Below, piece by piece: positions 1-64,000 of a stretch of DNA of 64,000 bases; within the stretch, counting starts at the first letter, position 1; the number at the start of each line of letters is the position of its first letter. A program made the translations under genes and the position numbers. The notes beneath the pieces were generated by a model that was given only the letters and a program-made list of their open reading frames with translations, was not told the origin of the DNA and did no database searches. The DNA is from Pararhizobium sp. YC-54 (lineage in GTDB: Bacteria > Pseudomonadota > Alphaproteobacteria > Rhizobiales > Rhizobiaceae). The DNA lies in contig NZ_JAOYTH010000005.1 in the NCBI RefSeq assembly GCF_025847205.1, forward strand, positions 248,001-312,000. The letters are read 5' to 3'.

Positions 1-66
1 CTCCGTTCATAAGCGACGGAATTTCCTCATGTTTCAGCCCGGAACCGGATGTCATGGCTCATTCCC

Positions 67-972
67 TTACGGCAACTGCGCAAACTTGGCGGCGAGATCG
101 GCCTGATCGGCGGCGCTTAGCGCCATCAACGGCGGACGCGGACGCGCCCAGGCTGAATTGCCGTTCTTCAGGCCAACCATCGCCTTGATCGTCGGGATCT
201 GGACGTAGGAATTGGACAGCGAGCGATAGGCGTTGATGCGCGCCTGCGCCGTCTCGACCTCGGCTGCGCGAGCCGGATCGTTGGCGTGGTCGTAGACGGC
301 GCGCAGCGAGTTTGCCACCAGGTTGGACGTCGCGGTGATGCAGCCCGCCCCTCCCGCCTTGATCAGCGGCAACAGCAACGGATCGGCACCGGCCAGCACG
401 GAAAAACCGGGGAATGCGGCAAGAAGCGCCTGCATATTGGCGAAATCGCCGGCCGAATCCTTGATGCCGACGACGGTATCCGGAAACGCCTCGATCAACC
501 GGCCGATCAGCGGCAGGGTGAGCGGAATGCCGGAAACCTGGGGAATGTGATAGAGCACGACGCGCAGCCGGTCGTCGGCAATTGTCTCGATGATCCGCGC
601 ATAGGCGGCAAACAGGCCATCGTCCGATACCCCTTTGTAATAGAAGGGTGGCAGCATGACGACGCGGGTGACACCGGCGGACAGCGCATGCCGCGTCAGC
701 TCAATCGTCTCCGGAATGGCGGCAACGCCGGTACCGGGCATCAGCTGATCGCCGGAGATCCCTGCTTTCAACGCCGCCTCGAGAATATCGCGGCGCTCGG
801 CCGACGAAAACGAATTGGCCTCGCCGGTCGTGCCCAGCAATGCCACACCGTGACAGCCTTCGCTCAGAAGACGCTGGCAATGGGCGGTGAACAGGCCAAG
901 ATCGGGCGTATCGTTGGCATTGAGCGGCGTTGTAGCAGCGCTGTAGACGCCGGTGATCCTGTGTTTCGTCAT
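67..972 (-). CDS. DapA/DHDPS-superfamily lyase (not a true DHDPS)
   Basis: A 301-residue TIM-barrel class I aldolase/dehydratase of the dihydrodipicolinate synthase superfamily, normally cytoplasmic and acting on a 2-keto acid through a Schiff base. Visible are the GTTGE loop (T48, T49, E51), the tyrosine of the catalytic triad (Y141) and the Schiff-base lysine in GIKDSAGD (K171). The arginine that binds the carboxylate of aspartate semialdehyde in true DHDPS (just after the YNVP-type loop) is absent: the loop here is YHIPQVSG. I therefore infer a catabolic aldolase or dehydratase rather than lysine biosynthesis. The ATG at 972 is preferred because GGAGGAG lies about 11 nt upstream; a TTG at 981 is only 2 nt from it. 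It diverges from the ABC importer and kinase operon, which suggests a shared sugar-acid pathway. Substrate unknown. Confidence 0.85.
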   Translation of the reverse strand: MTKHRITGVYSAATTPLNANDTPDLGLFTAHCQRLLSEGCHGVALLGTTGEANSFSSAERRDILEAALKAGISGDQLMPGTGVAAIPETIELTRHALSAGVTRVVMLPPFYYKGVSDDGLFAAYARIIETIADDRLRVVLYHIPQVSGIPLTLPLIGRLIEAFPDTVVGIKDSAGDFANMQALLAAFPGFSVLAGADPLLLPLIKAGGAGCITATSNLVANSLRAVYDHANDPARAAEVETAQARINAYRSLSNSYVQIPTIKAMVGLKNGNSAWARPRPPLMALSAADQADLAAKFAQLP

Positions 973-1038
973 TTTTTGCAAAACTCCTCCGCAAGCGTCC
1001 GGTCATGCCGCCGCCGTTCCTCGTTTTTTCCGCAACCA

Positions 1039-1051
1039 TGACAAGTTGTCA
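1039..1051. promoter_or_regulatory. Palindrome TGACAA-G-TTGTCA, candidate operator
   Basis: A perfect 6-bp inverted repeat around a single G lies about 67 bp upstream of the lyase start, in the divergent intergenic region. FadR-type GntR regulators bind short GT/AC-containing palindromes, and a FadR-type regulator is encoded at the end of the facing operon, so this is a plausible operator. No binding evidence exists in the sequence itself. Confidence 0.3.
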
Positions 1052-1088
1052 AGAAAAAATCATCGCTGAAAATTTCAACAAAAAATTA

Positions 1089-1106
1089 TCATATTGAAAA
1101 ATATGA
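1089..1106. promoter_or_regulatory. AT-rich inverted repeat TCATATT-N4-AATATGA
   Basis: A perfect 7-bp inverted repeat with a 4-nt centre sits in the AT-rich centre of the divergent region between the lyase and the ABC importer. It could be an operator or part of a promoter. A TTGACA hexamer follows at 1156-1161, but I could not find a convincing -10 at the right spacing. Low confidence. Confidence 0.25.
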
Positions 1107-1237
1107 ACTTTATTTCATTTTCCTCGAATGCAATAAATATGACTAAGAATTAATGTTGACATATTTACAATACCGATCCAGTGTCCAGCCTCATCATGGC
1201 GCGGCAAACTGTCAGGAACCGGCAGAAGGAGGGCGCG

Positions 1238-1270
1238 ATGACCGCATCTATGGGAGGATCAGATGTCTAA
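1238..1270 (+). CDS. Putative 10-codon leader ORF overlapping the importer start
   Basis: A short reading frame (MTASMGGSDV, stop TAA at 1268-1270) begins 7 nt after a strong AAGGAGGG Shine-Dalgarno sequence and overlaps the start codon of the substrate-binding protein gene by 8 nt in another frame. The second Shine-Dalgarno (GGGAGG) that serves the binding protein lies inside it. This arrangement is typical of translational coupling or leader peptides, but it could be chance. Nothing in the peptide composition suggests attenuation. Confidence 0.3.
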   Translation: MTASMGGSDV

Positions 1271-2915
1271 TCAGAACAATGAAGTCGGCGCGTCGCAACC
1301 GCAGATAACACGCCGTAGTGCCTTGAAACTCGGTCTCGGCACGAGCGTGGCCCTTGGCCTGTTCGGCCTGAACGCGCGCATCGTGATGGCTGAGGAAGGC
1401 CAGGTGCTGAAGGTCGCGCATCCGGCCTTCAACCAGGATTGGTCGCCTTTGCGCGGCGGTGGTCCTCCGTATCGCTGGAATTCCGCCTGGTGGGCGTCAC
1501 CGATGTATTTCGACTCGAAGGGCCAATTGCACCCTTACGTCTTTACAAGCTGGGAGCCGGCCGCCGACAACAAGACATGGACGTTCAAGATCGATCCGAA
1601 GGCCGTGTTCTCGGATGGCAGCAAGATCACCGCCGAGGACGTCAAGGGCTCCTGGAACGTCTCGGCCATGCCGAACACCAAGAACCAGCGCGCCGACCAG
1701 GTGTTGAGCAAGGTTGCCGGCTATGCCGATGTCGGCGCCGGCAAGGCCAAGGAAATTTCCGGCATTGCGACGCCGGACGAAGCCACTGTTGTCGTCACCC
1801 TGTCTGAGGCCGATCCGATCTTCTTCATGCGGCTGGGCAACCATATCGCGCCGATCACCAAGGCCTCGCAGTCGCGTGGCGAAGACGGCGAGGAAGTCGC
1901 CGACTGGTACATGCCGACGAGCGACGCCGTCTATTCCGGCCCGTTCAAGCTGACCAGCATCGATCTCGATGCCGGCAAGCTGGTGTTCGAGCCGAATGAA
2001 AACTTCTTCGGCCCGAAGCCGAAGCTTGCCCGTATCGAGATCGATTCGATCGAGGACAACGTCACGGCGACGTCGCTCCTGAAGTCCGGCGAATACAATG
2101 CCCATACCGAGCTTGTCACCTCGACCATCGTCCAGGATCTGGGCGCAGGCTTCGCAGAAGGACCGCTGATCCCAACCAGCCAGCATTTCTGGTTCAACGC
2201 TGCCCGCGCACCGATGGATGATCCGAAAGTTCGCCAGGCGCTGATCATGGCTGTCGATCGCGAAGGCCTGATGAAGGCATCCTTCCCGGATGGCCCGCAC
2301 AAGAAGACAGACCAGGTCATCAACTCCGTCCCCGGTGCCGACACGTCCGGCTTCGAGCCCTACCCCTACGATCCGGAAGGCGCCAAGAAGCTTTTGGCTG
2401 AATCGAGCTATGGCGGCCCTGAGCGCCTGCCCAAGCTGCTCTTCGTCGGCATTTCCGGCCCGGCGATCGAGGCTGCAGCGCAGTTCATCGCCGAACAATG
2501 GCGCCAGAACCTCGGCATCACCGCCGTCGACATGAAGCCGCAGCAGGATGCCTATGCAGGGCCTGACCAGAACGCGGTACAGATCTTCCGCGACGACGTC
2601 GGCACCCGCGTTCCCGATGCCGTGTCCTATCTTGCCGGCTCCATTGCCTCGACGTCGTCGAACGCGCAGAACAAGCTGGGCGGATACAAGAACGACAAGG
2701 TCGATAGCCTTCTGGCGGAAGCCGCCACCAAGGCGGTGGACGATCCGCAGCGTGTGGCGCTGGCGCTGGAAGCCCAGAAGGCCTTCCGCGAGGACTGGAG
2801 CTTCATCCCCTGGTATGCACAGGCGATGTCGCGCTGGGGAACTGACAAGGTCACCGGTATCGACAAGAACCTCGATTGGCAGGTCGTCGCGCCCTGGGAC
2901 ATCTCCGTCGCCTGA
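1263..2915 (+). CDS. ABC transporter substrate-binding protein, family 5 (dipeptide/opine type), Tat-exported
   Basis: A 550-residue extracytoplasmic solute-binding protein of the SBP_bac_5 (DppA/OppA) family. The N-terminus has a twin-arginine motif (TRRSALK, about residues 16-22) followed by a hydrophobic stretch and an AxA-like cleavage region near residue 43, so export by Tat is likely. The mature part carries the family layout: an early tryptophan-rich ligand region, a DPKVRQALIMAVDR segment mid-protein and a C-terminal PWYAQ-type motif. GGGAGG lies 6 nt before the ATG. It is the first gene of a compact importer operon with two permeases and two ATPases. Family 5 proteins bind peptides, opines, nickel or oligosaccharides, so the ligand cannot be read here; the following sugar-acid kinase hints at a carbohydrate acid. 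Confidence 0.88.
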   Translation: MSNQNNEVGASQPQITRRSALKLGLGTSVALGLFGLNARIVMAEEGQVLKVAHPAFNQDWSPLRGGGPPYRWNSAWWASPMYFDSKGQLHPYVFTSWEPAADNKTWTFKIDPKAVFSDGSKITAEDVKGSWNVSAMPNTKNQRADQVLSKVAGYADVGAGKAKEISGIATPDEATVVVTLSEADPIFFMRLGNHIAPITKASQSRGEDGEEVADWYMPTSDAVYSGPFKLTSIDLDAGKLVFEPNENFFGPKPKLARIEIDSIEDNVTATSLLKSGEYNAHTELVTSTIVQDLGAGFAEGPLIPTSQHFWFNAARAPMDDPKVRQALIMAVDREGLMKASFPDGPHKKTDQVINSVPGADTSGFEPYPYDPEGAKKLLAESSYGGPERLPKLLFVGISGPAIEAAAQFIAEQWRQNLGITAVDMKPQQDAYAGPDQNAVQIFRDDVGTRVPDAVSYLAGSIASTSSNAQNKLGGYKNDKVDSLLAEAATKAVDDPQRVALALEAQKAFREDWSFIPWYAQAMSRWGTDKVTGIDKNLDWQVVAPWDISVA

Positions 2916-3060
2916 GGCGATTGCCATAACCGACATCTCCTGTGCGGGAGCGGAAACCCGCTTCCGCACAGATTGCGAATGCTGGAGTATGATTGCGGAT
3001 CTTTGCCGCAGGGCAAAGCTCGAAGCATCATCCTCTTAAAACCAAGGGTGGGAGACTGCC

Positions 3061-4017
3061 ATGCTGCGTTACATCGCGACCCGTTTCGTCGTCTGGATAC
3101 CATCCGTCCTTCTGGTCATGCTCGGCGTCTATGCGCTGGCCTATTACGGCGCCGGCGACCCGATCAAGCTGATCTTCCTGCGCGCACCCGGTGACGTCGC
3201 CTACAATCCCGAACGCATCGAAGCGATCCGCGAAAGTGCTGGCCTCAATCGGCCGTTCCTTGTCCAGTTCGGCAGCTATATCTGGAACCTGCTGCATGGC
3301 AATTTCGGCAATTCGCTGAGTTCCGGGCGATCCGTCTGGGCAATGATCTCTGCCGCCGCCCCCGTTTCCTTCAAGCTGGCACTCTGTTCCGTCATCCTCA
3401 CCGCCGTCGTCGCCATTCCGCTCGGGCTGATCGCAGCGCTTAACCAGAACAGCCGCACCGACTATGCCATTCTCGGCTCGGCGCTGTTTCTCTGGGCAAT
3501 CCCGGCTTACGTCGCCGGCCCGATGCTGATGGTGATACTGATCATGATCCTGCCGGGCTCGGCCGTGCCCTATGGCTGGGGCGGCGTCTTCGACGTGCGC
3601 ATCCTTCTGCCGCTCCTCGTTCTCTCCTTCCAGCCGATTGCGCTGATCGTGCGCCAGACCCGCGCCGCCGTGATCGAGGTACTGTCCGAGGACTTCGTCC
3701 GCACGGCAAGGGCCAAGGGTGTTCCAGAAGTCATTGTCGCGCTGCGCCATATCCTGCGCCCGGTGCTGACCCCGGTGGTCACGCAGCTTGGCCTGATCAT
3801 GATTACCATCGTCAACGGCGCCATCTTCGTTGAGCTGGTCTTCGGCCTGCCCGGTCTTGGACGCCTCACCGTTCAGGCGCTGACCAATACCGACTATCCC
3901 GTCATCCTCGCCATCACCCTGATCGGCTCGTTCCTGGTGATGATCTCCAATCTGCTGGTCGATGTGCTCTATCCGCTGCTCGACCCGCGTGCCAACGATA
4001 CCAGAAGGAGCCGCTGA
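3061..4017 (+). CDS. ABC transporter permease, DppB/OppB type
   Basis: A 318-residue inner-membrane permease of the BPD_transp_1 family with about six membrane segments. The N-terminus has the characteristic helix, then a periplasmic loop ending in GLNRPFLVQF and HGNFGNSL. The cytoplasmic EAA-type loop is recognisable around ARAKGVPEVIV. It pairs with the downstream DppC-type permease to form the channel of the importer. GGGAGAC precedes the ATG by 7 nt. The 145-nt gap after the binding-protein gene is the largest in the operon. Confidence 0.88.
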   Translation: MLRYIATRFVVWIPSVLLVMLGVYALAYYGAGDPIKLIFLRAPGDVAYNPERIEAIRESAGLNRPFLVQFGSYIWNLLHGNFGNSLSSGRSVWAMISAAAPVSFKLALCSVILTAVVAIPLGLIAALNQNSRTDYAILGSALFLWAIPAYVAGPMLMVILIMILPGSAVPYGWGGVFDVRILLPLLVLSFQPIALIVRQTRAAVIEVLSEDFVRTARAKGVPEVIVALRHILRPVLTPVVTQLGLIMITIVNGAIFVELVFGLPGLGRLTVQALTNTDYPVILAITLIGSFLVMISNLLVDVLYPLLDPRANDTRRSR

Positions 4018-4019
4018 CC

Positions 4020-4979
4020 ATGTCCGTCGTTCCCATGACCGACACCGCCGTCGAAATCGAACCGCCGGTCAGCCTGTGGCGTGACGCCTGGCACCGGCTG
4101 CGCCGCAACAAGCTCGCCGTCTTCGGTCTCGCCGTTGTGGTCATCCTTGCTTTCACGGCGGTCTTCGGACCCTATCTGACGCCTTACGATTTTCTCAGCC
4201 AGGACCTGAATTCGCGCAATCTGGCCCCGTCTTTGTCGCATCTGTTCGGCACCGACGACCTTGGCCGCGACGTCTTCAGCCGGGTCGTCTACGGCACACG
4301 GACGGCGTTTCTCGTCGCCATCGTCGTCACCTTCATCGCCGTTGTGATCGGCGTGACGCTCGGGGCATTGGCCGGCTTCTTCGGCGGCTGGCTGGACCGG
4401 ATCGTCATGTGGCTGACCGACATGACGATGTCGATCCCGAACCTTCTGCTCGTCGTCGTCATTAATGCCTCGCTGAAATCGCCGATCACCAGCTGGATGG
4501 AAAGCCGTTACCTCGCGACGCTCAATCCGCTCTATCGCGAAACCATCTGGGTCGATTTCCTGCTGGTCTTCGGCTCCATGGCGCTGATCTCCTGGCCGCC
4601 CTATGCCCGCCTCGTGCGTGCCCAGGTCCTGTCGATCCGCTCGCGCCCCTATATCACCGCCGCCCAGGCGCTGGGGCTGACTAACCGCATCATCCTGATG
4701 CGTTATGTCGTGCCGAATGCGCTGGGTCCGCTGATCGTAGCAGTCAGCGCCGGTCTCGGCACCGCCATGGTTCTGGAAAGCGCCTTCTCGTTCCTCGGCG
4801 TCGGCGTCAACCCGCCGACCCCCAGCTGGGGCAACATGATCTCCGACGGTCTGCGCGTCTGGCAGCATTATCCGCATCTGCTGGCCGCCCCCGCAGCCGT
4901 TCTCGGCCTTGCTTCCGTCGCTTTCTCGTTCCTCGGCGACGGTCTCAACGATGCCCTCAATCCGCGCGGAGCAAAGTGA
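4020..4979 (+). CDS. ABC transporter permease, DppC/OppC type
   Basis: A 319-residue second permease of the importer. It has the N-terminal OppC-type cytoplasmic segment (WRDAWHRLRRNKLAVFG) before the first membrane helix, the FGTDDLGRDVFSRV signature of the family, and the coupling loop around AAQALGLTNRIILMRYV. It starts 2 nt after the stop of the first permease, with GAAGGAG just upstream, so translation is probably coupled. Function as the partner channel subunit follows from family and context; substrate specificity is not visible. Confidence 0.88.
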   Translation: MSVVPMTDTAVEIEPPVSLWRDAWHRLRRNKLAVFGLAVVVILAFTAVFGPYLTPYDFLSQDLNSRNLAPSLSHLFGTDDLGRDVFSRVVYGTRTAFLVAIVVTFIAVVIGVTLGALAGFFGGWLDRIVMWLTDMTMSIPNLLLVVVINASLKSPITSWMESRYLATLNPLYRETIWVDFLLVFGSMALISWPPYARLVRAQVLSIRSRPYITAAQALGLTNRIILMRYVVPNALGPLIVAVSAGLGTAMVLESAFSFLGVGVNPPTPSWGNMISDGLRVWQHYPHLLAAPAAVLGLASVAFSFLGDGLNDALNPRGAK

Positions 4980-6013
4980 TGATGATGGCCAACACTATCC
5001 GCCCCGAACCATCGACCAAGACCGGCGAGCGCCTGCTCGACGTCAAGGGTCTGACTATCGAGATCGAAACCCGCAACGGTCCCGCGACGATTGTCGATGG
5101 CATCGACCTGCATGTCGGCAAGGGCGAAACGCTGGGCATTGTCGGCGAATCCGGCTGCGGCAAGAGCCTGACCATGCTCAGCATGATGCGGCTTTTGCCC
5201 AACAAGATCCGCGTTACCAAGGGTGAAGCCAACTTTGCCGGGCGCGACCTGCAGACGATGTCGAATTCGGAATTGCGCAAGGTGCGCGGCGGCGATGTCG
5301 GCTTCATCTTCCAGGATCCGATGACCTCGCTCAACCCGGTGATGCGCATCGGCCAGCAGCTGGCCGAGCCGCTGATCTATCATCGCGGCATGTCGAAGGC
5401 ACAGGCGCGCAAGCGGGCGGGTGAACTTCTGCGGCTGGTCGGCATTCCCGGCGCCGAGGAACGGCTGGATGCCTATCCGCACGAACTGTCCGGCGGCATG
5501 CGCCAGCGCGTCATGATCGCCATCGGCCTTGCCTGCAATCCGCAGCTGCTGATCGCCGACGAACCGACCACAGCGCTCGACGTGACGATCCAGGCGCAGA
5601 TTGTCGATCTGGTGAAGGACCTGCGCGACAAGCTCGGCATGTCCGTCGTCTGGATCACCCATGATCTGGCGCTGATCGCCGGTCTCGTCGATCGCATCAA
5701 CGTGCTCTACGCCGGCACCGTGGTGGAAGACGCGCCGGTCGATGCGTTGTTTGCCAATCCGAGCCATCCCTATACCCAAGGGCTGCTCGCCTCGATCCCA
5801 AAGCTCTCCGACGAGCGTTCGATCCGGCTCAGCTCCATCGGCGGCACGCCGCCGGAACCCGGCCGCCGCCCGAAGGGCTGCCCCTTCGCGCCCCGCTGTC
5901 CCCTGGTAGAATCGATCTGTCATGACAGCGTTCCGTCGCTGGAAGGCTTAAGCCAGAACGGATCACACCGCGTCGCCTGTTTCGTCGCCCAAAGAAAACT
6001 GGAGGCTGCGTGA
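4979..6013 (+). CDS. ABC transporter ATP-binding protein, DppD/OppD type
   Basis: A 344-residue ATPase. The Walker A is GESGCGKS (near residue 50), the Q-loop follows in [12 protein letters not shown], the signature is ELSGGMRQR, and Walker B is [12 protein letters not shown]. The C-terminal OppD/DppD oligopeptide-transporter extension, with several cysteines (GCPFAPRCP...C), is present and in family members can carry an iron-sulphur cluster. The ATG at 4979 overlaps the preceding TGA (TGATG); a GTG at 4976 and ATGs at 4982 and 4985 are alternatives. It energises the importer together with the next gene. Confidence 0.88.
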
Positions 6014-7005
6014 TGGCTGCCCAACCACTGATGCGCATCGAAAATCTGGTGAAACATTTCCACGTTCGGCTCGGCGCTTTTGGCGAGCGCGCTGCCACGG
6101 TGCATGCGCTTGATGATGTCAATTTCGACATTCTCGAGGGCGAGACGCTCAGCCTCGTCGGCGAATCCGGCTGCGGCAAGTCGACGACAGGTTTTACGCT
6201 GCTCAACCTGCACCGGGCCACCGAAGGCAAGGTGATCTACCAGGGCAGGAACATCGTCGAGCTCGACGAAAAGGCGATGCGGCCCTATCGCCGCCAGTTG
6301 CAGATCGTCTTCCAGGATCCCTATTCGACGCTCAATCCGCGCATGACCATCGGCGAGGCCGTCGGCGAACCGATCCTGTTTCACAAGCTTGCCACCAAGG
6401 CCGAGCTGAAGGACCGGATCGCAGCACTGCTTGCCGATGTCGGCCTGCCGCCGCGCTTTGCGTCCCGCTATCCGCACGAGCTGTCCGGTGGTCAGCGCCA
6501 GCGCGTGGCGATTGCCCGCGCTCTTGCCTGCCAGCCGAAATTCATCGTCTGCGACGAAGCGATCTCCGCCCTCGACGTTTCGGTGCAGGCGCAGATCATC
6601 AACCTGCTGCTCGATCTGCAACAGAAATACGGGCTGACCTATCTCTTCATCGCCCATGACCTCGCCGTCGTTCGCCATATCAGCGACCGCGTCGGCGTCA
6701 TGTATCTGGGGCGTCTCGCCGAGCTTGCCACCCGCGAGGAGCTGTTCGAGCATCCGCTGCATCCCTATACCAAGGCGTTGCTCTCGGCCGTGCCGGAAGC
6801 CGATCCAGCCCATGAGCGCAGCCGCAAGCGGCAAATCCTGCAGGGCGACGTGCCAAGCCCGCTATCGCCGCCACCCGGTTGCCGCTTCCACACGCGTTGC
6901 CCGATTGCCATGGATATCTGCGACAAGGTGGTACCGGAATGGCGTGAGGCCCGGCCGGGCCATAGGGTTGCCTGTCATGCCGTAACGGAGGGCCTGCCGG
7001 GATGA
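6013..7005 (+). CDS. ABC transporter ATP-binding protein, DppF/OppF type
   Basis: A 330-residue second ATPase of the importer. Walker [11 protein letters not shown]-loop VFQDPYSTLNPR, signature ELSGGQRQR and Walker B FIVCDEAISALD are all visible, and the C-terminal family extension has the CRFHTRCPIAMDIC cysteine cluster. The ATG at 6013 overlaps the upstream stop (TGATG); an in-frame GTG at 6010 is the alternative. The following kinase gene overlaps its end by 4 nt, so importer and kinase are on one transcript. Confidence 0.88.
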   Translation: MAAQPLMRIENLVKHFHVRLGAFGERAATVHALDDVNFDILEGETLSLVGESGCGKSTTGFTLLNLHRATEGKVIYQGRNIVELDEKAMRPYRRQLQIVFQDPYSTLNPRMTIGEAVGEPILFHKLATKAELKDRIAALLADVGLPPRFASRYPHELSGGQRQRVAIARALACQPKFIVCDEAISALDVSVQAQIINLLLDLQQKYGLTYLFIAHDLAVVRHISDRVGVMYLGRLAELATREELFEHPLHPYTKALLSAVPEADPAHERSRKRQILQGDVPSPLSPPPGCRFHTRCPIAMDICDKVVPEWREARPGHRVACHAVTEGLPG

Positions 7006-8105
7006 CGCTGAAGCTCGCCATCATCGCCGACGACCTGACGGGCGCGCTCGATACCGGCACGCCCTTCGTCGAAGCCGGCCTGAAGGTGGCGGTGGCAATC
7101 GACGTCGAAGTCGTGGCTGAAGCTCTCCGGCGCGAGCCAGATGTCATAGTAATCAATACAGCCTCACGGGCTCTTTCCGCCGGCGCAGCGGCGCAACAGG
7201 TGCAAGCGGCTCTTGTCGCGCTGGGAACCTCAAAACCGCCTGTTCTGTTCAAAAAGATCGATTCCCGGCTCAAGGGCAATGTCGCGGCGGAGAGCATGGC
7301 TCTTGCCGAGGCTACCGGCCGCAACCGCATCGTCGTGGCGCCGGCGATCCCGGATCAGCAGCGTTTCACGGTCGAGGGCGCCGTCACCGGCCGGGGTGTC
7401 GAGACGCCGCTGCCGGTCCGTGCGCTGTTTCCCGCCAGCGCCTTGACGATCAATATTTACGACGCCGGCACCGATGCCGACCTGGACGATCTGGTTCGGC
7501 AGACCGATTGGCCGGCCATGATCGCTGTCGGCGCGCGCGGTCTTGGCAGCGCCTTTGCCCGTTCGCTGGCGAAACCTGCCGCCATTCACCCGCACTTCCC
7601 GCCATCCACTGAAACCCTGTTCGCCTTCGGATCGCGCGATCCTATTACATCGGCGCAAATCGCCTATCTCGCCGAGCATCGGCAGCTTGCCGCGATTGCG
7701 GAGGCGCCCGCCGGCGAATTGTCAGCGGAGGATATCTGCGGGCTTCCAGCCGTGGCACGATGCTCCGGCGAGCAGATATCGATCCCCGAACAGGTCGTTT
7801 ACCGCTTTGCTGATGGCATCCGCGGGGTGGTCGAACAAACCCGGCCCCACGTGCTGATGATGGGCGGTGGCGACACAGCGCTTGCTATCCTGAAGGCGCT
7901 TGGCGCCAGCGTGCTTATCCCCAATGGCGAGATCGAGGCGGGTATTCCCTGGTTTCAGATCGAAAGCGCCGACGGCCGGACAATCTGCTGCGCAGTCAAA
8001 TCGGGGGGCTTCGGCAATGTCGATTCTTTGCTAAAACTCGTTCCGGAGAATCTGTTAAGTCAAAGACCGTCCCACAGGACAAGGATCGAGAAACAGGCGT
8101 GGTGA
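7002..8105 (+). CDS. Four-carbon acid sugar kinase family protein (DUF1537)
   Basis: A 367-residue member of the DUF1537 family (OtnK/DtnK/LtnK), cytoplasmic kinases that phosphorylate 3-oxo-tetronates and related C4 acid sugars. The N-terminal signature IIADDLTGALDTG is intact, and KKIDSRLKGN matches the substrate-binding region. The C-terminal nucleotide-binding part shows MMGGGDTA, GEIEAGIPW and KSGGFG. It is somewhat shorter than the usual 410-430 residues. It overlaps the ATPase gene by 4 nt and the regulator gene at its 3' end. The usual partners of tetronate pathways (LtnD-type dehydrogenase, OtnI isomerase, OtnC aldolase) are not in this window; the divergent DapA-like lyase may replace one of them. 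Confidence 0.82.
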   Translation: MTLKLAIIADDLTGALDTGTPFVEAGLKVAVAIDVEVVAEALRREPDVIVINTASRALSAGAAAQQVQAALVALGTSKPPVLFKKIDSRLKGNVAAESMALAEATGRNRIVVAPAIPDQQRFTVEGAVTGRGVETPLPVRALFPASALTINIYDAGTDADLDDLVRQTDWPAMIAVGARGLGSAFARSLAKPAAIHPHFPPSTETLFAFGSRDPITSAQIAYLAEHRQLAAIAEAPAGELSAEDICGLPAVARCSGEQISIPEQVVYRFADGIRGVVEQTRPHVLMMGGGDTALAILKALGASVLIPNGEIEAGIPWFQIESADGRTICCAVKSGGFGNVDSLLKLVPENLLSQRPSHRTRIEKQAW

Positions 8106-8869
8106 AGAAAATGGCGCAAGATGCCTCCACAATCGAAGAGCCCGGCCCAAACGCCAAGCCAGAGCGCGTCAAATCCGTGAGGCTGGTCGATCGCGTCTTC
8201 GACCAGTTGCGCGAGCGCATCCGCTCCGGCAATTATCCGCCGGACTCCCGTCTGCCGGGCGAACACGAACTGGCATCGATCATGGGCGTTTCACGTCCGA
8301 TTGTGCGCGATGCACTGGGCCGCCTGCGTGAAGAGGGCATGGTCTACTCCCGTCAGGGGGCCGGCACCTTCGTCAGCGCGCTGGCATCACCCGCCACCCA
8401 CCTTGCCTATTCCCCGGTCAAGACCATTGCCGATATCCAGCGCTGCTACGAGTTCCGCCTGACGATAGAGCCTGTTGCCGCTTTTTTCGCTGCCCAGCGG
8501 CGCGACGAAGCCGCCCTCCAGAAGATCGCAGCCGCCCTTGCCGACTTGCGCGAAGCGACCAGCCATCAGCTGCACCGCACCGATGCCGATTTCGTTTTCC
8601 ACCGGAGCGTCACCGAGGCGGCCAACAATCATTATTATACCGCCTCCATCGAGGCGCTGAAGCCGCACATCGCCGTCGGCATGCATCTGCACGGCCTGTC
8701 GCTGATGGGACCGCGGCTCGGCCTGGAAAAAGTCTTCGAGGAACATAACGCCATTTATCAGGCCATCGCCGACGGCCGTGCGGAGGATGCTCAAAACGCC
8801 ATGCGCCTTCACCTCGAAGGCTCCCGCAACCGCCTGTTTGAAGACCGTATGCTGGATCTTTCTTTCTGA
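8102..8869 (+). CDS. FadR-subfamily GntR transcriptional regulator
   Basis: A 255-residue regulator with an N-terminal winged helix (RLPGEHELASIMGVSRPIVRDALGRL, about residues 47-72) followed by a GAGTFVS wing and a C-terminal all-helical FCD effector domain with the usual conserved acidic and histidine positions (DADFVFH, EEHNAIYQAI, MRLHLEG). Such proteins are usually repressors relieved by a metabolite of the pathway beside them. The start is uncertain: GTG at 8099 or 8102 (overlapping the kinase stop) or ATG at 8111. It is the last gene of the importer-kinase operon and is followed by a bidirectional terminator. The likely target is the divergent 973-1262 region. Confidence 0.82.
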   Translation: MKKMAQDASTIEEPGPNAKPERVKSVRLVDRVFDQLRERIRSGNYPPDSRLPGEHELASIMGVSRPIVRDALGRLREEGMVYSRQGAGTFVSALASPATHLAYSPVKTIADIQRCYEFRLTIEPVAAFFAAQRRDEAALQKIAAALADLREATSHQLHRTDADFVFHRSVTEAANNHYYTASIEALKPHIAVGMHLHGLSLMGPRLGLEKVFEEHNAIYQAIADGRAEDAQNAMRLHLEGSRNRLFEDRMLDLSF

Positions 8870-8889
8870 TCAGACCAAAAAGAAAAAAA

Positions 8890-8911
8890 CCGGCGCTCTG
8901 TTGAACGCCGG
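8890..8911. terminator. Bidirectional intrinsic terminator
   Basis: A GC-rich hairpin (CCGGCG...CGCCGG, 6-bp perfect stem with further pairs inside) lies between two convergent genes. It has a CTTTT run on the plus-strand side and an eight-base-scale A-run on the other side that reads as T on the minus strand. It can end both the importer/regulator transcript and the rkpU transcript. Confidence 0.75.
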
Positions 8912-8948
8912 CTTTTCATGTTGAGAAAAAACGGTCTATCGACCGCTA

Positions 8949-10136
8949 TCAGTCTTCCAGATCTTGAACATCCTGCGCGATATTGGTGACACCGTTGGCT
9001 ATACCGATCGGCCGGGCCACAAACGCCATGAATTTTGAGATATCGACGGACGGATGGCGCGATGCGTAGATAACGTCGCGGCTCTTGACCGGGAAGGTCT
9101 GTCCGACGATCAAGCTGTCGGGCTGGGTCATGTTGAGGCGGTAGACGATTGGATAACGTCCGACGCTATCCGGTGCCATGCCCTTGCGCAGCATCGCATT
9201 GAACCTTTCGGTTCCCAGCAGGCTCATGACGACATCGGGCTCTTCATAACGGAAGACGAAATAGCCCTTGGCGTCGATGGTGGTGTCATTGCCGCCGCCG
9301 GCAAGCGCCACCGCTTCCAGCAGATTGAGCTCGCTGGCGCCGAATTCGACACGTTTGTTGAGCTTGGTCGAACCGAGGACCGTGAAGGTGCGCGGATCGC
9401 GTGTCACGAAAATCTGGTCACCGGGCTGGACGTGAACATTTTCCGACGGATTTTCGATGATCGATTTCAACAGAGCGGTGCCGGTCTTCTTGCCGCGCAC
9501 CAATGTAACGTAGGTTTCATAAGGCTGCGCGACCGGGCCGCCCGCCTTGGCAATGACTTCGTTGATCGTTTCGCTGACCAGGCTCAGAGGCACGACAGAG
9601 GAGCGGCCGACAGCACCCGATACAGTGACGTTGCGCGATGCAGTTGCCAGACTGGTAACGATCACATCCGGCTCGACGGCCTTTTTCACAAGCGCATCGA
9701 GAATTGTCTGGCGCGCCTGTTCCAGGGTCTTGCCTGCAAACTGAACCGGGCCGACATAGGGGATCGTCGCCATACCATTCGGCTGCACGATCAGATCCAT
9801 GTTCGTCTGCTTCGAATCCGTTGTGGAAAACAGACCGTCACTTCCGGCCTCGAAGATAGTGATCTTGAGCGCGTCGCCGACGCCGATAACCACACGGCCG
9901 ACACCGCCACCGATGCCGAAGCGGCGATTGAGCGCTGTTGCCACATAGTCGGAGACGAGCCGCGCCGAACGGGCATTCACATCGACAATGTCATAGGCAA
10001 CTGTGTTTTGCCGGCCAATTTCCTGCGCCGAAAGACCGGCATCCTTGGTAATTGCGGAAGAAAGCGGGCCTTCGCCCGGAACTGCCTGACACCCCGTCAG
10101 AAGGGCGCAAATCAGGATTGCATTCAAACGGCTCAA
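8949..10136 (-). CDS. rkpU: Capsular polysaccharide export outer-membrane lipoprotein (OPX/Wza-KpsD type)
   Basis: A 395-residue outer-membrane polysaccharide export protein. The start has a lipoprotein signal with lipobox LTGC (Cys16). A Poly_export/SLBB arrangement follows: the region around GDALKITIFEAG, then PNGMATIPYVGPVQFAGKTLEQARQ, then repeated SLBB-like segments around FTVLGSTKLN and VEFGASELNLLEAVALAGG. It forms the outer-membrane exit for K-antigen with the KpsE-like protein encoded at 24283-25620. The start is a TTG at 10136 with GGAG 7 nt upstream; no good ATG is available. It is divergent from rkpA. The symbol is given by synteny with the rhizobial rkp-1 locus. Confidence 0.85.
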   Translation of the reverse strand: MSRLNAILICALLTGCQAVPGEGPLSSAITKDAGLSAQEIGRQNTVAYDIVDVNARSARLVSDYVATALNRRFGIGGGVGRVVIGVGDALKITIFEAGSDGLFSTTDSKQTNMDLIVQPNGMATIPYVGPVQFAGKTLEQARQTILDALVKKAVEPDVIVTSLATASRNVTVSGAVGRSSVVPLSLVSETINEVIAKAGGPVAQPYETYVTLVRGKKTGTALLKSIIENPSENVHVQPGDQIFVTRDPRTFTVLGSTKLNKRVEFGASELNLLEAVALAGGGNDTTIDAKGYFVFRYEEPDVVMSLLGTERFNAMLRKGMAPDSVGRYPIVYRLNMTQPDSLIVGQTFPVKSRDVIYASRHPSVDISKFMAFVARPIGIANGVTNIAQDVQDLED

Positions 10137-10162
10137 TTAACGCACTCCGAAATCGGCCCTGT

Positions 10163-10184
10163 TTTGGTATTTTGAACTACCAAA
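10163..10184. promoter_or_regulatory. Inverted repeat TTTGGTA-N8-TACCAAA upstream of rkpU
   Basis: A perfect 7-bp inverted repeat lies 27 bp before the rkpU start. It is well placed for an operator or for a 5'-UTR hairpin controlling rkpU. The rest of the 416-bp divergent region (10137-10552) is comparatively AT-rich. It has a possible weak plus-strand -10 (TAATAT at 10425-10430) before rkpA and no gene I can support. Confidence 0.3.
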
Positions 10185-10552
10185 GGTGCCGCTGCATTTC
10201 TAACGACCGGAATCCCGATCGCCCCTTGAAAAGCACAATCGTTGTCCCACAACAAGCCATTCACCGACACATCCGCTCAAATAATTGGCAAGTGCGCCTT
10301 TCTGGCAATAGGTTCTTCACAACGGTTACGGCCTGTCTTGATAATTGTCTTGGACCGCAACAGGCCGCGTGTATGTTCCCACGAAAGGGTTGAAACCTCG
10401 TGAACATGATTTTAAAAATGGGGCTAATATAGCTGAGACCGAAGAAATGACGGGCCCTCCTCCCCTGATCGGGGGAGAAGTTCCAATTGCTTTTTCGCGT
10501 ATCTAGTGCAATCAGCAAGATATTCACAGCAGCTCAGAGCGTTCGATAAAGT

Positions 10553-13500
10553 ATGACAGTTGAAATCATAGGGCGCGCATGTCTCGCCCCGGGAGCAAAT
10601 TCGCCGCAGGCGTTGTTTCGAATTTTGCGCCAGGGCAAATGCACCGTCACACGTATTCCGTCCGATCGTTGGGACCTTGCCCGCTTTTGGCACCCTGTCA
10701 TTGGCAACCCGGGCAAGACCTACTCCTTCGCCGCTGGCGTGCTCGACAGTATCTATGATTTCGATCCGGCGGCCTTCGGAATGTCGCAGCGCGAAGCCAT
10801 GTACATGGACCCCCAGCAGCGGGTTTTGTTGCAGCTGGCCTGGCGCGCTCTGGAAGATGCCAATATTTCCGTCCCGTCGCTGCATGGTGAAAATGTCGGC
10901 GTCTATATTGGCGCATCCAGCCTCGACCACGCCAATCTGACCGTCGAGGACCCGGCTGCCGCCGGTCCTTATTTCATGACGGGGAACACGCTCTCGATCG
11001 TTTCCAACCGTATTTCCCACATTTTCGGCCTGAGCGGCCCGAGCATGACGGTGGATACCGCCTGTTCGTCGTCGCTGGTTGCGCTCGACCAGGCGATGCG
11101 CGCGCTGAACGCAGGCGAAATCGACACGGCTATCGTTGGCGGCATCAACGTCCTTGCCCACCCGCTGCCGTTTGTCGGGTTTGCCCAGGCCCGCATGCTT
11201 TCCCCGGAGGGGCTCTGCCGCGCCTATGACAATGACGGCGCCGGCTACGTCCGCGCCGAGGGCGGTGTCGTGTTCGTTCTGCGCCGTTCCGACAGGGCAC
11301 GGCAGGAAAAGGACCGCAGCTACGCCAAGATCGTCGCGACCGGCGTCAATTCCGCCGGGCGCACCAACGGCATTTCACTGCCGTCGCGCGAGGCTCAGGC
11401 CAATCTGCTGCGCTCAATCTATGAGGGCAACAATATCGATTCCAACCAGGTTGCCTTCGTCGAAGGCCACGGGACCGGCACCAAGGTCGGCGACCCCTCC
11501 GAAGTCTGGTCAATCGGAACGGTGATCGGCGCCAACCGGCGTGCGCCGGTACCGATCGGCTCGATCAAATCGAATATCGGCCATACGGAGCCGGCGTCCG
11601 GTCTGTTCGGCATGCTCAAGGCCGTCATGGCGCTTGAAAACAACTACCTTCCAGCGTCGCTGCATTTCGAAACGCCGAACGAGAACATCGATTTCGATGG
11701 GTTGAATGTGCGCGTGACCGCAAACCCGATCGAACTTTTGCGCGGCAAGCGCGCGCGGCTTGCCGGCATCAACTCCTTCGGCTTTGGCGGCGCCAATGCC
11801 CACGTCGTCATCAGCGATCCGGACCCGGTTCAGGACGACCGCAGCCGCAACAACGCCACCGGCCATGTTTTCATGGCAAGCGCCCACACCGTGGGCAGCC
11901 TCGAGGAATTGCTGAAGTCGTACAAATCGACCTTTGCCAAGGCCTCCAAGGACGAGGCGCGCACCATCATCGCCGCGTCCGGCGCCAATCGCACGCAGAT
12001 GCGCCACCGTTTTGCGGCGCGCAGCGACCATCCTGAAGACATCATTCGCGCCATTGCCAGCCACCTCGAAAAGCCGGCGTCCGATATCGGCGAAGCCGGC
12101 GAAGCGGTGACGAAGGATGCGAAGGTTGCCTTCGTCTTCTCCGGCAACGGCTCGCAATGGGCCGGCATGGGGGTCGAGGCCTTCCGCGAAAACCTGCATT
12201 TCCGCCAGTGTTTCACCTCTGTGAGTGCACTGTTCAAATTCCATTCGGACATCGTGCTGACCGATCTGCTGACCGATCCGGATCTGGACAAGAAGCTGTC
12301 CGACACCAAGTTCGCCCAGCCGCTGCTGTTTGCCGTCCAGGCCGCACTGTCGGATTCGCTCGTTGCCATGGGCATCAAGCCAACGGCCGTGTTCGGTCAT
12401 TCCGTCGGTGAAATCGCTGCAGCCTACGCTGCCGGCGCTCTATCGCTCGTCGATGCTGTCTCGATCGTTGCCAAGCGCTCGCTGCACCAGGATTTGCTGG
12501 CTGGCCAGGGCACAATGGCAGCCGTCATGCTCGGCGAAGAGGCTGCAAACGCTTTCGCCAAGTCGCGCGGTCTCGAGCACGTCTGTGTCGCCGCCATCAA
12601 TGCGCACAATTCGGTGACGATTTCCGGCCCGGCGCAGGAGGTTTCCGCCTTCCGCGATGCCGCGCGCAAGGCGAAGATCCCCGTTCAGATTCTCGATATC
12701 AACTATCCGTTCCATCATCCGATCATCGATCGCGCCAAGAAGGCCTTCCTCGCCGATATCCCGGACATCGCGCCGCGCAAATCGGAGCTTGCCTATCTGT
12801 CTACCGTCACCGGCGAGCGGATGGACGGCACGCAGCTTGATCCGGACTACTGGTGGAAGAACGTCCGCGAGCCGGTCCGCTTCCAGGCAGCGACCGAAGC
12901 AGCCATCGAACTCGGCTGCAGCCTGTTCATCGAAATTTCGCCGCGGCCGATCCTCTCGTCCTATCTCAAGGAAACCGTCAAGCAGGCATCGATCCCCGGC
13001 ATGGTCGTCCCGACCTTGCTGCGAGATGTCGGCGAAAAGGGCCAGGACCCCATCTCTCGCGCCATGGCGCGTGCGATCGCCCATGGCGCCGCATTCGACG
13101 AGGCACGCCTGTTCGGCAAACGCAATGCGTTCGTCCGCCTTCCGAACCTGCCGTTCGAACAGACCGAACTGCGCCCGGCATCGACAAGCGATGCGACAGA
13201 CCTGTTTGGCCGCGGCTCCAAGACCCCGTATACGCTGGCAGGCTGGCGAGCCGATCTCAACAGCGGCAGCTGGAAGAACCATATCGACGCACATCTGTTC
13301 CCTGATCTTGCGGAGCACATTGTCGACGGCAAGGCCATCCTGCCCGGCAGCGGCTTCATCGAGATCGCCATCTCCGCCGCGCAGCAATATTATGGCACCA
13401 CAGAGGTCGACATCACCAATCTGGAGATTGTCCGGCCGCTGGAGCTCGCCGACAACCGGATGATGGAACTTTCGACCATCCTGTCGCCAGAAACCGGCGA

Positions 13501-16500
13501 TATCGAAATCCGCTCCCGCGAGCGTCTTTCGGAAGACGATTGGGCGGTGCATGCGGTGGCAAGAAGCCGCAAACCGATTCCCACCGACGGGGTCACCTCC
13601 GGGAACGCCTTTGCCGGCCTTGAAAAAACGGCAACCGTAACGCCTGCAAAAGCCTATGAAACGGCCCGTCACTTCGGTCTGGATTATGGTCCACGCTTCC
13701 AGTTGATGGCAAAGGCCGTCTCCTATGGCGACCGTTTCATCGACGTCGAGCTGAAAGATCCGGAGAGTGCAGGTAACCCCTTCGTCTCCTACAGCCTCAA
13801 TCCGATTTCCGTGGATGCGACCTTCCACGGGCTGGTAGCCTTGTTTGACCGCTTTACCGGCGAAGCCGGCGGCGCACCCTATATTCCGGTGCGCTTCGGC
13901 TCCGTGCGGCTGACCAATTCCGGCCTGACCGTCAAACGCGCCCTGGTCGAGATCCAGCGCATCAGCGCCAATTCGATCAAGGCAACGTTCCGCTTCTTCG
14001 GCAAGTCCGGAGAAGTCATCGCAACATTCGATGATTGCCGGTTCCGCCGGACGTATCTGCGCCAGCACAAGACGCTGGACATGCTGTCCTTCCACTATGA
14101 GGCAGTCCCGTCCGATCGGGCTGCGCCGCTTGCGACGCTGACAAGCCCGAATGCACTGCCCCTGCCGCTGCTTGCTAGAGCAGACGAGAACGGCATCGAC
14201 AATACGACGCTTCTGTTCAACGCGGCGATCTACCGGGCCTGCCACGAAATCGCTCTCAAGCTTGGCAAGGGCACGGCCAAGGTCGATACAAGGTCACTTC
14301 CGGGCGATTTTGCATTCCGCTGCTTCCTCGCCAATTGCCTCTATGTTCTGGAAGACGCAGGCCTGTGCGAACACAAGGGCGGCAGCTGGAAGATAGCGGC
14401 CGAATTTTCGCTTCCTCCCGTCGGTGACATCCTCAAGGAACTCTATGGCGAACGCTCGGAGCGTGCCGTGGAGGCCGTGCTGATCAACAATTCCTACGCT
14501 GAAGCGCTTGATAGAATAGACCGCCTTTTTGCCTCAGAGATATCGGGCAACGAGGCTGAAGTGGCTGCCAAGCCGCAAGGCTTCATCAGCGACGCAACGC
14601 TCGACCACCAGACCGTTCACTCCGAATCCACCCGCCAGCGCATGGATCTGGTTCTGGCGGCGGTCGAAAAGGCACTCACCAGCGAAAACGGCAAAACCGA
14701 CCTGCGGATTGTCGAAGCAGGCACCGTCTCTGCCGGTTTCACCCGCAAGCTCGCAACACTGGCTGCAAAATACAGCGCCAGCCTGATCGTTGTCGAACCG
14801 CGCGAAAATGCCCAGCGCAATCTGGAGATCGCCTTCGAGGAAGACGCCCATGTCCGCGTTCTGAAGAAGGACGCGTTCGCCACACTTCCGGTTTTCGATC
14901 TCGTTGTCAGCGCGTCGGATACTTTTTTCACGCTGATCGATGAAGACGGTGCCATTCGCAACGCACTGCGCGTCTGCCTGCGTGAAAATGGGGCGCTTGT
15001 CGCTGCGGCCAATGCGCCGACAGTGTTCAGCGACTTTGCTTTCGGATTGACCGAGAGCTGGTTTGCCCGCACCCAGGCCGTCGAGTTTCCGATCGGCAAG
15101 CTGGCAACAGTCACGCAATGGCAAAAGGATCTGACCGACCTTGGCCTGCGCGACATCTCTGTCGAAGACCGTGAATTGCCGCATGGCAACATCATCACCG
15201 TCGAAGCGCGAGGTGGCCAGTTTACCGAGGCCACCCAGGCGGCCGAGGCGCAGCCTGCAGAGATTGCAAGGCCGGTTCTTGTCCTGCATGAAGGCAGCGT
15301 TTCGAGCCTGCATAACCAGCTCCCCTCGGGGGATGCCATTCAGGCACCGCTTATCCAGGTGCAGTTGACGGGCGATTTTGAGGCCGACAAGGATAAGATC
15401 GGCGAAGCGATCGCGGGATTGAACGACAAGCCGGTACGGGCGGTCTATCTGTCCGCCCCGACCGCGGCGGACCGCAGCCAGGATTCGGCTGCCCTGCAAA
15501 ATCGCGTCCTGTCGCTCAGCGCCTTTGCCGAAGCATTGCGCCAGCATTATGCACATGCCGAGCCTGCAGCCGATCAGCGGCCCTGCCTGGTAATCGCTGC
15601 TCAAGGTGGCGCACCCGTCACGTTGAGCACGCGCGACAAGGATGTGTCCGGTTCAAGCGTCAATAGCGGCCTGTGGGCATTCGCCCGCGTGCTTCAGAAC
15701 GAATATGATTTCCTCGATATCCATTCGCTCGATTTCACCGGACCCAGGGCCGGAGCCGGCAACCAGCTTGCGGCAGCGATCTCGATGCTGGGCGATACCA
15801 GCGGAAACCGCGAATGGCTGCTGGACGGAGAGAGCGGTATCCTCTCGGAAATCAGGGCCGTACCCGGCCCGGTCGATCAAGGTTTGCGCAAGACCACCGA
15901 CTTCAAGGCCGCGACCATCCGCCAGCGTGTCGCCTCGCAGGTCGGCAGCATTGCCTGGGAACAATCTGAAATCCCGCAGGCAGGCCCGGACGATGTCGTC
16001 GTTGCGGTCGCTGCAACCGGCCTGAACTTCCGCGACGTCATGTGGGCGATGGGCCTTCTGCCGGAAGAAGCGCTGGAAGACGGCTTTGCCGGAGCAACGA
16101 TCGGCATGGAGCTTTCCGGCCATGTCGTCGCCATCGGCAGCAGTGTCAGCGACCTTTCGGTCGGCGATGCCGTGATGGCGATCGCGCCCGCGGCATTTTC
16201 CACCCATGTGGTCGTGTCACGATCGGGTGTCGCCAGACTGCCGGAGACCGTCAGTCCCGTTGCGGCGGCAACCGTTCCGGTTGCTTTCCTCACTGCCTAT
16301 TACGCGATGATCGAGCTCGGCCGCATTCGCGCCGGCGAAACGATCCTGATCCACGGCGCTGCCGGCGGTGTCGGCCTTGCAGCGTTGCAGGTCGCCAAGC
16401 TTTCCGGCGCCAAGGTGATCGCCACGGCGGGAACGCGTGAAAAGCGGCGTTTCCTGAAGATGCTCGGCGCCGATCACGTCTTTGATTCACGTTCGCTGGC

Positions 16501-18136
16501 CTTCGTCAACGACATCCTTGGCGTCACTGGCGGCGAAGGCGTGGATCTGGTCCTGAACTCGCTGTTTGCCGAAGCCATGGAACAGAGCCTGTCGCTGGTA
16601 AAGCCATTTGGCCGCTTCCTCGAACTTGGCAAGCGTGACTACTACGCCGACAGCAAGATCGGCCTTCGGCCGTTCCGGCGCAACATCAGCTACTTCGGCA
16701 TCGACGCCGATCAGCTTCTGGTCAACGCACCGGACCTGACGAAGCGGATTTTCACCGAAATCGGTGCGCTGTTCGAAGAAGGCAAGCTTGTGCCTCTTCC
16801 CTACCGCGCCTTCGGTTTCGACGAAATCGGCAACGCCTTCCGCCTGATGCAGAACGCCGGCCATATCGGCAAGATCGTCGTGCTGCCGCCTGTTGCCGGA
16901 CGCGATGAAGTTTCCAACAAGCCCGCTGGGCGCATGTCGGTCGATAGCCTCGGCGTGCATCTGGTCGTTGGCGGCATCGGCGGGTTCGGTCTGGCGGCTG
17001 CCAGCTGGCTGGTCGACAAGGGCGCGCGCAACATCGCGCTCGCCACGCGCCGCGGCATTGCCGACATCGAGACGCTTGAAGCGATCAAGCGCTGGGAAAA
17101 CATGGGCGTCTCGGCGACCATCCACGCCTGCGACGTGACGGACGAGGCTGCAGCGGACACTCTGCTGAAAACGCTTCGGCAGATCGGTCCCCTGAAGACC
17201 ATCGTTCACGCCGCCATGGTTCTCGATGACGCGTTGATCAACAATCTCAGCCGCGAGCGCAACCGCCCGGTCATCGACGTGAAGGCGCAGGGCGCCGCCG
17301 TTCTCGACCGGTTGACACGCGCCGACGCGCTCGAACACTTCATCATGTTCTCGTCGGCAACGACATTGGTCGGCAACCCCGGCCAGGCCAATTACGTGGC
17401 CGCCAACGGCTATCTCGAGGGCCTTGCCCGTGCCCGCAGGCTTGAAGGCCTGCCGGGTCTCGCCATCGGCTTCGGCGCGATCGCCGACAAGGGCTATCTG
17501 GCGCAGAACACCGAGGTCAACGATCTGCTCTCCAAGCGCATCGGCAAGACGGCGCTGAAGGCACAGTCCGCCCTCGACCAGGTCGAGAGCTACATCCGCT
17601 CCGATCCGGGCACTGTCGATGCCGCCGTGGCAATGGTTTCGGAACTCGACTGGGCGGCTGCACGCAACCTGCCTGTTGTCCGCAATGCCCTTTTCGAGGT
17701 CATCCTGCGAACAGCCGATCAGCATTCCACCGGTGGCGACGGCACGACCATGGATCTTGTGGCGATGATCGATGGAAAATCGGCGCAAGAGGCCGAAGAT
17801 ATCCTCTATGACCTGGTCGCCAGCGAAATTGCCGCTATCCTGCGCGTGTCGAAGGATACGATTTCGCGCAACAAGGTTCTGAAGGAAATCGGTCTCGACA
17901 GCCTGATGGCCGTGGAACTGGGGATCAGCTTCCAGCAGAATACCGGCTTTGACATGCCGCTGAGTGGCGTTGCCGACAATACGACTGTTGGCGATGTCGC
18001 ACGCAAGCTTTATGACAAGGTCAGCAAGCGGGATCACGGCAGCGACGAAGACAGCGAGCCAGCCGACAACAAGATCGTCAACGAGCTCGCCCAGCGCCAT
18101 ACCGGCACCGGTACGGAGAAGGCAGCGAGCCAATGA
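10553..18136 (+). CDS. rkpA: Type I polyketide/fatty-acid synthase-like megasynthase of the K-antigen locus
   Basis: A 2527-residue multidomain synthase. Ketosynthase: active-site C171 in DTACSSS with H306 and H344. Acyltransferase: GHSVGE with S617. Dehydratase: H922 in HIVDGKAILPG and D1088. A degenerate methyltransferase-like segment spans about 1365-1520. Enoylreductase spans about 1800-2110, with the NADPH loop HGAAGGVG near 1932. Ketoreductase spans about 2130-2310, with GGIGGFG and Y2281. The C-terminal acyl carrier domain has phosphopantetheine site S2450 in GLDSL. No thioesterase follows the carrier, so release must be by another enzyme. This is a fully reducing iterative synthase, expected to make a saturated or modified acyl chain in the cytoplasm for the lipid part of K-antigen. 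The gene overlaps rkpG by 4 nt. The start ATG has only a weak ribosome-binding site. Confidence 0.9.
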   Translation: MTVEIIGRACLAPGANSPQALFRILRQGKCTVTRIPSDRWDLARFWHPVIGNPGKTYSFAAGVLDSIYDFDPAAFGMSQREAMYMDPQQRVLLQLAWRALEDANISVPSLHGENVGVYIGASSLDHANLTVEDPAAAGPYFMTGNTLSIVSNRISHIFGLSGPSMTVDTACSSSLVALDQAMRALNAGEIDTAIVGGINVLAHPLPFVGFAQARMLSPEGLCRAYDNDGAGYVRAEGGVVFVLRRSDRARQEKDRSYAKIVATGVNSAGRTNGISLPSREAQANLLRSIYEGNNIDSNQVAFVEGHGTGTKVGDPSEVWSIGTVIGANRRAPVPIGSIKSNIGHTEPASGLFGMLKAVMALENNYLPASLHFETPNENIDFDGLNVRVTANPIELLRGKRARLAGINSFGFGGANAHVVISDPDPVQDDRSRNNATGHVFMASAHTVGSLEELLKSYKSTFAKASKDEARTIIAASGANRTQMRHRFAARSDHPEDIIRAIASHLEKPASDIGEAGEAVTKDAKVAFVFSGNGSQWAGMGVEAFRENLHFRQCFTSVSALFKFHSDIVLTDLLTDPDLDKKLSDTKFAQPLLFAVQAALSDSLVAMGIKPTAVFGHSVGEIAAAYAAGALSLVDAVSIVAKRSLHQDLLAGQGTMAAVMLGEEAANAFAKSRGLEHVCVAAINAHNSVTISGPAQEVSAFRDAARKAKIPVQILDINYPFHHPIIDRAKKAFLADIPDIAPRKSELAYLSTVTGERMDGTQLDPDYWWKNVREPVRFQAATEAAIELGCSLFIEISPRPILSSYLKETVKQASIPGMVVPTLLRDVGEKGQDPISRAMARAIAHGAAFDEARLFGKRNAFVRLPNLPFEQTELRPASTSDATDLFGRGSKTPYTLAGWRADLNSGSWKNHIDAHLFPDLAEHIVDGKAILPGSGFIEIAISAAQQYYGTTEVDITNLEIVRPLELADNRMMELSTILSPETGDIEIRSRERLSEDDWAVHAVARSRKPIPTDGVTSGNAFAGLEKTATVTPAKAYETARHFGLDYGPRFQLMAKAVSYGDRFIDVELKDPESAGNPFVSYSLNPISVDATFHGLVALFDRFTGEAGGAPYIPVRFGSVRLTNSGLTVKRALVEIQRISANSIKATFRFFGKSGEVIATFDDCRFRRTYLRQHKTLDMLSFHYEAVPSDRAAPLATLTSPNALPLPLLARADENGIDNTTLLFNAAIYRACHEIALKLGKGTAKVDTRSLPGDFAFRCFLANCLYVLEDAGLCEHKGGSWKIAAEFSLPPVGDILKELYGERSERAVEAVLINNSYAEALDRIDRLFASEISGNEAEVAAKPQGFISDATLDHQTVHSESTRQRMDLVLAAVEKALTSENGKTDLRIVEAGTVSAGFTRKLATLAAKYSASLIVVEPRENAQRNLEIAFEEDAHVRVLKKDAFATLPVFDLVVSASDTFFTLIDEDGAIRNALRVCLRENGALVAAANAPTVFSDFAFGLTESWFARTQAVEFPIGKLATVTQWQKDLTDLGLRDISVEDRELPHGNIITVEARGGQFTEATQAAEAQPAEIARPVLVLHEGSVSSLHNQLPSGDAIQAPLIQVQLTGDFEADKDKIGEAIAGLNDKPVRAVYLSAPTAADRSQDSAALQNRVLSLSAFAEALRQHYAHAEPAADQRPCLVIAAQGGAPVTLSTRDKDVSGSSVNSGLWAFARVLQNEYDFLDIHSLDFTGPRAGAGNQLAAAISMLGDTSGNREWLLDGESGILSEIRAVPGPVDQGLRKTTDFKAATIRQRVASQVGSIAWEQSEIPQAGPDDVVVAVAATGLNFRDVMWAMGLLPEEALEDGFAGATIGMELSGHVVAIGSSVSDLSVGDAVMAIAPAAFSTHVVVSRSGVARLPETVSPVAAATVPVAFLTAYYAMIELGRIRAGETILIHGAAGGVGLAALQVAKLSGAKVIATAGTREKRRFLKMLGADHVFDSRSLAFVNDILGVTGGEGVDLVLNSLFAEAMEQSLSLVKPFGRFLELGKRDYYADSKIGLRPFRRNISYFGIDADQLLVNAPDLTKRIFTEIGALFEEGKLVPLPYRAFGFDEIGNAFRLMQNAGHIGKIVVLPPVAGRDEVSNKPAGRMSVDSLGVHLVVGGIGGFGLAAASWLVDKGARNIALATRRGIADIETLEAIKRWENMGVSATIHACDVTDEAAADTLLKTLRQIGPLKTIVHAAMVLDDALINNLSRERNRPVIDVKAQGAAVLDRLTRADALEHFIMFSSATTLVGNPGQANYVAANGYLEGLARARRLEGLPGLAIGFGAIADKGYLAQNTEVNDLLSKRIGKTALKAQSALDQVESYIRSDPGTVDAAVAMVSELDWAAARNLPVVRNALFEVILRTADQHSTGGDGTTMDLVAMIDGKSAQEAEDILYDLVASEIAAILRVSKDTISRNKVLKEIGLDSLMAVELGISFQQNTGFDMPLSGVADNTTVGDVARKLYDKVSKRDHGSDEDSEPADNKIVNELAQRHTGTGTEKAASQ

Positions 18137-19548
18137 GCAAGAACGAGGAACGCAACAACGTTTCGAAGATGAACAGCAGCCTGAAGGAAAATCTCGTGGA
18201 CAAGATGCGCAGCGCGCATCAGTCTTCCGAGCGGAACCGCATGGCACGTTCCGAACGCGACGTTCCTCCCCCGGTCAGGCGCAAGCAGACGCGGTTCGAG
18301 GATTTGCCGGAATATAAGCAGGTCCAGACCCAGAAGATGGCCAGTGAGCAGCTGGGTATCGACAACCCCTTCCACCGGGCTCACCAGACGGCAGCCGGTG
18401 CGACGACGGTGATCGACGGACGCAAGCTGATCAATTTCGCATCCTATGATTATCTCGGCCTCAACCGGCATCCGCATGTTCTGGCCCAGGCCCGCGATAC
18501 CATCAACACCTTCGGCATCTCGGCATCCGCCAGCCGGCTCGTGGCAGGCGAGCGCCCGGCCCACGCCGAACTGGAAGAGCGCATCGCCGCTTTCTACGGC
18601 GTCGAAGCATCCGTCTGCTTCGTCAGCGGTTATCTGACCAATGTCACGGCGATCAGCTGTCTGATGGGTCCGCAGGACCTCGTCGTGCATGACGAGTTCA
18701 TTCACAACAGTGCACTTGCCGGTATCAAACTGTCCGGTGCCACCCGGCGCCTGTTCAAGCACAATGACGCAAACGACCTGGAACACGTACTGCGCACGGT
18801 TGCCGGGGAATATCGCCGCATCCTGGTGATCGTCGAGGGCGTCTATTCGATGGACGGCGATATCGCCAACCTGCCGGCGATCATGAAGCTCAAGGCCGAA
18901 TACGGTTTCTGGCTGATGGTCGACGAAGCTCATTCTCTCGGTATTCTCGGCAAGCGCGGCAAGGGCACGTTCGAGCATTTCGGCATCGACCCCCGCCAGG
19001 TCGATATCTGGATGGGAACGCTCTCCAAGACGACATCGAGTTGCGGCGGCTATATCGCCGGCAGTGGCGCTCTGGCAGCTGTGCTCAAGGCAACCGCCGG
19101 CGGTTTCGTCTATAGCGTCGGCCTCGCGCCCGTCCTGACCGCATCCGCCATCGCAAGCCTCGATATTGTCGAAAGCGAGCCGGAACGCGTGGCGGCCTTG
19201 AGACGCAACGGGTCGCTTTTCCTGAAGCTTGCCCAGGAAGCCGGCCTCGATACGGGCCTGAGCGCGGGCTTCTCGGTGGTTCCGGTTCTGGTCGGTGACT
19301 CGCTCCGTGCTGTACAGCTGTCGAACGATCTCCTTGCGGCCGGCATCAACGCCTTGCCGATCATCCATCCCGCGGTTCCGGAAGGAATGGCGCGTCTGCG
19401 GTTCTTCATCACCAGCGAACATACCGAGGAACAGATCCGCCAGACGGTGGCGATGACGGCTGAAAAGCTCAAGGATCTCACCGAGCGGAATTTCGGTCTC
19501 GCATCGATCGATGTCCAGCAGATGATGAAGATGCTGGCCTCCCGATAA
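18133..19548 (+). CDS. rkpG: Alpha-oxoamine synthase family acyltransferase
   Basis: A 471-residue PLP enzyme of the alpha-oxoamine synthase family (relatives: 8-amino-7-oxononanoate synthase, serine palmitoyltransferase, 2-amino-3-ketobutyrate CoA ligase). These condense an acyl thioester with an amino acid, with loss of carbon dioxide or CoA. Visible: NFASYDYLGL, the PLP-ring aspartate in VDEAHSLG, and the Schiff-base lysine K299 in GTLSKTTSSCGGY. An N-terminal extension of about 100 polar residues precedes the catalytic fold, longer than in BioF. It overlaps rkpA by 4 nt. I infer that it off-loads the RkpA-bound chain onto an amino acid, giving a 3-ketosphinganine-like or amino-ketone product; the amino acid partner is not visible. 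Confidence 0.85.
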   Translation: MSKNEERNNVSKMNSSLKENLVDKMRSAHQSSERNRMARSERDVPPPVRRKQTRFEDLPEYKQVQTQKMASEQLGIDNPFHRAHQTAAGATTVIDGRKLINFASYDYLGLNRHPHVLAQARDTINTFGISASASRLVAGERPAHAELEERIAAFYGVEASVCFVSGYLTNVTAISCLMGPQDLVVHDEFIHNSALAGIKLSGATRRLFKHNDANDLEHVLRTVAGEYRRILVIVEGVYSMDGDIANLPAIMKLKAEYGFWLMVDEAHSLGILGKRGKGTFEHFGIDPRQVDIWMGTLSKTTSSCGGYIAGSGALAAVLKATAGGFVYSVGLAPVLTASAIASLDIVESEPERVAALRRNGSLFLKLAQEAGLDTGLSAGFSVVPVLVGDSLRAVQLSNDLLAAGINALPIIHPAVPEGMARLRFFITSEHTEEQIRQTVAMTAEKLKDLTERNFGLASIDVQQMMKMLASR

Positions 19549-19591
19549 GTCCGGTGAGCGGCTACTCCACGAACCGGACCGGTCTTGCGGC

Positions 19592-20392
19592 ATGACTCAT
19601 GTGATCATTACGGGCGGCTCGAGCGGGATAGGTTTGGCGCTGGCACGCATTTACGCCGCACGCGGCGCGCGCATATCGCTTCTGGCACGCTCCCTGCCGG
19701 CACTCGAGGCGGCCAGGACCGAACTTGCCAAAGGCCGTAGCGAAGACGCGATCCGCATCGAAAGTGCCGATGTTGCCGACGAAGATCAGACATTGGCCGC
19801 AATCCGCAAATGCGAAGACGCCTTCGGCCCCTGTGACATCCTGATCACCTCGGCGGGAATTGTCGAACCCGGACGGTTCGACACGCTGTCGTCAGCTGCC
19901 TTCAATCGTCAGCTCCAGACAAACCTTTCCGGCAGCGTCCATGCGGTGCGCGCTGTGTATGCGGGGATGAAAGAACGGCGTGCCGGCCGGATCATGCTGG
20001 TATCGTCCGGCGCCGGCTTGATCGGCATCTATGGCTATACGGCCTATTGTGCCTCGAAGTTTGCCCTGCACGGTTTCGCCGAGGCTCTGCGCTCGGAAGC
20101 AAAACCGCATGGCGTCTGCATTTCCGTCTGCTTTCCGCCCGATACCGAAACGCCGCAGTTTTCCCGCGAACTGGAACAGCGCCCGCTTGAAGCAGCAGTG
20201 GTCATGGGACGGGTTGCTCCATGGTCCTCCGCTACTGTTGCGCTCCGCATTGCGCGCGCCATCGACAAAGGTAAATTCGAGGTGTTTTTCGGCTGGTCGC
20301 TGTGGGCGCTCGGACGTTTGGGCTCCGCGGTCAAACCGGTTCTCAACTGGTGGTTCGACCGGGCCATCCAACGAATAAGCGGCCGGCACTGA
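19592..20392 (+). CDS. rkpH: Short-chain dehydrogenase/reductase of the K-antigen locus
   Basis: A 266-residue classical SDR. The NAD(P)-binding motif TGGSSGIG is at residues 7-14, NxAG appears as TSAG, and the catalytic YxxxK is in YTAYCASKFALHG with an upstream catalytic serine (VSSGAGL). Its closest functional parallels by fold and context are 3-ketodihydrosphingosine reductases and other ketoreductases. Following an oxoamine synthase, the natural reaction would be reduction of the new ketone. It lies 43 nt after rkpG in the same operon. The C-terminal tail is hydrophobic (ALGRLGSAVKPVLNWWF), which may associate with the membrane, as in KDSR-type enzymes. Confidence 0.82.
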   Translation: MTHVIITGGSSGIGLALARIYAARGARISLLARSLPALEAARTELAKGRSEDAIRIESADVADEDQTLAAIRKCEDAFGPCDILITSAGIVEPGRFDTLSSAAFNRQLQTNLSGSVHAVRAVYAGMKERRAGRIMLVSSGAGLIGIYGYTAYCASKFALHGFAEALRSEAKPHGVCISVCFPPDTETPQFSRELEQRPLEAAVVMGRVAPWSSATVALRIARAIDKGKFEVFFGWSLWALGRLGSAVKPVLNWWFDRAIQRISGRH

Positions 20393-20502
20393 ACGGGTAT
20401 GGCCTGCTTGTATCCGCCGCAAATAGGATTTAATACCAAGTCTCGCTCTGTCGCGGCGGTGCATGACGCGTTGGCGACCGATGAAAGATCGAAGGTATCC
20501 GT

Positions 20503-22104
20503 TTGGCGTTGACGTCGCTCCACATGCACTACCATCCGGTAACGCTGACCTTCCTCTGCTACGCGCTGGCCTGTGCAGTCATCCTGTACACGGACAAGTT
20601 TGCCTTGCCCGCACGCGAACGCCGCAGACACCGGCCGCCGTTCAGCCGCCGGCGTGCGACTGTTGATATGCTGTCGCGCCTGCCGATCATTGCCCTCGTC
20701 TTTGCAGGCTTCTTTGCGATTTCCTGGCGCCCGCTCTATGCAAGCGCCGGCGCCATGAGCTTCTTCGTCATCTTCACCGGCATATCCCGGGCCAAATACA
20801 AATTCATTCGCGAACCTCTGGTCTTTTCGGACATCGCCCTGGTCGCCGACGTATTCAAGTACAAGTCGATCTTCTACGCCAACTCGCTCAATATCGTTTT
20901 CTGGGTAGTCGCCTTCCTGTATGTCTTCGGCGTCTCGGCGCTGTACATGTATTTCGAGCCCAGTGTCCTGCCCGCCAGCCACAAGCTCCTCTGGATCATC
21001 CTGATGATCCTGGTCGCCGACCTGCCCTGGATCTTGTTGTTCTACGGCCCTGTCAACCGGCCGGTGGCTGACTTCGTGCAGCACCTTGTCGGCAAGCCGA
21101 ACGTCAAGGTCAGCACCATCCGATTCGGAACCTTCGCGTCCGTCATCTTCCATTTCATCCTCTGGCTCGGCCGGCGCCGCGAAAAGATCGTTGCCGAGCT
21201 GCAGGAACGCTTCTTCGCCGCCGTCCACGACCTGATCGGTCACGACGCCGACAACAAGGCGCCGCTGGTCATTGTCTGGCAGTCGGAATCCTTCATCGAC
21301 ATGCGCCATTGCGGGGTAGACAGCATCAAGCTGCCGGCCATCGACAGGCTGCAGAAGCTTGCCGTGCAATGGGGCCGCCTGGCAACGGTCTTCGAGGGTG
21401 GCTACACGTTGCGCACGGAGTTCGCAGTGTTGAGCGGCCTGGTTCCCGACGATCTGCATATCGATGCAAGTTATCCCTACCTGCGGGCGAGCCATTATAC
21501 CGACGTCGTCTGGCCGACGAAGCTGAAGAATGCGGGCTGGAGCACGCATTTCATGCACCCGTATGACCGGACGTTTTTCCTTCGCCACAAAGCCATGCCG
21601 CAGCTCGGCTTCGAAAAGATGACCATGCTCGATGAATTCGAGCACGATCCGGCCCGCGATGGCCCCTATGTCTCGGACGCTGCGTTGACCAGAAAGGTCA
21701 TCGCCGAGGTGGAAAGCCAGACGGACGACAAGGGCAGCTTTCTCTTCGTTGCATCGATGGCCAACCACGGGCCGTGGGAGCCCAACCGCGTCGAAGGAAT
21801 GGCCGATCCTGTGGCGATCTATCTCGATATCCTGCAGCAGTCCGACAAGGCGCTGGGTGAACTTGTCGACCATCTGAACAGGCTCGACCGCCCCGTCTGG
21901 ATGGTTTTCTACGGTGACCACGCGCCGCTGCTGAAATCCTTTGCCGACCCCTTCCCCGATCCCCGCACCGATTATTTCATCGTCCCCCTGGCAGCCGCGC
22001 GCACACCGCAGAATGCTCCGTCGTTTCCGCGTAATGAGGAACCGTGGAAACTGCTGGAAGCCATGCTGAAACATGCCAATCTGCACAGGGATGATCTGCG
22101 ATAG
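20503..22104 (+). CDS. rkpI: LTA-synthase/sulfatase-family membrane protein
   Basis: A 533-residue protein with about five N-terminal membrane segments (residues 10-170) and a C-terminal alkaline-phosphatase-superfamily domain. Metal and catalytic signatures are present: WQSESFID (first metal ligand), GGYTLRTEF (nucleophilic threonine region), ANHGPW and FYGDHAP near the end. Relatives include lipoteichoic acid synthase and phosphoethanolamine or phosphoglycerol transferases, so transfer of a phospho-group onto a glycolipid outside the inner membrane is likely. The start is a TTG at 20503 with AAGGT about 8 nt upstream; the next in-frame ATG (20524) lacks a ribosome-binding site. It belongs to the rkpAGHIJ operon. 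Confidence 0.8.
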   Translation: MALTSLHMHYHPVTLTFLCYALACAVILYTDKFALPARERRRHRPPFSRRRATVDMLSRLPIIALVFAGFFAISWRPLYASAGAMSFFVIFTGISRAKYKFIREPLVFSDIALVADVFKYKSIFYANSLNIVFWVVAFLYVFGVSALYMYFEPSVLPASHKLLWIILMILVADLPWILLFYGPVNRPVADFVQHLVGKPNVKVSTIRFGTFASVIFHFILWLGRRREKIVAELQERFFAAVHDLIGHDADNKAPLVIVWQSESFIDMRHCGVDSIKLPAIDRLQKLAVQWGRLATVFEGGYTLRTEFAVLSGLVPDDLHIDASYPYLRASHYTDVVWPTKLKNAGWSTHFMHPYDRTFFLRHKAMPQLGFEKMTMLDEFEHDPARDGPYVSDAALTRKVIAEVESQTDDKGSFLFVASMANHGPWEPNRVEGMADPVAIYLDILQQSDKALGELVDHLNRLDRPVWMVFYGDHAPLLKSFADPFPDPRTDYFIVPLAAARTPQNAPSFPRNEEPWKLLEAMLKHANLHRDDLR

Positions 22105-22135
22105 TGCCGGCGCTCTTCTCAAAGGTTCGGTGACG

Positions 22136-23434
22136 ATGGCATTGCAAAATGCACCGGAGCGGCGCGTCTTCCTCTTCCTGCAGGGCCCATCCTCGCCCAT
22201 CTTTGCCAAGATCGCCGACCGGCTGGAGATCATGGGTCATGAATGCCTGAGGATCAACCTCAATCCTGGCGACCAGATCTTCTGGCGGCGCAAGGGCGGC
22301 TATAATTACCGCGGCCGGGGCGGAAACGCCTGGCATGCCCATGTTGGCGCCTTCATGGATCGGCATGCGGTCACCGATCTCGTCCTGTTAGGCGAGGAGC
22401 GTCCCTACCATCTCGTTGCACTCGAAGCTGCCAGGAGCCGGAAGATAGCGGTTTCAGTTGTCGAGATGGGCTATCTGCGGCCGGACTGGCTGACGGTCGA
22501 ACGCGATGGAATGTCGTCCAATTCGCACTTTCCCAACGATCCCCAGCAGATCGTCGATGCGGCCCGTACCCTTGCCGAACCGGACTGGAAGAGACGTTAT
22601 ACGCAGAGTTTTGCTGCCGAAGCGGCCTACGACCTTCTCTACAATCTGCCGAACGTTTTCCTGTGGTTCCTCTTTCCGCACTATCGCCGCCACGCCCTGT
22701 TCCATCCGTTGGCAGAGTATGCCGGCTGGGTGATGCGGCTGGCGGGTAGCAAGAAAAGAAAATTGGATGCAGCAATGCGTGTTGAGCGCGCGCTTACCGG
22801 CGACGCCCCGTTTTTTGTCCTCCCGTTGCAACTGCAAACCGATTTTCAGCTGCGATCACATTCGCCCTACACCGATCAACGCGAGGCAATCACCGAGGTG
22901 ATCACCTCCTTCGCCACCCATGCCCCGCGCACGGCCCAACTGATTGTCAAAATACACCCGCTCGACAACGGGCTCATCAACTGGCGGGCCCATGTCGAGG
23001 CGTTGGCAACCAGACTTGGGATTGGCGGGCGCGTGCAGTTTATTGATGGCGGCGACCTGAACGCGCTGCTGGGCAAAACCGTCGGCGTCGTCACGATCAA
23101 CTCCACCGTCGGGCTCCATGCCTTACAGCTCGGCAAACCCGTGAAGGTGCTGGGAACGGCCGTCTTCGACATTGCTGGCCTCAGCGATCAGACAGAGCTT
23201 GATCAGTTCTGGGCAGCTCCGGCACACCCCCGGGAACCGGTCCGGACCGCCTTTTTCCGTCTGCTTGCGGCGGCAATCCAGGTCAGGGGCAATTTCTACT
23301 CGGCGGCTGGCACGGATGCCGGCGCGGAGGCGATCGCGGAAAGACTGCACAACCGATCGGTCAATCAGCCCGGCGGCTTCGTCGATCCCCCTCCGCGCAA
23401 GAAACCGTCAAAAATCAGTCTTCGTCCTCATTGA
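22136..23434 (+). CDS. rkpJ: KpsS-like capsular polysaccharide biosynthesis protein
   Basis: A 432-residue protein of the Capsule_synth (KpsS/KpsC) family, cytoplasmic glycosyltransferases that in Escherichia coli build the beta-Kdo linker on lyso-phosphatidylglycerol. Family features: FLQGPSSPIFAKIAD at the N-terminus, the INLNPGDQIFW and NYRGR region typical of KpsS, VEMGYLRPDW, VKIHPLDNG and the C-terminal INSTVGLHALQLGKPVKVLG motif. It is likely to act on the lipid anchor with the KpsC-like protein at 27218-28543. An ATG at 22136 with AAAGG upstream is preferred to the earlier ATG at 22073, which would overlap rkpI by 32 nt. Its 3' end overlaps the opposing acyltransferase by 20 nt. Confidence 0.82.
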   Translation: MALQNAPERRVFLFLQGPSSPIFAKIADRLEIMGHECLRINLNPGDQIFWRRKGGYNYRGRGGNAWHAHVGAFMDRHAVTDLVLLGEERPYHLVALEAARSRKIAVSVVEMGYLRPDWLTVERDGMSSNSHFPNDPQQIVDAARTLAEPDWKRRYTQSFAAEAAYDLLYNLPNVFLWFLFPHYRRHALFHPLAEYAGWVMRLAGSKKRKLDAAMRVERALTGDAPFFVLPLQLQTDFQLRSHSPYTDQREAITEVITSFATHAPRTAQLIVKIHPLDNGLINWRAHVEALATRLGIGGRVQFIDGGDLNALLGKTVGVVTINSTVGLHALQLGKPVKVLGTAVFDIAGLSDQTELDQFWAAPAHPREPVRTAFFRLLAAAIQVRGNFYSAAGTDAGAEAIAERLHNRSVNQPGGFVDPPPRKKPSKISLRPH

Positions 23435-24131
23435 CCGGCTCGGCGGCACGCCAGGCGTCCATTTCCTCCCGGGACCAACGGTGCTTGCGTCCCCGGCTCC
23501 ATGTAACATCGCGCTTGACGATCGCTGCGGGCGTTCCGGCCAGCACGACGCCGCTTTCACTGAAAGCCTTGTTAACAAAGGATTTGGCCCCGACGATACA
23601 ATCCTCCGGGATCACCGTCCCCTTGTTCAGAATGGAACCGAGACCAACCCAGACGTGATCGCCGACCACGACCGATGCGGCCCGGTTAAGCCGCCGGCCG
23701 TCTCTGCGCCGGATCAGCGCGTGGGCATCACTGGTGCGCACCTCTATACCCCGGGAAAACATGCATCCGCGCCCGATTGTGACGTCACATCGCTCAAGAG
23801 AGAGAACATAGACTGACTCGAAAGTGGTTCCCTCACCCACGGTCACGGTCTGATTGGATCCCTTGACCATGAACTCGCCTGCCAGACGGCAATTGTCACC
23901 GATCAGAATCCGGTTGCCCTGCCCCCGAACGGTAATATGCCCTGTGAAAGAGGATGTCTTGGGGAGCTCAACCCGGTTCTGGCTGCCATAGAGACGCACC
24001 GTCGCAATCAATCGGCCTTTGGCATCGACGATATTGTCATGCCCCCAATCGAGCTGAATGGCGAAGGGCTTGAAGAAACGAACGCGCGGCAGAGACTTGA
24101 TAAACTGGCAGGCCTTCGCGAAAAAATTCAT
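23415..24131 (-). CDS. Hexapeptide-repeat (left-handed beta-helix) acyltransferase
   Basis: A 238-residue protein with degenerate hexapeptide repeats through most of its length (about residues 60-200), including IGRGCMF, VVVGDHVWVGLGS and IVGAKSFVNKAFSESGVVLAGTPA. This is the signature of acetyl- or acyl-CoA-dependent O- or N-acetyltransferases of the WbbJ/CysE type. It is the last gene of the minus-strand export run (kpsF to kpsE), so it probably decorates the K-antigen or its precursor. The target sugar is unknown. It converges with rkpJ with a 20-nt overlap, so no separate terminator fits there. Confidence 0.8.
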   Translation of the reverse strand: MNFFAKACQFIKSLPRVRFFKPFAIQLDWGHDNIVDAKGRLIATVRLYGSQNRVELPKTSSFTGHITVRGQGNRILIGDNCRLAGEFMVKGSNQTVTVGEGTTFESVYVLSLERCDVTIGRGCMFSRGIEVRTSDAHALIRRRDGRRLNRAASVVVGDHVWVGLGSILNKGTVIPEDCIVGAKSFVNKAFSESGVVLAGTPAAIVKRDVTWSRGRKHRWSREEMDAWRAAEPVNEDED

Positions 24132-24282
24132 TATTGACTACCGGGCAGGCCTCATTCGGGCCGGCGCTTAAGCGCTACGGAAATAAACCTTGATGGGTCA
24201 GCGGCTGTACAGAAAATCAGAAGAACCGGGCCAAGCAAGCGTGCCTGCCCGACCTGAAGCAATTCTCGATTGTCGTTCGAAA

Positions 24283-25620
24283 CTAGGTGCGGTCGCGAAT
24301 ATTATAATAACCCATGACAAAAACAGCCCATGCGAAGAGCAAGCCCAGCGCCACCAGGAATGAATTCAGGAAGCGTGCGGGGTACTGTGCCAATTGCGAA
24401 AGCGTTGGCTCGATGAAGACTGCAAGGTAACGCTGCTTGTTGTTCGCATCGATGCGCGCCTTTTCGAGGCTGCTCAGGGATGCGGTGTAGGCACGCTCGG
24501 CGAATTCGCGCTCGGTTTCCAAAATTTCGTATTTCTGAATCCGGCCGGCAACATCACCGTTGGCTTCCGTGGATTGGCCGTCTGCGCTCCCGCTCCCCAG
24601 GCGCTGGCGCTCGGATGCAAGCTGCTCCTCGACGCTGGCAATACGCGCCTTCAGCACACGCATGCGCGGCGTGTCGTCGCTCATTTGCGATTTCGCCGTT
24701 GCGAGATCGGCATTCAGCTGCACCAATTGGGCCTCCAGTCCGCCAATCAATTGAGCCGCGAGCTTGGCACCTTCCACTGGGTCAACTTCCTGCGAGGCAT
24801 CGCGATACTGACGCACGGCCACGCGCGCCTTGGCAAGACGGTTCTCTGCAAGGTGCATTTCATCCTGCGCGGCCTTGAGGACACCGTCACGGGCCGATGC
24901 GGAGAGATCGTTGATCAGGGCTTCACCCTGCTGAATGACGAATTTGGCAATCTCCTGCGATTGCTGGGGATCAAATGCCTTGACCTGCAACTGCATGATT
25001 CCCGACGCATGATCGAAATTGATGTCGATCATGCTGCGCCAATACTCAAGCTTGTTTTCCACTGGCAGGCCGGGCGCCATTCCGTAGAAGTAATCCAGGC
25101 CCCGCGCTGCGTAGATTTTTTCGAGATCGAATTTCTTCTCGACTTCGGTCAGCATCCTTTCACTACGAACGAAATCCATCAGAATGTAGCTATCGGAGAC
25201 CGTATTGCCCGTCGATGCCTGCGAAAACATCCCGAGAATATCGGGTGCGCTGGCTGCCTCGATGCTGCGAACCGAAAAGGACGCCGAACTATGATACTGA
25301 TCGGAGGCGACGAAGACCATATAGACCGATGCCAGCACGGCGGGAAATGCGACGAAAGCCAAAAGGCTGCCGATGATCATGGCATGACGCAGCCGGATCG
25401 AACTCAGCCAACCCCGTTTTGTGACTTGATGGGTGATGACCTTGTGGAGCTTGTTGGGAGCTTTCGCCTTTAGCTTTGGCGCCAGCACACGATCATCGTT
25501 TCCAAGCAGCCCTTCAAGCAGGTGTACGCTTTTCGACTTGACGACATCCGTGTTTTTCAGCCGATCCACAGCCCCATCCTTTTGCGCAGCCCCTGGAGCC
25601 GCATTCCCGATGGTTGCCAT
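24283..25620 (-). CDS. rkpR: Capsule export inner-membrane protein, KpsE type (polysaccharide co-polymerase)
   Basis: A 445-residue PCP-family protein. A long cytoplasmic N-terminal tail (about 70 residues) precedes the first membrane helix (about 80-110, IGSLLAFVAFPAVLASVYMV). A periplasmic domain with extended coiled coil (about 220-380) follows, then the second helix close to the C-terminus (LNSFLVALGLLFAWAVFVMGY). The motif ALINDLSASARDGVL is typical of KpsE/BexC/CtrB proteins. It bridges the ABC exporter and the OPX protein RkpU. It directly abuts the kpsT-like gene (stop to start without a gap), and the kpsT stop is adjacent to its ATG. The symbol is by similarity to rhizobial rkpR/kpsE. 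Confidence 0.83.
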   Translation of the reverse strand: MATIGNAAPGAAQKDGAVDRLKNTDVVKSKSVHLLEGLLGNDDRVLAPKLKAKAPNKLHKVITHQVTKRGWLSSIRLRHAMIIGSLLAFVAFPAVLASVYMVFVASDQYHSSASFSVRSIEAASAPDILGMFSQASTGNTVSDSYILMDFVRSERMLTEVEKKFDLEKIYAARGLDYFYGMAPGLPVENKLEYWRSMIDINFDHASGIMQLQVKAFDPQQSQEIAKFVIQQGEALINDLSASARDGVLKAAQDEMHLAENRLAKARVAVRQYRDASQEVDPVEGAKLAAQLIGGLEAQLVQLNADLATAKSQMSDDTPRMRVLKARIASVEEQLASERQRLGSGSADGQSTEANGDVAGRIQKYEILETEREFAERAYTASLSSLEKARIDANNKQRYLAVFIEPTLSQLAQYPARFLNSFLVALGLLFAWAVFVMGYYNIRDRT

Positions 25621-26280
25621 TTATCGTTCCCTCATATTGCCATTGTGAGCGCGGATCGCGTCTTCAATATCATCATAATAGGTTAATTTGCCATTTTCCA
25701 TAACCACCCCGCAATCACAATAATCGCGAATGGTCGAGGTGCTGTGAGACACCATGATCACATCGGAATCCTGAAGCCTGCTTTCGAACACGACTTGGCA
25801 CTTCTTCTTGAAGTTCGTATCCCCGACAGCGGTAATCTCATCGACGAGATAATAGTCAAAATTGACGCCCATGCTCAATCCAAAAGCAAGACGGGCCTTC
25901 ATCCCGGAGGAATAGGTCCCCACCGGCGCCTTGAAGAACGGCCCCAGATCGGCAAAATCCTCGACATAGGCGATCAGTTCACGGGTATCCACGCCATAGA
26001 TGCGCGCAACAAAGCGAACATTCTGCTCGCCTGTCATGGTCCCTTGAAAGCTCCCCTGAAACCCGAGCGGCCAGGAAATCTTGCCCTTGCGGATGATCCT
26101 GCCGCTATCCAGCCTGATCGTACCGGCAATCAGCCGAAGCAGCGTGGATTTTCCTGCACCGTTGCGGCCGAGCAGGCCAATGCTCTTTCCTCGCTGCAAA
26201 ACAAGCGAAGCGCGATCAATGATCGGCTTTTTGATGCCTTTCGTGCGCGCGAACTTGGTCGCTTGCTCAAGCCTGATCAT
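25621..26280 (-). CDS. rkpS: Capsule exporter ATP-binding protein, KpsT type
   Basis: A 219-residue ABC ATPase of the polysaccharide-export subfamily. Walker A is GLLGRNGAGKST (about residues 35-46), the signature is degenerate (TYSSGMKAR) as in KpsT/BexA, Walker B is YLVDEITAVGD, and the switch histidine is in VSHS. The short length and the absence of a C-terminal carbohydrate-binding domain match the K-antigen type rather than the Wzt O-antigen type. It overlaps kpsM by one nucleotide (TAATG). It powers export through the KpsM-like channel. Confidence 0.87.
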   Translation of the reverse strand: MIRLEQATKFARTKGIKKPIIDRASLVLQRGKSIGLLGRNGAGKSTLLRLIAGTIRLDSGRIIRKGKISWPLGFQGSFQGTMTGEQNVRFVARIYGVDTRELIAYVEDFADLGPFFKAPVGTYSSGMKARLAFGLSMGVNFDYYLVDEITAVGDTNFKKKCQVVFESRLQDSDVIMVSHSTSTIRDYCDCGVVMENGKLTYYDDIEDAIRAHNGNMRER

Positions 26281-27050
26281 TATTCACTTCTCAACAATGC
26301 GGACGATGACGTGAACAACAGCATTCCAATAAACAATGTCAAAAATGCGAAAGTATAGGCATAGGGCATATCAAGGCCCACCGCCCGATATTCACTGTAG
26401 AAACCCACCCGAAACTGCATGACCACATGGACAAGCGGATTGAAAAGCACCACTTCCCTATAGGGGTGCGGGATAGCGTCGGGAAGGAAGAAGACGCCGG
26501 AAATCAGAAAAAGAGGCCGGTTGACGATACTGAATACCTGCTCATACAGCGCGTATTTCAAAAACATGACATTGTTAATTAACGCCATGCCAAGCCCCAG
26601 GGTGCTTGCGACAAGAGCCGCTTCGATGATTGGCGGCCAGGACAGCTCGATAGGCGTGCGCATCCACGCGACAATAACCCCGAGAACAACGATCGCCACG
26701 ACCGCCGTCGTGCCCAGTTGCAGGAAATATCGGGCAACGATCGTGTCAACCGGCGCCACACTGGGGTAACTGAGCAAGGACCTGTTCGCCTTGACCGCGC
26801 CGTTCAAATAGGTCGCCATCGCCTGGTAGAACTGGAACCCGATATAGCCGGTTGCGAAGAACAATGGGAAACTGACGCCCAGGGCGGGCGCGCGCGCTAT
26901 AGCCTGAAATATGATCGTCATCAGGAACACGTGCGCGGCCGGATCGAGCAAGGCCCAGACATAGCCTCCCGGCTTGCTGCCGAACCGCGCTTCCATTTCG
27001 CGAATGAGCAAGGCAGCGACAACCCGCATATGTGTTAAGACATGTTCCAA
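26280..27050 (-). CDS. rkpT: Capsule exporter permease, KpsM type
   Basis: A 256-residue ABC-2 permease with six membrane segments, short cytosolic N-terminus (MRVVAALLIREMEARFGSKPGGYVWALLDP) and the conserved LFNPLVHVVMQFRVGFY region near residue 200-220. This is the standard fold and length of KpsM/BexB. A methionine at residue 8 is an alternative start. It lies downstream of the KpsC-like gene after a 167-bp gap, so a separate promoter there is possible. It forms the inner-membrane channel for the finished polysaccharide. Confidence 0.85.
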   Translation of the reverse strand: MEHVLTHMRVVAALLIREMEARFGSKPGGYVWALLDPAAHVFLMTIIFQAIARAPALGVSFPLFFATGYIGFQFYQAMATYLNGAVKANRSLLSYPSVAPVDTIVARYFLQLGTTAVVAIVVLGVIVAWMRTPIELSWPPIIEAALVASTLGLGMALINNVMFLKYALYEQVFSIVNRPLFLISGVFFLPDAIPHPYREVVLFNPLVHVVMQFRVGFYSEYRAVGLDMPYAYTFAFLTLFIGMLLFTSSSALLRSE

Positions 27051-27217
27051 AACTCTGGCTACTTTCTAACCGCAGACGCAAGGACACAGGCCGCGGCGGC
27101 CCGCATCCGGCACAGGATATAGCTTGTGTATCTAGCTCTTACTCTCTTGAAGGCAATTTTCAAGTTGCTGAACAATCAACTCCGCCTGGCGCCGGCTTCA
27201 CACCATCGATGGGACAA

Positions 27218-28543
27218 CTATCCAAATGGATAGACGATGCGTCCAATGAACCTGAACATCGGGTTGGACAGCTCCCGGAAGAACTGGATCGGGTCTTGCC
27301 GGAACGTCTTTGCATCATCGCTATTGCCAACTTTGGAGATGATCAGCGCGAGGGGCGGCGTTATCAAATGCCGCCAGCCGAGAATGCCGTAGGGGCCCCA
27401 CGCCCGCCACTGCGGACCCGCAGGTTGCCACGGTGGCTCTGTTTCCCTTGCTGCCGCGAAGTACCGGGATACCCCCTCCACCGTTTCCTCAAACGACAGA
27501 CTCTTGCCGCTCTCAGGATCAAAATAGCGCGGATACAAAAGATAGGCGCCCGCAAACAGCGCTTCGATGGTGAGGGTTCGGCCGCGGCGTTCATTGGGCT
27601 GGCGATCGTCCGTCAACCCCCAGCCGGCATAGAACGGGCACCCATAGGTGGTCACTTTCAGGCCTCGAAGCAAGGCCTCGAAGCCGGCAAGCGATGTGAT
27701 TGTATAAACGTGGTCGACAGTCTCTAACGCCTGGCTCATGGAGAGCGGTTGCGTGACGATCTGGCAGAGATGCCGGACATCCTGCGGATCGGACTGCGCA
27801 AGGCGAACACGGTTGAGAATATCCGGATGCGGCTTGTAGATGATATGCGCGCCCGGGTTTTCCTTGGCTGCCAACCGCACGAGATCATTGTTGGTCACGG
27901 CTGAGAGGCAGCCGAATTGAATGGATGCGTCGTCTTCGACCTGACCGATCACCAGCACGCGCTTGCCGGATTTCGGGCCATAGAGATCGTTGATATCTGT
28001 CCTGATATCGCTGTTGTATTTGCTCACCCCGGTTTCAAGCAGAAAGCGAATGCCGGCCGACGCCCGCGCCAGAAGCTCTGGGGCACCGTCGAAATCGTAG
28101 CTGCACAACAACCGTTCCAGATCGGATGGTTCACGGCAATCGAAATAAGCCGTGCCCTGGTCAAGGGCGAGGGACAGTGGTGGGGTACGGCTGGCATTGG
28201 CCACGACCGAGCGGATAAAACCGTCTTCTATGTAGAAGACAGGAATATGATGCTGTGCGGCAAAGGATTTAAGCTTCTTTGGCGCCCGCAGGCTCCAGAC
28301 GAAGATCTGAGGATTTTCCTCGCGGAGAATGCGAGCCGCCCAATCCTCAAAATCGGCCTCGCGCGCATACATCGGAACGAAAACAAACGTGCGGTCAGGA
28401 AAATAACGTCGGAAAATCTCCTGCTTCCAGCCGTGGATATGAAACGCATACGTCGTCATCATCCCGGCCGGCGCAGCATCAGCAGACAGAGGCGGTTGCT
28501 CCGGATGTGAAATCATGGGTTGGTGCTGTTCAGACAAGGACAT
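27218..28543 (-). CDS. KpsC-like capsular polysaccharide biosynthesis (Kdo-transferase family) protein
   Basis: A 441-residue Capsule_synth-family protein. It carries the KpsC motifs once each: HIHGWKQE (35-42), YIEDGFIRS (104-112), PLSLALDQG (122-130), QVEDDAS (201-207), YKPHPD (236-241) and GCPFYAGWGLTDD (301-313). In E. coli KpsC two copies of such modules add alternating beta-Kdo residues; here only one module exists, so one linkage type is expected unless RkpJ supplies the other. It resembles Sinorhizobium RkpZ/LpsZ-type proteins that affect K-antigen size, but I do not assign the symbol. It is downstream of kpsF by 63 bp. Confidence 0.8.
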   Translation of the reverse strand: MSLSEQHQPMISHPEQPPLSADAAPAGMMTTYAFHIHGWKQEIFRRYFPDRTFVFVPMYAREADFEDWAARILREENPQIFVWSLRAPKKLKSFAAQHHIPVFYIEDGFIRSVVANASRTPPLSLALDQGTAYFDCREPSDLERLLCSYDFDGAPELLARASAGIRFLLETGVSKYNSDIRTDINDLYGPKSGKRVLVIGQVEDDASIQFGCLSAVTNNDLVRLAAKENPGAHIIYKPHPDILNRVRLAQSDPQDVRHLCQIVTQPLSMSQALETVDHVYTITSLAGFEALLRGLKVTTYGCPFYAGWGLTDDRQPNERRGRTLTIEALFAGAYLLYPRYFDPESGKSLSFEETVEGVSRYFAAARETEPPWQPAGPQWRAWGPYGILGWRHLITPPLALIISKVGNSDDAKTFRQDPIQFFRELSNPMFRFIGRIVYPFG

Positions 28544-28606
28544 CTGCTCGCAGGATCAAACTATCGGCACGGGACAAGGGCCGTGACCCTTCTCACCAAG
28601 CCTGTG

Positions 28607-29596
28607 TCACGCCACACCGGCGCGCAACAGATCGTGGATATGAAGTATTCCGCTCGGGATACCGGTATCGTCCACGAGGAATAGCACGGTCACCTTCTGT
28701 GCCTGCATGATTTCCATTGCCGCACTTGCCAAGGCACTGCCCTTGATGACCCGCGGACTATGCGACATGACGGTATCGACGGTTTCGAGCAGCAGACCGT
28801 GCGACATATGGCGGCGCAAGTCGCCATCGGTGATCACGCCAGCAAGCTTACCGGTCTCGTCGGTGATTCCGACGACGCCAAAGCCCTTGGAGGACATCTG
28901 GATAACCGCGTCGCCCATCGGGCTACCGAGCGAAAGCAGCGGGATCGCGTCGCCGTCATGCGCCAGCTCCTGAACGAGAAGCAGCTGCGACCCGAGCTTG
29001 CCGCCGGGGTGGAATGTCTTGAAGTCCTGTGCGGAGAACCCGCGCCGCTCGAGAAGTGCGATCGCCAGGGCGTCGCCTACGGCCAGCTGCAACATCGCCG
29101 AGGTGGTTGGGGCCAACCCGTGCGGGCAGGCTTCCTGCACTTTCGGCAAGGTGATGGCGACGCTGGAATTGCGTGCCAGCAGGCTTTCGGCATTGGAGGT
29201 GAGGGAGACGACCGGAACATTGAAACGCTTGGCATAGGCCAGCATGTTTCCAAGCTCGACGGTCTCTCCCGACCAGGACAGGAGAATGAGCAAATCCTCG
29301 GACGTGATCATGCCCAGATCGCCATGACTGGCTTCTGTCGGATGCACGAAATAGGCCGACGTTCCGGTGGATGCCAGGGTCGCAGCAATCTTGCGGCCGA
29401 TATGGCCGCTCTTGCCAACGCCGGAAACCACCACGCGGCCACGGCCGCCCGCGATCAGCTCAACGGCATCGACCAGGCTGCGCGAAAGCGCCTGATCGGC
29501 GGCAAACTGGGTTGCAAACGCGTTGATGCCGTCAACCGCCGTGGCGATCGATCGCGTCAGCGATTCAATGACAATACCCTCTTGCGGCGTGTTCAT
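28607..29596 (-). CDS. kpsF: Arabinose-5-phosphate isomerase (KpsF/GutQ/KdsD family)
   Basis: A 329-residue SIS-plus-CBS protein that converts ribulose 5-phosphate to arabinose 5-phosphate, the first committed step to CMP-Kdo. The SIS domain covers about residues 25-165, with GVGKSGHIGRKIAATLASTG and the HPTEASHGDLGM motif. Two CBS domains (about 195-325) follow, including GVVGITDETGKLAGVITDGDLRR. The start is placed at an ATG at 29596; in-frame ATGs at 29617 and 29647 are alternatives. Being at the head of the capsule-export run, it probably provides Kdo for the capsule linker. Confidence 0.87.
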   Translation of the reverse strand: MNTPQEGIVIESLTRSIATAVDGINAFATQFAADQALSRSLVDAVELIAGGRGRVVVSGVGKSGHIGRKIAATLASTGTSAYFVHPTEASHGDLGMITSEDLLILLSWSGETVELGNMLAYAKRFNVPVVSLTSNAESLLARNSSVAITLPKVQEACPHGLAPTTSAMLQLAVGDALAIALLERRGFSAQDFKTFHPGGKLGSQLLLVQELAHDGDAIPLLSLGSPMGDAVIQMSSKGFGVVGITDETGKLAGVITDGDLRRHMSHGLLLETVDTVMSHSPRVIKGSALASAAMEIMQAQKVTVLFLVDDTGIPSGILHIHDLLRAGVA

Positions 29597-29759
29597 ATCG
29601 ACTTGCCTGAGACCCATGATCGCCACTCCAAAAGCACAACGTCGCATCCGGTTATAACCAGAGCGCCCTCAGATCAAACCAAAACGGCCAAAGTGCGCTT
29701 TTTTCGGAGAAAATGCGAAACCACCAGAACTTTCAGCCCGAGAAAATCGGATTCCGGCG

Positions 29760-30224
29760 TCAGCCCGCCCGTTTCGTGATGCTTTCGTCGTCACCGGGAA
29801 TCACTTGGCCGGGATTGCTGATGAAAGCTTCCAGCGTCATCGTATCGAGAATCTCGGCGATGGCATCGCGCACGGTGGTCATCGAGCGGCGAACCTCGCA
29901 TGTATCGGGATCATTGCAATCATCGCAGATCTCGTAAGCGGTCCGGCTGGCGCAGCGGATCGGCGCCAGCGGGCCATCGAGCGTGCGCACGACCTGACCG
30001 ATGCGGATTTCCGATGCGGGGCGCGACAGCGAATATCCGCCACCGGGCCCTTTTTTCGAGCGCAGGATACCGGCGTTGCGCAGTTCCAAGAGAATGGTGT
30101 CGAGAAACTTTTTCGGAATATTGTTTCGGCTTGCGATCTCGGTAATGAAAGCGGTCTCACCCGGATCAAGCCGCGCCAGATCGACCAGCGCCTTCAATCC
30201 GTATTTTCCCTTTTTGGTCAGCAT
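29760..30224 (-). CDS. Rrf2-family transcriptional regulator
   Basis: A 154-residue winged-helix regulator of the Rrf2 family (IscR, NsrR, RirA, CymR). The N-terminal part MLTKKGKYGLKALVDLA and the recognition region NNIPKKFLDTILLELRNAGILRSKKGPGGGY are typical. The central region has four closely spaced cysteines (C92, C101, C104 and C110 by count), in the place where cluster-binding members carry three ligands, so an iron-sulphur or redox-sensing role is possible but not shown. It is monocistronic and its target cannot be read here. Confidence 0.85.
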   Translation of the reverse strand: MLTKKGKYGLKALVDLARLDPGETAFITEIASRNNIPKKFLDTILLELRNAGILRSKKGPGGGYSLSRPASEIRIGQVVRTLDGPLAPIRCASRTAYEICDDCNDPDTCEVRRSMTTVRDAIAEILDTMTLEAFISNPGQVIPGDDESITKRAG

Positions 30225-30376
30225 CGCAGTTCGCTCTTTTCACAAACAGGCACCGAAAACGGCGCCAATTCGCTGATTGCCATCACATATATACGGCATA
30301 TCACATGAGAAGCCGTGCCAATATACCGATTTAGTGAAAAGATGGCCAAACTGCGGTTTTCATGCATATTTGTGGC

Positions 30377-30607
30377 TTATGCGAGCGCATATGCCGGAGA
30401 TGTGTCCGCAACCCGCAACACCGGCCGCCGGACGGCCTGCGAAACCATCAACTGGCGCACCGCCGCCCGAGCCTCGTCGGCCGTGCGAAAGTGCCGCGAA
30501 TCCAGATCCCAGACATGATATTTCACGGCAACGAACTTCAGCCGGCCGGAATCCGGAACCACCACACCGACGGCTTCTCCGCCAAATTCTATAACCTGCT
30601 TGTTCAT
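30377..30607 (-). CDS. Conserved small hypothetical protein (76 aa)
   Basis: A 76-residue protein beginning MNKQVIEFGGEAVGVVVPD. It is mixed alpha/beta in appearance, with no membrane segment or signal peptide. The start is well supported: GGAAGGAG lies 8 nt before the ATG. The pattern (a beta-hairpin, then FRTADEARAAVRQLM helix) resembles small uncharacterised proteins common in rhizobia, but I do not recognise a function. It follows a possible 31-codon ORF and a promoter/operator-like element at 30868-30906. Confidence 0.6.
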   Translation of the reverse strand: MNKQVIEFGGEAVGVVVPDSGRLKFVAVKYHVWDLDSRHFRTADEARAAVRQLMVSQAVRRPVLRVADTSPAYALA

Positions 30608-30683
30608 GGAATAATGCTCCTTCCACGCCTCGGGCGCGGATCATTCAAATCGTACGAAACTCAAGGAAAGGACGGCTTGGATT

Positions 30684-30779
30684 TCACATTCGCCAGAAGG
30701 TGCGAATGCAAAGGTCTTTCATTGTGCGACAATAGGAATGCGTGCCTCGGAAAGCGGCGATGCGGGCATTGTCAGACAT
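30684..30779 (-). CDS. Possible 31-codon small protein
   Basis: A frame of 31 codons starts with MSDNARIAAFRG and ends in FWRM, with a strong AAGGAGAGAG ribosome-binding site 3-10 nt before its ATG. It contains two cysteines and is basic. It lies about 90 nt downstream of a candidate minus-strand promoter and 76 nt before the next small gene in the same direction. The strength of the ribosome-binding site is the main reason to report it; the coding sequence could still be a leader or chance. Confidence 0.35.
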   Translation of the reverse strand: MSDNARIAAFRGTHSYCRTMKDLCIRTFWRM

Positions 30780-30867
30780 GGCTCTCTCCTTCGGCAAAGG
30801 CCCGGTCGGATGCTTTCCGGGCAAGTTTCAAGCTCCGCTCTGGTTCATTCCAGCAGTGGATAATCCA

Positions 30868-30896
30868 AAAGTAGAATACACCACCAATTTTGTCAA
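30868..30896 (-). promoter_or_regulatory. Candidate sigma-70-type promoter (TTGACA-17-TACTTT)
   Basis: On the minus strand a perfect -35 hexamer TTGACA (30896 to 30891) is followed after 17 nt by TACTTT (30873 to 30868), a weak -10. It would transcribe the two small ORFs at 30684-30779 and 30377-30607. The -35 lies inside the inverted repeat at 30884-30906. Confidence 0.4.
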
Positions 30897-30906
30897 TTAA
30901 AATTGG
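30884..30906. promoter_or_regulatory. Operator-like inverted repeat CCAATTTT-N7-AAAATTGG
   Basis: A perfect 8-bp inverted repeat with a 7-nt centre that contains most of the TTGACA -35 element on the minus strand. A dimeric repressor bound here would block the promoter of the small ORFs. The cognate regulator is unknown; the nearby Rrf2 protein is one candidate. The remaining sequence between 30907 and 31062 is AT-rich and shows no gene. Confidence 0.4.
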
Positions 30907-31062
30907 CTGTAAACGAAAAATAATACTCTTTTGTTCGTCATTTTCATCGATCGAAGCAGAACATGTTCAAGAACGGCCGGATTGTAGAATCACGATCTAA
31001 TTCCCGAGCACGACTCAGTTCGCCCGCGAACAGAGACATAGACCCTTCATGGGACGAAAAAA

Positions 31063-31080
31063 GGGCAGCCGAAGCCGCCC
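31063..31080 (-). terminator. Intrinsic terminator of secDF
   Basis: Read on the minus strand this is GGGCGGC-TTCG-GCTGCCC, a 7-bp stem with one G-T pair and a stable TTCG tetraloop, followed by a run of six T. It lies 28 nt after the secDF stop. Confidence 0.8.
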
Positions 31081-31107
31081 TTTCGATTTTTCCCACTGAG
31101 AGCCCGA

Positions 31108-33639
<2,532 letters not shown>

Positions 33640-33745
33640 GTTGAGGTTCCATTATAGCCTGCGCCCATCCGGCAAAGGCTGGGACGGCAGGTGTGATGCA
33701 TCAAGGAAAGTTGCGCCGATGCGCAAAAGACTGCCCTGGGCAGTA

Positions 33746-34165
33746 TCAGGCGTAAACCGCCGGAGGTCCGCGAGCGCGGGCTGTGTCACCCTGCGTTCCG
33801 GTTATCGCAGCATCCGAGGAGCCGGTGGCGGGCATGCTGCCGTAAGCGATGGATGCGACCAGAACCGGAGCAGGCAGCACAAACGGCCCCGGCCCGCCCG
33901 GCGAAGACTTGCCGTCCGTGCGATCAGCCAGAAAACGCAGATCGGCGACCGGAAAAGCACGAACGGCGTGACGCGAGAGCGTCGTGTCGGAGGTGCCGCT
34001 TTCCGGAACCCCGACGTTTCCGGCGCTCGCTTCCGTCAAAAACCGCGACGAAAACCCTTGCGCCGACGCGACGAACTGCATGGCAAGTGCCGCCGCCAGA
34101 ATCCACAGCACGGCAAAAAGCTTGCCTGCCTGGTTCCGACCGATGCTGTTGCCGTTCATGCCCAT
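33746..34165 (-). CDS. Hypothetical single-pass membrane protein
   Basis: A frame of 139 codons when started at 34165 (GGAAGGA about 10 nt upstream; ATGs at 34174 and 34159 are alternatives). A single hydrophobic segment (LFAVLWILAAALAMQFV) lies near the N-terminus, followed by a polar, glycine- and serine-rich tail ending in RGPPAVYA. It may be a signal anchor or a cleaved signal peptide. No family recognised. It precedes secDF in the same direction by about 106 nt. The opposite strand also has an open frame here, but the membrane segment and ribosome-binding site favour this one. Confidence 0.45.
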   Translation of the reverse strand: MGMNGNSIGRNQAGKLFAVLWILAAALAMQFVASAQGFSSRFLTEASAGNVGVPESGTSDTTLSRHAVRAFPVADLRFLADRTDGKSSPGGPGPFVLPAPVLVASIAYGSMPATGSSDAAITGTQGDTARARGPPAVYA

Positions 34166-34315
34166 AGAGGACATCGTCCTTCCCGTTGGCGGTTCACTGC
34201 AAATCGCCGAACTCACGCCGATTCAGCGCGCAAGCGGGCCTAAAAACCATCGCCCGCCGCCAAAGTCAAATCTTACCATCAGACACGCCCGCTGAACATC
34301 CTCAAGCCTGCGCGC

Positions 34316-35926
34316 TTACGCCGTGACGCCGGCTGTCCGCGTTTGGTGGATCTCGATCAACGACGGACCGCCGCGTTTGCGGGCATTCGCAAGTGCCGCC
34401 GCAAGGTCGCCCGCCTTCGACAGCCGCACCGCCGGTACGCCATAGGCGCTGGCCGCGAGCAGGAAATCCGGGGCCGATGGTTTTACGCCCTCCGGTGTGA
34501 TCCCGGCATCGACCATGAAGCTCTCGATCTCCTGGTAACCGTCATTGTTCCAGACGACGAAAATGACATTGGCGTTGATATCGGCTGCCGATCCCAGTTC
34601 GGCCAGCGAAAACTGGATGCCGCCATCGCCGACAAGGCAGATGACCGGCTTGGCCGGATCGGCAACGGCCGCCCCGACAGCGGCCGGTGGCGCGTAGCCA
34701 AGCGCGCCAAAGCCTGTCGCAGAGTTGAACCATGATTTTGCCCGCGGCGCATCGCAGTAAAGATTGCCGGCATAGACGGCCTGGGTGGAATCGCCGACGA
34801 TCACGCAATCCGGCAATGCCTGATAGATGGTATCGATGACGCCGATTTCGATGCGCGTCTTTGCCGTCAGCTCCGCCATGGCAGCCTTGCGCGCCGCCGC
34901 TGCCCGCTCCTTGCCCTTGCTCGCCGGCTTGGCTGTCAGGAACACGAGAATGCCGGATATCGCCGCCTTGGCGCCCGACAGGATCGACAGGGCCGCATGC
35001 GGCCCGCGTGCCAGCTGTGCCGCGTCGATATCGGTGCGGATCAGGTTGCCGAGGATCGGAAAGCCTCCATCGGCATACATGTCATAGTCGGTCTGGCCCA
35101 TTTCGGTGCCGAGCGCGATGACCAGATCGGCGTCGGAAATCAGCGAACGAACGGCCTTGAGGCTGGGGCTGGCAGGGACCCTCAGCGGGTGACCGGCGAG
35201 CATGCCGCGCGCATTGACGGTCATGACGACAGGCGCGCCGATGCGCTCGGCCAGTTCCTGGATCTCGGCCTCGGCGGTGATCGCGCCGCCACCGCACAGG
35301 ATCACCGGACGGCTGGCATCGCCGCACAGAATGGCCGCTTTCTGCAGGGTCTCGGCATCGGCCCTTGGCCGTGTCGCCGTGGCTTTCCTGAGCGGCGGCG
35401 GGGCGATCCGGGCAGTCATGACGTCCGTGGGGATTTCGATATGCACGGGTCCGGGCCGGCCGGAGGTCAGGATGGCAAAGGCGCGCTCGACGACGGCGGC
35501 GAGATCGGCCGGATTGAGCAGCGTCTGCGAATAGAGCGCCAGCGTCTTCAGCATGCCATGCTGATCCGGCAATTCGTGCAGCAGCCCGCGGCCATGGCCG
35601 AGCGAATCGCGCCGGTTGACGCCGGAGATTACCAGCATCGGGATCGAATCCTGCCGCGCCTGCGCCATCGCCGTGATCGTGTTGGTCAGTCCCGGCCCGG
35701 TGATGACCAAAGCCACGCCCGGCTTGCCGCTGACACGGGCATAGCCGTCGGCCATGAAGCCCGCACCCTGTTCGTGGCGCGGCGTCACGTGGCGGATCTT
35801 CGAGGCAGCAAGACCGCGATAGAGTTCGACCGTATGCACGCCCGGGATGCCGAACACGACTTCGACACCATTGGCCTCAAGCAGGTCGACCAGCACTTCG
35901 CCGACAGTTTTCATCGCTTCGCTCAT
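34316..35926 (-). CDS. Thiamine-diphosphate decarboxylase, AruI-like (5-guanidino-2-oxopentanoate decarboxylase)
   Basis: A 536-residue ThDP enzyme of the acetolactate-synthase/benzoylformate-decarboxylase superfamily. The N-terminal domain has the cofactor-activating glutamate in HEQGAGFMADGYAR, and the C-terminal domain has the GDG...NND ThDP/magnesium motif (GDGGIQFSLAELG to WNNDGYQE). The overlapping upstream gene is an AruH-like aminotransferase; this pair in Pseudomonas aeruginosa converts arginine to 2-ketoarginine and then 4-guanidinobutyraldehyde. I therefore infer a 2-ketoarginine decarboxylase. A glyoxylate carboligase or oxalyl-CoA-type function is a less likely alternative. The next pathway enzymes (KauB-type dehydrogenase, guanidinobutyrase) are not in the window. 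Confidence 0.78.
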   Translation of the reverse strand: MSEAMKTVGEVLVDLLEANGVEVVFGIPGVHTVELYRGLAASKIRHVTPRHEQGAGFMADGYARVSGKPGVALVITGPGLTNTITAMAQARQDSIPMLVISGVNRRDSLGHGRGLLHELPDQHGMLKTLALYSQTLLNPADLAAVVERAFAILTSGRPGPVHIEIPTDVMTARIAPPPLRKATATRPRADAETLQKAAILCGDASRPVILCGGGAITAEAEIQELAERIGAPVVMTVNARGMLAGHPLRVPASPSLKAVRSLISDADLVIALGTEMGQTDYDMYADGGFPILGNLIRTDIDAAQLARGPHAALSILSGAKAAISGILVFLTAKPASKGKERAAAARKAAMAELTAKTRIEIGVIDTIYQALPDCVIVGDSTQAVYAGNLYCDAPRAKSWFNSATGFGALGYAPPAAVGAAVADPAKPVICLVGDGGIQFSLAELGSAADINANVIFVVWNNDGYQEIESFMVDAGITPEGVKPSAPDFLLAASAYGVPAVRLSKAGDLAAALANARKRGGPSLIEIHQTRTAGVTA

Positions 35927-37113
35927 GCCCGGCGCTCCTTGGGCGTCAAAAGCCGGATCGCCAGCTTGGTGATACGGGCGCAGGCTTCCTGGATGACGGT
36001 GTCCGGCACCGTCAGGCTGACACGCACGAACGAGGCCGCCTCGTTGCCGAACGATGCGCCCGGCATCACCGCGACATGTTCCTGTTCCAGCAGCATCCAG
36101 GCGAAAGCTTCGCCGGTCAGGCCGGTGCCCGCCACGTCGATCAGCGTGAACATGCCGGCCTCTGGCGGCAGCGGCGCGATACCCGGCACATTCGAGAGCC
36201 CTTCGACGATCAGGTCGGCACGCGTCTTATAGGCGGTGCGCATGGCGGCGGATGTGCCGATGTCATGCGTCAACGCATAGGCCGTCATGTCGGCGATAAA
36301 AGGCTGCACGCCAAACAGCATGGTTTCGGATACCGGCAGCAGGCGGCTCGCAAACTCCACGGGGCCGACGGCCCAGCCACTGCGGAAGCCGGGGGCGGCA
36401 TGCGACTTGGAGATCGACGAGACCACGACCGTGCGTTCGGCAAGGTCCGGATCGTCGAAGGGCGAGGCGAACGGGCCTTTGAAGATCAGCTCCTCATAGA
36501 CTTCGTCGCAGACGATCCAGAGATCGTGCTTGCGGCAGATGTCGCCGATCGCCTTGATCTCGCCGGCCGTCAGCACAGCGCCGGTCGGATTGTGTGGCGT
36601 GTTGAGCAACAGAACCCGGCATGCCGGCGTGATCGCCTTTTCGAGATCGGCTGCCTGCATGTGAAACCCATGCTCAGGCTTCAACGGCACTGTGACGCGA
36701 TGCGCGCCGGTCGACTGGATGACCCCGTCATAGGTGGCATAGAGCGGATCGCCGACCAAAACGCCGTCACCCGCCTCAACGAGACCCAGCATAACAGCAA
36801 ACAGCGCCGTCTGCGTGCCGGGGAAGCAGAGCACGTTTTCCGCCGTCACATCCGGGCGGCGTTTGGCGTAGCGGGCGGTCAGCGCGTTGATCACCGAAGG
36901 CTCGCCGCGGCCATTCGAATACCGGTAACGTCCGGCGTTCATCGCCCGCTGCGCCTCGGCCAGCAGTGAGGGATCGGCAGGCATGTCCGGCTCACCGATG
37001 GTCAATTGAATGACGTCCGTTCCGCTCGCCTGCATCTGCCGCGCACGGATATGCAGCGCCCATTTTTCCGAACCGAGATCGGCCAGACGGTCGGTGATCG
37101 ATGAATAGCGCAT
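35923..37113 (-). CDS. PLP-dependent aminotransferase, AruH-like (arginine:pyruvate transaminase)
   Basis: A 396-residue fold-type I class I/II aminotransferase. Visible are LTIGEPDMPAD at the N-terminus, NTPHNPTG with the PLP-contacting asparagine, CDEVYEELIF, the lysine region SSISKSHAAPGFRSGWAVG and a C-terminal arginine region FVRVSLTV. Overall length and motifs match arginine:pyruvate transaminase and related enzymes. It overlaps the decarboxylase gene by 4 nt. AGGAGG lies 7 nt before the ATG. A large palindrome lies 49-94 bp upstream. Aspartate-type specificity cannot be excluded from sequence alone. Confidence 0.8.
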   Translation of the reverse strand: MRYSSITDRLADLGSEKWALHIRARQMQASGTDVIQLTIGEPDMPADPSLLAEAQRAMNAGRYRYSNGRGEPSVINALTARYAKRRPDVTAENVLCFPGTQTALFAVMLGLVEAGDGVLVGDPLYATYDGVIQSTGAHRVTVPLKPEHGFHMQAADLEKAITPACRVLLLNTPHNPTGAVLTAGEIKAIGDICRKHDLWIVCDEVYEELIFKGPFASPFDDPDLAERTVVVSSISKSHAAPGFRSGWAVGPVEFASRLLPVSETMLFGVQPFIADMTAYALTHDIGTSAAMRTAYKTRADLIVEGLSNVPGIAPLPPEAGMFTLIDVAGTGLTGEAFAWMLLEQEHVAVMPGASFGNEAASFVRVSLTVPDTVIQEACARITKLAIRLLTPKERRA

Positions 37114-37161
37114 AGGAGCCTCCTGCCCTCAGTCAAAGTGTTGCGGCGTCTTGCCGCGCTC

Positions 37162-37207
37162 GCTGCATAATTCCTTAAATCGCAATCGATTTGAAAAATT
37201 ATGCAGC
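37162..37207. promoter_or_regulatory. 46-bp imperfect palindrome upstream of aruH-like gene
   Basis: The outer arms GCTGCATAATT and AATTATGCAGC are perfect (11 bp); the inner arms AAATCG and CGATTT flank a 4-nt centre, with 3 mismatches between. It sits in front of the aminotransferase gene, between it and the TetR gene. Each half resembles one 14-bp ARG-box-like sequence (TGCATAATTTTTCA matches 12 of 14 positions of the enterobacterial consensus), though the spacing differs. A TetR or other dimer operator is the simplest reading; an attenuating hairpin is possible. Confidence 0.45.
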
Positions 37208-37220
37208 AAATATAAAACGT

Positions 37221-37255
37221 TACAGCGACCTTTGCGCGTCACGCGCGGCGCTGTA
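37221..37255. repeat. Palindromic repeat unit, copy 1
   Basis: A stem-loop of TACAGCG...CGCTGTA outer arms enclosing ACCTTTGCGCG-TCA-CGCGCGG. It shares the block AGCGACCTTTGCGCG and CGCGCGGCGCT with 61344-61387, where the loop and outer bases differ. It lies 5 bp beyond the tetR-like stop codon. Confidence 0.65.
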
Positions 37256-37259
37256 GCCG

Positions 37260-37895
37260 CTACGAGGCGGCCGTGTGTTCGTCCCTGCCGAACGGCAATC
37301 CCAGCAGGGCCTCGCTCGACGACAATGCGATTGCCACAAGCTCGGCCTCTTCGAAAAGCTCGCCGGCAAGGCAGGCTTCCAGCCACAGTCCGTCTATCAT
37401 GCCGTTGATGGCAATCGCATGGCGGCGGCAATCGGCTTCTCCTGAAGGCCTGCCTTGCGCCTTCAGGAAATCGCCGATCAAACCCTGCAAATCATTGCGA
37501 AAGCCGAGATAGCCTTCGCGGTGGATGGCGGCAAGCGCCGGATCCAGCCGGACCTGGCTGATGAACGAGGCCCAGAGCGACAGGCTGCGGTCATTGGCGA
37601 CCGGCGCCGTCAGGTTGAACGCGATGAAGCGCCTCAGCCGCGTCGCCGGATCGCCGGTGATATCGGCAGCCTTGGCGGCGAAGGTGGCGAGAACCGAGCG
37701 ATAGGCCTCCTCCACCATCTGGTCCTTGGATACGAAATAGTGCCGCACCAGCCCCGCCGTCACACCGGCCCGGATAGCGATCTGGCGGACAGTCGCACCG
37801 CGCAGGCCAAGCTCGGCAATCGTGTCGAGGGTCGCCTCGATCAGTTCCTGCCGCCGCTCCCCCTCCGGCGCGCGATGGAACGTCCGCCGGTTCAT
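37260..37895 (-). CDS. TetR/AcrR-family transcriptional regulator (BetI-like)
   Basis: A 211-residue regulator. The N-terminal helix-turn-helix region is RRQELIEATLDTIAELGLRG...QIAIRAGVTAGLVRHYFVSKDQM (about 14-60). The C-terminal ligand domain resembles the BetI group. The ATG at 37895 overlaps the end of the guanidino hydrolase gene by 4 nt, so it is cotranscribed and probably represses its own operon and possibly the divergent importer at 38980. The longer frame upstream of this ATG lies inside the neighbour and is not used. Confidence 0.83.
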   Translation of the reverse strand: MNRRTFHRAPEGERRQELIEATLDTIAELGLRGATVRQIAIRAGVTAGLVRHYFVSKDQMVEEAYRSVLATFAAKAADITGDPATRLRRFIAFNLTAPVANDRSLSLWASFISQVRLDPALAAIHREGYLGFRNDLQGLIGDFLKAQGRPSGEADCRRHAIAINGMIDGLWLEACLAGELFEEAELVAIALSSSEALLGLPFGRDEHTAAS

Positions 37896-38770
37896 GCGGC
37901 TCGCCGCAGGACAGGCCGTGTCAGGCAGGTCGGTCCACCCTCGCAGGCGATGCACAACGCATCGGCATCGAAGGTCTCGACCTTGCAGCCCGCCGCTTCC
38001 ATCGCCGCCTTGGTCTTGGGGAAACCCGCGACCATGATCACTTCGTTGGGGCGGACCGGCAGCACATTGAGGCTGAGGCCGTTGCTGGCATGAAATTCGT
38101 CGGCGGGCGCCTCGATCAGGGTGATGCCCCATTCCTTCAGCAGCTGGTAGAACGAGGCCGGCAGCAGTGGCGCAAAAACCAGCGCCAGATCGCGTGACAG
38201 CGGGCTCATCACCGACATCAGATGCAGGCAGGCTTCCTCGCCATGCCAGAGCGGCAGGTCATAACCGAGCACGGTGATGCCGTGCGGATCGAGCATCTCG
38301 GTCAGCTGGGAAATGCCCTCCTCGTTGGTGCGCACGCCGCGGCCGACGACGAGTGTTTCGGCGTCGAGCCAGATGCAGTCGCCGCCCTCCACCGTGCCCG
38401 GCGCAACGATGCGCCCGAGGATCGGGATGCCGGCCGCCTTGTAGGCCGCCTCATGCAGCGCTGTTTCCCTTTCGCGCAGCGGCTTGCCCATGCGCAGGAG
38501 AATGGCTCCATGGTTGGACATCAGCGACGGATCATGGGTGAACATGGCGTCGGCAAGACCATCGCCCTTGTCTTCCAGCCAGAGGATTTCAGCACCGGAC
38601 TTTTCCACCAGGCGCGCGAATTCCGCATATTGGCGCACCGCCTTTTCACCGTCGAAGGTCGGACCATAGTGCCATTTCGCAGGATCGGCGGAGGCAAGGC
38701 TTGCGCCCGGGCGCCGCATCAGCACGCGTGTCAGATTGGCCGACATCTCCTGCGAACCATAAGCCGTCAT
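37892..38770 (-). CDS. Guanidino-group hydrolase, DDAH-like (amidinotransferase superfamily)
   Basis: A 292-residue pentein enzyme. Catalytic features fit dimethylarginine dimethylaminohydrolase or arginine-deiminase relatives: an FTHD segment (77-80), EGGD (128-131), the catalytic histidine in LHLMSVMS (H183) and the nucleophilic cysteine C282 in GGPTC near the end. DDAH cleaves N-methylated arginines to citrulline and methylamines; related enzymes hydrolyse arginine itself. Context with arginine-type transaminase, decarboxylase and importer supports guanidino substrates but not which one. GGAG lies before the ATG. A candidate promoter is at 38833-38860 and a leader hairpin at 38798-38815. 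Confidence 0.8.
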   Translation of the reverse strand: MTAYGSQEMSANLTRVLMRRPGASLASADPAKWHYGPTFDGEKAVRQYAEFARLVEKSGAEILWLEDKGDGLADAMFTHDPSLMSNHGAILLRMGKPLRERETALHEAAYKAAGIPILGRIVAPGTVEGGDCIWLDAETLVVGRGVRTNEEGISQLTEMLDPHGITVLGYDLPLWHGEEACLHLMSVMSPLSRDLALVFAPLLPASFYQLLKEWGITLIEAPADEFHASNGLSLNVLPVRPNEVIMVAGFPKTKAAMEAAGCKVETFDADALCIACEGGPTCLTRPVLRRAA

Positions 38771-38797
38771 CGTCTACTCCTGTTGGAAAATTGTTCA

Positions 38798-38815
38798 TTT
38801 GGCGGGGCTGCCAAA
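38798..38815 (-). promoter_or_regulatory. Leader hairpin in the DDAH-like gene 5' UTR
   Basis: A 6-bp perfect inverted repeat (TTTGGC-N6-GCCAAA) lies between the candidate start of transcription and the ATG. On the mRNA the T-run precedes rather than follows the stem, so it is not a terminator. It may affect message stability. Confidence 0.3.
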
Positions 38816-38832
38816 AAAGCAGCGTCGAAGTT

Positions 38833-38860
38833 ATTATACGGTTGAATAATTTCTGTACAA
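38833..38860 (-). promoter_or_regulatory. Promoter of the DDAH-tetR operon (TTGTAC-16-TATAAT)
   Basis: On the minus strand TTGTAC (38860-38855) is followed after 16 nt by a perfect TATAAT (38838-38833). The transcript would start near 38826, giving a leader of about 56 nt. The spacer and -10 carry a TTATT...AATAA inverted repeat that could serve the TetR protein. Confidence 0.55.
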
Positions 38861-38954
38861 GTGCCACGATGCGTTTCATGGAACAGCGTGACAGGCAAAA
38901 ATGCCGCACGACAGACAAACAGGGGAACTGTTTTCATGCGTTCAGATTTGGCGA

Positions 38955-38968
38955 CCTGTCTCGACAGG
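38955..38968 (+). promoter_or_regulatory. Hairpin covering the ribosome-binding site of the importer ATPase
   Basis: CCTGTC-TC-GACAGG is a perfect 6-bp inverted repeat whose 3' arm contains AGG of the Shine-Dalgarno for the ATG at 38980. Folding on mRNA would partly hide the ribosome-binding site; as DNA it could be an operator. Confidence 0.3.
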
Positions 38969-38979
38969 ACTGACTTTTC

Positions 38980-39753
38980 ATGACGAAACCTGCCCAGGCG
39001 ATTGCGGTTACAAACCTCCACAAACGTTTCGGGCCGCTTGAAGTGCTCAAGGGCGTTTCACTGACCGCCAACGAAGGCGACGTCATCGCCATCATCGGCG
39101 GCAGCGGCTCCGGAAAATCGACGTTCCTGCGCTGTATCAACATGCTGGAACTGCCGACCTCCGGTTCGGTTACGGTGCATGGCGAAACGATCGCCATGAA
39201 AAAGGACGGTCACGGCGGCTTGATGCCTTCGGACCGCAAACAGGTGCAGCGCCTGCGCACCCAGCTCGGCATGGTGTTCCAGAGCTTCAATCTCTGGCAG
39301 CACATGACCATTCTCCAGAATGTCATCGAAGTTCCGATCCATGTGCTCGGCAAGTCCAGGGACGAAGCCACCGCCACAGGCGAGGCACTTTTACGCCGCG
39401 TCGGCCTGTTCGAGAAACGCGATGCCTATCCGGCTTTTCTCTCCGGCGGCCAGCAGCAGCGCGCGGCGATTGCCCGGGCCCTGGCGATCCAGCCGCTGGT
39501 GATGCTGTTCGACGAGCCGACCTCGGCGCTCGATCCGCAGCTCGTCGGCGAAGTGCTGACCGTCATCGGTGACCTTGCCAAGGAGAAACGGACGATGATC
39601 CTCGTCACCCACGAGATGAAGTTTGCCCGCAACGTCGCCAACCATATCGTCTTCCTGGCCGACGGCGTCATCGACGAACAGGGATCGCCGGACGAGATTT
39701 TCGGCAATCCCAGGTCGGAGCGCCTGAAAAAGTTCATCAGCTCCATCCACTAA
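38980..39753 (+). CDS. Polar amino acid ABC transporter ATP-binding protein (HisP/AotP type)
   Basis: A 257-residue ATPase of the amino-acid importer class. Walker A GGSGSGKST (about 37-45), Q-loop MVFQSFNLWQHMT, signature FLSGGQQQR, Walker B VMLFDEPTSALDP and the switch histidine in VTHEM are all present. The insert around KKDGHGGLMPSDRKQVQRL is typical of HisP-type proteins. It heads the plus-strand importer operon, divergent from the DDAH-like gene. Substrate is likely arginine, ornithine or a derivative, from the neighbouring binding protein and enzymes. Confidence 0.88.
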   Translation: MTKPAQAIAVTNLHKRFGPLEVLKGVSLTANEGDVIAIIGGSGSGKSTFLRCINMLELPTSGSVTVHGETIAMKKDGHGGLMPSDRKQVQRLRTQLGMVFQSFNLWQHMTILQNVIEVPIHVLGKSRDEATATGEALLRRVGLFEKRDAYPAFLSGGQQQRAAIARALAIQPLVMLFDEPTSALDPQLVGEVLTVIGDLAKEKRTMILVTHEMKFARNVANHIVFLADGVIDEQGSPDEIFGNPRSERLKKFISSIH

Positions 39754-39788
39754 ACTTAAAAACCACGAAAACAAAAAAGGGAAACAGC

Positions 39789-40571
39789 ATGCAAAAGACG
39801 CTCAAAACCATCGCCCTGTCGCTCGCGCTCGGCATTGCCGCCGCCGGTGGCGCTTCTGCCGAACAGGTCAAGGTCGGTTTCGCCGCCGAGCCCTATCCGC
39901 CGTTCACCTCCCCGGATGCCTCGGGCAACTGGGAAGGCTGGGAAGTGGAATTCCAGAAGGCCATCTGCGCCGAAGCCAAGCTGGACTGCGTGATCACGCC
40001 CGTCGCCTGGGACGGCATCATTCCGGCGCTGACCTCGAAGAAGATCGACATGATCATCGGCTCGATGTCGATCACCGAAGAGCGCCTGAAGACCATCGAT
40101 TTCTCCGATAAATACTACAACACGCCGGCCGCCGTCATCGGCCCGAAGTCAGAGACTTTCGAACCGACACCGGAAGGCCTGAAAGGCAAGACGATCGGCG
40201 TTCAGGTCTCCACCATCCACCAGGAATATGCCAACAAGTATTTCGCAGAGAACGGCGTGACCGTGAAGGAATACCAGACGCAGGACGAGGCCAACAACGA
40301 TCTCGCCGCCGGCCGTCTCGATGCCGTGCAGGCCGACGTGATCGCGCTCGACGCCTTCCTGAAGACCGACCAGGGCAAGGAATGCTGCGACCTGAAGGGC
40401 ATGGTCAAGGATGACCCGGCAATCCTCGGCGCCGGCGCCGGTATCGGCATCCGCAAGGGCGAAGACGAGTTGAAGACCAAGCTGAACGCCGCCATCAAGG
40501 CGATCCGCGCCAACGGCACCTACGACACGTTCTCCAAGAAGTATTTCGATTTCAACATCTACGGCGAATGA
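39789..40571 (+). CDS. Lysine/arginine/ornithine-type periplasmic binding protein
   Basis: A 260-residue family 3 solute-binding protein. A clear Sec signal peptide (MQKTLKTIALSLALGIAAAGGASA, cleavage likely before EQ) precedes the mature domain. Family motifs are PYPPFTSPDASGNWEGWEVEF, AWDGIIPALTSKKIDMIIGSMSIT, RLKTIDFSDKYYNTPA and the IRANGTYDTFSKKYF tail. The TSK/IIGSMSI and D-rich ligand features suit basic amino acids. It starts 35 nt after the ATPase gene. A large inverted repeat lies in its 3' gap, which may stabilise the message for this high-demand product. Confidence 0.87.
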   Translation: MQKTLKTIALSLALGIAAAGGASAEQVKVGFAAEPYPPFTSPDASGNWEGWEVEFQKAICAEAKLDCVITPVAWDGIIPALTSKKIDMIIGSMSITEERLKTIDFSDKYYNTPAAVIGPKSETFEPTPEGLKGKTIGVQVSTIHQEYANKYFAENGVTVKEYQTQDEANNDLAAGRLDAVQADVIALDAFLKTDQGKECCDLKGMVKDDPAILGAGAGIGIRKGEDELKTKLNAAIKAIRANGTYDTFSKKYFDFNIYGE

Positions 40572-40595
40572 TGAATTAGACGCCTGCGGAGGGTT

Positions 40596-40645
40596 CACCC
40601 CCCTCTGTCGGCGACGCCGACATCTCCCCCACAAGGGGGGAGATC
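40596..40645. repeat. Inverted repeat arm L, rhizobial palindromic element
   Basis: A 50-bp arm composed of two small hairpins: GTCGGC-GAC-GCCGAC and ATCTCCCCC-ACA-AGGGGGGAGAT. It is the inverted copy of 40697-40744, with which it also forms one long stem. The element lies in the 209-bp gap between the binding protein and permease genes. Confidence 0.65.
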
Positions 40646-40696
40646 GACCGCATCTATTGCGCCTCCCTTACGTTGATGTTGGTGAGGGAAAAGAAT

Positions 40697-40744
40697 GATC
40701 TCCCCCCTTGTGGGGGAGATGTCACGCAGTGACAGAGGGGGGTG
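40697..40744. repeat. Inverted repeat arm R, rhizobial palindromic element
   Basis: This arm matches the first over its ends but differs in the small hairpin (GTCA-CGCAG-TGAC in place of GTCGGC-GAC-GCCGAC), with pairing preserved. The 51-nt spacer contains a further TCCCT...AGGGA pair. Confidence 0.65.
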
Positions 40745-40780
40745 ATGCGGCAAACGCAAAACCCCTGATAAAGAGGACCC

Positions 40781-41509
40781 ATGGCCGATCCTGTATCCTT
40801 GATAAACTGGAGCCTTCTGGCACTTGAACCGCCCGGCTGGGGTGGCGTGCTGTTGCGCGGCCTGATGAATTCAATCGAGATCGCCATCGGCGGATATGCC
40901 TTCGGCCTGCTGCTCGGCATCGGCGGCGCATGCGGCAAGCTCTATGGCGGTCCGATCACCCGCGACCTGATGGAATGCTATACGACGATCGTGCGCGCCG
41001 TGCCGGAACTGGTGCTGATCCTGCTTCTCTATTATGCGGGCACCGATGCGCTCAACTCCGTTCTTGGCCTGATGGGAATCGGTGAGGTCGATATCAGCGG
41101 ATTGGTCGCCGGTATCTTCGTCATCGGCGTCGTGCAGGGCGCCTATACGACCGAGGTGCTGCGCGGCGCGATCAAGGCCGTGCCCGCCGGCCAGATCGAG
41201 GCGGCGCGCGCCTACGGCATGTCGCCCACCAAGGTGATGACGCGGGTGACCCTGCCCGCCATGCTGCCCTACGCCATTCCCGGCCTTTCCAATCTCTGGC
41301 TGATCGCCACCAAGGACACAGCCCTTCTCGCCGTCGTCGGCTTTTCCGAACTGACGCTCGTCACCCGCCAGGCCGCGGGATCGACCAAGTCCTATCTGCT
41401 GTTCTTCTGTGCGGCCGGCGCGCTCTACCTGATGTTGACGCTTGTCTCCGACGTCATCATCAAGATCATCGAGCGCCGGGCCCGGCGCGGCTTCGTGGAG
41501 CAGTCATGA
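40781..41509 (+). CDS. Amino acid ABC transporter permease (HisQ/AotQ type)
   Basis: A 242-residue inner-membrane permease with five or so membrane segments. The N-terminal RGLMNSIEIAIGGYAFGLLLGI region and the EAA loop (QIEAARAYGMSPTKVMTRVTLPAMLPYAIPG) are characteristic of the HisQ/HisM family. GAGGAC lies upstream of the ATG. It overlaps the second permease gene by 4 nt. The two permeases form the heterodimeric channel for the basic amino acid importer. Confidence 0.88.
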   Translation: MADPVSLINWSLLALEPPGWGGVLLRGLMNSIEIAIGGYAFGLLLGIGGACGKLYGGPITRDLMECYTTIVRAVPELVLILLLYYAGTDALNSVLGLMGIGEVDISGLVAGIFVIGVVQGAYTTEVLRGAIKAVPAGQIEAARAYGMSPTKVMTRVTLPAMLPYAIPGLSNLWLIATKDTALLAVVGFSELTLVTRQAAGSTKSYLLFFCAAGALYLMLTLVSDVIIKIIERRARRGFVEQS

Positions 41510-42345
41510 TCGAGACGACGCCGCCCGATGCTACCACCCATGCCATGGCATTCACGCCGGAAGATCTGCCGACGGTAGAAAGCTTCTTCAAGCCGCACCG
41601 CATCGTTCTGCTGGTCATCGCCGCCGGGCTCATCTTCTGCATCGCCTGGTTCATGCGCTGGGACTGGGTACCGCAATATCTGCCGCGGCTCGGCTACGGC
41701 ATCGTAGTCACGCTGACGATGATGTTCAGCACCGCGATCCTTGGTTTTCTTCTGGCCGTGCCGTTGGGGCTCGTGCAGGTCACCGGTCCCTGGCCGCTGA
41801 AGGCGCTGGCAAAAGGCTTCTGCACGGTCATTCGCGGCACGCCGCTCCTGCTGCAGCTCTGGCTTCTTTACTACGGGCTCGGCTCGCTGTTTCCGCAGTT
41901 TCCGGCGATCCGCCAGTCCTTCCTCTGGCCCTACCTGCGCGAATCCTGGCCCTATGGCGTCGCCGCGCTGACCATTTCGTTCGCTGCCTATGAGGGTGAA
42001 GTGATGCGCGGCGCCTTTGCCGGGGTGCCGGCTGGCGAAATCGAGGCCGCGCGCGCCTATGGCATGAGCCGCTGGACGCTGTTTCGCCGCATCTGGCTGC
42101 CGCGCGCCATTCACCGGGCACTGCCGACGCTGAACGGTGAAACCGTGCTGCAGCTGAAGGCGACGCCGCTGGTTGCCACCATCACCGTCATCGACGTCTA
42201 TGCCGTCATCTCCAAGGTGCGGCAGGATACCTACATCACCTACGAGCCGCTTCTGCTGCTTGCGCTGATCTACATGTGCCTGACAGGAATTCTTGTCTTC
42301 GCTTTCCGCTATCTTGAAAATCGCATACCAACCCGTGGTGCCTGA
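41506..42345 (+). CDS. Amino acid ABC transporter permease (HisM/AotM type)
   Basis: A 279-residue permease. A cytosolic N-terminal tail of about 40 residues precedes the first helix, a longer extension than usual for HisM. The family loop EIEAARAYGMSRWTLFRRIWLPRAIHRALP is clear. The start overlaps the HisQ-type gene by 4 nt, and the stop is one base before the M20 amidohydrolase ATG, so all are translated from one message. Confidence 0.88.
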   Translation: MIETTPPDATTHAMAFTPEDLPTVESFFKPHRIVLLVIAAGLIFCIAWFMRWDWVPQYLPRLGYGIVVTLTMMFSTAILGFLLAVPLGLVQVTGPWPLKALAKGFCTVIRGTPLLLQLWLLYYGLGSLFPQFPAIRQSFLWPYLRESWPYGVAALTISFAAYEGEVMRGAFAGVPAGEIEAARAYGMSRWTLFRRIWLPRAIHRALPTLNGETVLQLKATPLVATITVIDVYAVISKVRQDTYITYEPLLLLALIYMCLTGILVFAFRYLENRIPTRGA

Positions 42346-42346
42346 C

Positions 42347-43516
42347 ATGACCTTGAACGTGAACCTGACCAACTCCATGCCGGAACTGGTCGCTATCCGC
42401 CGTGACCTGCATGCCCATCCGGAACTGGGGCTCGAAGAGGTCCGCACCTCGAACTTCGTCGCCACCTGCCTTGAAGGCCTCGGCTATACCGTCACGCGCG
42501 GCCTGGCAAAGACCGGCCTCGTCGCCACGTTGAAAAACGGCACCAGCAACCGCTCGATCGGTATCCGCGCCGACATGGACGCACTGCCGATCTTCGAGGA
42601 AACCGGTCTCGACTATGCGTCCAAGACCCCCGGCCTGATGCATGCCTGCGGCCATGACGGCCACACGACAATGCTTCTGGGCGCTGCCCGCGCGCTGGCC
42701 GAGCGCAAGAATTTCGATGGCACCGTGCATCTCATCTTCCAGCCGGCGGAAGAGAATTTCGGCGGCGCCAAGATCATGATGGATGAGGGCCTGTTCGACA
42801 AATTCCCCTGCGATGCCGTGTTTGCGCTCCACAACGAGCCTGGCCTGCCCTTCGGCCAGTTCGCCTTGAGGGAAGGCCCGATCATGGCCGCCGTCGACGA
42901 GGCAAAAATCACCGTTCACGGCCTTGGTGGCCACGGTGCCGAGCCACAGGAAACGGCAGACCCGATCGTCTGCGGCGCCTCGATCGTCATGGCGCTGCAA
43001 TCGATCGTCTCCCGCAACATCCATCCGATGGACCCGACCGTCGTCACCGTCGGCTCGTTCCACAGCGGCTCGGCCAGCAACATCATTCCCGAACGCGCCG
43101 AAATCGTCGTCGGCATCCGCTCATTCGATCCGAAGGTGCGCGACGAACTGGAACGCCGCATCCGGCTGATCGCCGAAAACCAGGCGGCAAGCTATGGCAT
43201 GACGGCAACCATCGATTATCACCGCAGCTACGACGCGACGATTAACCACAAGGCAGAGACCGATTTCGTCCGCGATCTCGCCGTGCGCTTTGCCGGTCCC
43301 GGCAAGGTCGTCGATCTCGAACGCCCGTTCATGGGCAGCGAGGACTTCGCCTATATGCTGAAAGACAGGCCAGGGACTTATTTCTTCCTTGGCTCCAGCG
43401 TGACCGGCAACGAAAAATCGCTCCACCACCCCGGCTACAATTTCAACGACGACCTGCTGCCGATCGGCGCGGCCTTCTGGACCGAGCTGGCGGAAGCCTA
43501 TCTTTCCCGGGCGTAA
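42347..43516 (+). CDS. M20-family amidohydrolase (hippurate hydrolase/aminoacylase type)
   Basis: A 389-residue zinc-dependent amidohydrolase. Metal and catalytic residues match the family: RADMDALPI, HACGHDGH (H99 to H106), QPAEENFGG with E135 and E136, and a dimerisation domain in the middle (about 185-300). Family members cleave N-acyl amino acids, hippurate or N-carbamoyl compounds. It follows the HisM-type gene by one base and is likely to release an amino acid from an imported N-acyl or peptide-like substrate. The start at 42347 is favoured over an earlier in-frame ATG inside the permease. Confidence 0.85.
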   Translation: MTLNVNLTNSMPELVAIRRDLHAHPELGLEEVRTSNFVATCLEGLGYTVTRGLAKTGLVATLKNGTSNRSIGIRADMDALPIFEETGLDYASKTPGLMHACGHDGHTTMLLGAARALAERKNFDGTVHLIFQPAEENFGGAKIMMDEGLFDKFPCDAVFALHNEPGLPFGQFALREGPIMAAVDEAKITVHGLGGHGAEPQETADPIVCGASIVMALQSIVSRNIHPMDPTVVTVGSFHSGSASNIIPERAEIVVGIRSFDPKVRDELERRIRLIAENQAASYGMTATIDYHRSYDATINHKAETDFVRDLAVRFAGPGKVVDLERPFMGSEDFAYMLKDRPGTYFFLGSSVTGNEKSLHHPGYNFNDDLLPIGAAFWTELAEAYLSRA

Positions 43517-43535
43517 CAGTCTCCAAAACGAAAAG

Positions 43536-43561
43536 GCCGCAGGAAGGGACATTCCTGCGGC
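43536..43561. terminator. Hairpin downstream of the importer operon
   Basis: A perfect 10-bp stem (GCCGCAGGAA and TTCCTGCGGC) with a 6-nt loop lies 20 nt after the M20 stop. A T-rich run follows on the minus-strand side only, so it may act as a stabilising or weak bidirectional terminator rather than a classical plus-strand one. Confidence 0.5.
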
Positions 43562-43672
43562 AAGTCGGGACAGTTCAGGCAAAGTCTATCGCGAAAGCGA
43601 TCAGTCAAATAATCGGGCCTGCACGCGGCGGCAAAGCTTTGACCGGCGGTGCAGCCCATCAGGATCGAAGCC

Positions 43673-43692
43673 TGACAAAGATACGGTTGTCA
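43673..43692. promoter_or_regulatory. Inverted repeat TGACAA-N8-TTGTCA
   Basis: A perfect 6-bp inverted repeat lies in the 544-bp gap (43517-44060) between the amidohydrolase and the cytochrome bd genes, about 370 bp before cydA. The arms match those of the palindrome at 1039-1051, though the spacing differs. Whether it is an operator is unknown. Confidence 0.25.
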
Positions 43693-43902
43693 TCGTGCAA
43701 CAGGACCGTTTGGCAGGTTTCGTTCTTCGATAAACGGACAATAGCCGGCAGGGTTTGCAGGCCGCTTAAGCCAATCGTTAAAATTTTACGGATGTCGCAT
43801 TTCAGGACGATCCGATCGAGGTCATCCCATACCTTGATGAAATGTCAGGGGGCTTCGACCGGCCGGATGCAACTATGCCGCAGGTGGACGATTGTCGCAG
43901 TG

Positions 43903-43927
43903 TGACATCATGGTTGCAACGATGTCA
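43903..43927. promoter_or_regulatory. Inverted repeat TGACATC-N11-GATGTCA upstream of cydA
   Basis: Perfect 7-bp arms with an 11-nt centre. It directly precedes a candidate promoter, a position suited to an activator or repressor of the oxidase operon. It does not match the FNR/FixK consensus TTGAT-N4-ATCAA. Confidence 0.4.
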
Positions 43928-43957
43928 TTGACCTTTCGCGCCATTGGCTCAGATTAT
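43928..43957 (+). promoter_or_regulatory. Candidate promoter of the cyd operon (TTGACC-18-GATTAT)
   Basis: TTGACC at 43928-43933 matches five of six consensus bases and is followed after 18 nt by GATTAT at 43952-43957 (four of six). It would start transcription near 43964, giving a leader of about 97 nt before the cydA GTG. Prediction by pattern only. Confidence 0.35.
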
Positions 43958-44060
43958 GGCCCAAGGGTTCGGCGCCGCGCTCACCCGCCATGGCCGGGGA
44001 CAGGCTGCGGCAGGCGGAGAGGCCAGGAGACGGCGATCGAACCTTCGAAAGGATTGTGCC

Positions 44061-45476
44061 GTGTTCGAGAGTTTTGACGCGACGTTGCTCGCTCGCATCC
44101 AGTTTGCCTTCACCGTATCGTTTCACATCATCTTCCCGGCCTTCTCCATCGGGCTTGCGAGTTTTCTCGCCGTGCTCGAGGCGCTCTGGCTGTGGAAGAA
44201 GGATCAGGTCTACATGGACCTGTTCAACTTCTGGAAGACGATCTTCGCCGTTGCCTTCGGCATGGGCGTGGTTTCGGGCATCGTCATGTCGTACCAGTTC
44301 GGCACCAACTGGAGCGTCTTTTCCGACAAGGCCGGCCCCGTCATCGGGCCGCTGATGGGCTATGAGGTGCTGACAGCCTTCTTCCTTGAGGCCGGCTTCC
44401 TTGGCGTCATGCTGTTCGGCCTGCACCGCGTCGGCCCGAAGCTGCATTTCCTCGCCACCTTCATGGTCGCTTTCGGCACGCTGATCTCGGCCACCTGGAT
44501 TCTGGCGGTGAATTCCTGGATGCAGACGCCCGCCGGCTTCGGCATGAACGAGGCGGGGCAATACATTCCGCTCGACTGGTGGAAGGTGGTCTTCAATCCA
44601 TCTTTCCCGTACCGACTCGTCCACATGGTGCTTGCCGCCTATCTCACCACGGCCTTCGTGGTCGGCGCCGTTGGCGCATGGCACCTCCTGAAAAACACTG
44701 CACCCCGGCGCTCGCGCACCATGTTCTCGATGGCGATGTGGATGGCGACGATCGTCGCGCCGATCCAGATCATGGCCGGCGATTTCCATGGCCTCAACAC
44801 GCTGGAACACCAGCCGGTCAAGATCATGGCGATGGAAGGCCACTTCGACAGCCATCCGGACGGTGCACCGCTGATCCTGTTCGGCATTCCCAACACGGCG
44901 GAAAAGCGCATCGACTATGCGATCGAAGTCCCGAAATTCTCCAGCCTGATCCTCAAACATGACCTCAACGCGCCGCTTGCAGGCCTCGATACCATTCCCG
45001 ACAACCTCGAGCCGCCCGTCGCCGTGGTTTTCTGGTCCTTCCGTGTCATGGTCGGCATCGGTTTCGCCATGCTCGGCATCGGCCTGTGGAGCCTGTGGTG
45101 CCGGCTCAGGGGCACGCTCGACAGCAGCGACTGGCTGCACCGGGCGGCCGTCCTGATGGGGCCTGCCGGTTTCGTCGCCGTGCTCGCCGGCTGGATCACC
45201 ACCGAGGTCGGCCGCCAGCCCTATACGATCTACGGCGAACTCCTGACCGCCAACTCGATCTCGCCGATTGCAGCGCCTGCCGTCGCCGCCTCGCTGATCG
45301 CCTTCATCGTCGTCTATTTCTTCGTCTTCGGTGCCGGTACCTTCTACATCCTGCGGCTGATGAAACGCCTGCCGCGCGATCCGATGCCCGATCTCGGCGA
45401 CGGACCGATCAGAACATCGGGCATCATGCCCGGCCCAGCCGCGGGTGTACATGGGAGCGCACATCATGGCCATTGA
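44061..45476 (+). CDS. cydA: Cytochrome bd ubiquinol oxidase subunit I, cyanide-insensitive type
   Basis: A 471-residue CydA/CioA quinol oxidase subunit with nine or so membrane segments. The haem b595/d-associated histidine is near the N-terminus (VSFHIIFPAFSIG), the haem b558 and quinol-site segment shows FHGLNTLEHQPVKIMAMEGHF, and the GRQP motif is present (VGRQPYTIYGELLTANSISP). The short Q loop and length resemble the CIO group of bd oxidases, which are cyanide-tolerant and used at low oxygen or under respiratory stress. The start is a GTG at 44061 with AAAGGA about 7 nt upstream; the upstream in-frame part (from 43944) lacks the family's N-terminus. It overlaps cydB by 11 nt. Confidence 0.9.
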   Translation: MFESFDATLLARIQFAFTVSFHIIFPAFSIGLASFLAVLEALWLWKKDQVYMDLFNFWKTIFAVAFGMGVVSGIVMSYQFGTNWSVFSDKAGPVIGPLMGYEVLTAFFLEAGFLGVMLFGLHRVGPKLHFLATFMVAFGTLISATWILAVNSWMQTPAGFGMNEAGQYIPLDWWKVVFNPSFPYRLVHMVLAAYLTTAFVVGAVGAWHLLKNTAPRRSRTMFSMAMWMATIVAPIQIMAGDFHGLNTLEHQPVKIMAMEGHFDSHPDGAPLILFGIPNTAEKRIDYAIEVPKFSSLILKHDLNAPLAGLDTIPDNLEPPVAVVFWSFRVMVGIGFAMLGIGLWSLWCRLRGTLDSSDWLHRAAVLMGPAGFVAVLAGWITTEVGRQPYTIYGELLTANSISPIAAPAVAASLIAFIVVYFFVFGAGTFYILRLMKRLPRDPMPDLGDGPIRTSGIMPGPAAGVHGSAHHGH

Positions 45477-46470
45477 TCTTCCCTTCGTCTGGGCCGCCAT
45501 CATCGCCTTTGCGGTGCTCGCATATGTCATCCTCGACGGTTTCGATCTCGGCATCGGCATCCTCTTCCCGTTCTTTCCGGAAAAACGCGACCGCGACGTA
45601 ATGATGAATTCCGTCGCCCCGGTCTGGGACGGCAACGAGACCTGGCTGGTGCTCGGCGGCGGCGGTCTGCTGGCGGTCTTTCCGCTGGCCTACTCGGTCA
45701 TCCTGTCTGCCCTCTACGCACCGATCATCGCCATGGTGCTGGGCCTGGTCTTCCGCGGCGTTGCGTTCGAATACCGCTGGCGCACCAGGCGCGGCGAGTT
45801 CCTGTGGAACTGGGCCTTTGCCGGCGGCTCGATGGTCGCTGCATTCGCGCAAGGCATAGCACTCGGCGCCCTCGTCCAGGGTATCCCGGTGGCCAACCGT
45901 GCCTATGCCGGGGCATGGTGGGATTGGCTGACGCCGTTTTCCATCGCCACCGGCTTTGCCATCCTGATCGGCTATGCGCTTCTCGGCTCGACCTGGCTTA
46001 TCATGAAGACCACTGGCGAACTGGCCGAAAGAGCCCGCGGAATCGCCTTGCGCACCTGTTTTGCCACCATCGCCGCCATGGGCGTCGTCAGCCTGTGGAC
46101 CCCGTTCCTCAGGCCGCAATATCTGGAGCGCTGGTTCAGCTGGCCAACCGCTGTCTTCAGCATCATCGTACCGGTTCTGGTACTCGGCTGCTTTGCGCTG
46201 CTGCTGACCGGCATCCGCGGCAAGCGCGATACCCAGCCATTTCTGGCGGCACTCGGCCTGTTCATCCTTGGCTTTGCCGGCATCGGCATCAGCTTCTATC
46301 CCTATATGGTGCCGCCAACGGTAACGATCTGGGATGCGGCAGCGCCGGATTCGAGCCTTGCCTTCCTGTTGTGGGGGGCTGCCTTCCTCGTGCCGGTCAT
46401 CCTGATCTACACCGGTTACGCCTATTGGGTCTTCCGCGGAAAGATGGATCCCGAGGAGGGCTATCACTGA
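45466..46470 (+). CDS. cydB: Cytochrome bd ubiquinol oxidase subunit II
   Basis: A 334-residue CydB-family subunit with eight to nine membrane segments. The N-terminus MAIDLPFVWAAIIAFAVLAY and the DGFDLGIGILFPFF motif are diagnostic, and WDGNETWLVLGGGGLLAVFP follows. The start at 45466 is preferred to an upstream in-frame ATG at 45445 because it matches family length. It overlaps cydA and is followed by the small third subunit. Confidence 0.9.
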   Translation: MAIDLPFVWAAIIAFAVLAYVILDGFDLGIGILFPFFPEKRDRDVMMNSVAPVWDGNETWLVLGGGGLLAVFPLAYSVILSALYAPIIAMVLGLVFRGVAFEYRWRTRRGEFLWNWAFAGGSMVAAFAQGIALGALVQGIPVANRAYAGAWWDWLTPFSIATGFAILIGYALLGSTWLIMKTTGELAERARGIALRTCFATIAAMGVVSLWTPFLRPQYLERWFSWPTAVFSIIVPVLVLGCFALLLTGIRGKRDTQPFLAALGLFILGFAGIGISFYPYMVPPTVTIWDAAAPDSSLAFLLWGAAFLVPVILIYTGYAYWVFRGKMDPEEGYH

Positions 46471-46586
46471 TGACGACGGAAAACAGCCTGCCCAAGAAGC
46501 TCCTCTGGTTCGCCGGCCTCTGGTTGCTGGGCGTGCTTGCGGTGACGATCGTCGGCTTTGCCATCAAACTCTCGCTTGGGGCGTAG
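46470..46586 (+). CDS. Small cytochrome bd-associated membrane protein (DUF2474/CydX-like)
   Basis: A 38-residue protein with one membrane helix (LLWFAGLWLLGVLAVTIVGFAIKLSLG) after a short polar N-terminus MTTENSLPKK. It starts at an ATG overlapping the cydB stop (TGATG) with GAGGAGGG 9 nt upstream. Length, position and composition match the DUF2474 family of bd oxidase accessory subunits, which stabilise the haem centre. Easily missed because of its size. Confidence 0.75.
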   Translation: MTTENSLPKKLLWFAGLWLLGVLAVTIVGFAIKLSLGA

Positions 46587-46633
46587 AGCGCGCATGCAAA
46601 GCCTCGCTCCAGTTTCCTGCGCTACGTTCGAAA

Positions 46634-46714
46634 CACATGTCAGCAGGCAATGGCTTCCGCTAAGAGACAGGACCGCACCCTCCTCTGCGCAGAAGGCACT
46701 TGCCTGCTGATGTG
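46634..46714. repeat. Long inverted repeat between cyd operon and glycan island
   Basis: Left arm 46634-46650 (CACATGTCAGCAGGCAA) and right arm 46700-46714 (TTGCCTGCTGATGTG) pair over 16 bp with one bulged base, separated by 49 nt. No T-run follows. It marks the boundary between the oxidase operon and the glycan island. Confidence 0.45.
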
Positions 46715-46781
46715 ACCAGCTTCCGAAATCGTCGCTCGCGGTGGCGGCTCGGCAGCGACCGCGACACGCACGAGGCAAGCC

Positions 46782-47909
46782 ATGACCAAACTCTCGATCT
46801 GCATTCCCGTGGAAACCGCCGCGCAGGATGCGTTGCCGCTGGTGACCGTGCTTCTGGAGAAGCAAAGCGAAGATTTCGAGATCGTCATCGCAAAACCTGC
46901 AGATGTCGCGCTGCCGGGCGCGCTTCTCGCGCTTGCTGCCGGCGGTGCAAACATCGTGATTGCCGATGCAGCGGCAGGGATCACCCGCCAGCATCTATGG
47001 CGCCATGCGGCCTTGGCCGCCAGGGGTGATTGGGTGACGCTGGTCAATCCCGCCGACATGCTCGAAAGCGATCTCGCAACGATGGTCGCCTTTCTCGAAA
47101 CCAATTCACCCGGTGTCGATGCTCTCGCGTGGAATGCATTCCAGATCGACCGCCATGCGGAACCCGGCAAGGCCAGCTCGGTCGCCATCCCGGCCAGCTA
47201 CCACATCGAAAAGCTCGACAAGACTGTCATGCTGAAGGCTTTCTTCTATTGGGAAAACAGCCTCAGCAGCCCGAAAATGCCGTTCGGCCTGTATCACGCG
47301 GCGATCCGCCGGCCGCTTCTGGATACGCTGCTGCAATTGCAGGAGCCACGGGGCTGGTCGACGCCGGTGCCGCAATATGAATGGGCAGCCAAGGTGCTGC
47401 TGTTTGCCAATGAACTGGCCTTCTGCGCCCGGCCGATGTCGGCCATCAACATTTCGCCGTTTGCCGCGGAGGTGCCGCTTCATCCATGGACCTTCCCGTT
47501 CCACTCCGGCATCGGCATTGCCGGGGCGGTGGCAGAGGTGCAGTTTCATGTGCTGCGCGAACTCGATACGCCCTGGTCCGGCGGGGGCGAGGCTTTTGTG
47601 CGGGCGCTGATGATCGACTGCATGATGGAAACCAACCGCGACACCTACAAGAACAAGGGCAACGCCTATTTCACGGCGCTGAAGGAGTTCGAAGGCGGCC
47701 GTCTCGCACCGTTCTTCCGCCCGGAATTCCACGAGGTGCGGCAAACGGATCAACGGCGCGGCCTGCATGGCGGCGCGCTGCTGATCGACCGTTTCGTCGG
47801 AGGAGCGCGCGACGCAAAAGAATTCTACACGACGGTCAGACTGATGCTTGCGCCGGTCGGGCTGATCTGCGGCGGGGCCCTTTACGGCAAGGACACCAAG
47901 GCCGCATGA
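46782..47909 (+). CDS. GT2-like protein with a degenerate catalytic site
   Basis: A 375-residue protein that aligns along its length with the GT2 glycosyltransferase at 53266-54483: KLSICIP at the start, LARGDWVTLVNPAD, then ALAWNAFQI, FFYWENSLSSPKMPFGLYHAAIRR and a KVLLFANELAFCARPMSAIN block. The GT2 DDD/DXD region, GDDD in the paralogue, reads NPAD here (residues 89-92), and the nucleotide-binding start lacks the charged SRNR loop. I infer a non-canonical or inactive glycosyltransferase relative, perhaps structural or with altered metal use. It overlaps the aminotransferase gene by 4 nt. Confidence 0.65.
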   Translation: MTKLSICIPVETAAQDALPLVTVLLEKQSEDFEIVIAKPADVALPGALLALAAGGANIVIADAAAGITRQHLWRHAALAARGDWVTLVNPADMLESDLATMVAFLETNSPGVDALAWNAFQIDRHAEPGKASSVAIPASYHIEKLDKTVMLKAFFYWENSLSSPKMPFGLYHAAIRRPLLDTLLQLQEPRGWSTPVPQYEWAAKVLLFANELAFCARPMSAINISPFAAEVPLHPWTFPFHSGIGIAGAVAEVQFHVLRELDTPWSGGGEAFVRALMIDCMMETNRDTYKNKGNAYFTALKEFEGGRLAPFFRPEFHEVRQTDQRRGLHGGALLIDRFVGGARDAKEFYTTVRLMLAPVGLICGGALYGKDTKAA

Positions 47910-49060
47910 ACCAGACCGCATCGAGAATTTCCTATACCAGGCCCTCGATCACCGAGCTGGAAGTCGCCTATGCCGCCGACGCCGCCGCCAATGGCTGGGG
48001 CGAGCGTTGCTACGACTATATCGTCCGCTTCGAGGACGGCTTCCGCCGGCATCTCGGCACCACCCACGCGATTGCCACCTCCAGCTGCACCGGCGCCATG
48101 CATATGGGGCTTTCGGCGCTTGGCGTCGGCCGCGGCGATGAAGTGATCCTGGCCGACACCAACTGGATCGCCACGGCTGCTCCCATTGTCCATCTCGGCG
48201 CCACGCCGGTCTTCGTCGATATCCGGCCCGACAGCTGGTGCATCGATCCGGATGACGTCGAGCGCCATATCACGGAAAAGACCAGGGCGATCATCGCCAC
48301 GCACATCTACGGCAACCTTTGCGACATGGACCGCCTTCTGGATATCGGCCGCCGCCACGGCATTCCGGTCATCGAAGATGCGGCCGAGGCGATAGGCTCC
48401 GAATGGCACGGCCGCCGCGCCGGATCGATGGGCACGTTCGGCACCTTCTCCTTTCATGGCACCAAGACGCTGACGACGGGTGAAGGCGGCATGTTCGTCA
48501 CCAGCGACGAAGCCCTGTTCGAAAAGGTGCTGACGCTCAGCAATCACGGCCGCGCCCGCAACCAGAAAAAACAATTCTGGCCGGATGATCTCGGCTTCAA
48601 GTACAAGATGTCGAACATTCAGGCGGCCCTCGGATGTGCCCAGCTTGAACGCATCGATAGCCTGATTGCCCGCAAGCGCGAGATCCTCGCAAGCTATGCC
48701 GAAAGGCTCAAGGCCCATCAGGGCATCAGCCTCAATCCCGAAAGCATCGGCACCGTCAACGGCGCCTGGATGCCGACCGCCGTGTTTGACCGCGACACCG
48801 GCATCACCCGCGAGAGGCTGCAGCAGGCATTCAGCGCGGCGAATATCGATGCCCGCGTCTTCTTCCATCCCCTGACGAGCCTGCCGATGTTTCCAGAGCG
48901 GCGGGAAAACCGGCATGCCTGGGATATTCCGGAACGCGCTATCAACCTGCCGAGTTATCACGACATGACCGGGGAAGAGATCGGACGCGTGACCGATGTC
49001 ATCCTCAGCCTGATCGACAGGCGGGCAGCTGGCTTACCACCCTTGGCGAAATCCGCTTGA
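47906..49060 (+). CDS. DegT/DnrJ/EryC1-family PLP aminotransferase
   Basis: A 384-residue sugar aminotransferase, the type that converts NDP-4-keto- or 3-keto-6-deoxyhexoses to amino sugars. The PLP aspartate is in IEDAAEAIGSEWHGR and the Schiff-base lysine is K187 in FHGTKTLTTGEGG; ATSSCTGAMHMGLSALG is the substrate-pocket region. The start overlaps the GT2-like gene by 4 nt. Nearest families by motif are perosamine or PglE/QdtB-type aminotransferases. The actual nucleotide sugar is not known; the CDP-4-keto sugar made by the rfbFG genes nearby is a possible substrate. Confidence 0.85.
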   Translation: MNQTASRISYTRPSITELEVAYAADAAANGWGERCYDYIVRFEDGFRRHLGTTHAIATSSCTGAMHMGLSALGVGRGDEVILADTNWIATAAPIVHLGATPVFVDIRPDSWCIDPDDVERHITEKTRAIIATHIYGNLCDMDRLLDIGRRHGIPVIEDAAEAIGSEWHGRRAGSMGTFGTFSFHGTKTLTTGEGGMFVTSDEALFEKVLTLSNHGRARNQKKQFWPDDLGFKYKMSNIQAALGCAQLERIDSLIARKREILASYAERLKAHQGISLNPESIGTVNGAWMPTAVFDRDTGITRERLQQAFSAANIDARVFFHPLTSLPMFPERRENRHAWDIPERAINLPSYHDMTGEEIGRVTDVILSLIDRRAAGLPPLAKSA

Positions 49061-49112
49061 AAACCGGCGTATCCGCCGCCGCCGACCATACGGCTTAGGA
49101 CAGCCGTCCTGA

Positions 49113-49916
49113 ATGACAAAGGCACCACATCCCATGACAACCCCACAGTCCGTGACAACCAAAGACGATCGCCAGGAATTTGAGGCGCACAAGCAGGAGA
49201 TGTGCCTGGCGCTTGGCAAGGACACCGAGGTCTTCAAGCAGTCGATCGACACGATGCTGGCGCTCGACACCTACGACTATTGCTACCTCTGGAGCTGGAT
49301 GGGGGTTCCGATCATCCAGCTGCCGGCCGACATCATGGCGACGCAGGAGATCATCTGGAACACCAGGCCGGACATCATCATCGAAACCGGCGTCGCGCGC
49401 GGCGGCTCGATGATCTTCATGGCCTCGCTGCTGGCGATGACCGGCAACGACAAGGCCAAGGTCATCGGCATCGACATCGACATCCGCGCCCATAACCGCG
49501 AGGCGATCGAGACCCATCCGATGGCAAGCCGCATCGCTCTTATCGAAGGCGGTTCCGTCGATGACGCCACCTTGCAGGCCGTGCGCGATCTTATCCCGGC
49601 AGGCGCAAGGGTCATGGTCGTTCTCGATAGCGATCATTCCTACGGCCACGTGCTGGCCGAGTGCCGCGCCTATGGTTCTCTCGTGACGCCGGGCTGCTAC
49701 CTCGTCGTTGCCGATACAGCCGTTGGGCATGTCGAGAAAGAGCAGTCTCCGAAGAAGCGGTCGAAGTCGTGGTTTCGCGGCAACGATCCCTTGACCGCGC
49801 TCAATGATTATCTCAAGGAAACCGATCGCTTCCAGGTCGATCCGGTGATCAACGGCAAGCTCGTGCTTGCTTCATCGCCGGGTGGTTATTGCATCCGTCT
49901 GCCCGACCCTGCCTGA
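49113..49916 (+). CDS. CmcI/cephalosporin-hydroxylase-family methyltransferase
   Basis: A 267-residue SAM-dependent methyltransferase of the CmcI family, named after a cephamycin enzyme but common in polysaccharide clusters. The SAM-binding segment is IIETGVARGGS (about residues 89-99), then GIDIDIRAHN with a conserved acidic residue, VVLDSDHSYGHV, and an aromatic C-terminal region. ATG at 49113 is used; an in-frame ATG at 49134 is the alternative. It is likely to O-methylate a sugar or modify an amino-sugar acyl group. It is convergent with the phosphoesterase operon, with a 49-nt gap. Confidence 0.8.
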   Translation: MTKAPHPMTTPQSVTTKDDRQEFEAHKQEMCLALGKDTEVFKQSIDTMLALDTYDYCYLWSWMGVPIIQLPADIMATQEIIWNTRPDIIIETGVARGGSMIFMASLLAMTGNDKAKVIGIDIDIRAHNREAIETHPMASRIALIEGGSVDDATLQAVRDLIPAGARVMVVLDSDHSYGHVLAECRAYGSLVTPGCYLVVADTAVGHVEKEQSPKKRSKSWFRGNDPLTALNDYLKETDRFQVDPVINGKLVLASSPGGYCIRLPDPA

Positions 49917-49965
49917 TACGCATTCCATTTCTGTTTAAAGGCCCGCGCCATGGCTCACAGGAGCC

Positions 49966-50655
49966 TCAGGCCGCCAGCGTGATCTTGTCGATCCGGCCGC
50001 CGATCTGTGCGCCGATATAGAGGTTTTCATAACACCTGGCCGGAAACCCGGCTTCCTTCATGTGGAAGGCGGTCTCCTCGATGTTGTAGCCGACCCGGCG
50101 CAACGCGATGCGCCCAGCCTCGAACGTGGCAAACGCAGCGCGCGGATCGCCATCGCGCGGCTGGCCGACGGCACCCGGATTGCAGAAGGTCCTGCCGTTC
50201 ACGTCGAGCAGGACCTGCACATGCGTATGCCCGGCAAAGAATGTCTCGGCCTGCGCGGGGATATCCGTCTCTGCAATCGTGTAGAGATACTGATCGACCG
50301 GATCCTGCCAGCCGCCATGGATGAAATAGGTCGAACCGTCGATGATGTAGGGACGGGACTGGGCGAGCCAGGCGACCTGCTCCCGCGAGATGATGCCGCG
50401 CTGGTACTCGGTAATCTCGGACACCAGCTTCGAGCGCGGGCAAGCCTCGCCGCTGACGATGTAATGGTCATGGTTGCCGAGAATATTGACGACGCCCCGC
50501 TCGCGCAGCAGGTCGATGCATTCGCCCGGTTGCGCATAATAGCCAACGACGTCGCCGAGCGAGACGATCGTTTCGCAGCCGAGTGCATCGATCTTTTCCA
50601 GCACCGCCTTCAGTGCCGGAAGGTTGCCGTGAACGTCCGAAATGATCGCGATCAT
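49966..50655 (-). CDS. Calcineurin-like metallophosphoesterase
   Basis: A 229-residue phosphoesterase of the MPP/YfcE type. Metal ligands are visible: DVHGN (D7, H9), GDVVGYY (D35), GNHDHY (N61, H62, D63), a later FIHGGW and AGHTHVQ near residue 160. The family hydrolyses phosphomono- or diesters. It overlaps the ATP-grasp gene by 4 nt, so it is tightly coupled to it; a nucleotide or phospho-sugar intermediate is plausible. No signal peptide, so cytoplasmic. Confidence 0.82.
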   Translation of the reverse strand: MIAIISDVHGNLPALKAVLEKIDALGCETIVSLGDVVGYYAQPGECIDLLRERGVVNILGNHDHYIVSGEACPRSKLVSEITEYQRGIISREQVAWLAQSRPYIIDGSTYFIHGGWQDPVDQYLYTIAETDIPAQAETFFAGHTHVQVLLDVNGRTFCNPGAVGQPRDGDPRAAFATFEAGRIALRRVGYNIEETAFHMKEAGFPARCYENLYIGAQIGGRIDKITLAA

Positions 50656-51647
50656 GTCACCACAAGGTCTTCGTAATAGCGCCAGCCGCGTCCGGGGCGG
50701 ATCTCGGGCACGAGCGGCTTCTTGCCCCCGAGATAATAGTCGACAGCCATGGCTGCCTCGTTGTAGCCGAACGCGGCGCGCAGCGACGTGCTGCTGGAAA
50801 AGCGCGGGTTGATCTCCAGAAGATAAGGCGTCCCGCCATCCATGCGGAACTGGTAGTTCGTCGGCCCGACCGGCTTGAAGATCGCCGCCAGCCGGGTCAC
50901 GGCATCGGCCAGGACAGGGTGCTCGACGACCTCGGCATATTGCGTATTGCCGGCGACCGATAGTTTTCGCCGGAAGATGATCGGCGGTAATGCCGCGCCG
51001 TCGCCAAGCCCGAAGGCGCCAACGGTGAATTCCTGCTCGTCGTTGCCGATGAATTTCTGGATCAGGAACTCGTCCGTGCTCTTGCGGCTCCAATAGGCGA
51101 AATCATCCTCGTCCCGCAGCACGGCGATACCACGCGAGCCGTTGCCCTGACGGGGTTTCAGGAGCAGCGGCAGGCCGAGTTCCCGGACGCAATCCGTCCA
51201 GCCTGCGCCCAGGCGTGCTGGAATGGCCGGCAATCCCAGCCGTTCCAGTTCCAGGCCGAAGTCCCATTTGTCCTGCGCCAGCTCGATGACTGTGGGATCG
51301 TTGAGCACAATACGCGCATCCAGATCAGCAAAGGCCGCCCGGTTGCGGCTGAAGAACAGGACGTCGAGTTCGAGCCCCGGCAGGACGAGATCGACGGCCT
51401 CCTCTGCCAGCAGGCTTTTCCAGAAATCGAGATAGGCGTCCGAACTCTCGTCGAATGCCGGCTTGGCAAAGAACGCATCACACCAGTAAGGCCCGATGCC
51501 ATGCGGATCGCGATCCACGCCGATGACCCGCACCGCCAGCCCCGACAAACGCAGCGACCGGATGATCCCCTGCCCGATCAGCGCACCGACCGCCGTCACG
51601 ACGACAGTGATCAAATCTACCGGCTGGCTGGTTTCCCTGTTCGTCAT
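50652..51647 (-). CDS. ATP-grasp ligase-like protein
   Basis: A 331-residue protein with the carbamoyl-phosphate-synthase-type ATP-grasp fold. The nucleotide-binding start is VVVTAVGALIGQGIIRSL, the central region has LLLKPRQGNGSRGIAVL and the catalytic/metal segment is YLLEINPRFSSSTS (near residue 285). Relatives ligate a carboxylate to an amine by an acyl-phosphate. In a glycan operon the usual use is linking an amino acid or other acid to an amino sugar, which fits with the DegT aminotransferase nearby, but this is inference. It starts 22 nt after the methyltransferase gene and overlaps the phosphoesterase. Confidence 0.78.
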   Translation of the reverse strand: MTNRETSQPVDLITVVVTAVGALIGQGIIRSLRLSGLAVRVIGVDRDPHGIGPYWCDAFFAKPAFDESSDAYLDFWKSLLAEEAVDLVLPGLELDVLFFSRNRAAFADLDARIVLNDPTVIELAQDKWDFGLELERLGLPAIPARLGAGWTDCVRELGLPLLLKPRQGNGSRGIAVLRDEDDFAYWSRKSTDEFLIQKFIGNDEQEFTVGAFGLGDGAALPPIIFRRKLSVAGNTQYAEVVEHPVLADAVTRLAAIFKPVGPTNYQFRMDGGTPYLLEINPRFSSSTSLRAAFGYNEAAMAVDYYLGGKKPLVPEIRPGRGWRYYEDLVVT

Positions 51648-51669
51648 GCTCCGACCTAAGAGACCATCT

Positions 51670-52395
51670 TCATTGCAGCCGGGCTTCCATCAGAAGTGCG
51701 ACACACAGATCAGGGAAGTCGATGCCGACGCGCAACATCGCATCGAGATTCTCCTGGAAATCAGGGAGCGTCTTCAGGACGCCGAGCGGCAAGGGCTTGA
51801 GGTAGATGCCTTCCTCCAGGCTCACCGAGTAGCCGTGACTCTGCATTTCATGCTTAAGCGTATCCCGGCAATATTGCCGCTTGTGGCCAAACGCGTGATC
51901 ATTGGCATTCAGGCTGTAGATGTCGTCGATCTTTCCAAGCTCGACACCGAGCCGCCGGTTCATCGATTTGGCGTTCGGCACCGCCACGAAGATGCGGCCG
52001 CCCGGTTTCAGAAACTTCTTGAAGCGCTCCAAAAGCATGCCCGGATCATCCACGTGCTCAAGAATGAATCCCATGATGATGACGTCGAACCGCTCTTCCG
52101 TTTCGAAATCCTCGAAATAGGAGAAGACGACTTCGCCGGTAAAATCCGGGCTCTTTGCCTTGAACTGGTCGATGACGAATTGCGACCCTTCGATGATGAC
52201 ATGACGTTCGCAGGCCGCGTTGAAAAGACCTGGTGTAAAGCCATGGCCGATGCCCAATTCCAGGATGGAGTCCACCGAGCCGAACCGTCTGATGATCCGC
52301 TCCGGATACCAGTTGAGAATGAGATCGTTTTCGATCGCCGTTGCGGCATCCGGGCGATACTCGGTTGCAACTGCATCGAGATTTTCTGTCTTCAT
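51670..52395 (-). CDS. Class I SAM-dependent methyltransferase
   Basis: A 241-residue methyltransferase. Motif I is ILELGIGHGFTPGL (about 44-57), followed by an acidic residue (VIIEGSQF), IIMGFILEHVDDPGMLLERFKKFLKPGGRIFVAVPNA. The start is at 52395, an ATG overlapping the WbqC gene end by 4 nt; a longer upstream frame inside WbqC is not used. It is probably a glycan or precursor modifier. The C-terminus is not one I recognise, so substrate unknown. Confidence 0.82.
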   Translation of the reverse strand: MKTENLDAVATEYRPDAATAIENDLILNWYPERIIRRFGSVDSILELGIGHGFTPGLFNAACERHVIIEGSQFVIDQFKAKSPDFTGEVVFSYFEDFETEERFDVIIMGFILEHVDDPGMLLERFKKFLKPGGRIFVAVPNAKSMNRRLGVELGKIDDIYSLNANDHAFGHKRQYCRDTLKHEMQSHGYSVSLEEGIYLKPLPLGVLKTLPDFQENLDAMLRVGIDFPDLCVALLMEARLQ

Positions 52396-53123
52396 TGCGT
52401 GAATTCCTTCCAACCGACTGTTCCTGAATGAATCATCGCGGCGCCCTGCGAACCACAATTGGCGACGAGATCCAACGCGGTGACATACGGGGTAAAAACG
52501 CCGTGCAATTGCGGATAGGGCGTACGCTGATAGTGCATATATTCAACGGAGATGCCGCGCTCCTCAAACAGCCCGTGATTGAGATAGGCCCGCGCGCCAT
52601 GCCCGGTAATATAGACATTTCCTTCAAGGTACTCGACAATATTGCAGACCCTTTCGCTGCTTGCTCCGGAAATGGGAAGCGTTTGCGACGAGAGGAACGT
52701 GGGCCTGTCCAGCCCGAAGTAGCGAGAGAGCTCCAGCATCGAGCGACGCGAGATATCTGCAACGGTTTCAACGTTCTCGGAAAAGACGCGATCCACCACT
52801 CCGAGCATCTCGTCGCGAAACGGCGCCTTGCGATAGGCTTGCCGCAGCATCTCGCGATGCTTGCCACGCCAGTCCGTCCGGTCGTTCAGGAGGACTTCGT
52901 CGATGCGTTGTCCAAGATGATAGTCGCGTAGCGGCAAGGTCATCCAGCCGACACCGTCGACGCCCTTAACCTGAACGCGATTGCTGAAGCTACCTTTGGA
53001 ATATTGGACGTCGTCATAGTGTACGAAGACATCCGCCAGGCGAATCTGCTCAAGCAGACCCACCCAGGGGAAATACATCGATTGTGAGATAACGATATTC
53101 CGGCTCATGATCCGCTCAGACAT
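52392..53123 (-). CDS. WbqC-family protein
   Basis: A 243-residue protein of the WbqC family, found in O-antigen and capsule loci and of unproven biochemical role. The N-terminal motif VISQSMYFPWVGLLEQIRLADVFVHYDDVQYSKGS is diagnostic, and SGASSERVCNIVEYL and ISVEYMHYQRTPYPQLHG follow. A second ATG at 53108 is an alternative start. It is the second gene of an operon with a GT2, a methyltransferase, an ATP-grasp protein and a phosphoesterase. Confidence 0.8.
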   Translation of the reverse strand: MSERIMSRNIVISQSMYFPWVGLLEQIRLADVFVHYDDVQYSKGSFSNRVQVKGVDGVGWMTLPLRDYHLGQRIDEVLLNDRTDWRGKHREMLRQAYRKAPFRDEMLGVVDRVFSENVETVADISRRSMLELSRYFGLDRPTFLSSQTLPISGASSERVCNIVEYLEGNVYITGHGARAYLNHGLFEERGISVEYMHYQRTPYPQLHGVFTPYVTALDLVANCGSQGAAMIHSGTVGWKEFTQ

Positions 53124-53265
53124 TGCGCGCTTGGTGCCAAGGCTGCGGCCTGGGCAATCCGACAGACCGTAAAGCTAGCGCCAAAGCCTTTCGCGAGGCT
53201 GCCTATAACATCACCACCCGTAAGCCCGGATTGTGGCTGGCGTCACCGGACGATGGCGCATAGTC

Positions 53266-54483
53266 TCATGCCGCCTTGAAATGCTCATGCAATTTGAAGG
53301 CAAGCTCGGATGGCCGCGCGATCAACTGCTCTACGAAATGGTACAGCTCCGCTGGTGTTTGCACACCGGCAATGTTCTCATCGATCAGAAGGCAGTCGTT
53401 GGCTATCCCGGTAAAAAAGCTGGCATTGCTCCGCTGGACGTAGTCCACCGGTTTGAAATCCCGCAGAAATTTCCCGCCCTTCCAGCGCCTGAAAACGGTA
53501 CGATAGCCTTCGGCAACGTCCTCATATGCGGCCTGATCATCCATCATGCCGCAGCTGATGCCGCAAGCCTTTGCGAAATTGGCCTCCCATCCGGCGACCG
53601 GCTGGTATCCGTAGGTGCTCAGGAACCAATGCTGCGCCTGCGCGATACAGGCGGCGAGACCGAGAATCGATGGAAAAGGAAACGCCTTCATATGCGGATC
53701 GTCATCGATATTGCGCCCCGTCTCGCTCATGAACAGCGCGTTCCGTTCCTTCGCATTGTCGATCTGGGTGATCTTGGCGGAATTGCTTTGCGCACAGGAA
53801 CCGAGAACCGAGAAAGGTCGTTCCGAGTAGAAAATGTGCTCCGCTGTCACGAGAACCTTGCAGACATTCTCGAAATCGACGGTCGGATATTCGCAATATT
53901 TCCCGCCGAACCGGGTCTTGATTTTGTCCATGACGTGCTTGGCGACCGCACCATGATAAAAACCGAAAGCCATGTTCGGGGTCGCCTTTTCGCCCTTCCA
54001 GGAGAAGAACTCCCGATACAGGGCGGCGCGCGGAATCCTGTGGACTTCGGTTTTCAACGGAACGGCGACATTGCAACGTTTCGCCCGGTTGTCCGGCCAA
54101 TTATATGTCAGCCGGCTCCAGACAAAGACATCGACGGCGGAGTGCTCCTGCTGCGAGCGCGCAATCAGGCTGGCGACGTCGGCGTCCACATAATCGTCAT
54201 CGCCGATCATGCAGATGAATTCGCCGGTGGCGGCCTCGACGCAACGGTCCCAATTTTCGACCATGGACAGGACCCGGTCCACCGAAGGCAGGTATTTCAC
54301 CCGCGGATCGGCAAGAAGGTCTTCCATGAAGCCGTTCATGATCAAGGCGTCATCGGAGTTATCGGCAAAAACATACTCGACGTCCGTTCGCAGGTTCATC
54401 AGCTGGCTTCTGATCGTTTCCTGGAAATACCGCTGGCGGTTACGCGATGGCACACAAATCGTCAGTTTCGGCTGGGCGAACAT
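53266..54483 (-). CDS. GT2-family glycosyltransferase
   Basis: A 405-residue inverting glycosyltransferase with an N-terminal GT-A domain. KLTICVPSRNRQRYF opens the nucleotide-sugar domain, EYVFADNSDD follows, and the metal-binding GDDDYVDADV is at residues 94-103. A C-terminal half of about 200 residues has no recognised function but is shared with the protein at 46782-47909. The start at 54483 has GGAG 9 nt upstream. It is the first gene of the minus-strand WbqC operon. Acceptor and donor unknown. Confidence 0.85.
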   Translation of the reverse strand: MFAQPKLTICVPSRNRQRYFQETIRSQLMNLRTDVEYVFADNSDDALIMNGFMEDLLADPRVKYLPSVDRVLSMVENWDRCVEAATGEFICMIGDDDYVDADVASLIARSQQEHSAVDVFVWSRLTYNWPDNRAKRCNVAVPLKTEVHRIPRAALYREFFSWKGEKATPNMAFGFYHGAVAKHVMDKIKTRFGGKYCEYPTVDFENVCKVLVTAEHIFYSERPFSVLGSCAQSNSAKITQIDNAKERNALFMSETGRNIDDDPHMKAFPFPSILGLAACIAQAQHWFLSTYGYQPVAGWEANFAKACGISCGMMDDQAAYEDVAEGYRTVFRRWKGGKFLRDFKPVDYVQRSNASFFTGIANDCLLIDENIAGVQTPAELYHFVEQLIARPSELAFKLHEHFKAA

Positions 54484-54658
54484 GAAATTTCTCCGTTTGC
54501 CGCAGACTAGCGGCGATGGCTTTTGCGAAGCTTGCCCGCGACCCTTTGGCCAATGGGCGGGTTTTCGGCTTTTCAGGAGACGGACGGCTTGATAAGCAGC
54601 GTCGCAAACGGTCTTGCGATTGAGGCAAAGCCGCGATGAAGACATTCGGAGATCCGCG

Positions 54659-54964
54659 ATGCAGAAACGCCCGGCAGACTGCGCCTCGATGGCAGAGATC
54701 CGCGTCGAGATCGACCGGATCGACCAGGCCCTGATCGTGCTTTTCCAGGAGCGCTGGGGCTATATCGGCCGTGCTGCGGAGATCAAGAAGCCGGCCGGGC
54801 TCAAGGCCGACATTCCGGCCCGCGTCGATGAGGTCCGGCTGAACGCCCGCCGGAACGCCGAGATGGCGGGGCTTGACCCGGACTTCTACGAGGACATCTG
54901 GGCCCGCCTGATCCAGCATTCGATCGAGCATGAATTGAACATTCTCGGTGAAAGCGGGAAGTAG
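54659..54964 (+). CDS. Chorismate mutase, AroQ/PchB type
   Basis: A 101-residue all-helical chorismate mutase domain. MAEIRVEIDRIDQALIVLFQERW matches the first helix with its catalytic arginine, RAAEIKKPAGLKAD carries the conserved lysine region, and the last helix is DIWARLIQHSIEHELNIL. It lacks a signal peptide, so a cytoplasmic enzyme that converts chorismate to prephenate, or isochorismate lyase as in PchB. GGAG precedes the ATG. It stands alone between two minus-strand glycan operons, a strange place for aromatic amino acid synthesis. Confidence 0.8.
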   Translation: MQKRPADCASMAEIRVEIDRIDQALIVLFQERWGYIGRAAEIKKPAGLKADIPARVDEVRLNARRNAEMAGLDPDFYEDIWARLIQHSIEHELNILGESGK

Positions 54965-55064
54965 CCAAATACCGGCGTTCAGCCGATCTTGACGCTGGCT
55001 GTGTCGGCTTTCTTGCCCGGAGCCTCGGCCGCCACCTCGGGCAGAGCGGCGAGAGTGCCGTCCG

Positions 55065-56294
55065 CTACGGATGCACCGTCAGCGCCGGCACCACCGTCAC
55101 GAACTTGCCACCCCAATCGCTGATATACGAAAGCTGCTGTCTGATTTCGGCCTGAAGGTTCCATGGCAGTATCACCACTCTTTCCGGTTTTTCGGCTTTG
55201 AGAAAGTCTTCCGTGACAACCGGGATACGGCTGCCGGGGAGCAGCAGGCCCTGCTTGGCCGGGTTTTTGTCGACGACGAACGGCAGGAGGTCCGGCTTGA
55301 CGCCGGAGAAGTTGATCAGCGTGTTGCCCTTGGCTGCGGCGCCATAGGCTGCGACTTTCAGGCCGGCCCGTCTGCTCTCGATCAGGAATGTCAGGAAGCC
55401 ATCGCGCACCGTTTGCGCCGCCTCCTGCAAGCCTGTGTAGAAGGCATCGTCCAGCATGCCGGCAGCGTGCTCTTCGGCGAGCGTGGCTGCCACGGCCGCC
55501 GTGACCGGATGTTTTCCGGTATCGCTGCGCTGCGCGAACACACGCAGGCTGCCGCCATGCCATGGCGTCGTCTCGACGTCGAAGACGGATAGTCCGTTGG
55601 CTTCGAAAACGCGGCTGACGGATGTCAGCGACAGGTAGGAATAATGTTCGTGATAGGCGGTGTCGAACTGCGCCTCGCGCACCATGTTGAGCAGGTGCGG
55701 AAACTCGAACGTCGCCACGCCGTCTGCCTTCAAAAGCCGCGTAAAGCCCGCAACGAAATCGTTGATGTCGGGAACGTGGGCCAGCACATTGTTGGCGGCC
55801 GTCAGATCGGCGGAACGACCCTCAGCCGCCAGCTTTTCGCCAAGCTCTGCCCCGAAAAATTCCTCGATGATCTCGATGCCCTTGGCGCGCGCCGCCGCCG
55901 CCGTGCTCGCCGTCGGCTCGATGCCGAGACAGCCGATGCCGCGCGCCTTGGCATATTGCAGCAGATAGCCGTCATTGGCGGCGACCTCGACAATATGGGC
56001 GGCTTCGGTCAGGCCGAAACGGGCCTGCATATCGGCGACATAACGTTCGGCATGATCGAGCCAGGAGGTCGAAAACGAGCTGAAATAGGCATAGCTCGAG
56101 GAAAAGAACGTTTCTCGATCGGCAAAATCCTCGGTCTGCACCAGCCGGCATTCCCGGCAGCAGCGGATCACCAGCGGATACCAGAGTTCCGGCATGTGCC
56201 GCTCATCGGCATTGACGTAGGAATTGGAGGGCGGGGCGGTGCCAAGATCGAGGAAGGGCACCATATGCGTCGATCCGCAGTGACGGCATTTCAT
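55065..56294 (-). CDS. Sugar C-methyltransferase (TylC3/NovU family)
   Basis: A 409-residue protein with three regions: an N-terminal zinc site with C3, C6, C45/C46 and C49; a SAM-binding domain with IVEVAANDGYLLQYA (101-115); and a C-terminal domain with VAAYGAAAKGNTLIN. The catalytic region YHEHYSYLS (H215, E216, H217) is intact. Members methylate C-3 of NDP-4-keto-6-deoxyhexoses using SAM, giving branched sugars. It overlaps the epimerase gene by 4 nt and follows rfbFG, so the substrate is probably the CDP-4-keto-6-deoxyglucose derivative. Confidence 0.87.
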   Translation of the reverse strand: MKCRHCGSTHMVPFLDLGTAPPSNSYVNADERHMPELWYPLVIRCCRECRLVQTEDFADRETFFSSSYAYFSSFSTSWLDHAERYVADMQARFGLTEAAHIVEVAANDGYLLQYAKARGIGCLGIEPTASTAAAARAKGIEIIEEFFGAELGEKLAAEGRSADLTAANNVLAHVPDINDFVAGFTRLLKADGVATFEFPHLLNMVREAQFDTAYHEHYSYLSLTSVSRVFEANGLSVFDVETTPWHGGSLRVFAQRSDTGKHPVTAAVAATLAEEHAAGMLDDAFYTGLQEAAQTVRDGFLTFLIESRRAGLKVAAYGAAAKGNTLINFSGVKPDLLPFVVDKNPAKQGLLLPGSRIPVVTEDFLKAEKPERVVILPWNLQAEIRQQLSYISDWGGKFVTVVPALTVHP

Positions 56295-56854
56295 GCGGCT
56301 ACTCCACGATAGTCCGACGACAGCAAAGGATGCGCCGCATCGCGCGGTGACAGGTTGACGACCGGCAGCGGCCAGTCGATGCCAAGCATCGGGTCTTCAG
56401 GGTTGAGACCACCCTCGGAAGAAGCCGCATAGGGCTCTGAATGGGCATAGATCATCCGCACGTCATCGGTCAGTGCCTGGAAGCCATGCGCGAAACCCTC
56501 GGGAATCAAAAGCGAGCAGGCATTGTCTTCCGACAGCTCGACAGCGAAATGCTGAAGAAACGTCGGCGATTGCGCGCGGATATCGACGGCGATGTCGAGG
56601 ATCCGGCCACGGGTGCAGGTGACGAGTTTGATCTCGGCATGGGGTGGACGCTGGAAATGCATGCCACGCACCGTGCCCTTGTGGCGCGTCCCGGTTTCGT
56701 TGAGCTGCGCGACATGTCCCTGCCAGCCGAAGGCCGCGAGGTCTTCTTCGCAGAACAGCCGCGACAGGAAGCCCCGATCGTCCGACATCCTTTTACGGCT
56801 GATGACGCAAAGCCCCTGAAGCGGCGTTGCGTGCGCCGTGAACCGCGCACTCAT
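56291..56854 (-). CDS. dTDP-4-dehydrorhamnose 3,5-epimerase family (RfbC/RmlC-like)
   Basis: A 187-residue cupin epimerase. The catalytic histidine is H66 in TVRGMHFQ, and tyrosines Y136 and Y142 lie in the RMIYAHSEPY segment near the active site. The beta-strand PEGFAHGFQAL is typical. The start at 56854 overlaps the dehydratase gene by 4 nt. In this CDP-sugar context it would epimerise C-3 and/or C-5 of the CDP-4-keto-6-deoxy sugar rather than make dTDP-rhamnose, as no rmlABD genes are present. Slightly short of the usual 180-190, within range. Confidence 0.84.
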   Translation of the reverse strand: MSARFTAHATPLQGLCVISRKRMSDDRGFLSRLFCEEDLAAFGWQGHVAQLNETGTRHKGTVRGMHFQRPPHAEIKLVTCTRGRILDIAVDIRAQSPTFLQHFAVELSEDNACSLLIPEGFAHGFQALTDDVRMIYAHSEPYAASSEGGLNPEDPMLGIDWPLPVVNLSPRDAAHPLLSSDYRGVAA

Positions 56855-57936
56855 CCGGCCGCCCGCAAAGGTTCGTCCCTGGTGGCAAGCCCGGCAAAAT
56901 CGCGGATATCGCCAAGGCACAGGTCAAGTGCCGCTTGTCCCTGCCCTTGCGCCCTATACCACTCCATCGTCCGCTTGACGGTTTCCGCCAGACGCCAGCG
57001 CGGCTGGTAGCCGAGATCGGCGCGCGCCTTGGCGCTGTCGAGCACCAGATAGCCCGCTTCGTGCGGCCCGTCCGTACCATTGCCAAGCGCAATCGCGCCG
57101 CCACCGAAGTGCCGCTCGGCCATTTTCAGGACGGCGCCGACAGATGCCGCTTCGCCGTGATCCGGACCGAAATTGTAGCTCTCGATCCCATCCGGCGTCT
57201 GCCACAAACGCTGCGCCAATCCCATGTAGCCGCCGAGCGGCTCAAGCACATGCTGCCAGGGGCGCACCGCACGCGGACGGCGCACCTGCAATGTCTCGCC
57301 GCCCTGCCAGGCCCGCACCGCGTCCGGGATCAACCGGTCCTCCGCCCAGTCGCCGCCGCCGATGACATTGCCGGCGCGCGCCGTGGCAAGACCGATCTTG
57401 CGGGCTGCAAAGAACGAGGCGCGGTAGCTCGCCGCGATGATCTCCACTGCTGCCTTGCTGGCGCTGTAGGGATCGTGGCCGCCGAGCGGATCGCTCTCCA
57501 TGAAGGCAAGGCCTGTCTCGGCGTTGTGGTACACCTTGTCCGTCGTCACCACGACGATCGAACGTACATCTTCCGACAGCCGCAGGGCGTCGAGCAGATT
57601 GGCGGTGCCGATGACGTTGACGTCGTAAGTCTCGGCCGGATTGCGATAGCCGGCGCGCACGAGAGCTTGTGCTGCCAGATGAAACACGACCTGGGGCCTG
57701 GTTTTCAGGACATGATGCGTCACCGCGTCACGGTCGCGGATATCGATGATACCCGGCCCCTCCATGCTACCGCCGAGCAGCAGATGCAGCGAAGGCTCCG
57801 TCTGCGGCGCCAGCGACAGACCCGAGACGTCGGCGCCCAGTTCGCGCAGCCACAGGGTCAACCAACTGCCTTTGAAGCCGGTATGGCCCGTGACCAGGAC
57901 ACGTTTTCCGCGCCAGAATTCGTTCGTCATCGTCAT
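56851..57936 (-). CDS. rfbG: CDP-glucose 4,6-dehydratase
   Basis: A 361-residue extended SDR that makes CDP-4-keto-6-deoxyglucose from CDP-glucose with tightly bound NAD. GHTGFKGSWLTLWL is the nucleotide-binding motif, and the catalytic YxxxK is in DPYSASKAAVE. ARAGNVIGGGDWAEDRLIPDAVRAWQ is the family substrate signature. The start ATG at 57936 overlaps the rfbF stop (TGATG). It is a committed step to 3,6-dideoxyhexoses or branched CDP sugars. Confidence 0.9.
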   Translation of the reverse strand: MTMTNEFWRGKRVLVTGHTGFKGSWLTLWLRELGADVSGLSLAPQTEPSLHLLLGGSMEGPGIIDIRDRDAVTHHVLKTRPQVVFHLAAQALVRAGYRNPAETYDVNVIGTANLLDALRLSEDVRSIVVVTTDKVYHNAETGLAFMESDPLGGHDPYSASKAAVEIIAASYRASFFAARKIGLATARAGNVIGGGDWAEDRLIPDAVRAWQGGETLQVRRPRAVRPWQHVLEPLGGYMGLAQRLWQTPDGIESYNFGPDHGEAASVGAVLKMAERHFGGGAIALGNGTDGPHEAGYLVLDSAKARADLGYQPRWRLAETVKRTMEWYRAQGQGQAALDLCLGDIRDFAGLATRDEPLRAAG

Positions 57937-58706
57937 CACCAGCTCTTCCACGGGGGCGTGCCGCTCTGCCACAGATTTTCAAGATGATTCTTGTCGCGCA
58001 GCGTATCCATCGGCTGCCAGAAGCCGTCATGGAAATACGCCTGCAACTCGCCTTCGCTGGCCAGTCCCATCAATGGCTCCCCTTCCCAACTTGAATGATC
58101 TGCCTCGATCCGGTCGATGACGCGGGGTGAAAGCACGAAGAAGCCGCCGTTGATGAAGCCGCCTTCGCCTTCCGGTTTTTCAATGAAGCCCTGAACCTCG
58201 GTGCCTTCCAGCTGCAGCGCGCCATAGCGTGCCGGCGGCCGCACGGCAGTCACCGTCGCCTGCTTGCCGTGGCTCTTGTGGAAGGCGATGGTCTTGCCGA
58301 TATCGACATTGCTGACGCCGTCGCCATAGGTGAAGCAGAAGGCCTCCTCGTCCTTGAGATAAGACGCGACCCGCTTCAGGCGACCGCCGGTCATCGAGTT
58401 TTCACCCGTATCGACCAGCGTGACGCGCCAGTTCTCGGCGCTCTGGCGGTGAAATTCGATCGAGTTCCGCGACAGGTCGAAGGTGATGTCCGACATGTGC
58501 AGGCCGTAATTGGCGAAGTATTCCTTGATCATGTAGCCTTTGAAGCCACAGCAGACGATGAAGTCACGCACGCCATGGGCGTAGTAAAGCTTCATGATAT
58601 GCCAGAGGATCGGCCGGCCGCCGATCTCGATCATCGGCTTTGGCCGCAGATGCGTTTCTTCGGCGATGCGCGACCCGAGGCCGCCGGCAAGGATGACAGC
58701 TTTCAT
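57936..58706 (-). CDS. rfbF: Glucose-1-phosphate cytidylyltransferase
   Basis: A 256-residue nucleotidyltransferase forming CDP-glucose from CTP and glucose 1-phosphate. [20 protein letters not shown] carries the nucleotidyl signature, [14 protein letters not shown] is the metal/aspartate region and [12 protein letters not shown] follows. GGAGGGGGTG precedes the ATG at 58706; a GTG at 58709 is alternative. It is the first gene of the four-gene overlapping CDP-sugar operon (rfbF, rfbG, epimerase, C-methyltransferase). Confidence 0.9.
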
Positions 58707-58886
58707 CACCCCCTCCGGTTAGGCGCAAGGACGATCGCAGGCAGCACCGGCGATGGCTTGGCGAGAGGAGCAGAATTGCAACTGTCCCGCGATTGGGCAG
58801 AACCGGGGTCACGCGCCGCCTTCGACTGCAGGGCCTCAGGCCTTGCGGTCATACGGTTTTTACGGCGCGAAAACTCCATCATGCTC

Positions 58887-58919
58887 AGGGTCCAGTCAGT
58901 CTATTCTGACAACGACCCT
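58887..58919. repeat. Stem-loop in the gap before rfbF
   Basis: AGGGTC-CA-GTCAG-N6-CTGAC-AAC-GACCCT, a two-part hairpin in the 309-bp non-coding stretch (58707-59015) between galE and rfbF. There is no T-run. It could be a regulatory site or a weak transcript end for galE. I see no gene in the rest of this stretch. Confidence 0.45.
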
Positions 58920-59015
58920 AGAAGGTGAAACTGTCGTCAAACTGGAGAGGCAGCGCGAGCAAAGCCGCCTGCCTCTTCAACATCAGACCGAGTGGCGCAA
59001 AACACCCCGGATATA

Positions 59016-60008
59016 TCAGTAGGTATTCTTGCGCATCAGATGCAATTCCCAATCCAGCGCGCTGCGGATGATGCCGTTCAGATCGTCATATTGCGGCACC
59101 CAGCCAAGCTCCTGCTTGGCCAGCGCCGGATTGGCGACGATCATCGCCGGATCGCCGGCACGGCGCTCCGAGAACGTCACGGGGAAATCCTCGCCATGCA
59201 CCTTGCGCACGGCGTCGAGCACTTCGAGCACGGAGAAACCGTGGCCATAGCCGCAATTGGCCGCCAGCGAGCCGCCGCCGGCGCGCATGCGCTGCAAGGC
59301 CTTCAGATGCGCCTGAACCAGATCCCAGACATGGATATAGTCGCGCACGCAGGTTCCGTCCGGGGTCGGATAATCGGTGCCGAAGACGCTCATCGACTGG
59401 CGTTTGCCAAGTGCTGTGGCGCAGGCAACCTTGATCAGATGGGTGGCAAGTGCGGAGGATTGGCCGCTACGCCCCTTCGGATCAGCACCGGCGACATTGA
59501 AATAGCGCAGCGCCGTGTAGGTAAAGGCATGCGCATTGGCGGTATCGCGCAGCATGATCTCGGTCATTAGCTTCGACGAGCCGTAAGGCGATTCCGGCTT
59601 GAGATTGACGCTCTCCGTCACCGGCTCCAGCACGTCCGGGGTGCCGTAGACCGCGGCCGTCGAGGAGAACACGAAATACGGGATGCCGGCTTCGACGGCG
59701 CTGGCAATCAGGCTGCGCGATTTGACCGTGTTGTTCTCGTAATAGCCGAGCGGATCGGCGACCGATTCCGGCACGACGATCGAGCCGGCGAAATGGATGA
59801 TGGAATCGATGCTGTTATCGGCGAAAATCTGCCGCATCAGGCCGCTATCGGCGATATCGCCTTCATAGAAACGTGCCTCGGGAGCGATGGCCCAGCGAAA
59901 GCCGGTCGACAAGCGATCGATGACGACGACCTGTTCGCCGGCATCGAGCAATGCCCAGACCATGTGACTACCGATATAACCGCCACCGCCCGTTACCAAA
60001 ACCGCCAT
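59016..60008 (-). CDS. galE: UDP-glucose 4-epimerase
   Basis: A 330-residue extended SDR interconverting UDP-glucose and UDP-galactose. It shows TGGGGYIGSH at residues 6-15, FSSTAAVYG and the catalytic YxxxK in YGSSKLMTE, and the ALRYFNVAGAD motif typical of GalE. In rhizobia the equivalent gene, exoB, supplies UDP-galactose for exopolysaccharide and lipopolysaccharide. It may be co-transcribed with rfbF across the 309-bp gap, but the hairpin there makes separate transcripts possible. Confidence 0.9.
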   Translation of the reverse strand: MAVLVTGGGGYIGSHMVWALLDAGEQVVVIDRLSTGFRWAIAPEARFYEGDIADSGLMRQIFADNSIDSIIHFAGSIVVPESVADPLGYYENNTVKSRSLIASAVEAGIPYFVFSSTAAVYGTPDVLEPVTESVNLKPESPYGSSKLMTEIMLRDTANAHAFTYTALRYFNVAGADPKGRSGQSSALATHLIKVACATALGKRQSMSVFGTDYPTPDGTCVRDYIHVWDLVQAHLKALQRMRAGGGSLAANCGYGHGFSVLEVLDAVRKVHGEDFPVTFSERRAGDPAMIVANPALAKQELGWVPQYDDLNGIIRSALDWELHLMRKNTY

Positions 60009-60103
60009 TGCCTGCTCCTGCTTTGTTCAAAGTGAGCGGGATAAAACCCGTTCGGCGCGCCTTTCACAAGTCTTTTGTGCGGTGCCGCATGGGCAAAATC
60101 GGC

Positions 60104-61270
60104 TCAAAGGGCAGCGATATAGCCCACCAACCGCTCGGCGGCGGTGGCGATCTGGCCGGGATCGCGCAGGAAACAGGCGCGCATGAACAGCGAACCGCCT
60201 TCGCCGAACGCCGTGCCAGGCGCCAGGCCAACGCCGGTCTTGTCGACGATATCGAGTGCCGCACGCCGGGCATCGGTGACGCCATCGATCTTGAGAAACG
60301 CATAGATCGCGCCGTCCGGCTTGAGCGTCTGCACCCGGTTGGTGGCGATCAGCGCATCGCAGAGCAGATCGCGTGATCGGGCCGCCTTGGCAACGTTTTC
60401 CGCAACGAACGCATCGCCCTGGTCAAGCGCCACCACGGCACCCGCCTGGATGAACTGCGCCACGCCTGAGGTCGAGTACTGGATGAGATTTTCCAGCACC
60501 TGGCCGATTGCCGGCGGCGCCACGATCCAGCCGGCCCGCCAGCCGGTCATCGACCAGTTCTTCGAGAAGGAATTGACGAACAGGATGCGCTCGTCCTCTT
60601 CCATCACATCGAGGAATGAGGGCGCGCGTGCGCCGTTGTAGGAATAGAGCGCATAGATCTCGTCGGCCATGATCCACAGGCCGTATTTGCGCGCCAGCGC
60701 CAGAATGGCTTTCAGGTCTTCGTGCGTCGCCGTCCAGCCGGTGGGATTGGAGGGTGTATTGACGAACAGCGCCCGCGTCTTGTCCGTGATCGCCGCTTCC
60801 AGCCTGCGGATTTCGAGCTGCCATTTGCCGTCCTCGAAGCTGAGCGGCACGGCGACCGGGCGGGCGCCGGAAAGTTCGGCGCTGGCGGCAAAGTTCGGCC
60901 AGGCCGGCGTCAGAAACACCATTTCGTCGCCCGGCGAGGTCACCGCCTCGATGGCAAGCTTGATCGCCTGCATGCCGGAGCCGGTCACATAGAAATTGTC
61001 CGATGACAGCGTCTTGCCGAAATGGCGCCGGTAATAGCGCGACAGCGCTTCGCGCAATGGCGGGATGCCGCGCTGCCAGGTGTAGAAGGTCTCGCCGGCC
61101 TTCAGCGAATCCTGTGCCGCCTGCGAGATGAAATCCGGCGTCGGCAGGTCTCCCTCGCCAACCCAGAGCGGGATGAGCCCTTCGCGCCCGCGCGCATAAT
61201 TGACCAGTTCGACGATGCCGCTTTCCGGCGCAGAAAGCGATCGGGGGCTGAGGCTGGCAAGAATGGTCAT
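60104..61270 (-). CDS. Class I/II PLP-dependent aminotransferase
   Basis: A 388-residue fold-type I aminotransferase. Motifs visible: LWVGEGDLPTP, the PLP-contacting NTPSNPTG, MADEIYALYSYN, the Schiff-base lysine in SFSKNWSMTGWRAGW, and a C-terminal arginine in FMRACF. It is monocistronic on the minus strand between galE and mscL. Specificity (aspartate, alanine, tyrosine or other) cannot be judged; it differs clearly from the AruH-like enzyme at 35923-37113. Confidence 0.83.
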   Translation of the reverse strand: MTILASLSPRSLSAPESGIVELVNYARGREGLIPLWVGEGDLPTPDFISQAAQDSLKAGETFYTWQRGIPPLREALSRYYRRHFGKTLSSDNFYVTGSGMQAIKLAIEAVTSPGDEMVFLTPAWPNFAASAELSGARPVAVPLSFEDGKWQLEIRRLEAAITDKTRALFVNTPSNPTGWTATHEDLKAILALARKYGLWIMADEIYALYSYNGARAPSFLDVMEEDERILFVNSFSKNWSMTGWRAGWIVAPPAIGQVLENLIQYSTSGVAQFIQAGAVVALDQGDAFVAENVAKAARSRDLLCDALIATNRVQTLKPDGAIYAFLKIDGVTDARRAALDIVDKTGVGLAPGTAFGEGGSLFMRACFLRDPGQIATAAERLVGYIAAL

Positions 61271-61343
61271 CGGCGGGCTCCTCGCGCCTACCCCCGAAAA
61301 TCCGAATTAATTCCGGATAAGGAGCATGCGCAGCTTAAAAGTG

Positions 61344-61387
61344 CGAGAGCGACCTTTGCGCGCCCAATTGGGCGCGCGGCGCTCTCG
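61344..61387. repeat. Palindromic repeat unit, copy 2
   Basis: Nested palindrome: outer arms CGAGAGCG and CGCTCTCG, inner 20-bp perfect palindrome GCGCGCCCAATTGGGCGCGC. It shares the flanking blocks with copy 1 at 37221-37255. It lies between the aminotransferase start and the mscL end. Confidence 0.65.
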
Positions 61388-61496
61388 TTGCCCGCCGCTT
61401 CTAGCTGTTTTTCAGATCACGATCACGCGATATTCGGTGACGGATTTATCGATTCTGGTGATGTGTTGATATCCGCCGGAATCCTGAAAAGGCGGC

Positions 61497-61925
61497 CTAT
61501 ACTCTCTGCGTTTTCAGGAGGTCGCGGATTTCGGTCAGAAGCTGGACGTCCACCGGCGGCGGTGCTGCCGGCTCCTCGTTCTTCTGCTTTTCCAGCGAAG
61601 CGCGCATCTTGTTGACGGCCTTGACCATCAGGAAAATGATCCAGGCGAGAATGAGGAAGTTGATCACCACAGTAAGAAAGTTGCCATAGGCGAAGACCGC
61701 ACCCTGCTCGCGCGCCGCAGCCAAAGACGTTGCCGTCACGGTGCTGGAGAGCGGAAAGAAAAAGTTGGAGAAATCGAGGCCGCCGGTGATGGCGCCGATG
61801 ACCGGCATGATGATGTCGCCGACCAGCGAATTGACGATCAGCGTGAACGCGCCGCCGATGATGATACCGACCGCAAGGTCCATGACATTGCCCCGGGCAA
61901 TAAATGCCTTGAATTCATTCAGCAT
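61497..61925 (-). CDS. mscL: Large-conductance mechanosensitive channel MscL
   Basis: A 142-residue inner-membrane pore protein that opens on hypo-osmotic stress. It has the N-terminal [20 protein letters not shown] helix and first pore helix with [22 protein letters not shown], a periplasmic loop and the second membrane helix [21 protein letters not shown], followed by the C-terminal cytoplasmic helix after a charged proline-rich linker. AGGAGAG lies upstream of the ATG. Slightly longer at the C-terminus than in E. coli. Confidence 0.93.
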
Positions 61926-62167
61926 TACTCTCTCCTTGTCTCTAACCTAAAACCAGCTGTGCCTGCCTGTCCTACGCAGCCGGGTGCGCAGTGGATGCTA
62001 GCCGAAATCGAAATCATGTAAATCGCGCAATCAAAAATAGCGCAGCATCCCCGTATCACGATGCAACAGAGAAAGAGTTGTCGTTTCTTTGACTTAAGGC
62101 TTAGGCACGGCCGATTTTCTTCCTAGGCGTCTTGTCCTATGCTGCCCCCGGAGGACAAGGAGGAGAC

Positions 62168-64000
62168 ATGCTCTCGGGCTCGATCATTTTCGCGGCCGCC
62201 TTCGCCTACCTGCTGCTGCTGTTTGCGGTGGCAAGCTATGGCGATCGCAAGGCGCGCAAGGCCGCTCCTGCCGGCAAGGGCAGGCCGCTGGTCTATGCCT
62301 TGAGCCTGGCGATCTACTGCACCTCCTGGACCTATTTCGGCGGCGTCGGCCTTGCCGCCGAGCGAGGGCTGGAATTCACCGGTATCTATATCGGCCCGAT
62401 CTTGATGTTCACCATCGGCCTGCCGGTCATCCGCCGCATCATTGCGCTTGCCAAGGCCGAGCGGCTGACATCGGTCGCCGACTTCATCGCCGCGCGCTAC
62501 GGCAAGAACCCGATGGTTGCCGCCATCGTTGCGCTGATCTCGCTGATCGGCGCCATTCCCTATATCGCGTTGCAGCTCAAGGCCGTCTCGAGCTCGGTAT
62601 CGGCGATGGTCGATACCAGCGGCTATGGTATCGGCTCCGGCCAGGACTTCATCGACCTGCCGCTTCTGGTGACGCTCTTCCTTGCCTGTTTCGCCATCGT
62701 TTTCGGCACGCGCCACACCGACGCGACCGAGCATCAGGATGGCCTGATCCTGGCGATCGCGATGGAATCGGTGGTCAAACTGCTGGCCCTGGTGACAGCC
62801 GGGCTCTATGTCGTGTTTTTCCTGTTCGACGGCCCGGGCGACCTGTGGGGTAAGGCACTCGCCAACCATCAGGCAATGACGGCGCTCAACTACCAGACGC
62901 CGCTGCCGCGCTGGGTCATGCTCGTCGTGCTTTCCGCTTTCGCAATCATCATGCTGCCCCGGCAGTTTCATGTCACGGTCGTCGAGAACCGGACGGAAAA
63001 GGATCTGCGCACCGCCGGCATCCTGTTCCCGATCTACCTCGTCGCCATCAACCTGTTCGTGCTGCCGGTCGCGATCGCCGGCATCCTGACGTTTGCCGGC
63101 AGCGGCGATGCCGATCTCTATCTGCTGACGCTGCCGCTTGCCACCGACATGCCGGTGCTGACCATGATCACCTTCATCGGCGGCTTTTCTGCCGCGACCG
63201 CCATGGTCATCGTCGCTTCCGTGGCGCTGTCGATCATGATCTCCAACGACATCATCATGCCGGTGTTCTTGAGGCGCAACCTGATGGGGCGCGGCGGTTC
63301 CCAGGATGTGGCCGGCACATTGCTCAACGTCCGGCGCACGGCGATCTTCGTGGTTCTGCTGCTCGGCTACGCCTACTACCGCTCCGCCGACATGAGCGCC
63401 GGTCTTGCCTCGCTTGGCCTACTCTCCTTTGCCGCCATCTCGCAGATGGCGCCGGCTCTGTTCGGCGGGCTCGTCTGGCGGCAGGCGAACGCCCGTGGCG
63501 CCATTGCCGGAATGACGCTCGGCTTTATCGTCTGGGCCTATCTGTTGTTTCTGCCGAGCCTGGGCGGGCCGGACAATTCCCATGTCGCCACAACCGTGCT
63601 CGGCTTCCTCTTCCCCTTCACCACCGTGTTTTCCGGCCCGGCCGCCGATCCGCTGGTCAATGCCTCGGCGCTCAGCCTGCTGGTCAACGGGCTCGCCTAT
63701 GTCATCGGCTCCCTCACCCGGGCTCCAAAACCGCTGGAGCGGCTGCAGGCCGGAGTGTTCATCCGCCGCAAATCGCGGACCGAAAAGGCATTTCGCGGCC
63801 GCAAGACCAAGATCACCGTACTCGACCTGAAGACCACGATTGCCCGCTATCTCGGCGAGGAGCGAATGCAGCGCTCCTTCCAGACCTACGAGCGCCAGTC
63901 GGGCCGCTGGCTGGAAGACCACCTGCCGGCCGATATGGCGCTGATCCATTTTTCCGAACAGCTGCTCGGCAGCGCCATCGGCTCGTCCTCGGCCCGCCTC
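62168..64000 (+). CDS. Symporter-type sensor histidine kinase, N-terminal part (incomplete)
   Basis: The first 611 codons of a larger gene that runs off the window with no stop. The visible part is a sodium/solute-symporter-like domain of about 13 membrane segments, with GLEFTGIYIGP, RFLACFAIVFGTRH-type region, and LPRQFHVTVVENRTEKDLRTA, which is the usual segment of these sensor kinases. The last 60 codons leave the membrane (GRKTKITVLDLKTTIARYLGEERMQ), where PAS and kinase domains would be expected. AAGGAGGAG lies 5 nt before the ATG. Related proteins are CbrA-type kinases controlling carbon-nitrogen use. Confidence 0.75.
   Translation, partial: MLSGSIIFAAAFAYLLLLFAVASYGDRKARKAAPAGKGRPLVYALSLAIYCTSWTYFGGVGLAAERGLEFTGIYIGPILMFTIGLPVIRRIIALAKAERLTSVADFIAARYGKNPMVAAIVALISLIGAIPYIALQLKAVSSSVSAMVDTSGYGIGSGQDFIDLPLLVTLFLACFAIVFGTRHTDATEHQDGLILAIAMESVVKLLALVTAGLYVVFFLFDGPGDLWGKALANHQAMTALNYQTPLPRWVMLVVLSAFAIIMLPRQFHVTVVENRTEKDLRTAGILFPIYLVAINLFVLPVAIAGILTFAGSGDADLYLLTLPLATDMPVLTMITFIGGFSAATAMVIVASVALSIMISNDIIMPVFLRRNLMGRGGSQDVAGTLLNVRRTAIFVVLLLGYAYYRSADMSAGLASLGLLSFAAISQMAPALFGGLVWRQANARGAIAGMTLGFIVWAYLLFLPSLGGPDNSHVATTVLGFLFPFTTVFSGPAADPLVNASALSLLVNGLAYVIGSLTRAPKPLERLQAGVFIRRKSRTEKAFRGRKTKITVLDLKTTIARYLGEERMQRSFQTYERQSGRWLEDHLPADMALIHFSEQLLGSAIGSSSARL

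Follow-up and report, generated by a model that had tools for sequence, protein, structure and literature searches.

The locus and the assembly line encoded by rkpA, rkpG and rkpH

The window, the whole stretch of 64,000 nucleotides of Pararhizobium sp. YC-54 that was analyzed, carries the genes rkpA, rkpG, rkpH, rkpI and rkpJ one after another on the forward strand, with capsule genes on the reverse strand to either side. The rkpA gene (10553..18136, forward strand) encodes a protein of 2527 amino acids, predicted to be an iterative, fully reducing type I polyketide synthase (PKS) or fatty acid synthase. Both the position of the gene and the catalytic residues named in the initial annotation have been borne out: C171, S617, H922, D1088, Y2281 and S2450 of the ACP are all present in fitting surroundings. 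The annotation had placed a methyltransferase, in brackets, between DH and ER. The order of the KS, AT, DH, ER, KR and ACP domains is confirmed by Pfam, but the methyltransferase was rejected, as residues 1168-1800 have no Pfam match at E≤1 and this middle region has no PDB match at E≤0.01. The claim that a thioesterase is missing agrees with Pfam, which finds none; just 43 amino acids lie beyond the ACP match. By eye, part of the middle region resembles a degenerate Rossmann methyltransferase.

The next gene, rkpG (18133..19548, forward strand), overlaps rkpA by 4 nucleotides and encodes an α-oxoamine synthase (AOS) with the lysine K299, both as previously described. H191, D264, H267 and K299 correspond to the PLP lysine and its partners in serine palmitoyltransferase (SPT; H159, D231, H234 and K265, PMC6148460) and are invariant across 26 aligned relatives, as expected of an α-oxoamine synthase. 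The comparison with SPT signature residues that the annotation had suggested holds for these positions but not for the triad, which is His-Asn-Ser, whereas His-Ala-Ser is described as invariant throughout the family. His-Asn-Ser is likewise found in 39 of the 41 rows of the two RkpG clades, and 15 other rows have His-Ala-Ser or His-Ser-Ser. RkpG misses all curated NCBIfam cut-offs for SPT (302 of 640, 276 of 500 and 214 of 670 bits). Its highest score among the curated models is to BioF, still under the cut-off, and a canonical SPT, BioF, KBL or ALAS was rejected because RkpG falls below every curated cut-off. Relatives from Pseudomonas putida, a Pseudomonas plasmid and Burkholderia (one each) also fall below all of them. 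In a tree that was rooted by midpoint only, and in which the three other rows from the YC-54 genome form long branches, RkpG belongs to one clade with Pseudomonas enzymes of a similar locus, and canonical SPT is separate. One Pseudomonas enzyme of this common clade, the AOS encoded in a capsule-type locus, is 50% identical to RkpG. With a PKS neighbor of its own and a clade shared with Pseudomonas AOS encoded beside a PKS, RkpG can be assigned to the PKS-linked, SgaB-type clade, the Pseudomonas loci serving as a proxy for SgaB.

The third gene, rkpH (19592..20392, forward strand), encodes a short-chain dehydrogenase/reductase (SDR) by Pfam, as had been proposed, and by profile comparison with the PDB it may be of the 3-ketosphinganine reductase type. 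With a seven-row profile of the RkpH type, the solved 3-ketodihydrosphingosine reductase TSC10 tops 345 PDB chains at E≤1e-20. TSC10 ranks 11th with a profile of 23 rhizobial RkpH rows, and lies outside the top 60 when the RkpH sequence alone is the query. An RkpH relative (E≤1e-30) is present in only 6 of the 23 genomes with RkpG relatives.

In Pseudomonas fluorescens MYb115, the iterative PKS SgaA and the oxoamine synthase SgaB are described as making C24-C28 sphinganines, with probable phosphoglycerol-sphinganines among the products (Peters et al. 2025, PMC12134224). SgaB is reported there as a proven SPT that makes 3-ketosphinganines from L-serine, taken almost exclusively, and SgaC as the proposed ketoreductase. 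The rkp locus resembles this system in its PKS, its oxoamine synthase of the same clade (judged from two Pseudomonas proxy loci), and a nearby SDR. The Pseudomonas capsule-type locus has as many genes separating its AOS from its SDR as the MYb115 tags of sgaB and sgaC suggest. The SDR differs: those of Pseudomonas- and Burkholderia-type loci are 27-30% identical to RkpH and belong to another subfamily. The precedent of SgaA, SgaB and the proposed SgaC, the clade of RkpG and the match of the RkpH-type profile to TSC10 support the sphingoid-like amino-alcohol lipid of the initial annotation. The rkpA-rkpG-rkpH assembly line very probably makes a sphingolipid-like molecule, as far as its sequence allows the rhizobial product to be predicted. 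By analogy to SgaB, we infer that RkpG condenses the acyl chain with L-serine.

RkpI and the capsule genes of the window

The gene that follows rkpH, rkpI (20503..22104, forward strand; its TTG start codon is not certain), encodes a membrane protein newly predicted in this analysis to be a phosphoglycerol transferase of the GacH/LtaS type. The best PDB match of its profile is the phosphoglycerol transferase GacH (E 1.1e-35), with LtaP and LtaS next. The family residues E262, T302, H422, D472 and H473, whose roles in metal binding or as the nucleophile we presume from LtaS, are at least 95% conserved over 58 aligned proteins. The nine PDB matches at E≤0.01 include one uncharacterized protein and one arylsulfatase; none is named a phosphoethanolamine transferase, and this function was rejected. 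GacH and LtaS act on a cell-wall glycan or lipoteichoic acid, whereas the substrate proposed for RkpI is a sphingoid base. LtaS-type domains normally act outside the cytoplasmic membrane. RkpI would be the step, absent from the earlier reading, that turns the amino-alcohol into a phospholipid acceptor.

Downstream, rkpJ (22073..23434, forward strand) encodes a KpsS-type Capsule_synth protein (PF05159), which at 205 of 600 bits is below the NCBIfam KpsS cut-off. The other capsule genes are on the reverse strand. A Poly_export and SLBB protein (8949..10136) is probably the polysaccharide export protein RkpU, as an export protein is annotated at the same place in S. meliloti Ak57. The product of 24283..25620 is KpsE-like by position only, with no Pfam family at E≤0.001 and Wzz at E 0.12. 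It is followed by a capsule-export type ABC transporter (25621..27050; ATPase 25621-26280, ABC-2 permease 26280-27050), a second Capsule_synth (PF05159) gene, perhaps KpsC-like (27218..28543), and a KpsF-type sugar-phosphate isomerase with SIS and CBS domains for Kdo supply (28607..29647). The two Capsule_synth genes, the isomerase, the ABC permease and ATPase, and the export protein together mark an ABC-transporter-dependent capsule locus, similar to that of the group 2 capsules of E. coli. The difference proposed here concerns the start: the E. coli capsule begins on (lyso)phosphatidylglycerol, to which KpsS adds Kdo (PMC7694667), and the rhizobial one would begin on a sphingoid counterpart. 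KpsS acts on the inner, cytoplasmic side of the membrane.

The genomic context of RkpI and KpsS-type genes adds strength to the tie between rkpA, rkpG and rkpH and the K-antigen. The rkp-1 genes are reportedly required for K-antigen (Kiss 1997), and rkp-1 mutants are said to retain polymer inside the cell (Muller 2009). All rkp-1 genes are also described as necessary for K-antigen in PMC3557214.

Distribution of the genes among genomes

Among 398 genomes of the phylum, an RkpA-like PKS adjoins the RkpG relative in all 18 places outside the own genome at 350 bits or more; in one the two are separated by a single gene, and in another they are fused. A PKS adjoins one of six weaker relatives (E≤1e-90), and another of these six has only an 82-bit KS match about 8 kb away. 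In the own genome, three further genes resemble oxoamine synthases; none of them has a PKS beside it, and one has a nearby 36-bit match to the ER-KR part. The adjacency of rkpA and rkpG is therefore not due to chance. In a wider search of genome contigs, the best 80 of 524 relatives were accompanied by an RkpA-like PKS in 66 cases, an RkpI relative in 32, a Kps gene in 32, and either of the latter in 53; for the 49 with full flanks the numbers are 46, 28, 23 and 41, respectively. The 14 without a PKS are from Planctomycetota (11), Cyanobacteria (2) and Nitrospira (1).

PKS loci linked to capsule genes have been described before (PMC3908369), under the name wcb in Burkholderia and under the name rkp in both Nitrosomonas and Rhizobium. 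Four loci of this type have a same-clade PKS and AOS beside capsule genes, as here. Those of the Burkholderia type differ in the neighbors of the AOS, which include one gene of the LpxC family and one for a GNAT protein.

The distribution of RkpI was compared with that of KpsS-type genes (PF05159, 150 bits, a family that takes in KpsS and KpsC alike) and of sphingoid sources (RkpG, 350 bits; SPT, 400 bits), all thresholds being set after the lists had been seen. Both partners are present in 18 genomes, and 14 of these have an RkpI relative of at least 85 bits; such a relative is found in none of 39 genomes with a KpsS-type gene alone, in 1 of 33 with a sphingoid source alone and in 3 of 308 with neither, related and hence non-independent genomes being included. 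In three of the 14 the source is a canonical SPT, not RkpG, and in all 14 RkpI lies within about 5 kb of a PF05159 gene. One further match, of 81.6 bits, is just under the threshold. At E≤1e-12 with no bit threshold, 32 of the 398 genomes have a match, many of them partial (53-70 bits) and in the own family. Counted by families, the contrast is 8 of 10 versus 0 of 11 (p 2e-4), with two families on both sides. Loci were inspected in 19 of the 39 genomes with a KpsS-type gene alone, three of them with a contig end near the gene.

A held-out class sample of 80 genomes (12 overlapping the earlier set, 68 new) added two RkpI relatives. One is part of a single locus together with PKS, AOS, SDR and KpsS-type genes. 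The other has neither partner, in an assembly of 810 contigs with 7% contamination. The sole new genome with both partners has RkpI, the six with a source only do not, and none with a KpsS-type gene only (150 bits) was present.

A proposed route to the K-antigen lipid

The sphingolipid-like product could be the lipid on which the capsule is built and held. Judging from the sequences, rkpA, rkpG, rkpH and rkpI probably make the K-antigen lipid as a phosphoglycerol-sphinganine, the sphingoid counterpart of the (lyso)phosphatidylglycerol used by KpsS. RkpA, working iteratively, would build up an acyl chain, long and saturated, that stays on the ACP of the enzyme (step 1), and RkpG would off-load it by decarboxylative condensation with L-serine to give a 3-ketosphinganine (step 2). 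RkpH would then reduce the ketone to sphinganine (step 3), and RkpI would transfer phosphoglycerol, most likely from phosphatidylglycerol, to the 1-hydroxyl (step 4). The resulting phosphoglycerol-sphinganine would be a one-chain phospholipid, similar in shape to lyso-phosphatidylglycerol. RkpJ would set the first Kdo on its glycerol, a KpsC-type enzyme would extend the chain, and the ABC exporter would move the polymer out (step 5).

The basis for this route here is the gene order, the intact active-site residues, the family relations and the co-occurrence, from which we infer the same activities in the rhizobial enzymes, the identity of the step 4 enzyme and the acceptor of step 5. Steps 1 and 2 have been demonstrated in Pseudomonas, together with a product that is most likely identical to the one expected from step 4 (PMC12134224). 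The proposed product is of that same class, a long-chain sphinganine with probable phosphoglycerol. The MYb115 lipids are treated as secondary metabolites, whereas the rkp genes lie within a K-antigen locus; the main text of that article makes no mention of capsule, rkp or rhizobia. In a search that covered mainly open-access literature, no report of a sphinganine lipid anchor of a capsular polysaccharide was found, and only papers judged unrelated joined KpsS, sphingolipid and capsule. Evidence against the route comes from the four genomes that have both partners but no RkpI relative, from the four in the main set and the one in the held-out sample that have such a relative without the pair, from the lower ranks of TSC10 with the other RkpH queries, from the different SDR subfamily of the Pseudomonas- and Burkholderia-type loci, from the scarcity of RkpH relatives in genomes with an RkpG relative, and from the RkpJ score under the KpsS cut-off.

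It is also conceivable, if rather unlikely, that the operon makes the sphingoid base as a free membrane lipid or export helper, the K-antigen being built on ordinary (lyso)phosphatidylglycerol. This would agree with the substrate of E. coli KpsS, with the detection of the MYb115 sphinganines as free lipids, and with the capsular polysaccharide of S. meliloti 1021, which is cited as phospholipid-anchored. A phospholipid anchor counts in favor of the proposed route as well; the published one could also contradict an anchor of phosphoglycerol-sphinganine. However, RkpI relatives occur mainly in genomes that combine a KpsS-type gene with a source of sphingoid bases, which is not what a free lipid would predict, and the described necessity of all rkp-1 genes for K-antigen also argues against it.

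As LtaS-type domains are normally outside and KpsS is inside, step 4 could precede step 5 only with a flip, and the side of the membrane on which RkpI acts could contradict the proposed route. The usual outside site would suit a swap of anchors, in which the KpsS- and KpsC-type enzymes build on phosphatidylglycerol inside, and RkpI then shifts the capsule-bearing phosphoglycerol from phosphatidylglycerol to sphinganine outside. The co-occurrence of RkpI fits this equally, but the swap is improbable: the polymer said to be kept in rkp-1 mutant cells points to a role before export, and we know of no LtaS/GacH-family enzyme that moves so large a group. Least probable of all is that RkpG takes glycine or alanine in place of serine, or releases the chain in some other way, to yield an aminoketone or a 1-deoxy base, for although the missed SPT cut-offs, the BioF score and the His-Asn-Ser triad are compatible with it, the AOS of matching Pseudomonas and Burkholderia loci have the same profile and triad, SgaB strongly prefers L-serine, and RkpI would need a 1-hydroxyl.

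The preferred reading, the synthesis of a phosphoglycerol-sphinganine as the K-antigen lipid, names a lipid product for the rkp genes and connects the K-antigen of rhizobia with the sphingolipids recently found to be made by a PKS, offering a reason for the probable phosphoglycerol on the latter. It also points to RkpI-type enzymes as the candidate link of capsules and sphingolipids in many Gram-negative bacteria. More tentatively, a widespread class of bacterial capsules may be anchored on a phosphoglycerol-sphingoid base. The base would come from a PKS and an RkpG-type enzyme or from an ordinary SPT, and the RkpI-type enzyme, found mainly in genomes with a sphingoid source as well as a KpsS-type gene, would make the acceptor or move the finished capsule onto it. 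If this is true, the sphingolipids described from Pseudomonas as secondary metabolites would be precursors of capsule anchors.

The rkp operon and its capsule locus

The five rkp genes lie on the forward strand of the window: rkpA (10553-18136), rkpG (18133-19548), rkpH (19592-20392), rkpI (20503-22104) downstream of rkpH, and rkpJ (22073-23434) downstream of rkpI. A polysaccharide export gene (8949-10136) is on the reverse strand, and an ABC permease and ATPase, a second Capsule_synth (PF05159) gene and a KpsF-type gene are found near the operon. These surroundings are an ABC-dependent capsule locus. The order rkpA, rkpG, rkpH, rkpI, rkpJ recurs in Sinorhizobium meliloti Ak57, where the rkpI stretch (L032:17260-18953) carries no annotation and is read in two overlapping frames. 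A genome of the window's family, G265, carries rkpA, rkpG and rkpH without an adjoining rkpI or rkpJ (L033); its PF05159 genes are on other contigs, and an RkpI relative was not found in it.

The active-site residues listed in the initial annotation were all found in place by a residue check, and Pfam recognizes the KS, AT, DH, ER, KR and ACP domains of RkpA, with no domain after the ACP. The methyltransferase proposed between DH and ER was not borne out: across these 633 residues, neither a Pfam search (E≤1) nor a search of solved structures (E≤0.01) gave a match.

RkpG, RkpH and the Pseudomonas precedent

A sphinganine system consisting of a polyketide synthase (PKS) and an oxoamine synthase was already described in Pseudomonas in 2025. 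P. fluorescens MYb115 is reported to make C24, C26 and C28 sphinganines by means of the iterative PKS SgaA and the oxoamine synthase SgaB, which joins acyl-CoA to L-serine with a virtually exclusive preference over alanine and glycine (Peters et al. 2025, PMC12134224). The reductase SgaC was proposed by the authors on homology and context; three more compounds, heavier by 154 Da, are in their view most likely phosphoglycerol sphingolipids, and homologous clusters number 6101 by their count, with Burkholderia dominant (PMC12134224). The main text of that paper nowhere mentions capsules, rkp or rhizobia.

RkpG is 50% identical to the alpha-oxoamine synthase (AOS) of a Pseudomonas plasmid locus. 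In Pseudomonas sp. TMW 2.1634 and P. putida 31753 (L078) the gene order is PKS, AOS, PhyH, KpsC-like, GNAT, LTA-synthase-like, SDR and KpsS-type. The MYb115 tags of sgaB (RS19800) and sgaC (RS19775) leave space for four genes, matching the plasmid locus, if tags step by five. Among the best 80 of 524 RkpG-relative loci, the LTA-synthase-like and SDR genes are at most 2 kb apart wherever both occur (21/21). A phytanoyl-CoA dioxygenase family gene, perhaps encoding a hydroxylase of the sphingoid base, follows the AOS in the Pseudomonas loci (L029:16243-17286; L078 near 12.7 kb) and occurs in L117, L118, L120 and L136, with weaker matches in some Halomonadaceae loci. In Burkholderia-type loci an LpxC-family deacetylase gene adjoins the AOS (L030:13887-14801, L031:13907-14833), whose opposite flank is usually occupied by a GNAT gene; such an LpxC-family neighbor is present in 11 of the same best 80 loci (e.g. 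L105, L112, L128).

RkpG relatives at E≤1e-90 occur in 23 of 398 genomes of the phylum. An RkpA-like PKS adjoins all 18 places outside the window's own genome that score at least 350 bits (one with an intervening gene, one a PKS-AOS fusion), one of six weaker places, and none of the own genome's three other oxoamine-synthase-like genes. RkpG-clade AOS genes of Planctomycetota and Cyanobacteria showed no RkpA-like PKS match within the stretch examined (L135, L141, L142, L144, L145, L147-L149, L151, L153-L155, L157).

In a 56-row AOS tree, 12 canonical serine palmitoyltransferases (SPT) form a separate clade (100/99), and the RkpG clade (85/88) groups with a smaller AOS clade (100/99 together). 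His-Asn-Ser is characteristic of both clades (39 of 41 rows; L046 and L048 show no motif match); the 12 SPT and three other AOS have His-Ala-Ser, once His-Ser-Ser. RkpG itself has the catalytic lysine K299 and carries His-Asn-Ser. RkpG also scores below the curated SPT models. As three Pseudomonas and Burkholderia relatives do likewise, this failure says little against the use of serine. Members of the smaller clade at L053:9473-13297 and L055:6833-11037 have no PKS neighbor and an RkpH-type reductase a few kb away; this clade perhaps represents a different sphingoid route that draws on ordinary fatty acids.

The close RkpH relatives with a named source come from Pararhizobium, which makes a Rhizobiaceae host of that kind probable. 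Among the names given to close relatives are 3-dehydrosphinganine reductase and also follicular variant translocation protein 1, the latter of which we take to be FVT-1. FVT-1 is described as the mammalian 3-ketosphinganine reductase (PMC6148460). With a seven-row RkpH-type profile, three rows of which come from genes beside other AOS, TSC10 (8jat), with E 1e-43 over positions 2-232 of 265, comes first among the 345 PDB sequences that reach E≤1e-20; it ranks 11th with 23 rhizobial RkpH rows and falls outside the top 60 with RkpH alone. RkpH relatives at E≤1e-30 occur in only 6 of the 23 genomes having RkpG relatives, and the SDR of the Pseudomonas and Burkholderia-type loci belongs to a different subfamily (27-30% identity to RkpH).

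RkpI and its partners

RkpI was left out of the initial annotation, and its step is an addition. A 40-row RkpI profile finds the GacH phosphoglycerol transferase first in the PDB (E 1.1e-35), followed by LtaP and LtaS; in an alignment of 58 proteins, conservation is 95% or higher at E262, T302, H422, D472 and H473.

In the 398 genomes, a sphingoid source was defined as an RkpG-clade match of at least 350 bits or an SPT-model match of at least 400 bits, a KpsS-type gene as PF05159 at 150 bits or more, and an RkpI relative as 85 bits or more. Fourteen of the 18 genomes that have both partners carry an RkpI relative, the own genome being one of the 14; it is present in 1 of 33 with a sphingoid source only, 0 of 39 with a KpsS-type gene only and 3 of 308 with neither (both partners against the rest: Fisher 4e-19, uncorrected for kinship). 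Counted by family, the figures are 8 of 10 against 0 of 11 (p 2e-4). In each of the 14, no more than about 5 kb separates the RkpI relative from a PF05159 gene; three of these genomes, G303, G317 and G327, carry SPT without RkpG. The three RkpI-bearing genomes with neither partner show no Kps gene near the RkpI relative. Inspection of 19 of the 39 KpsS-type-only loci, about 10 kb either side and less at three contig ends, gave no RkpI relative. In a held-out sample of 80 genomes of the class, 12 of them also analyzed earlier, G433 fits the pattern fully and G404 does not fit it.

At L066, L067 and L068, from SPT genomes without RkpG, the RkpI relative adjoins the KpsS-type gene; SPT-fed sphingolipid-anchored capsules are possible there.

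A proposed sphingoid acceptor for the K-antigen

Group 2 capsules are reported to start on the membrane's inner face, where KpsS puts Kdo on (lyso)phosphatidylglycerol and KpsC then extends it (PMC7694667, PMC10433991). According to citing papers, the S. meliloti 1021 K-antigen is a Kdo polymer on a phospholipid anchor, and the title of one paper states that the rkp-1 cluster is needed for K-antigen secretion. Phosphoglycerol-sphinganine is the sphingoid counterpart of lyso-phosphatidylglycerol, the KpsS acceptor. The simplest reading is that RkpA, RkpG, RkpH and RkpI would together produce this lipid as the acceptor for RkpJ. A capsule-anchor role involving RkpI was not found in the literature searched.

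LtaS-type domains normally act outside, whereas KpsS works inside, and this sidedness is the weak point of the acceptor reading. It would be resolved if the lipid were flipped, or if the anchor were swapped after export. Judged from sequence, the sphingoid amino-alcohol proposed earlier for RkpA-RkpG-RkpH is supported and can be extended to RkpI; the analysis supports the view that rkpAGH would make a sphingoid-like lipid tied to the K-antigen.
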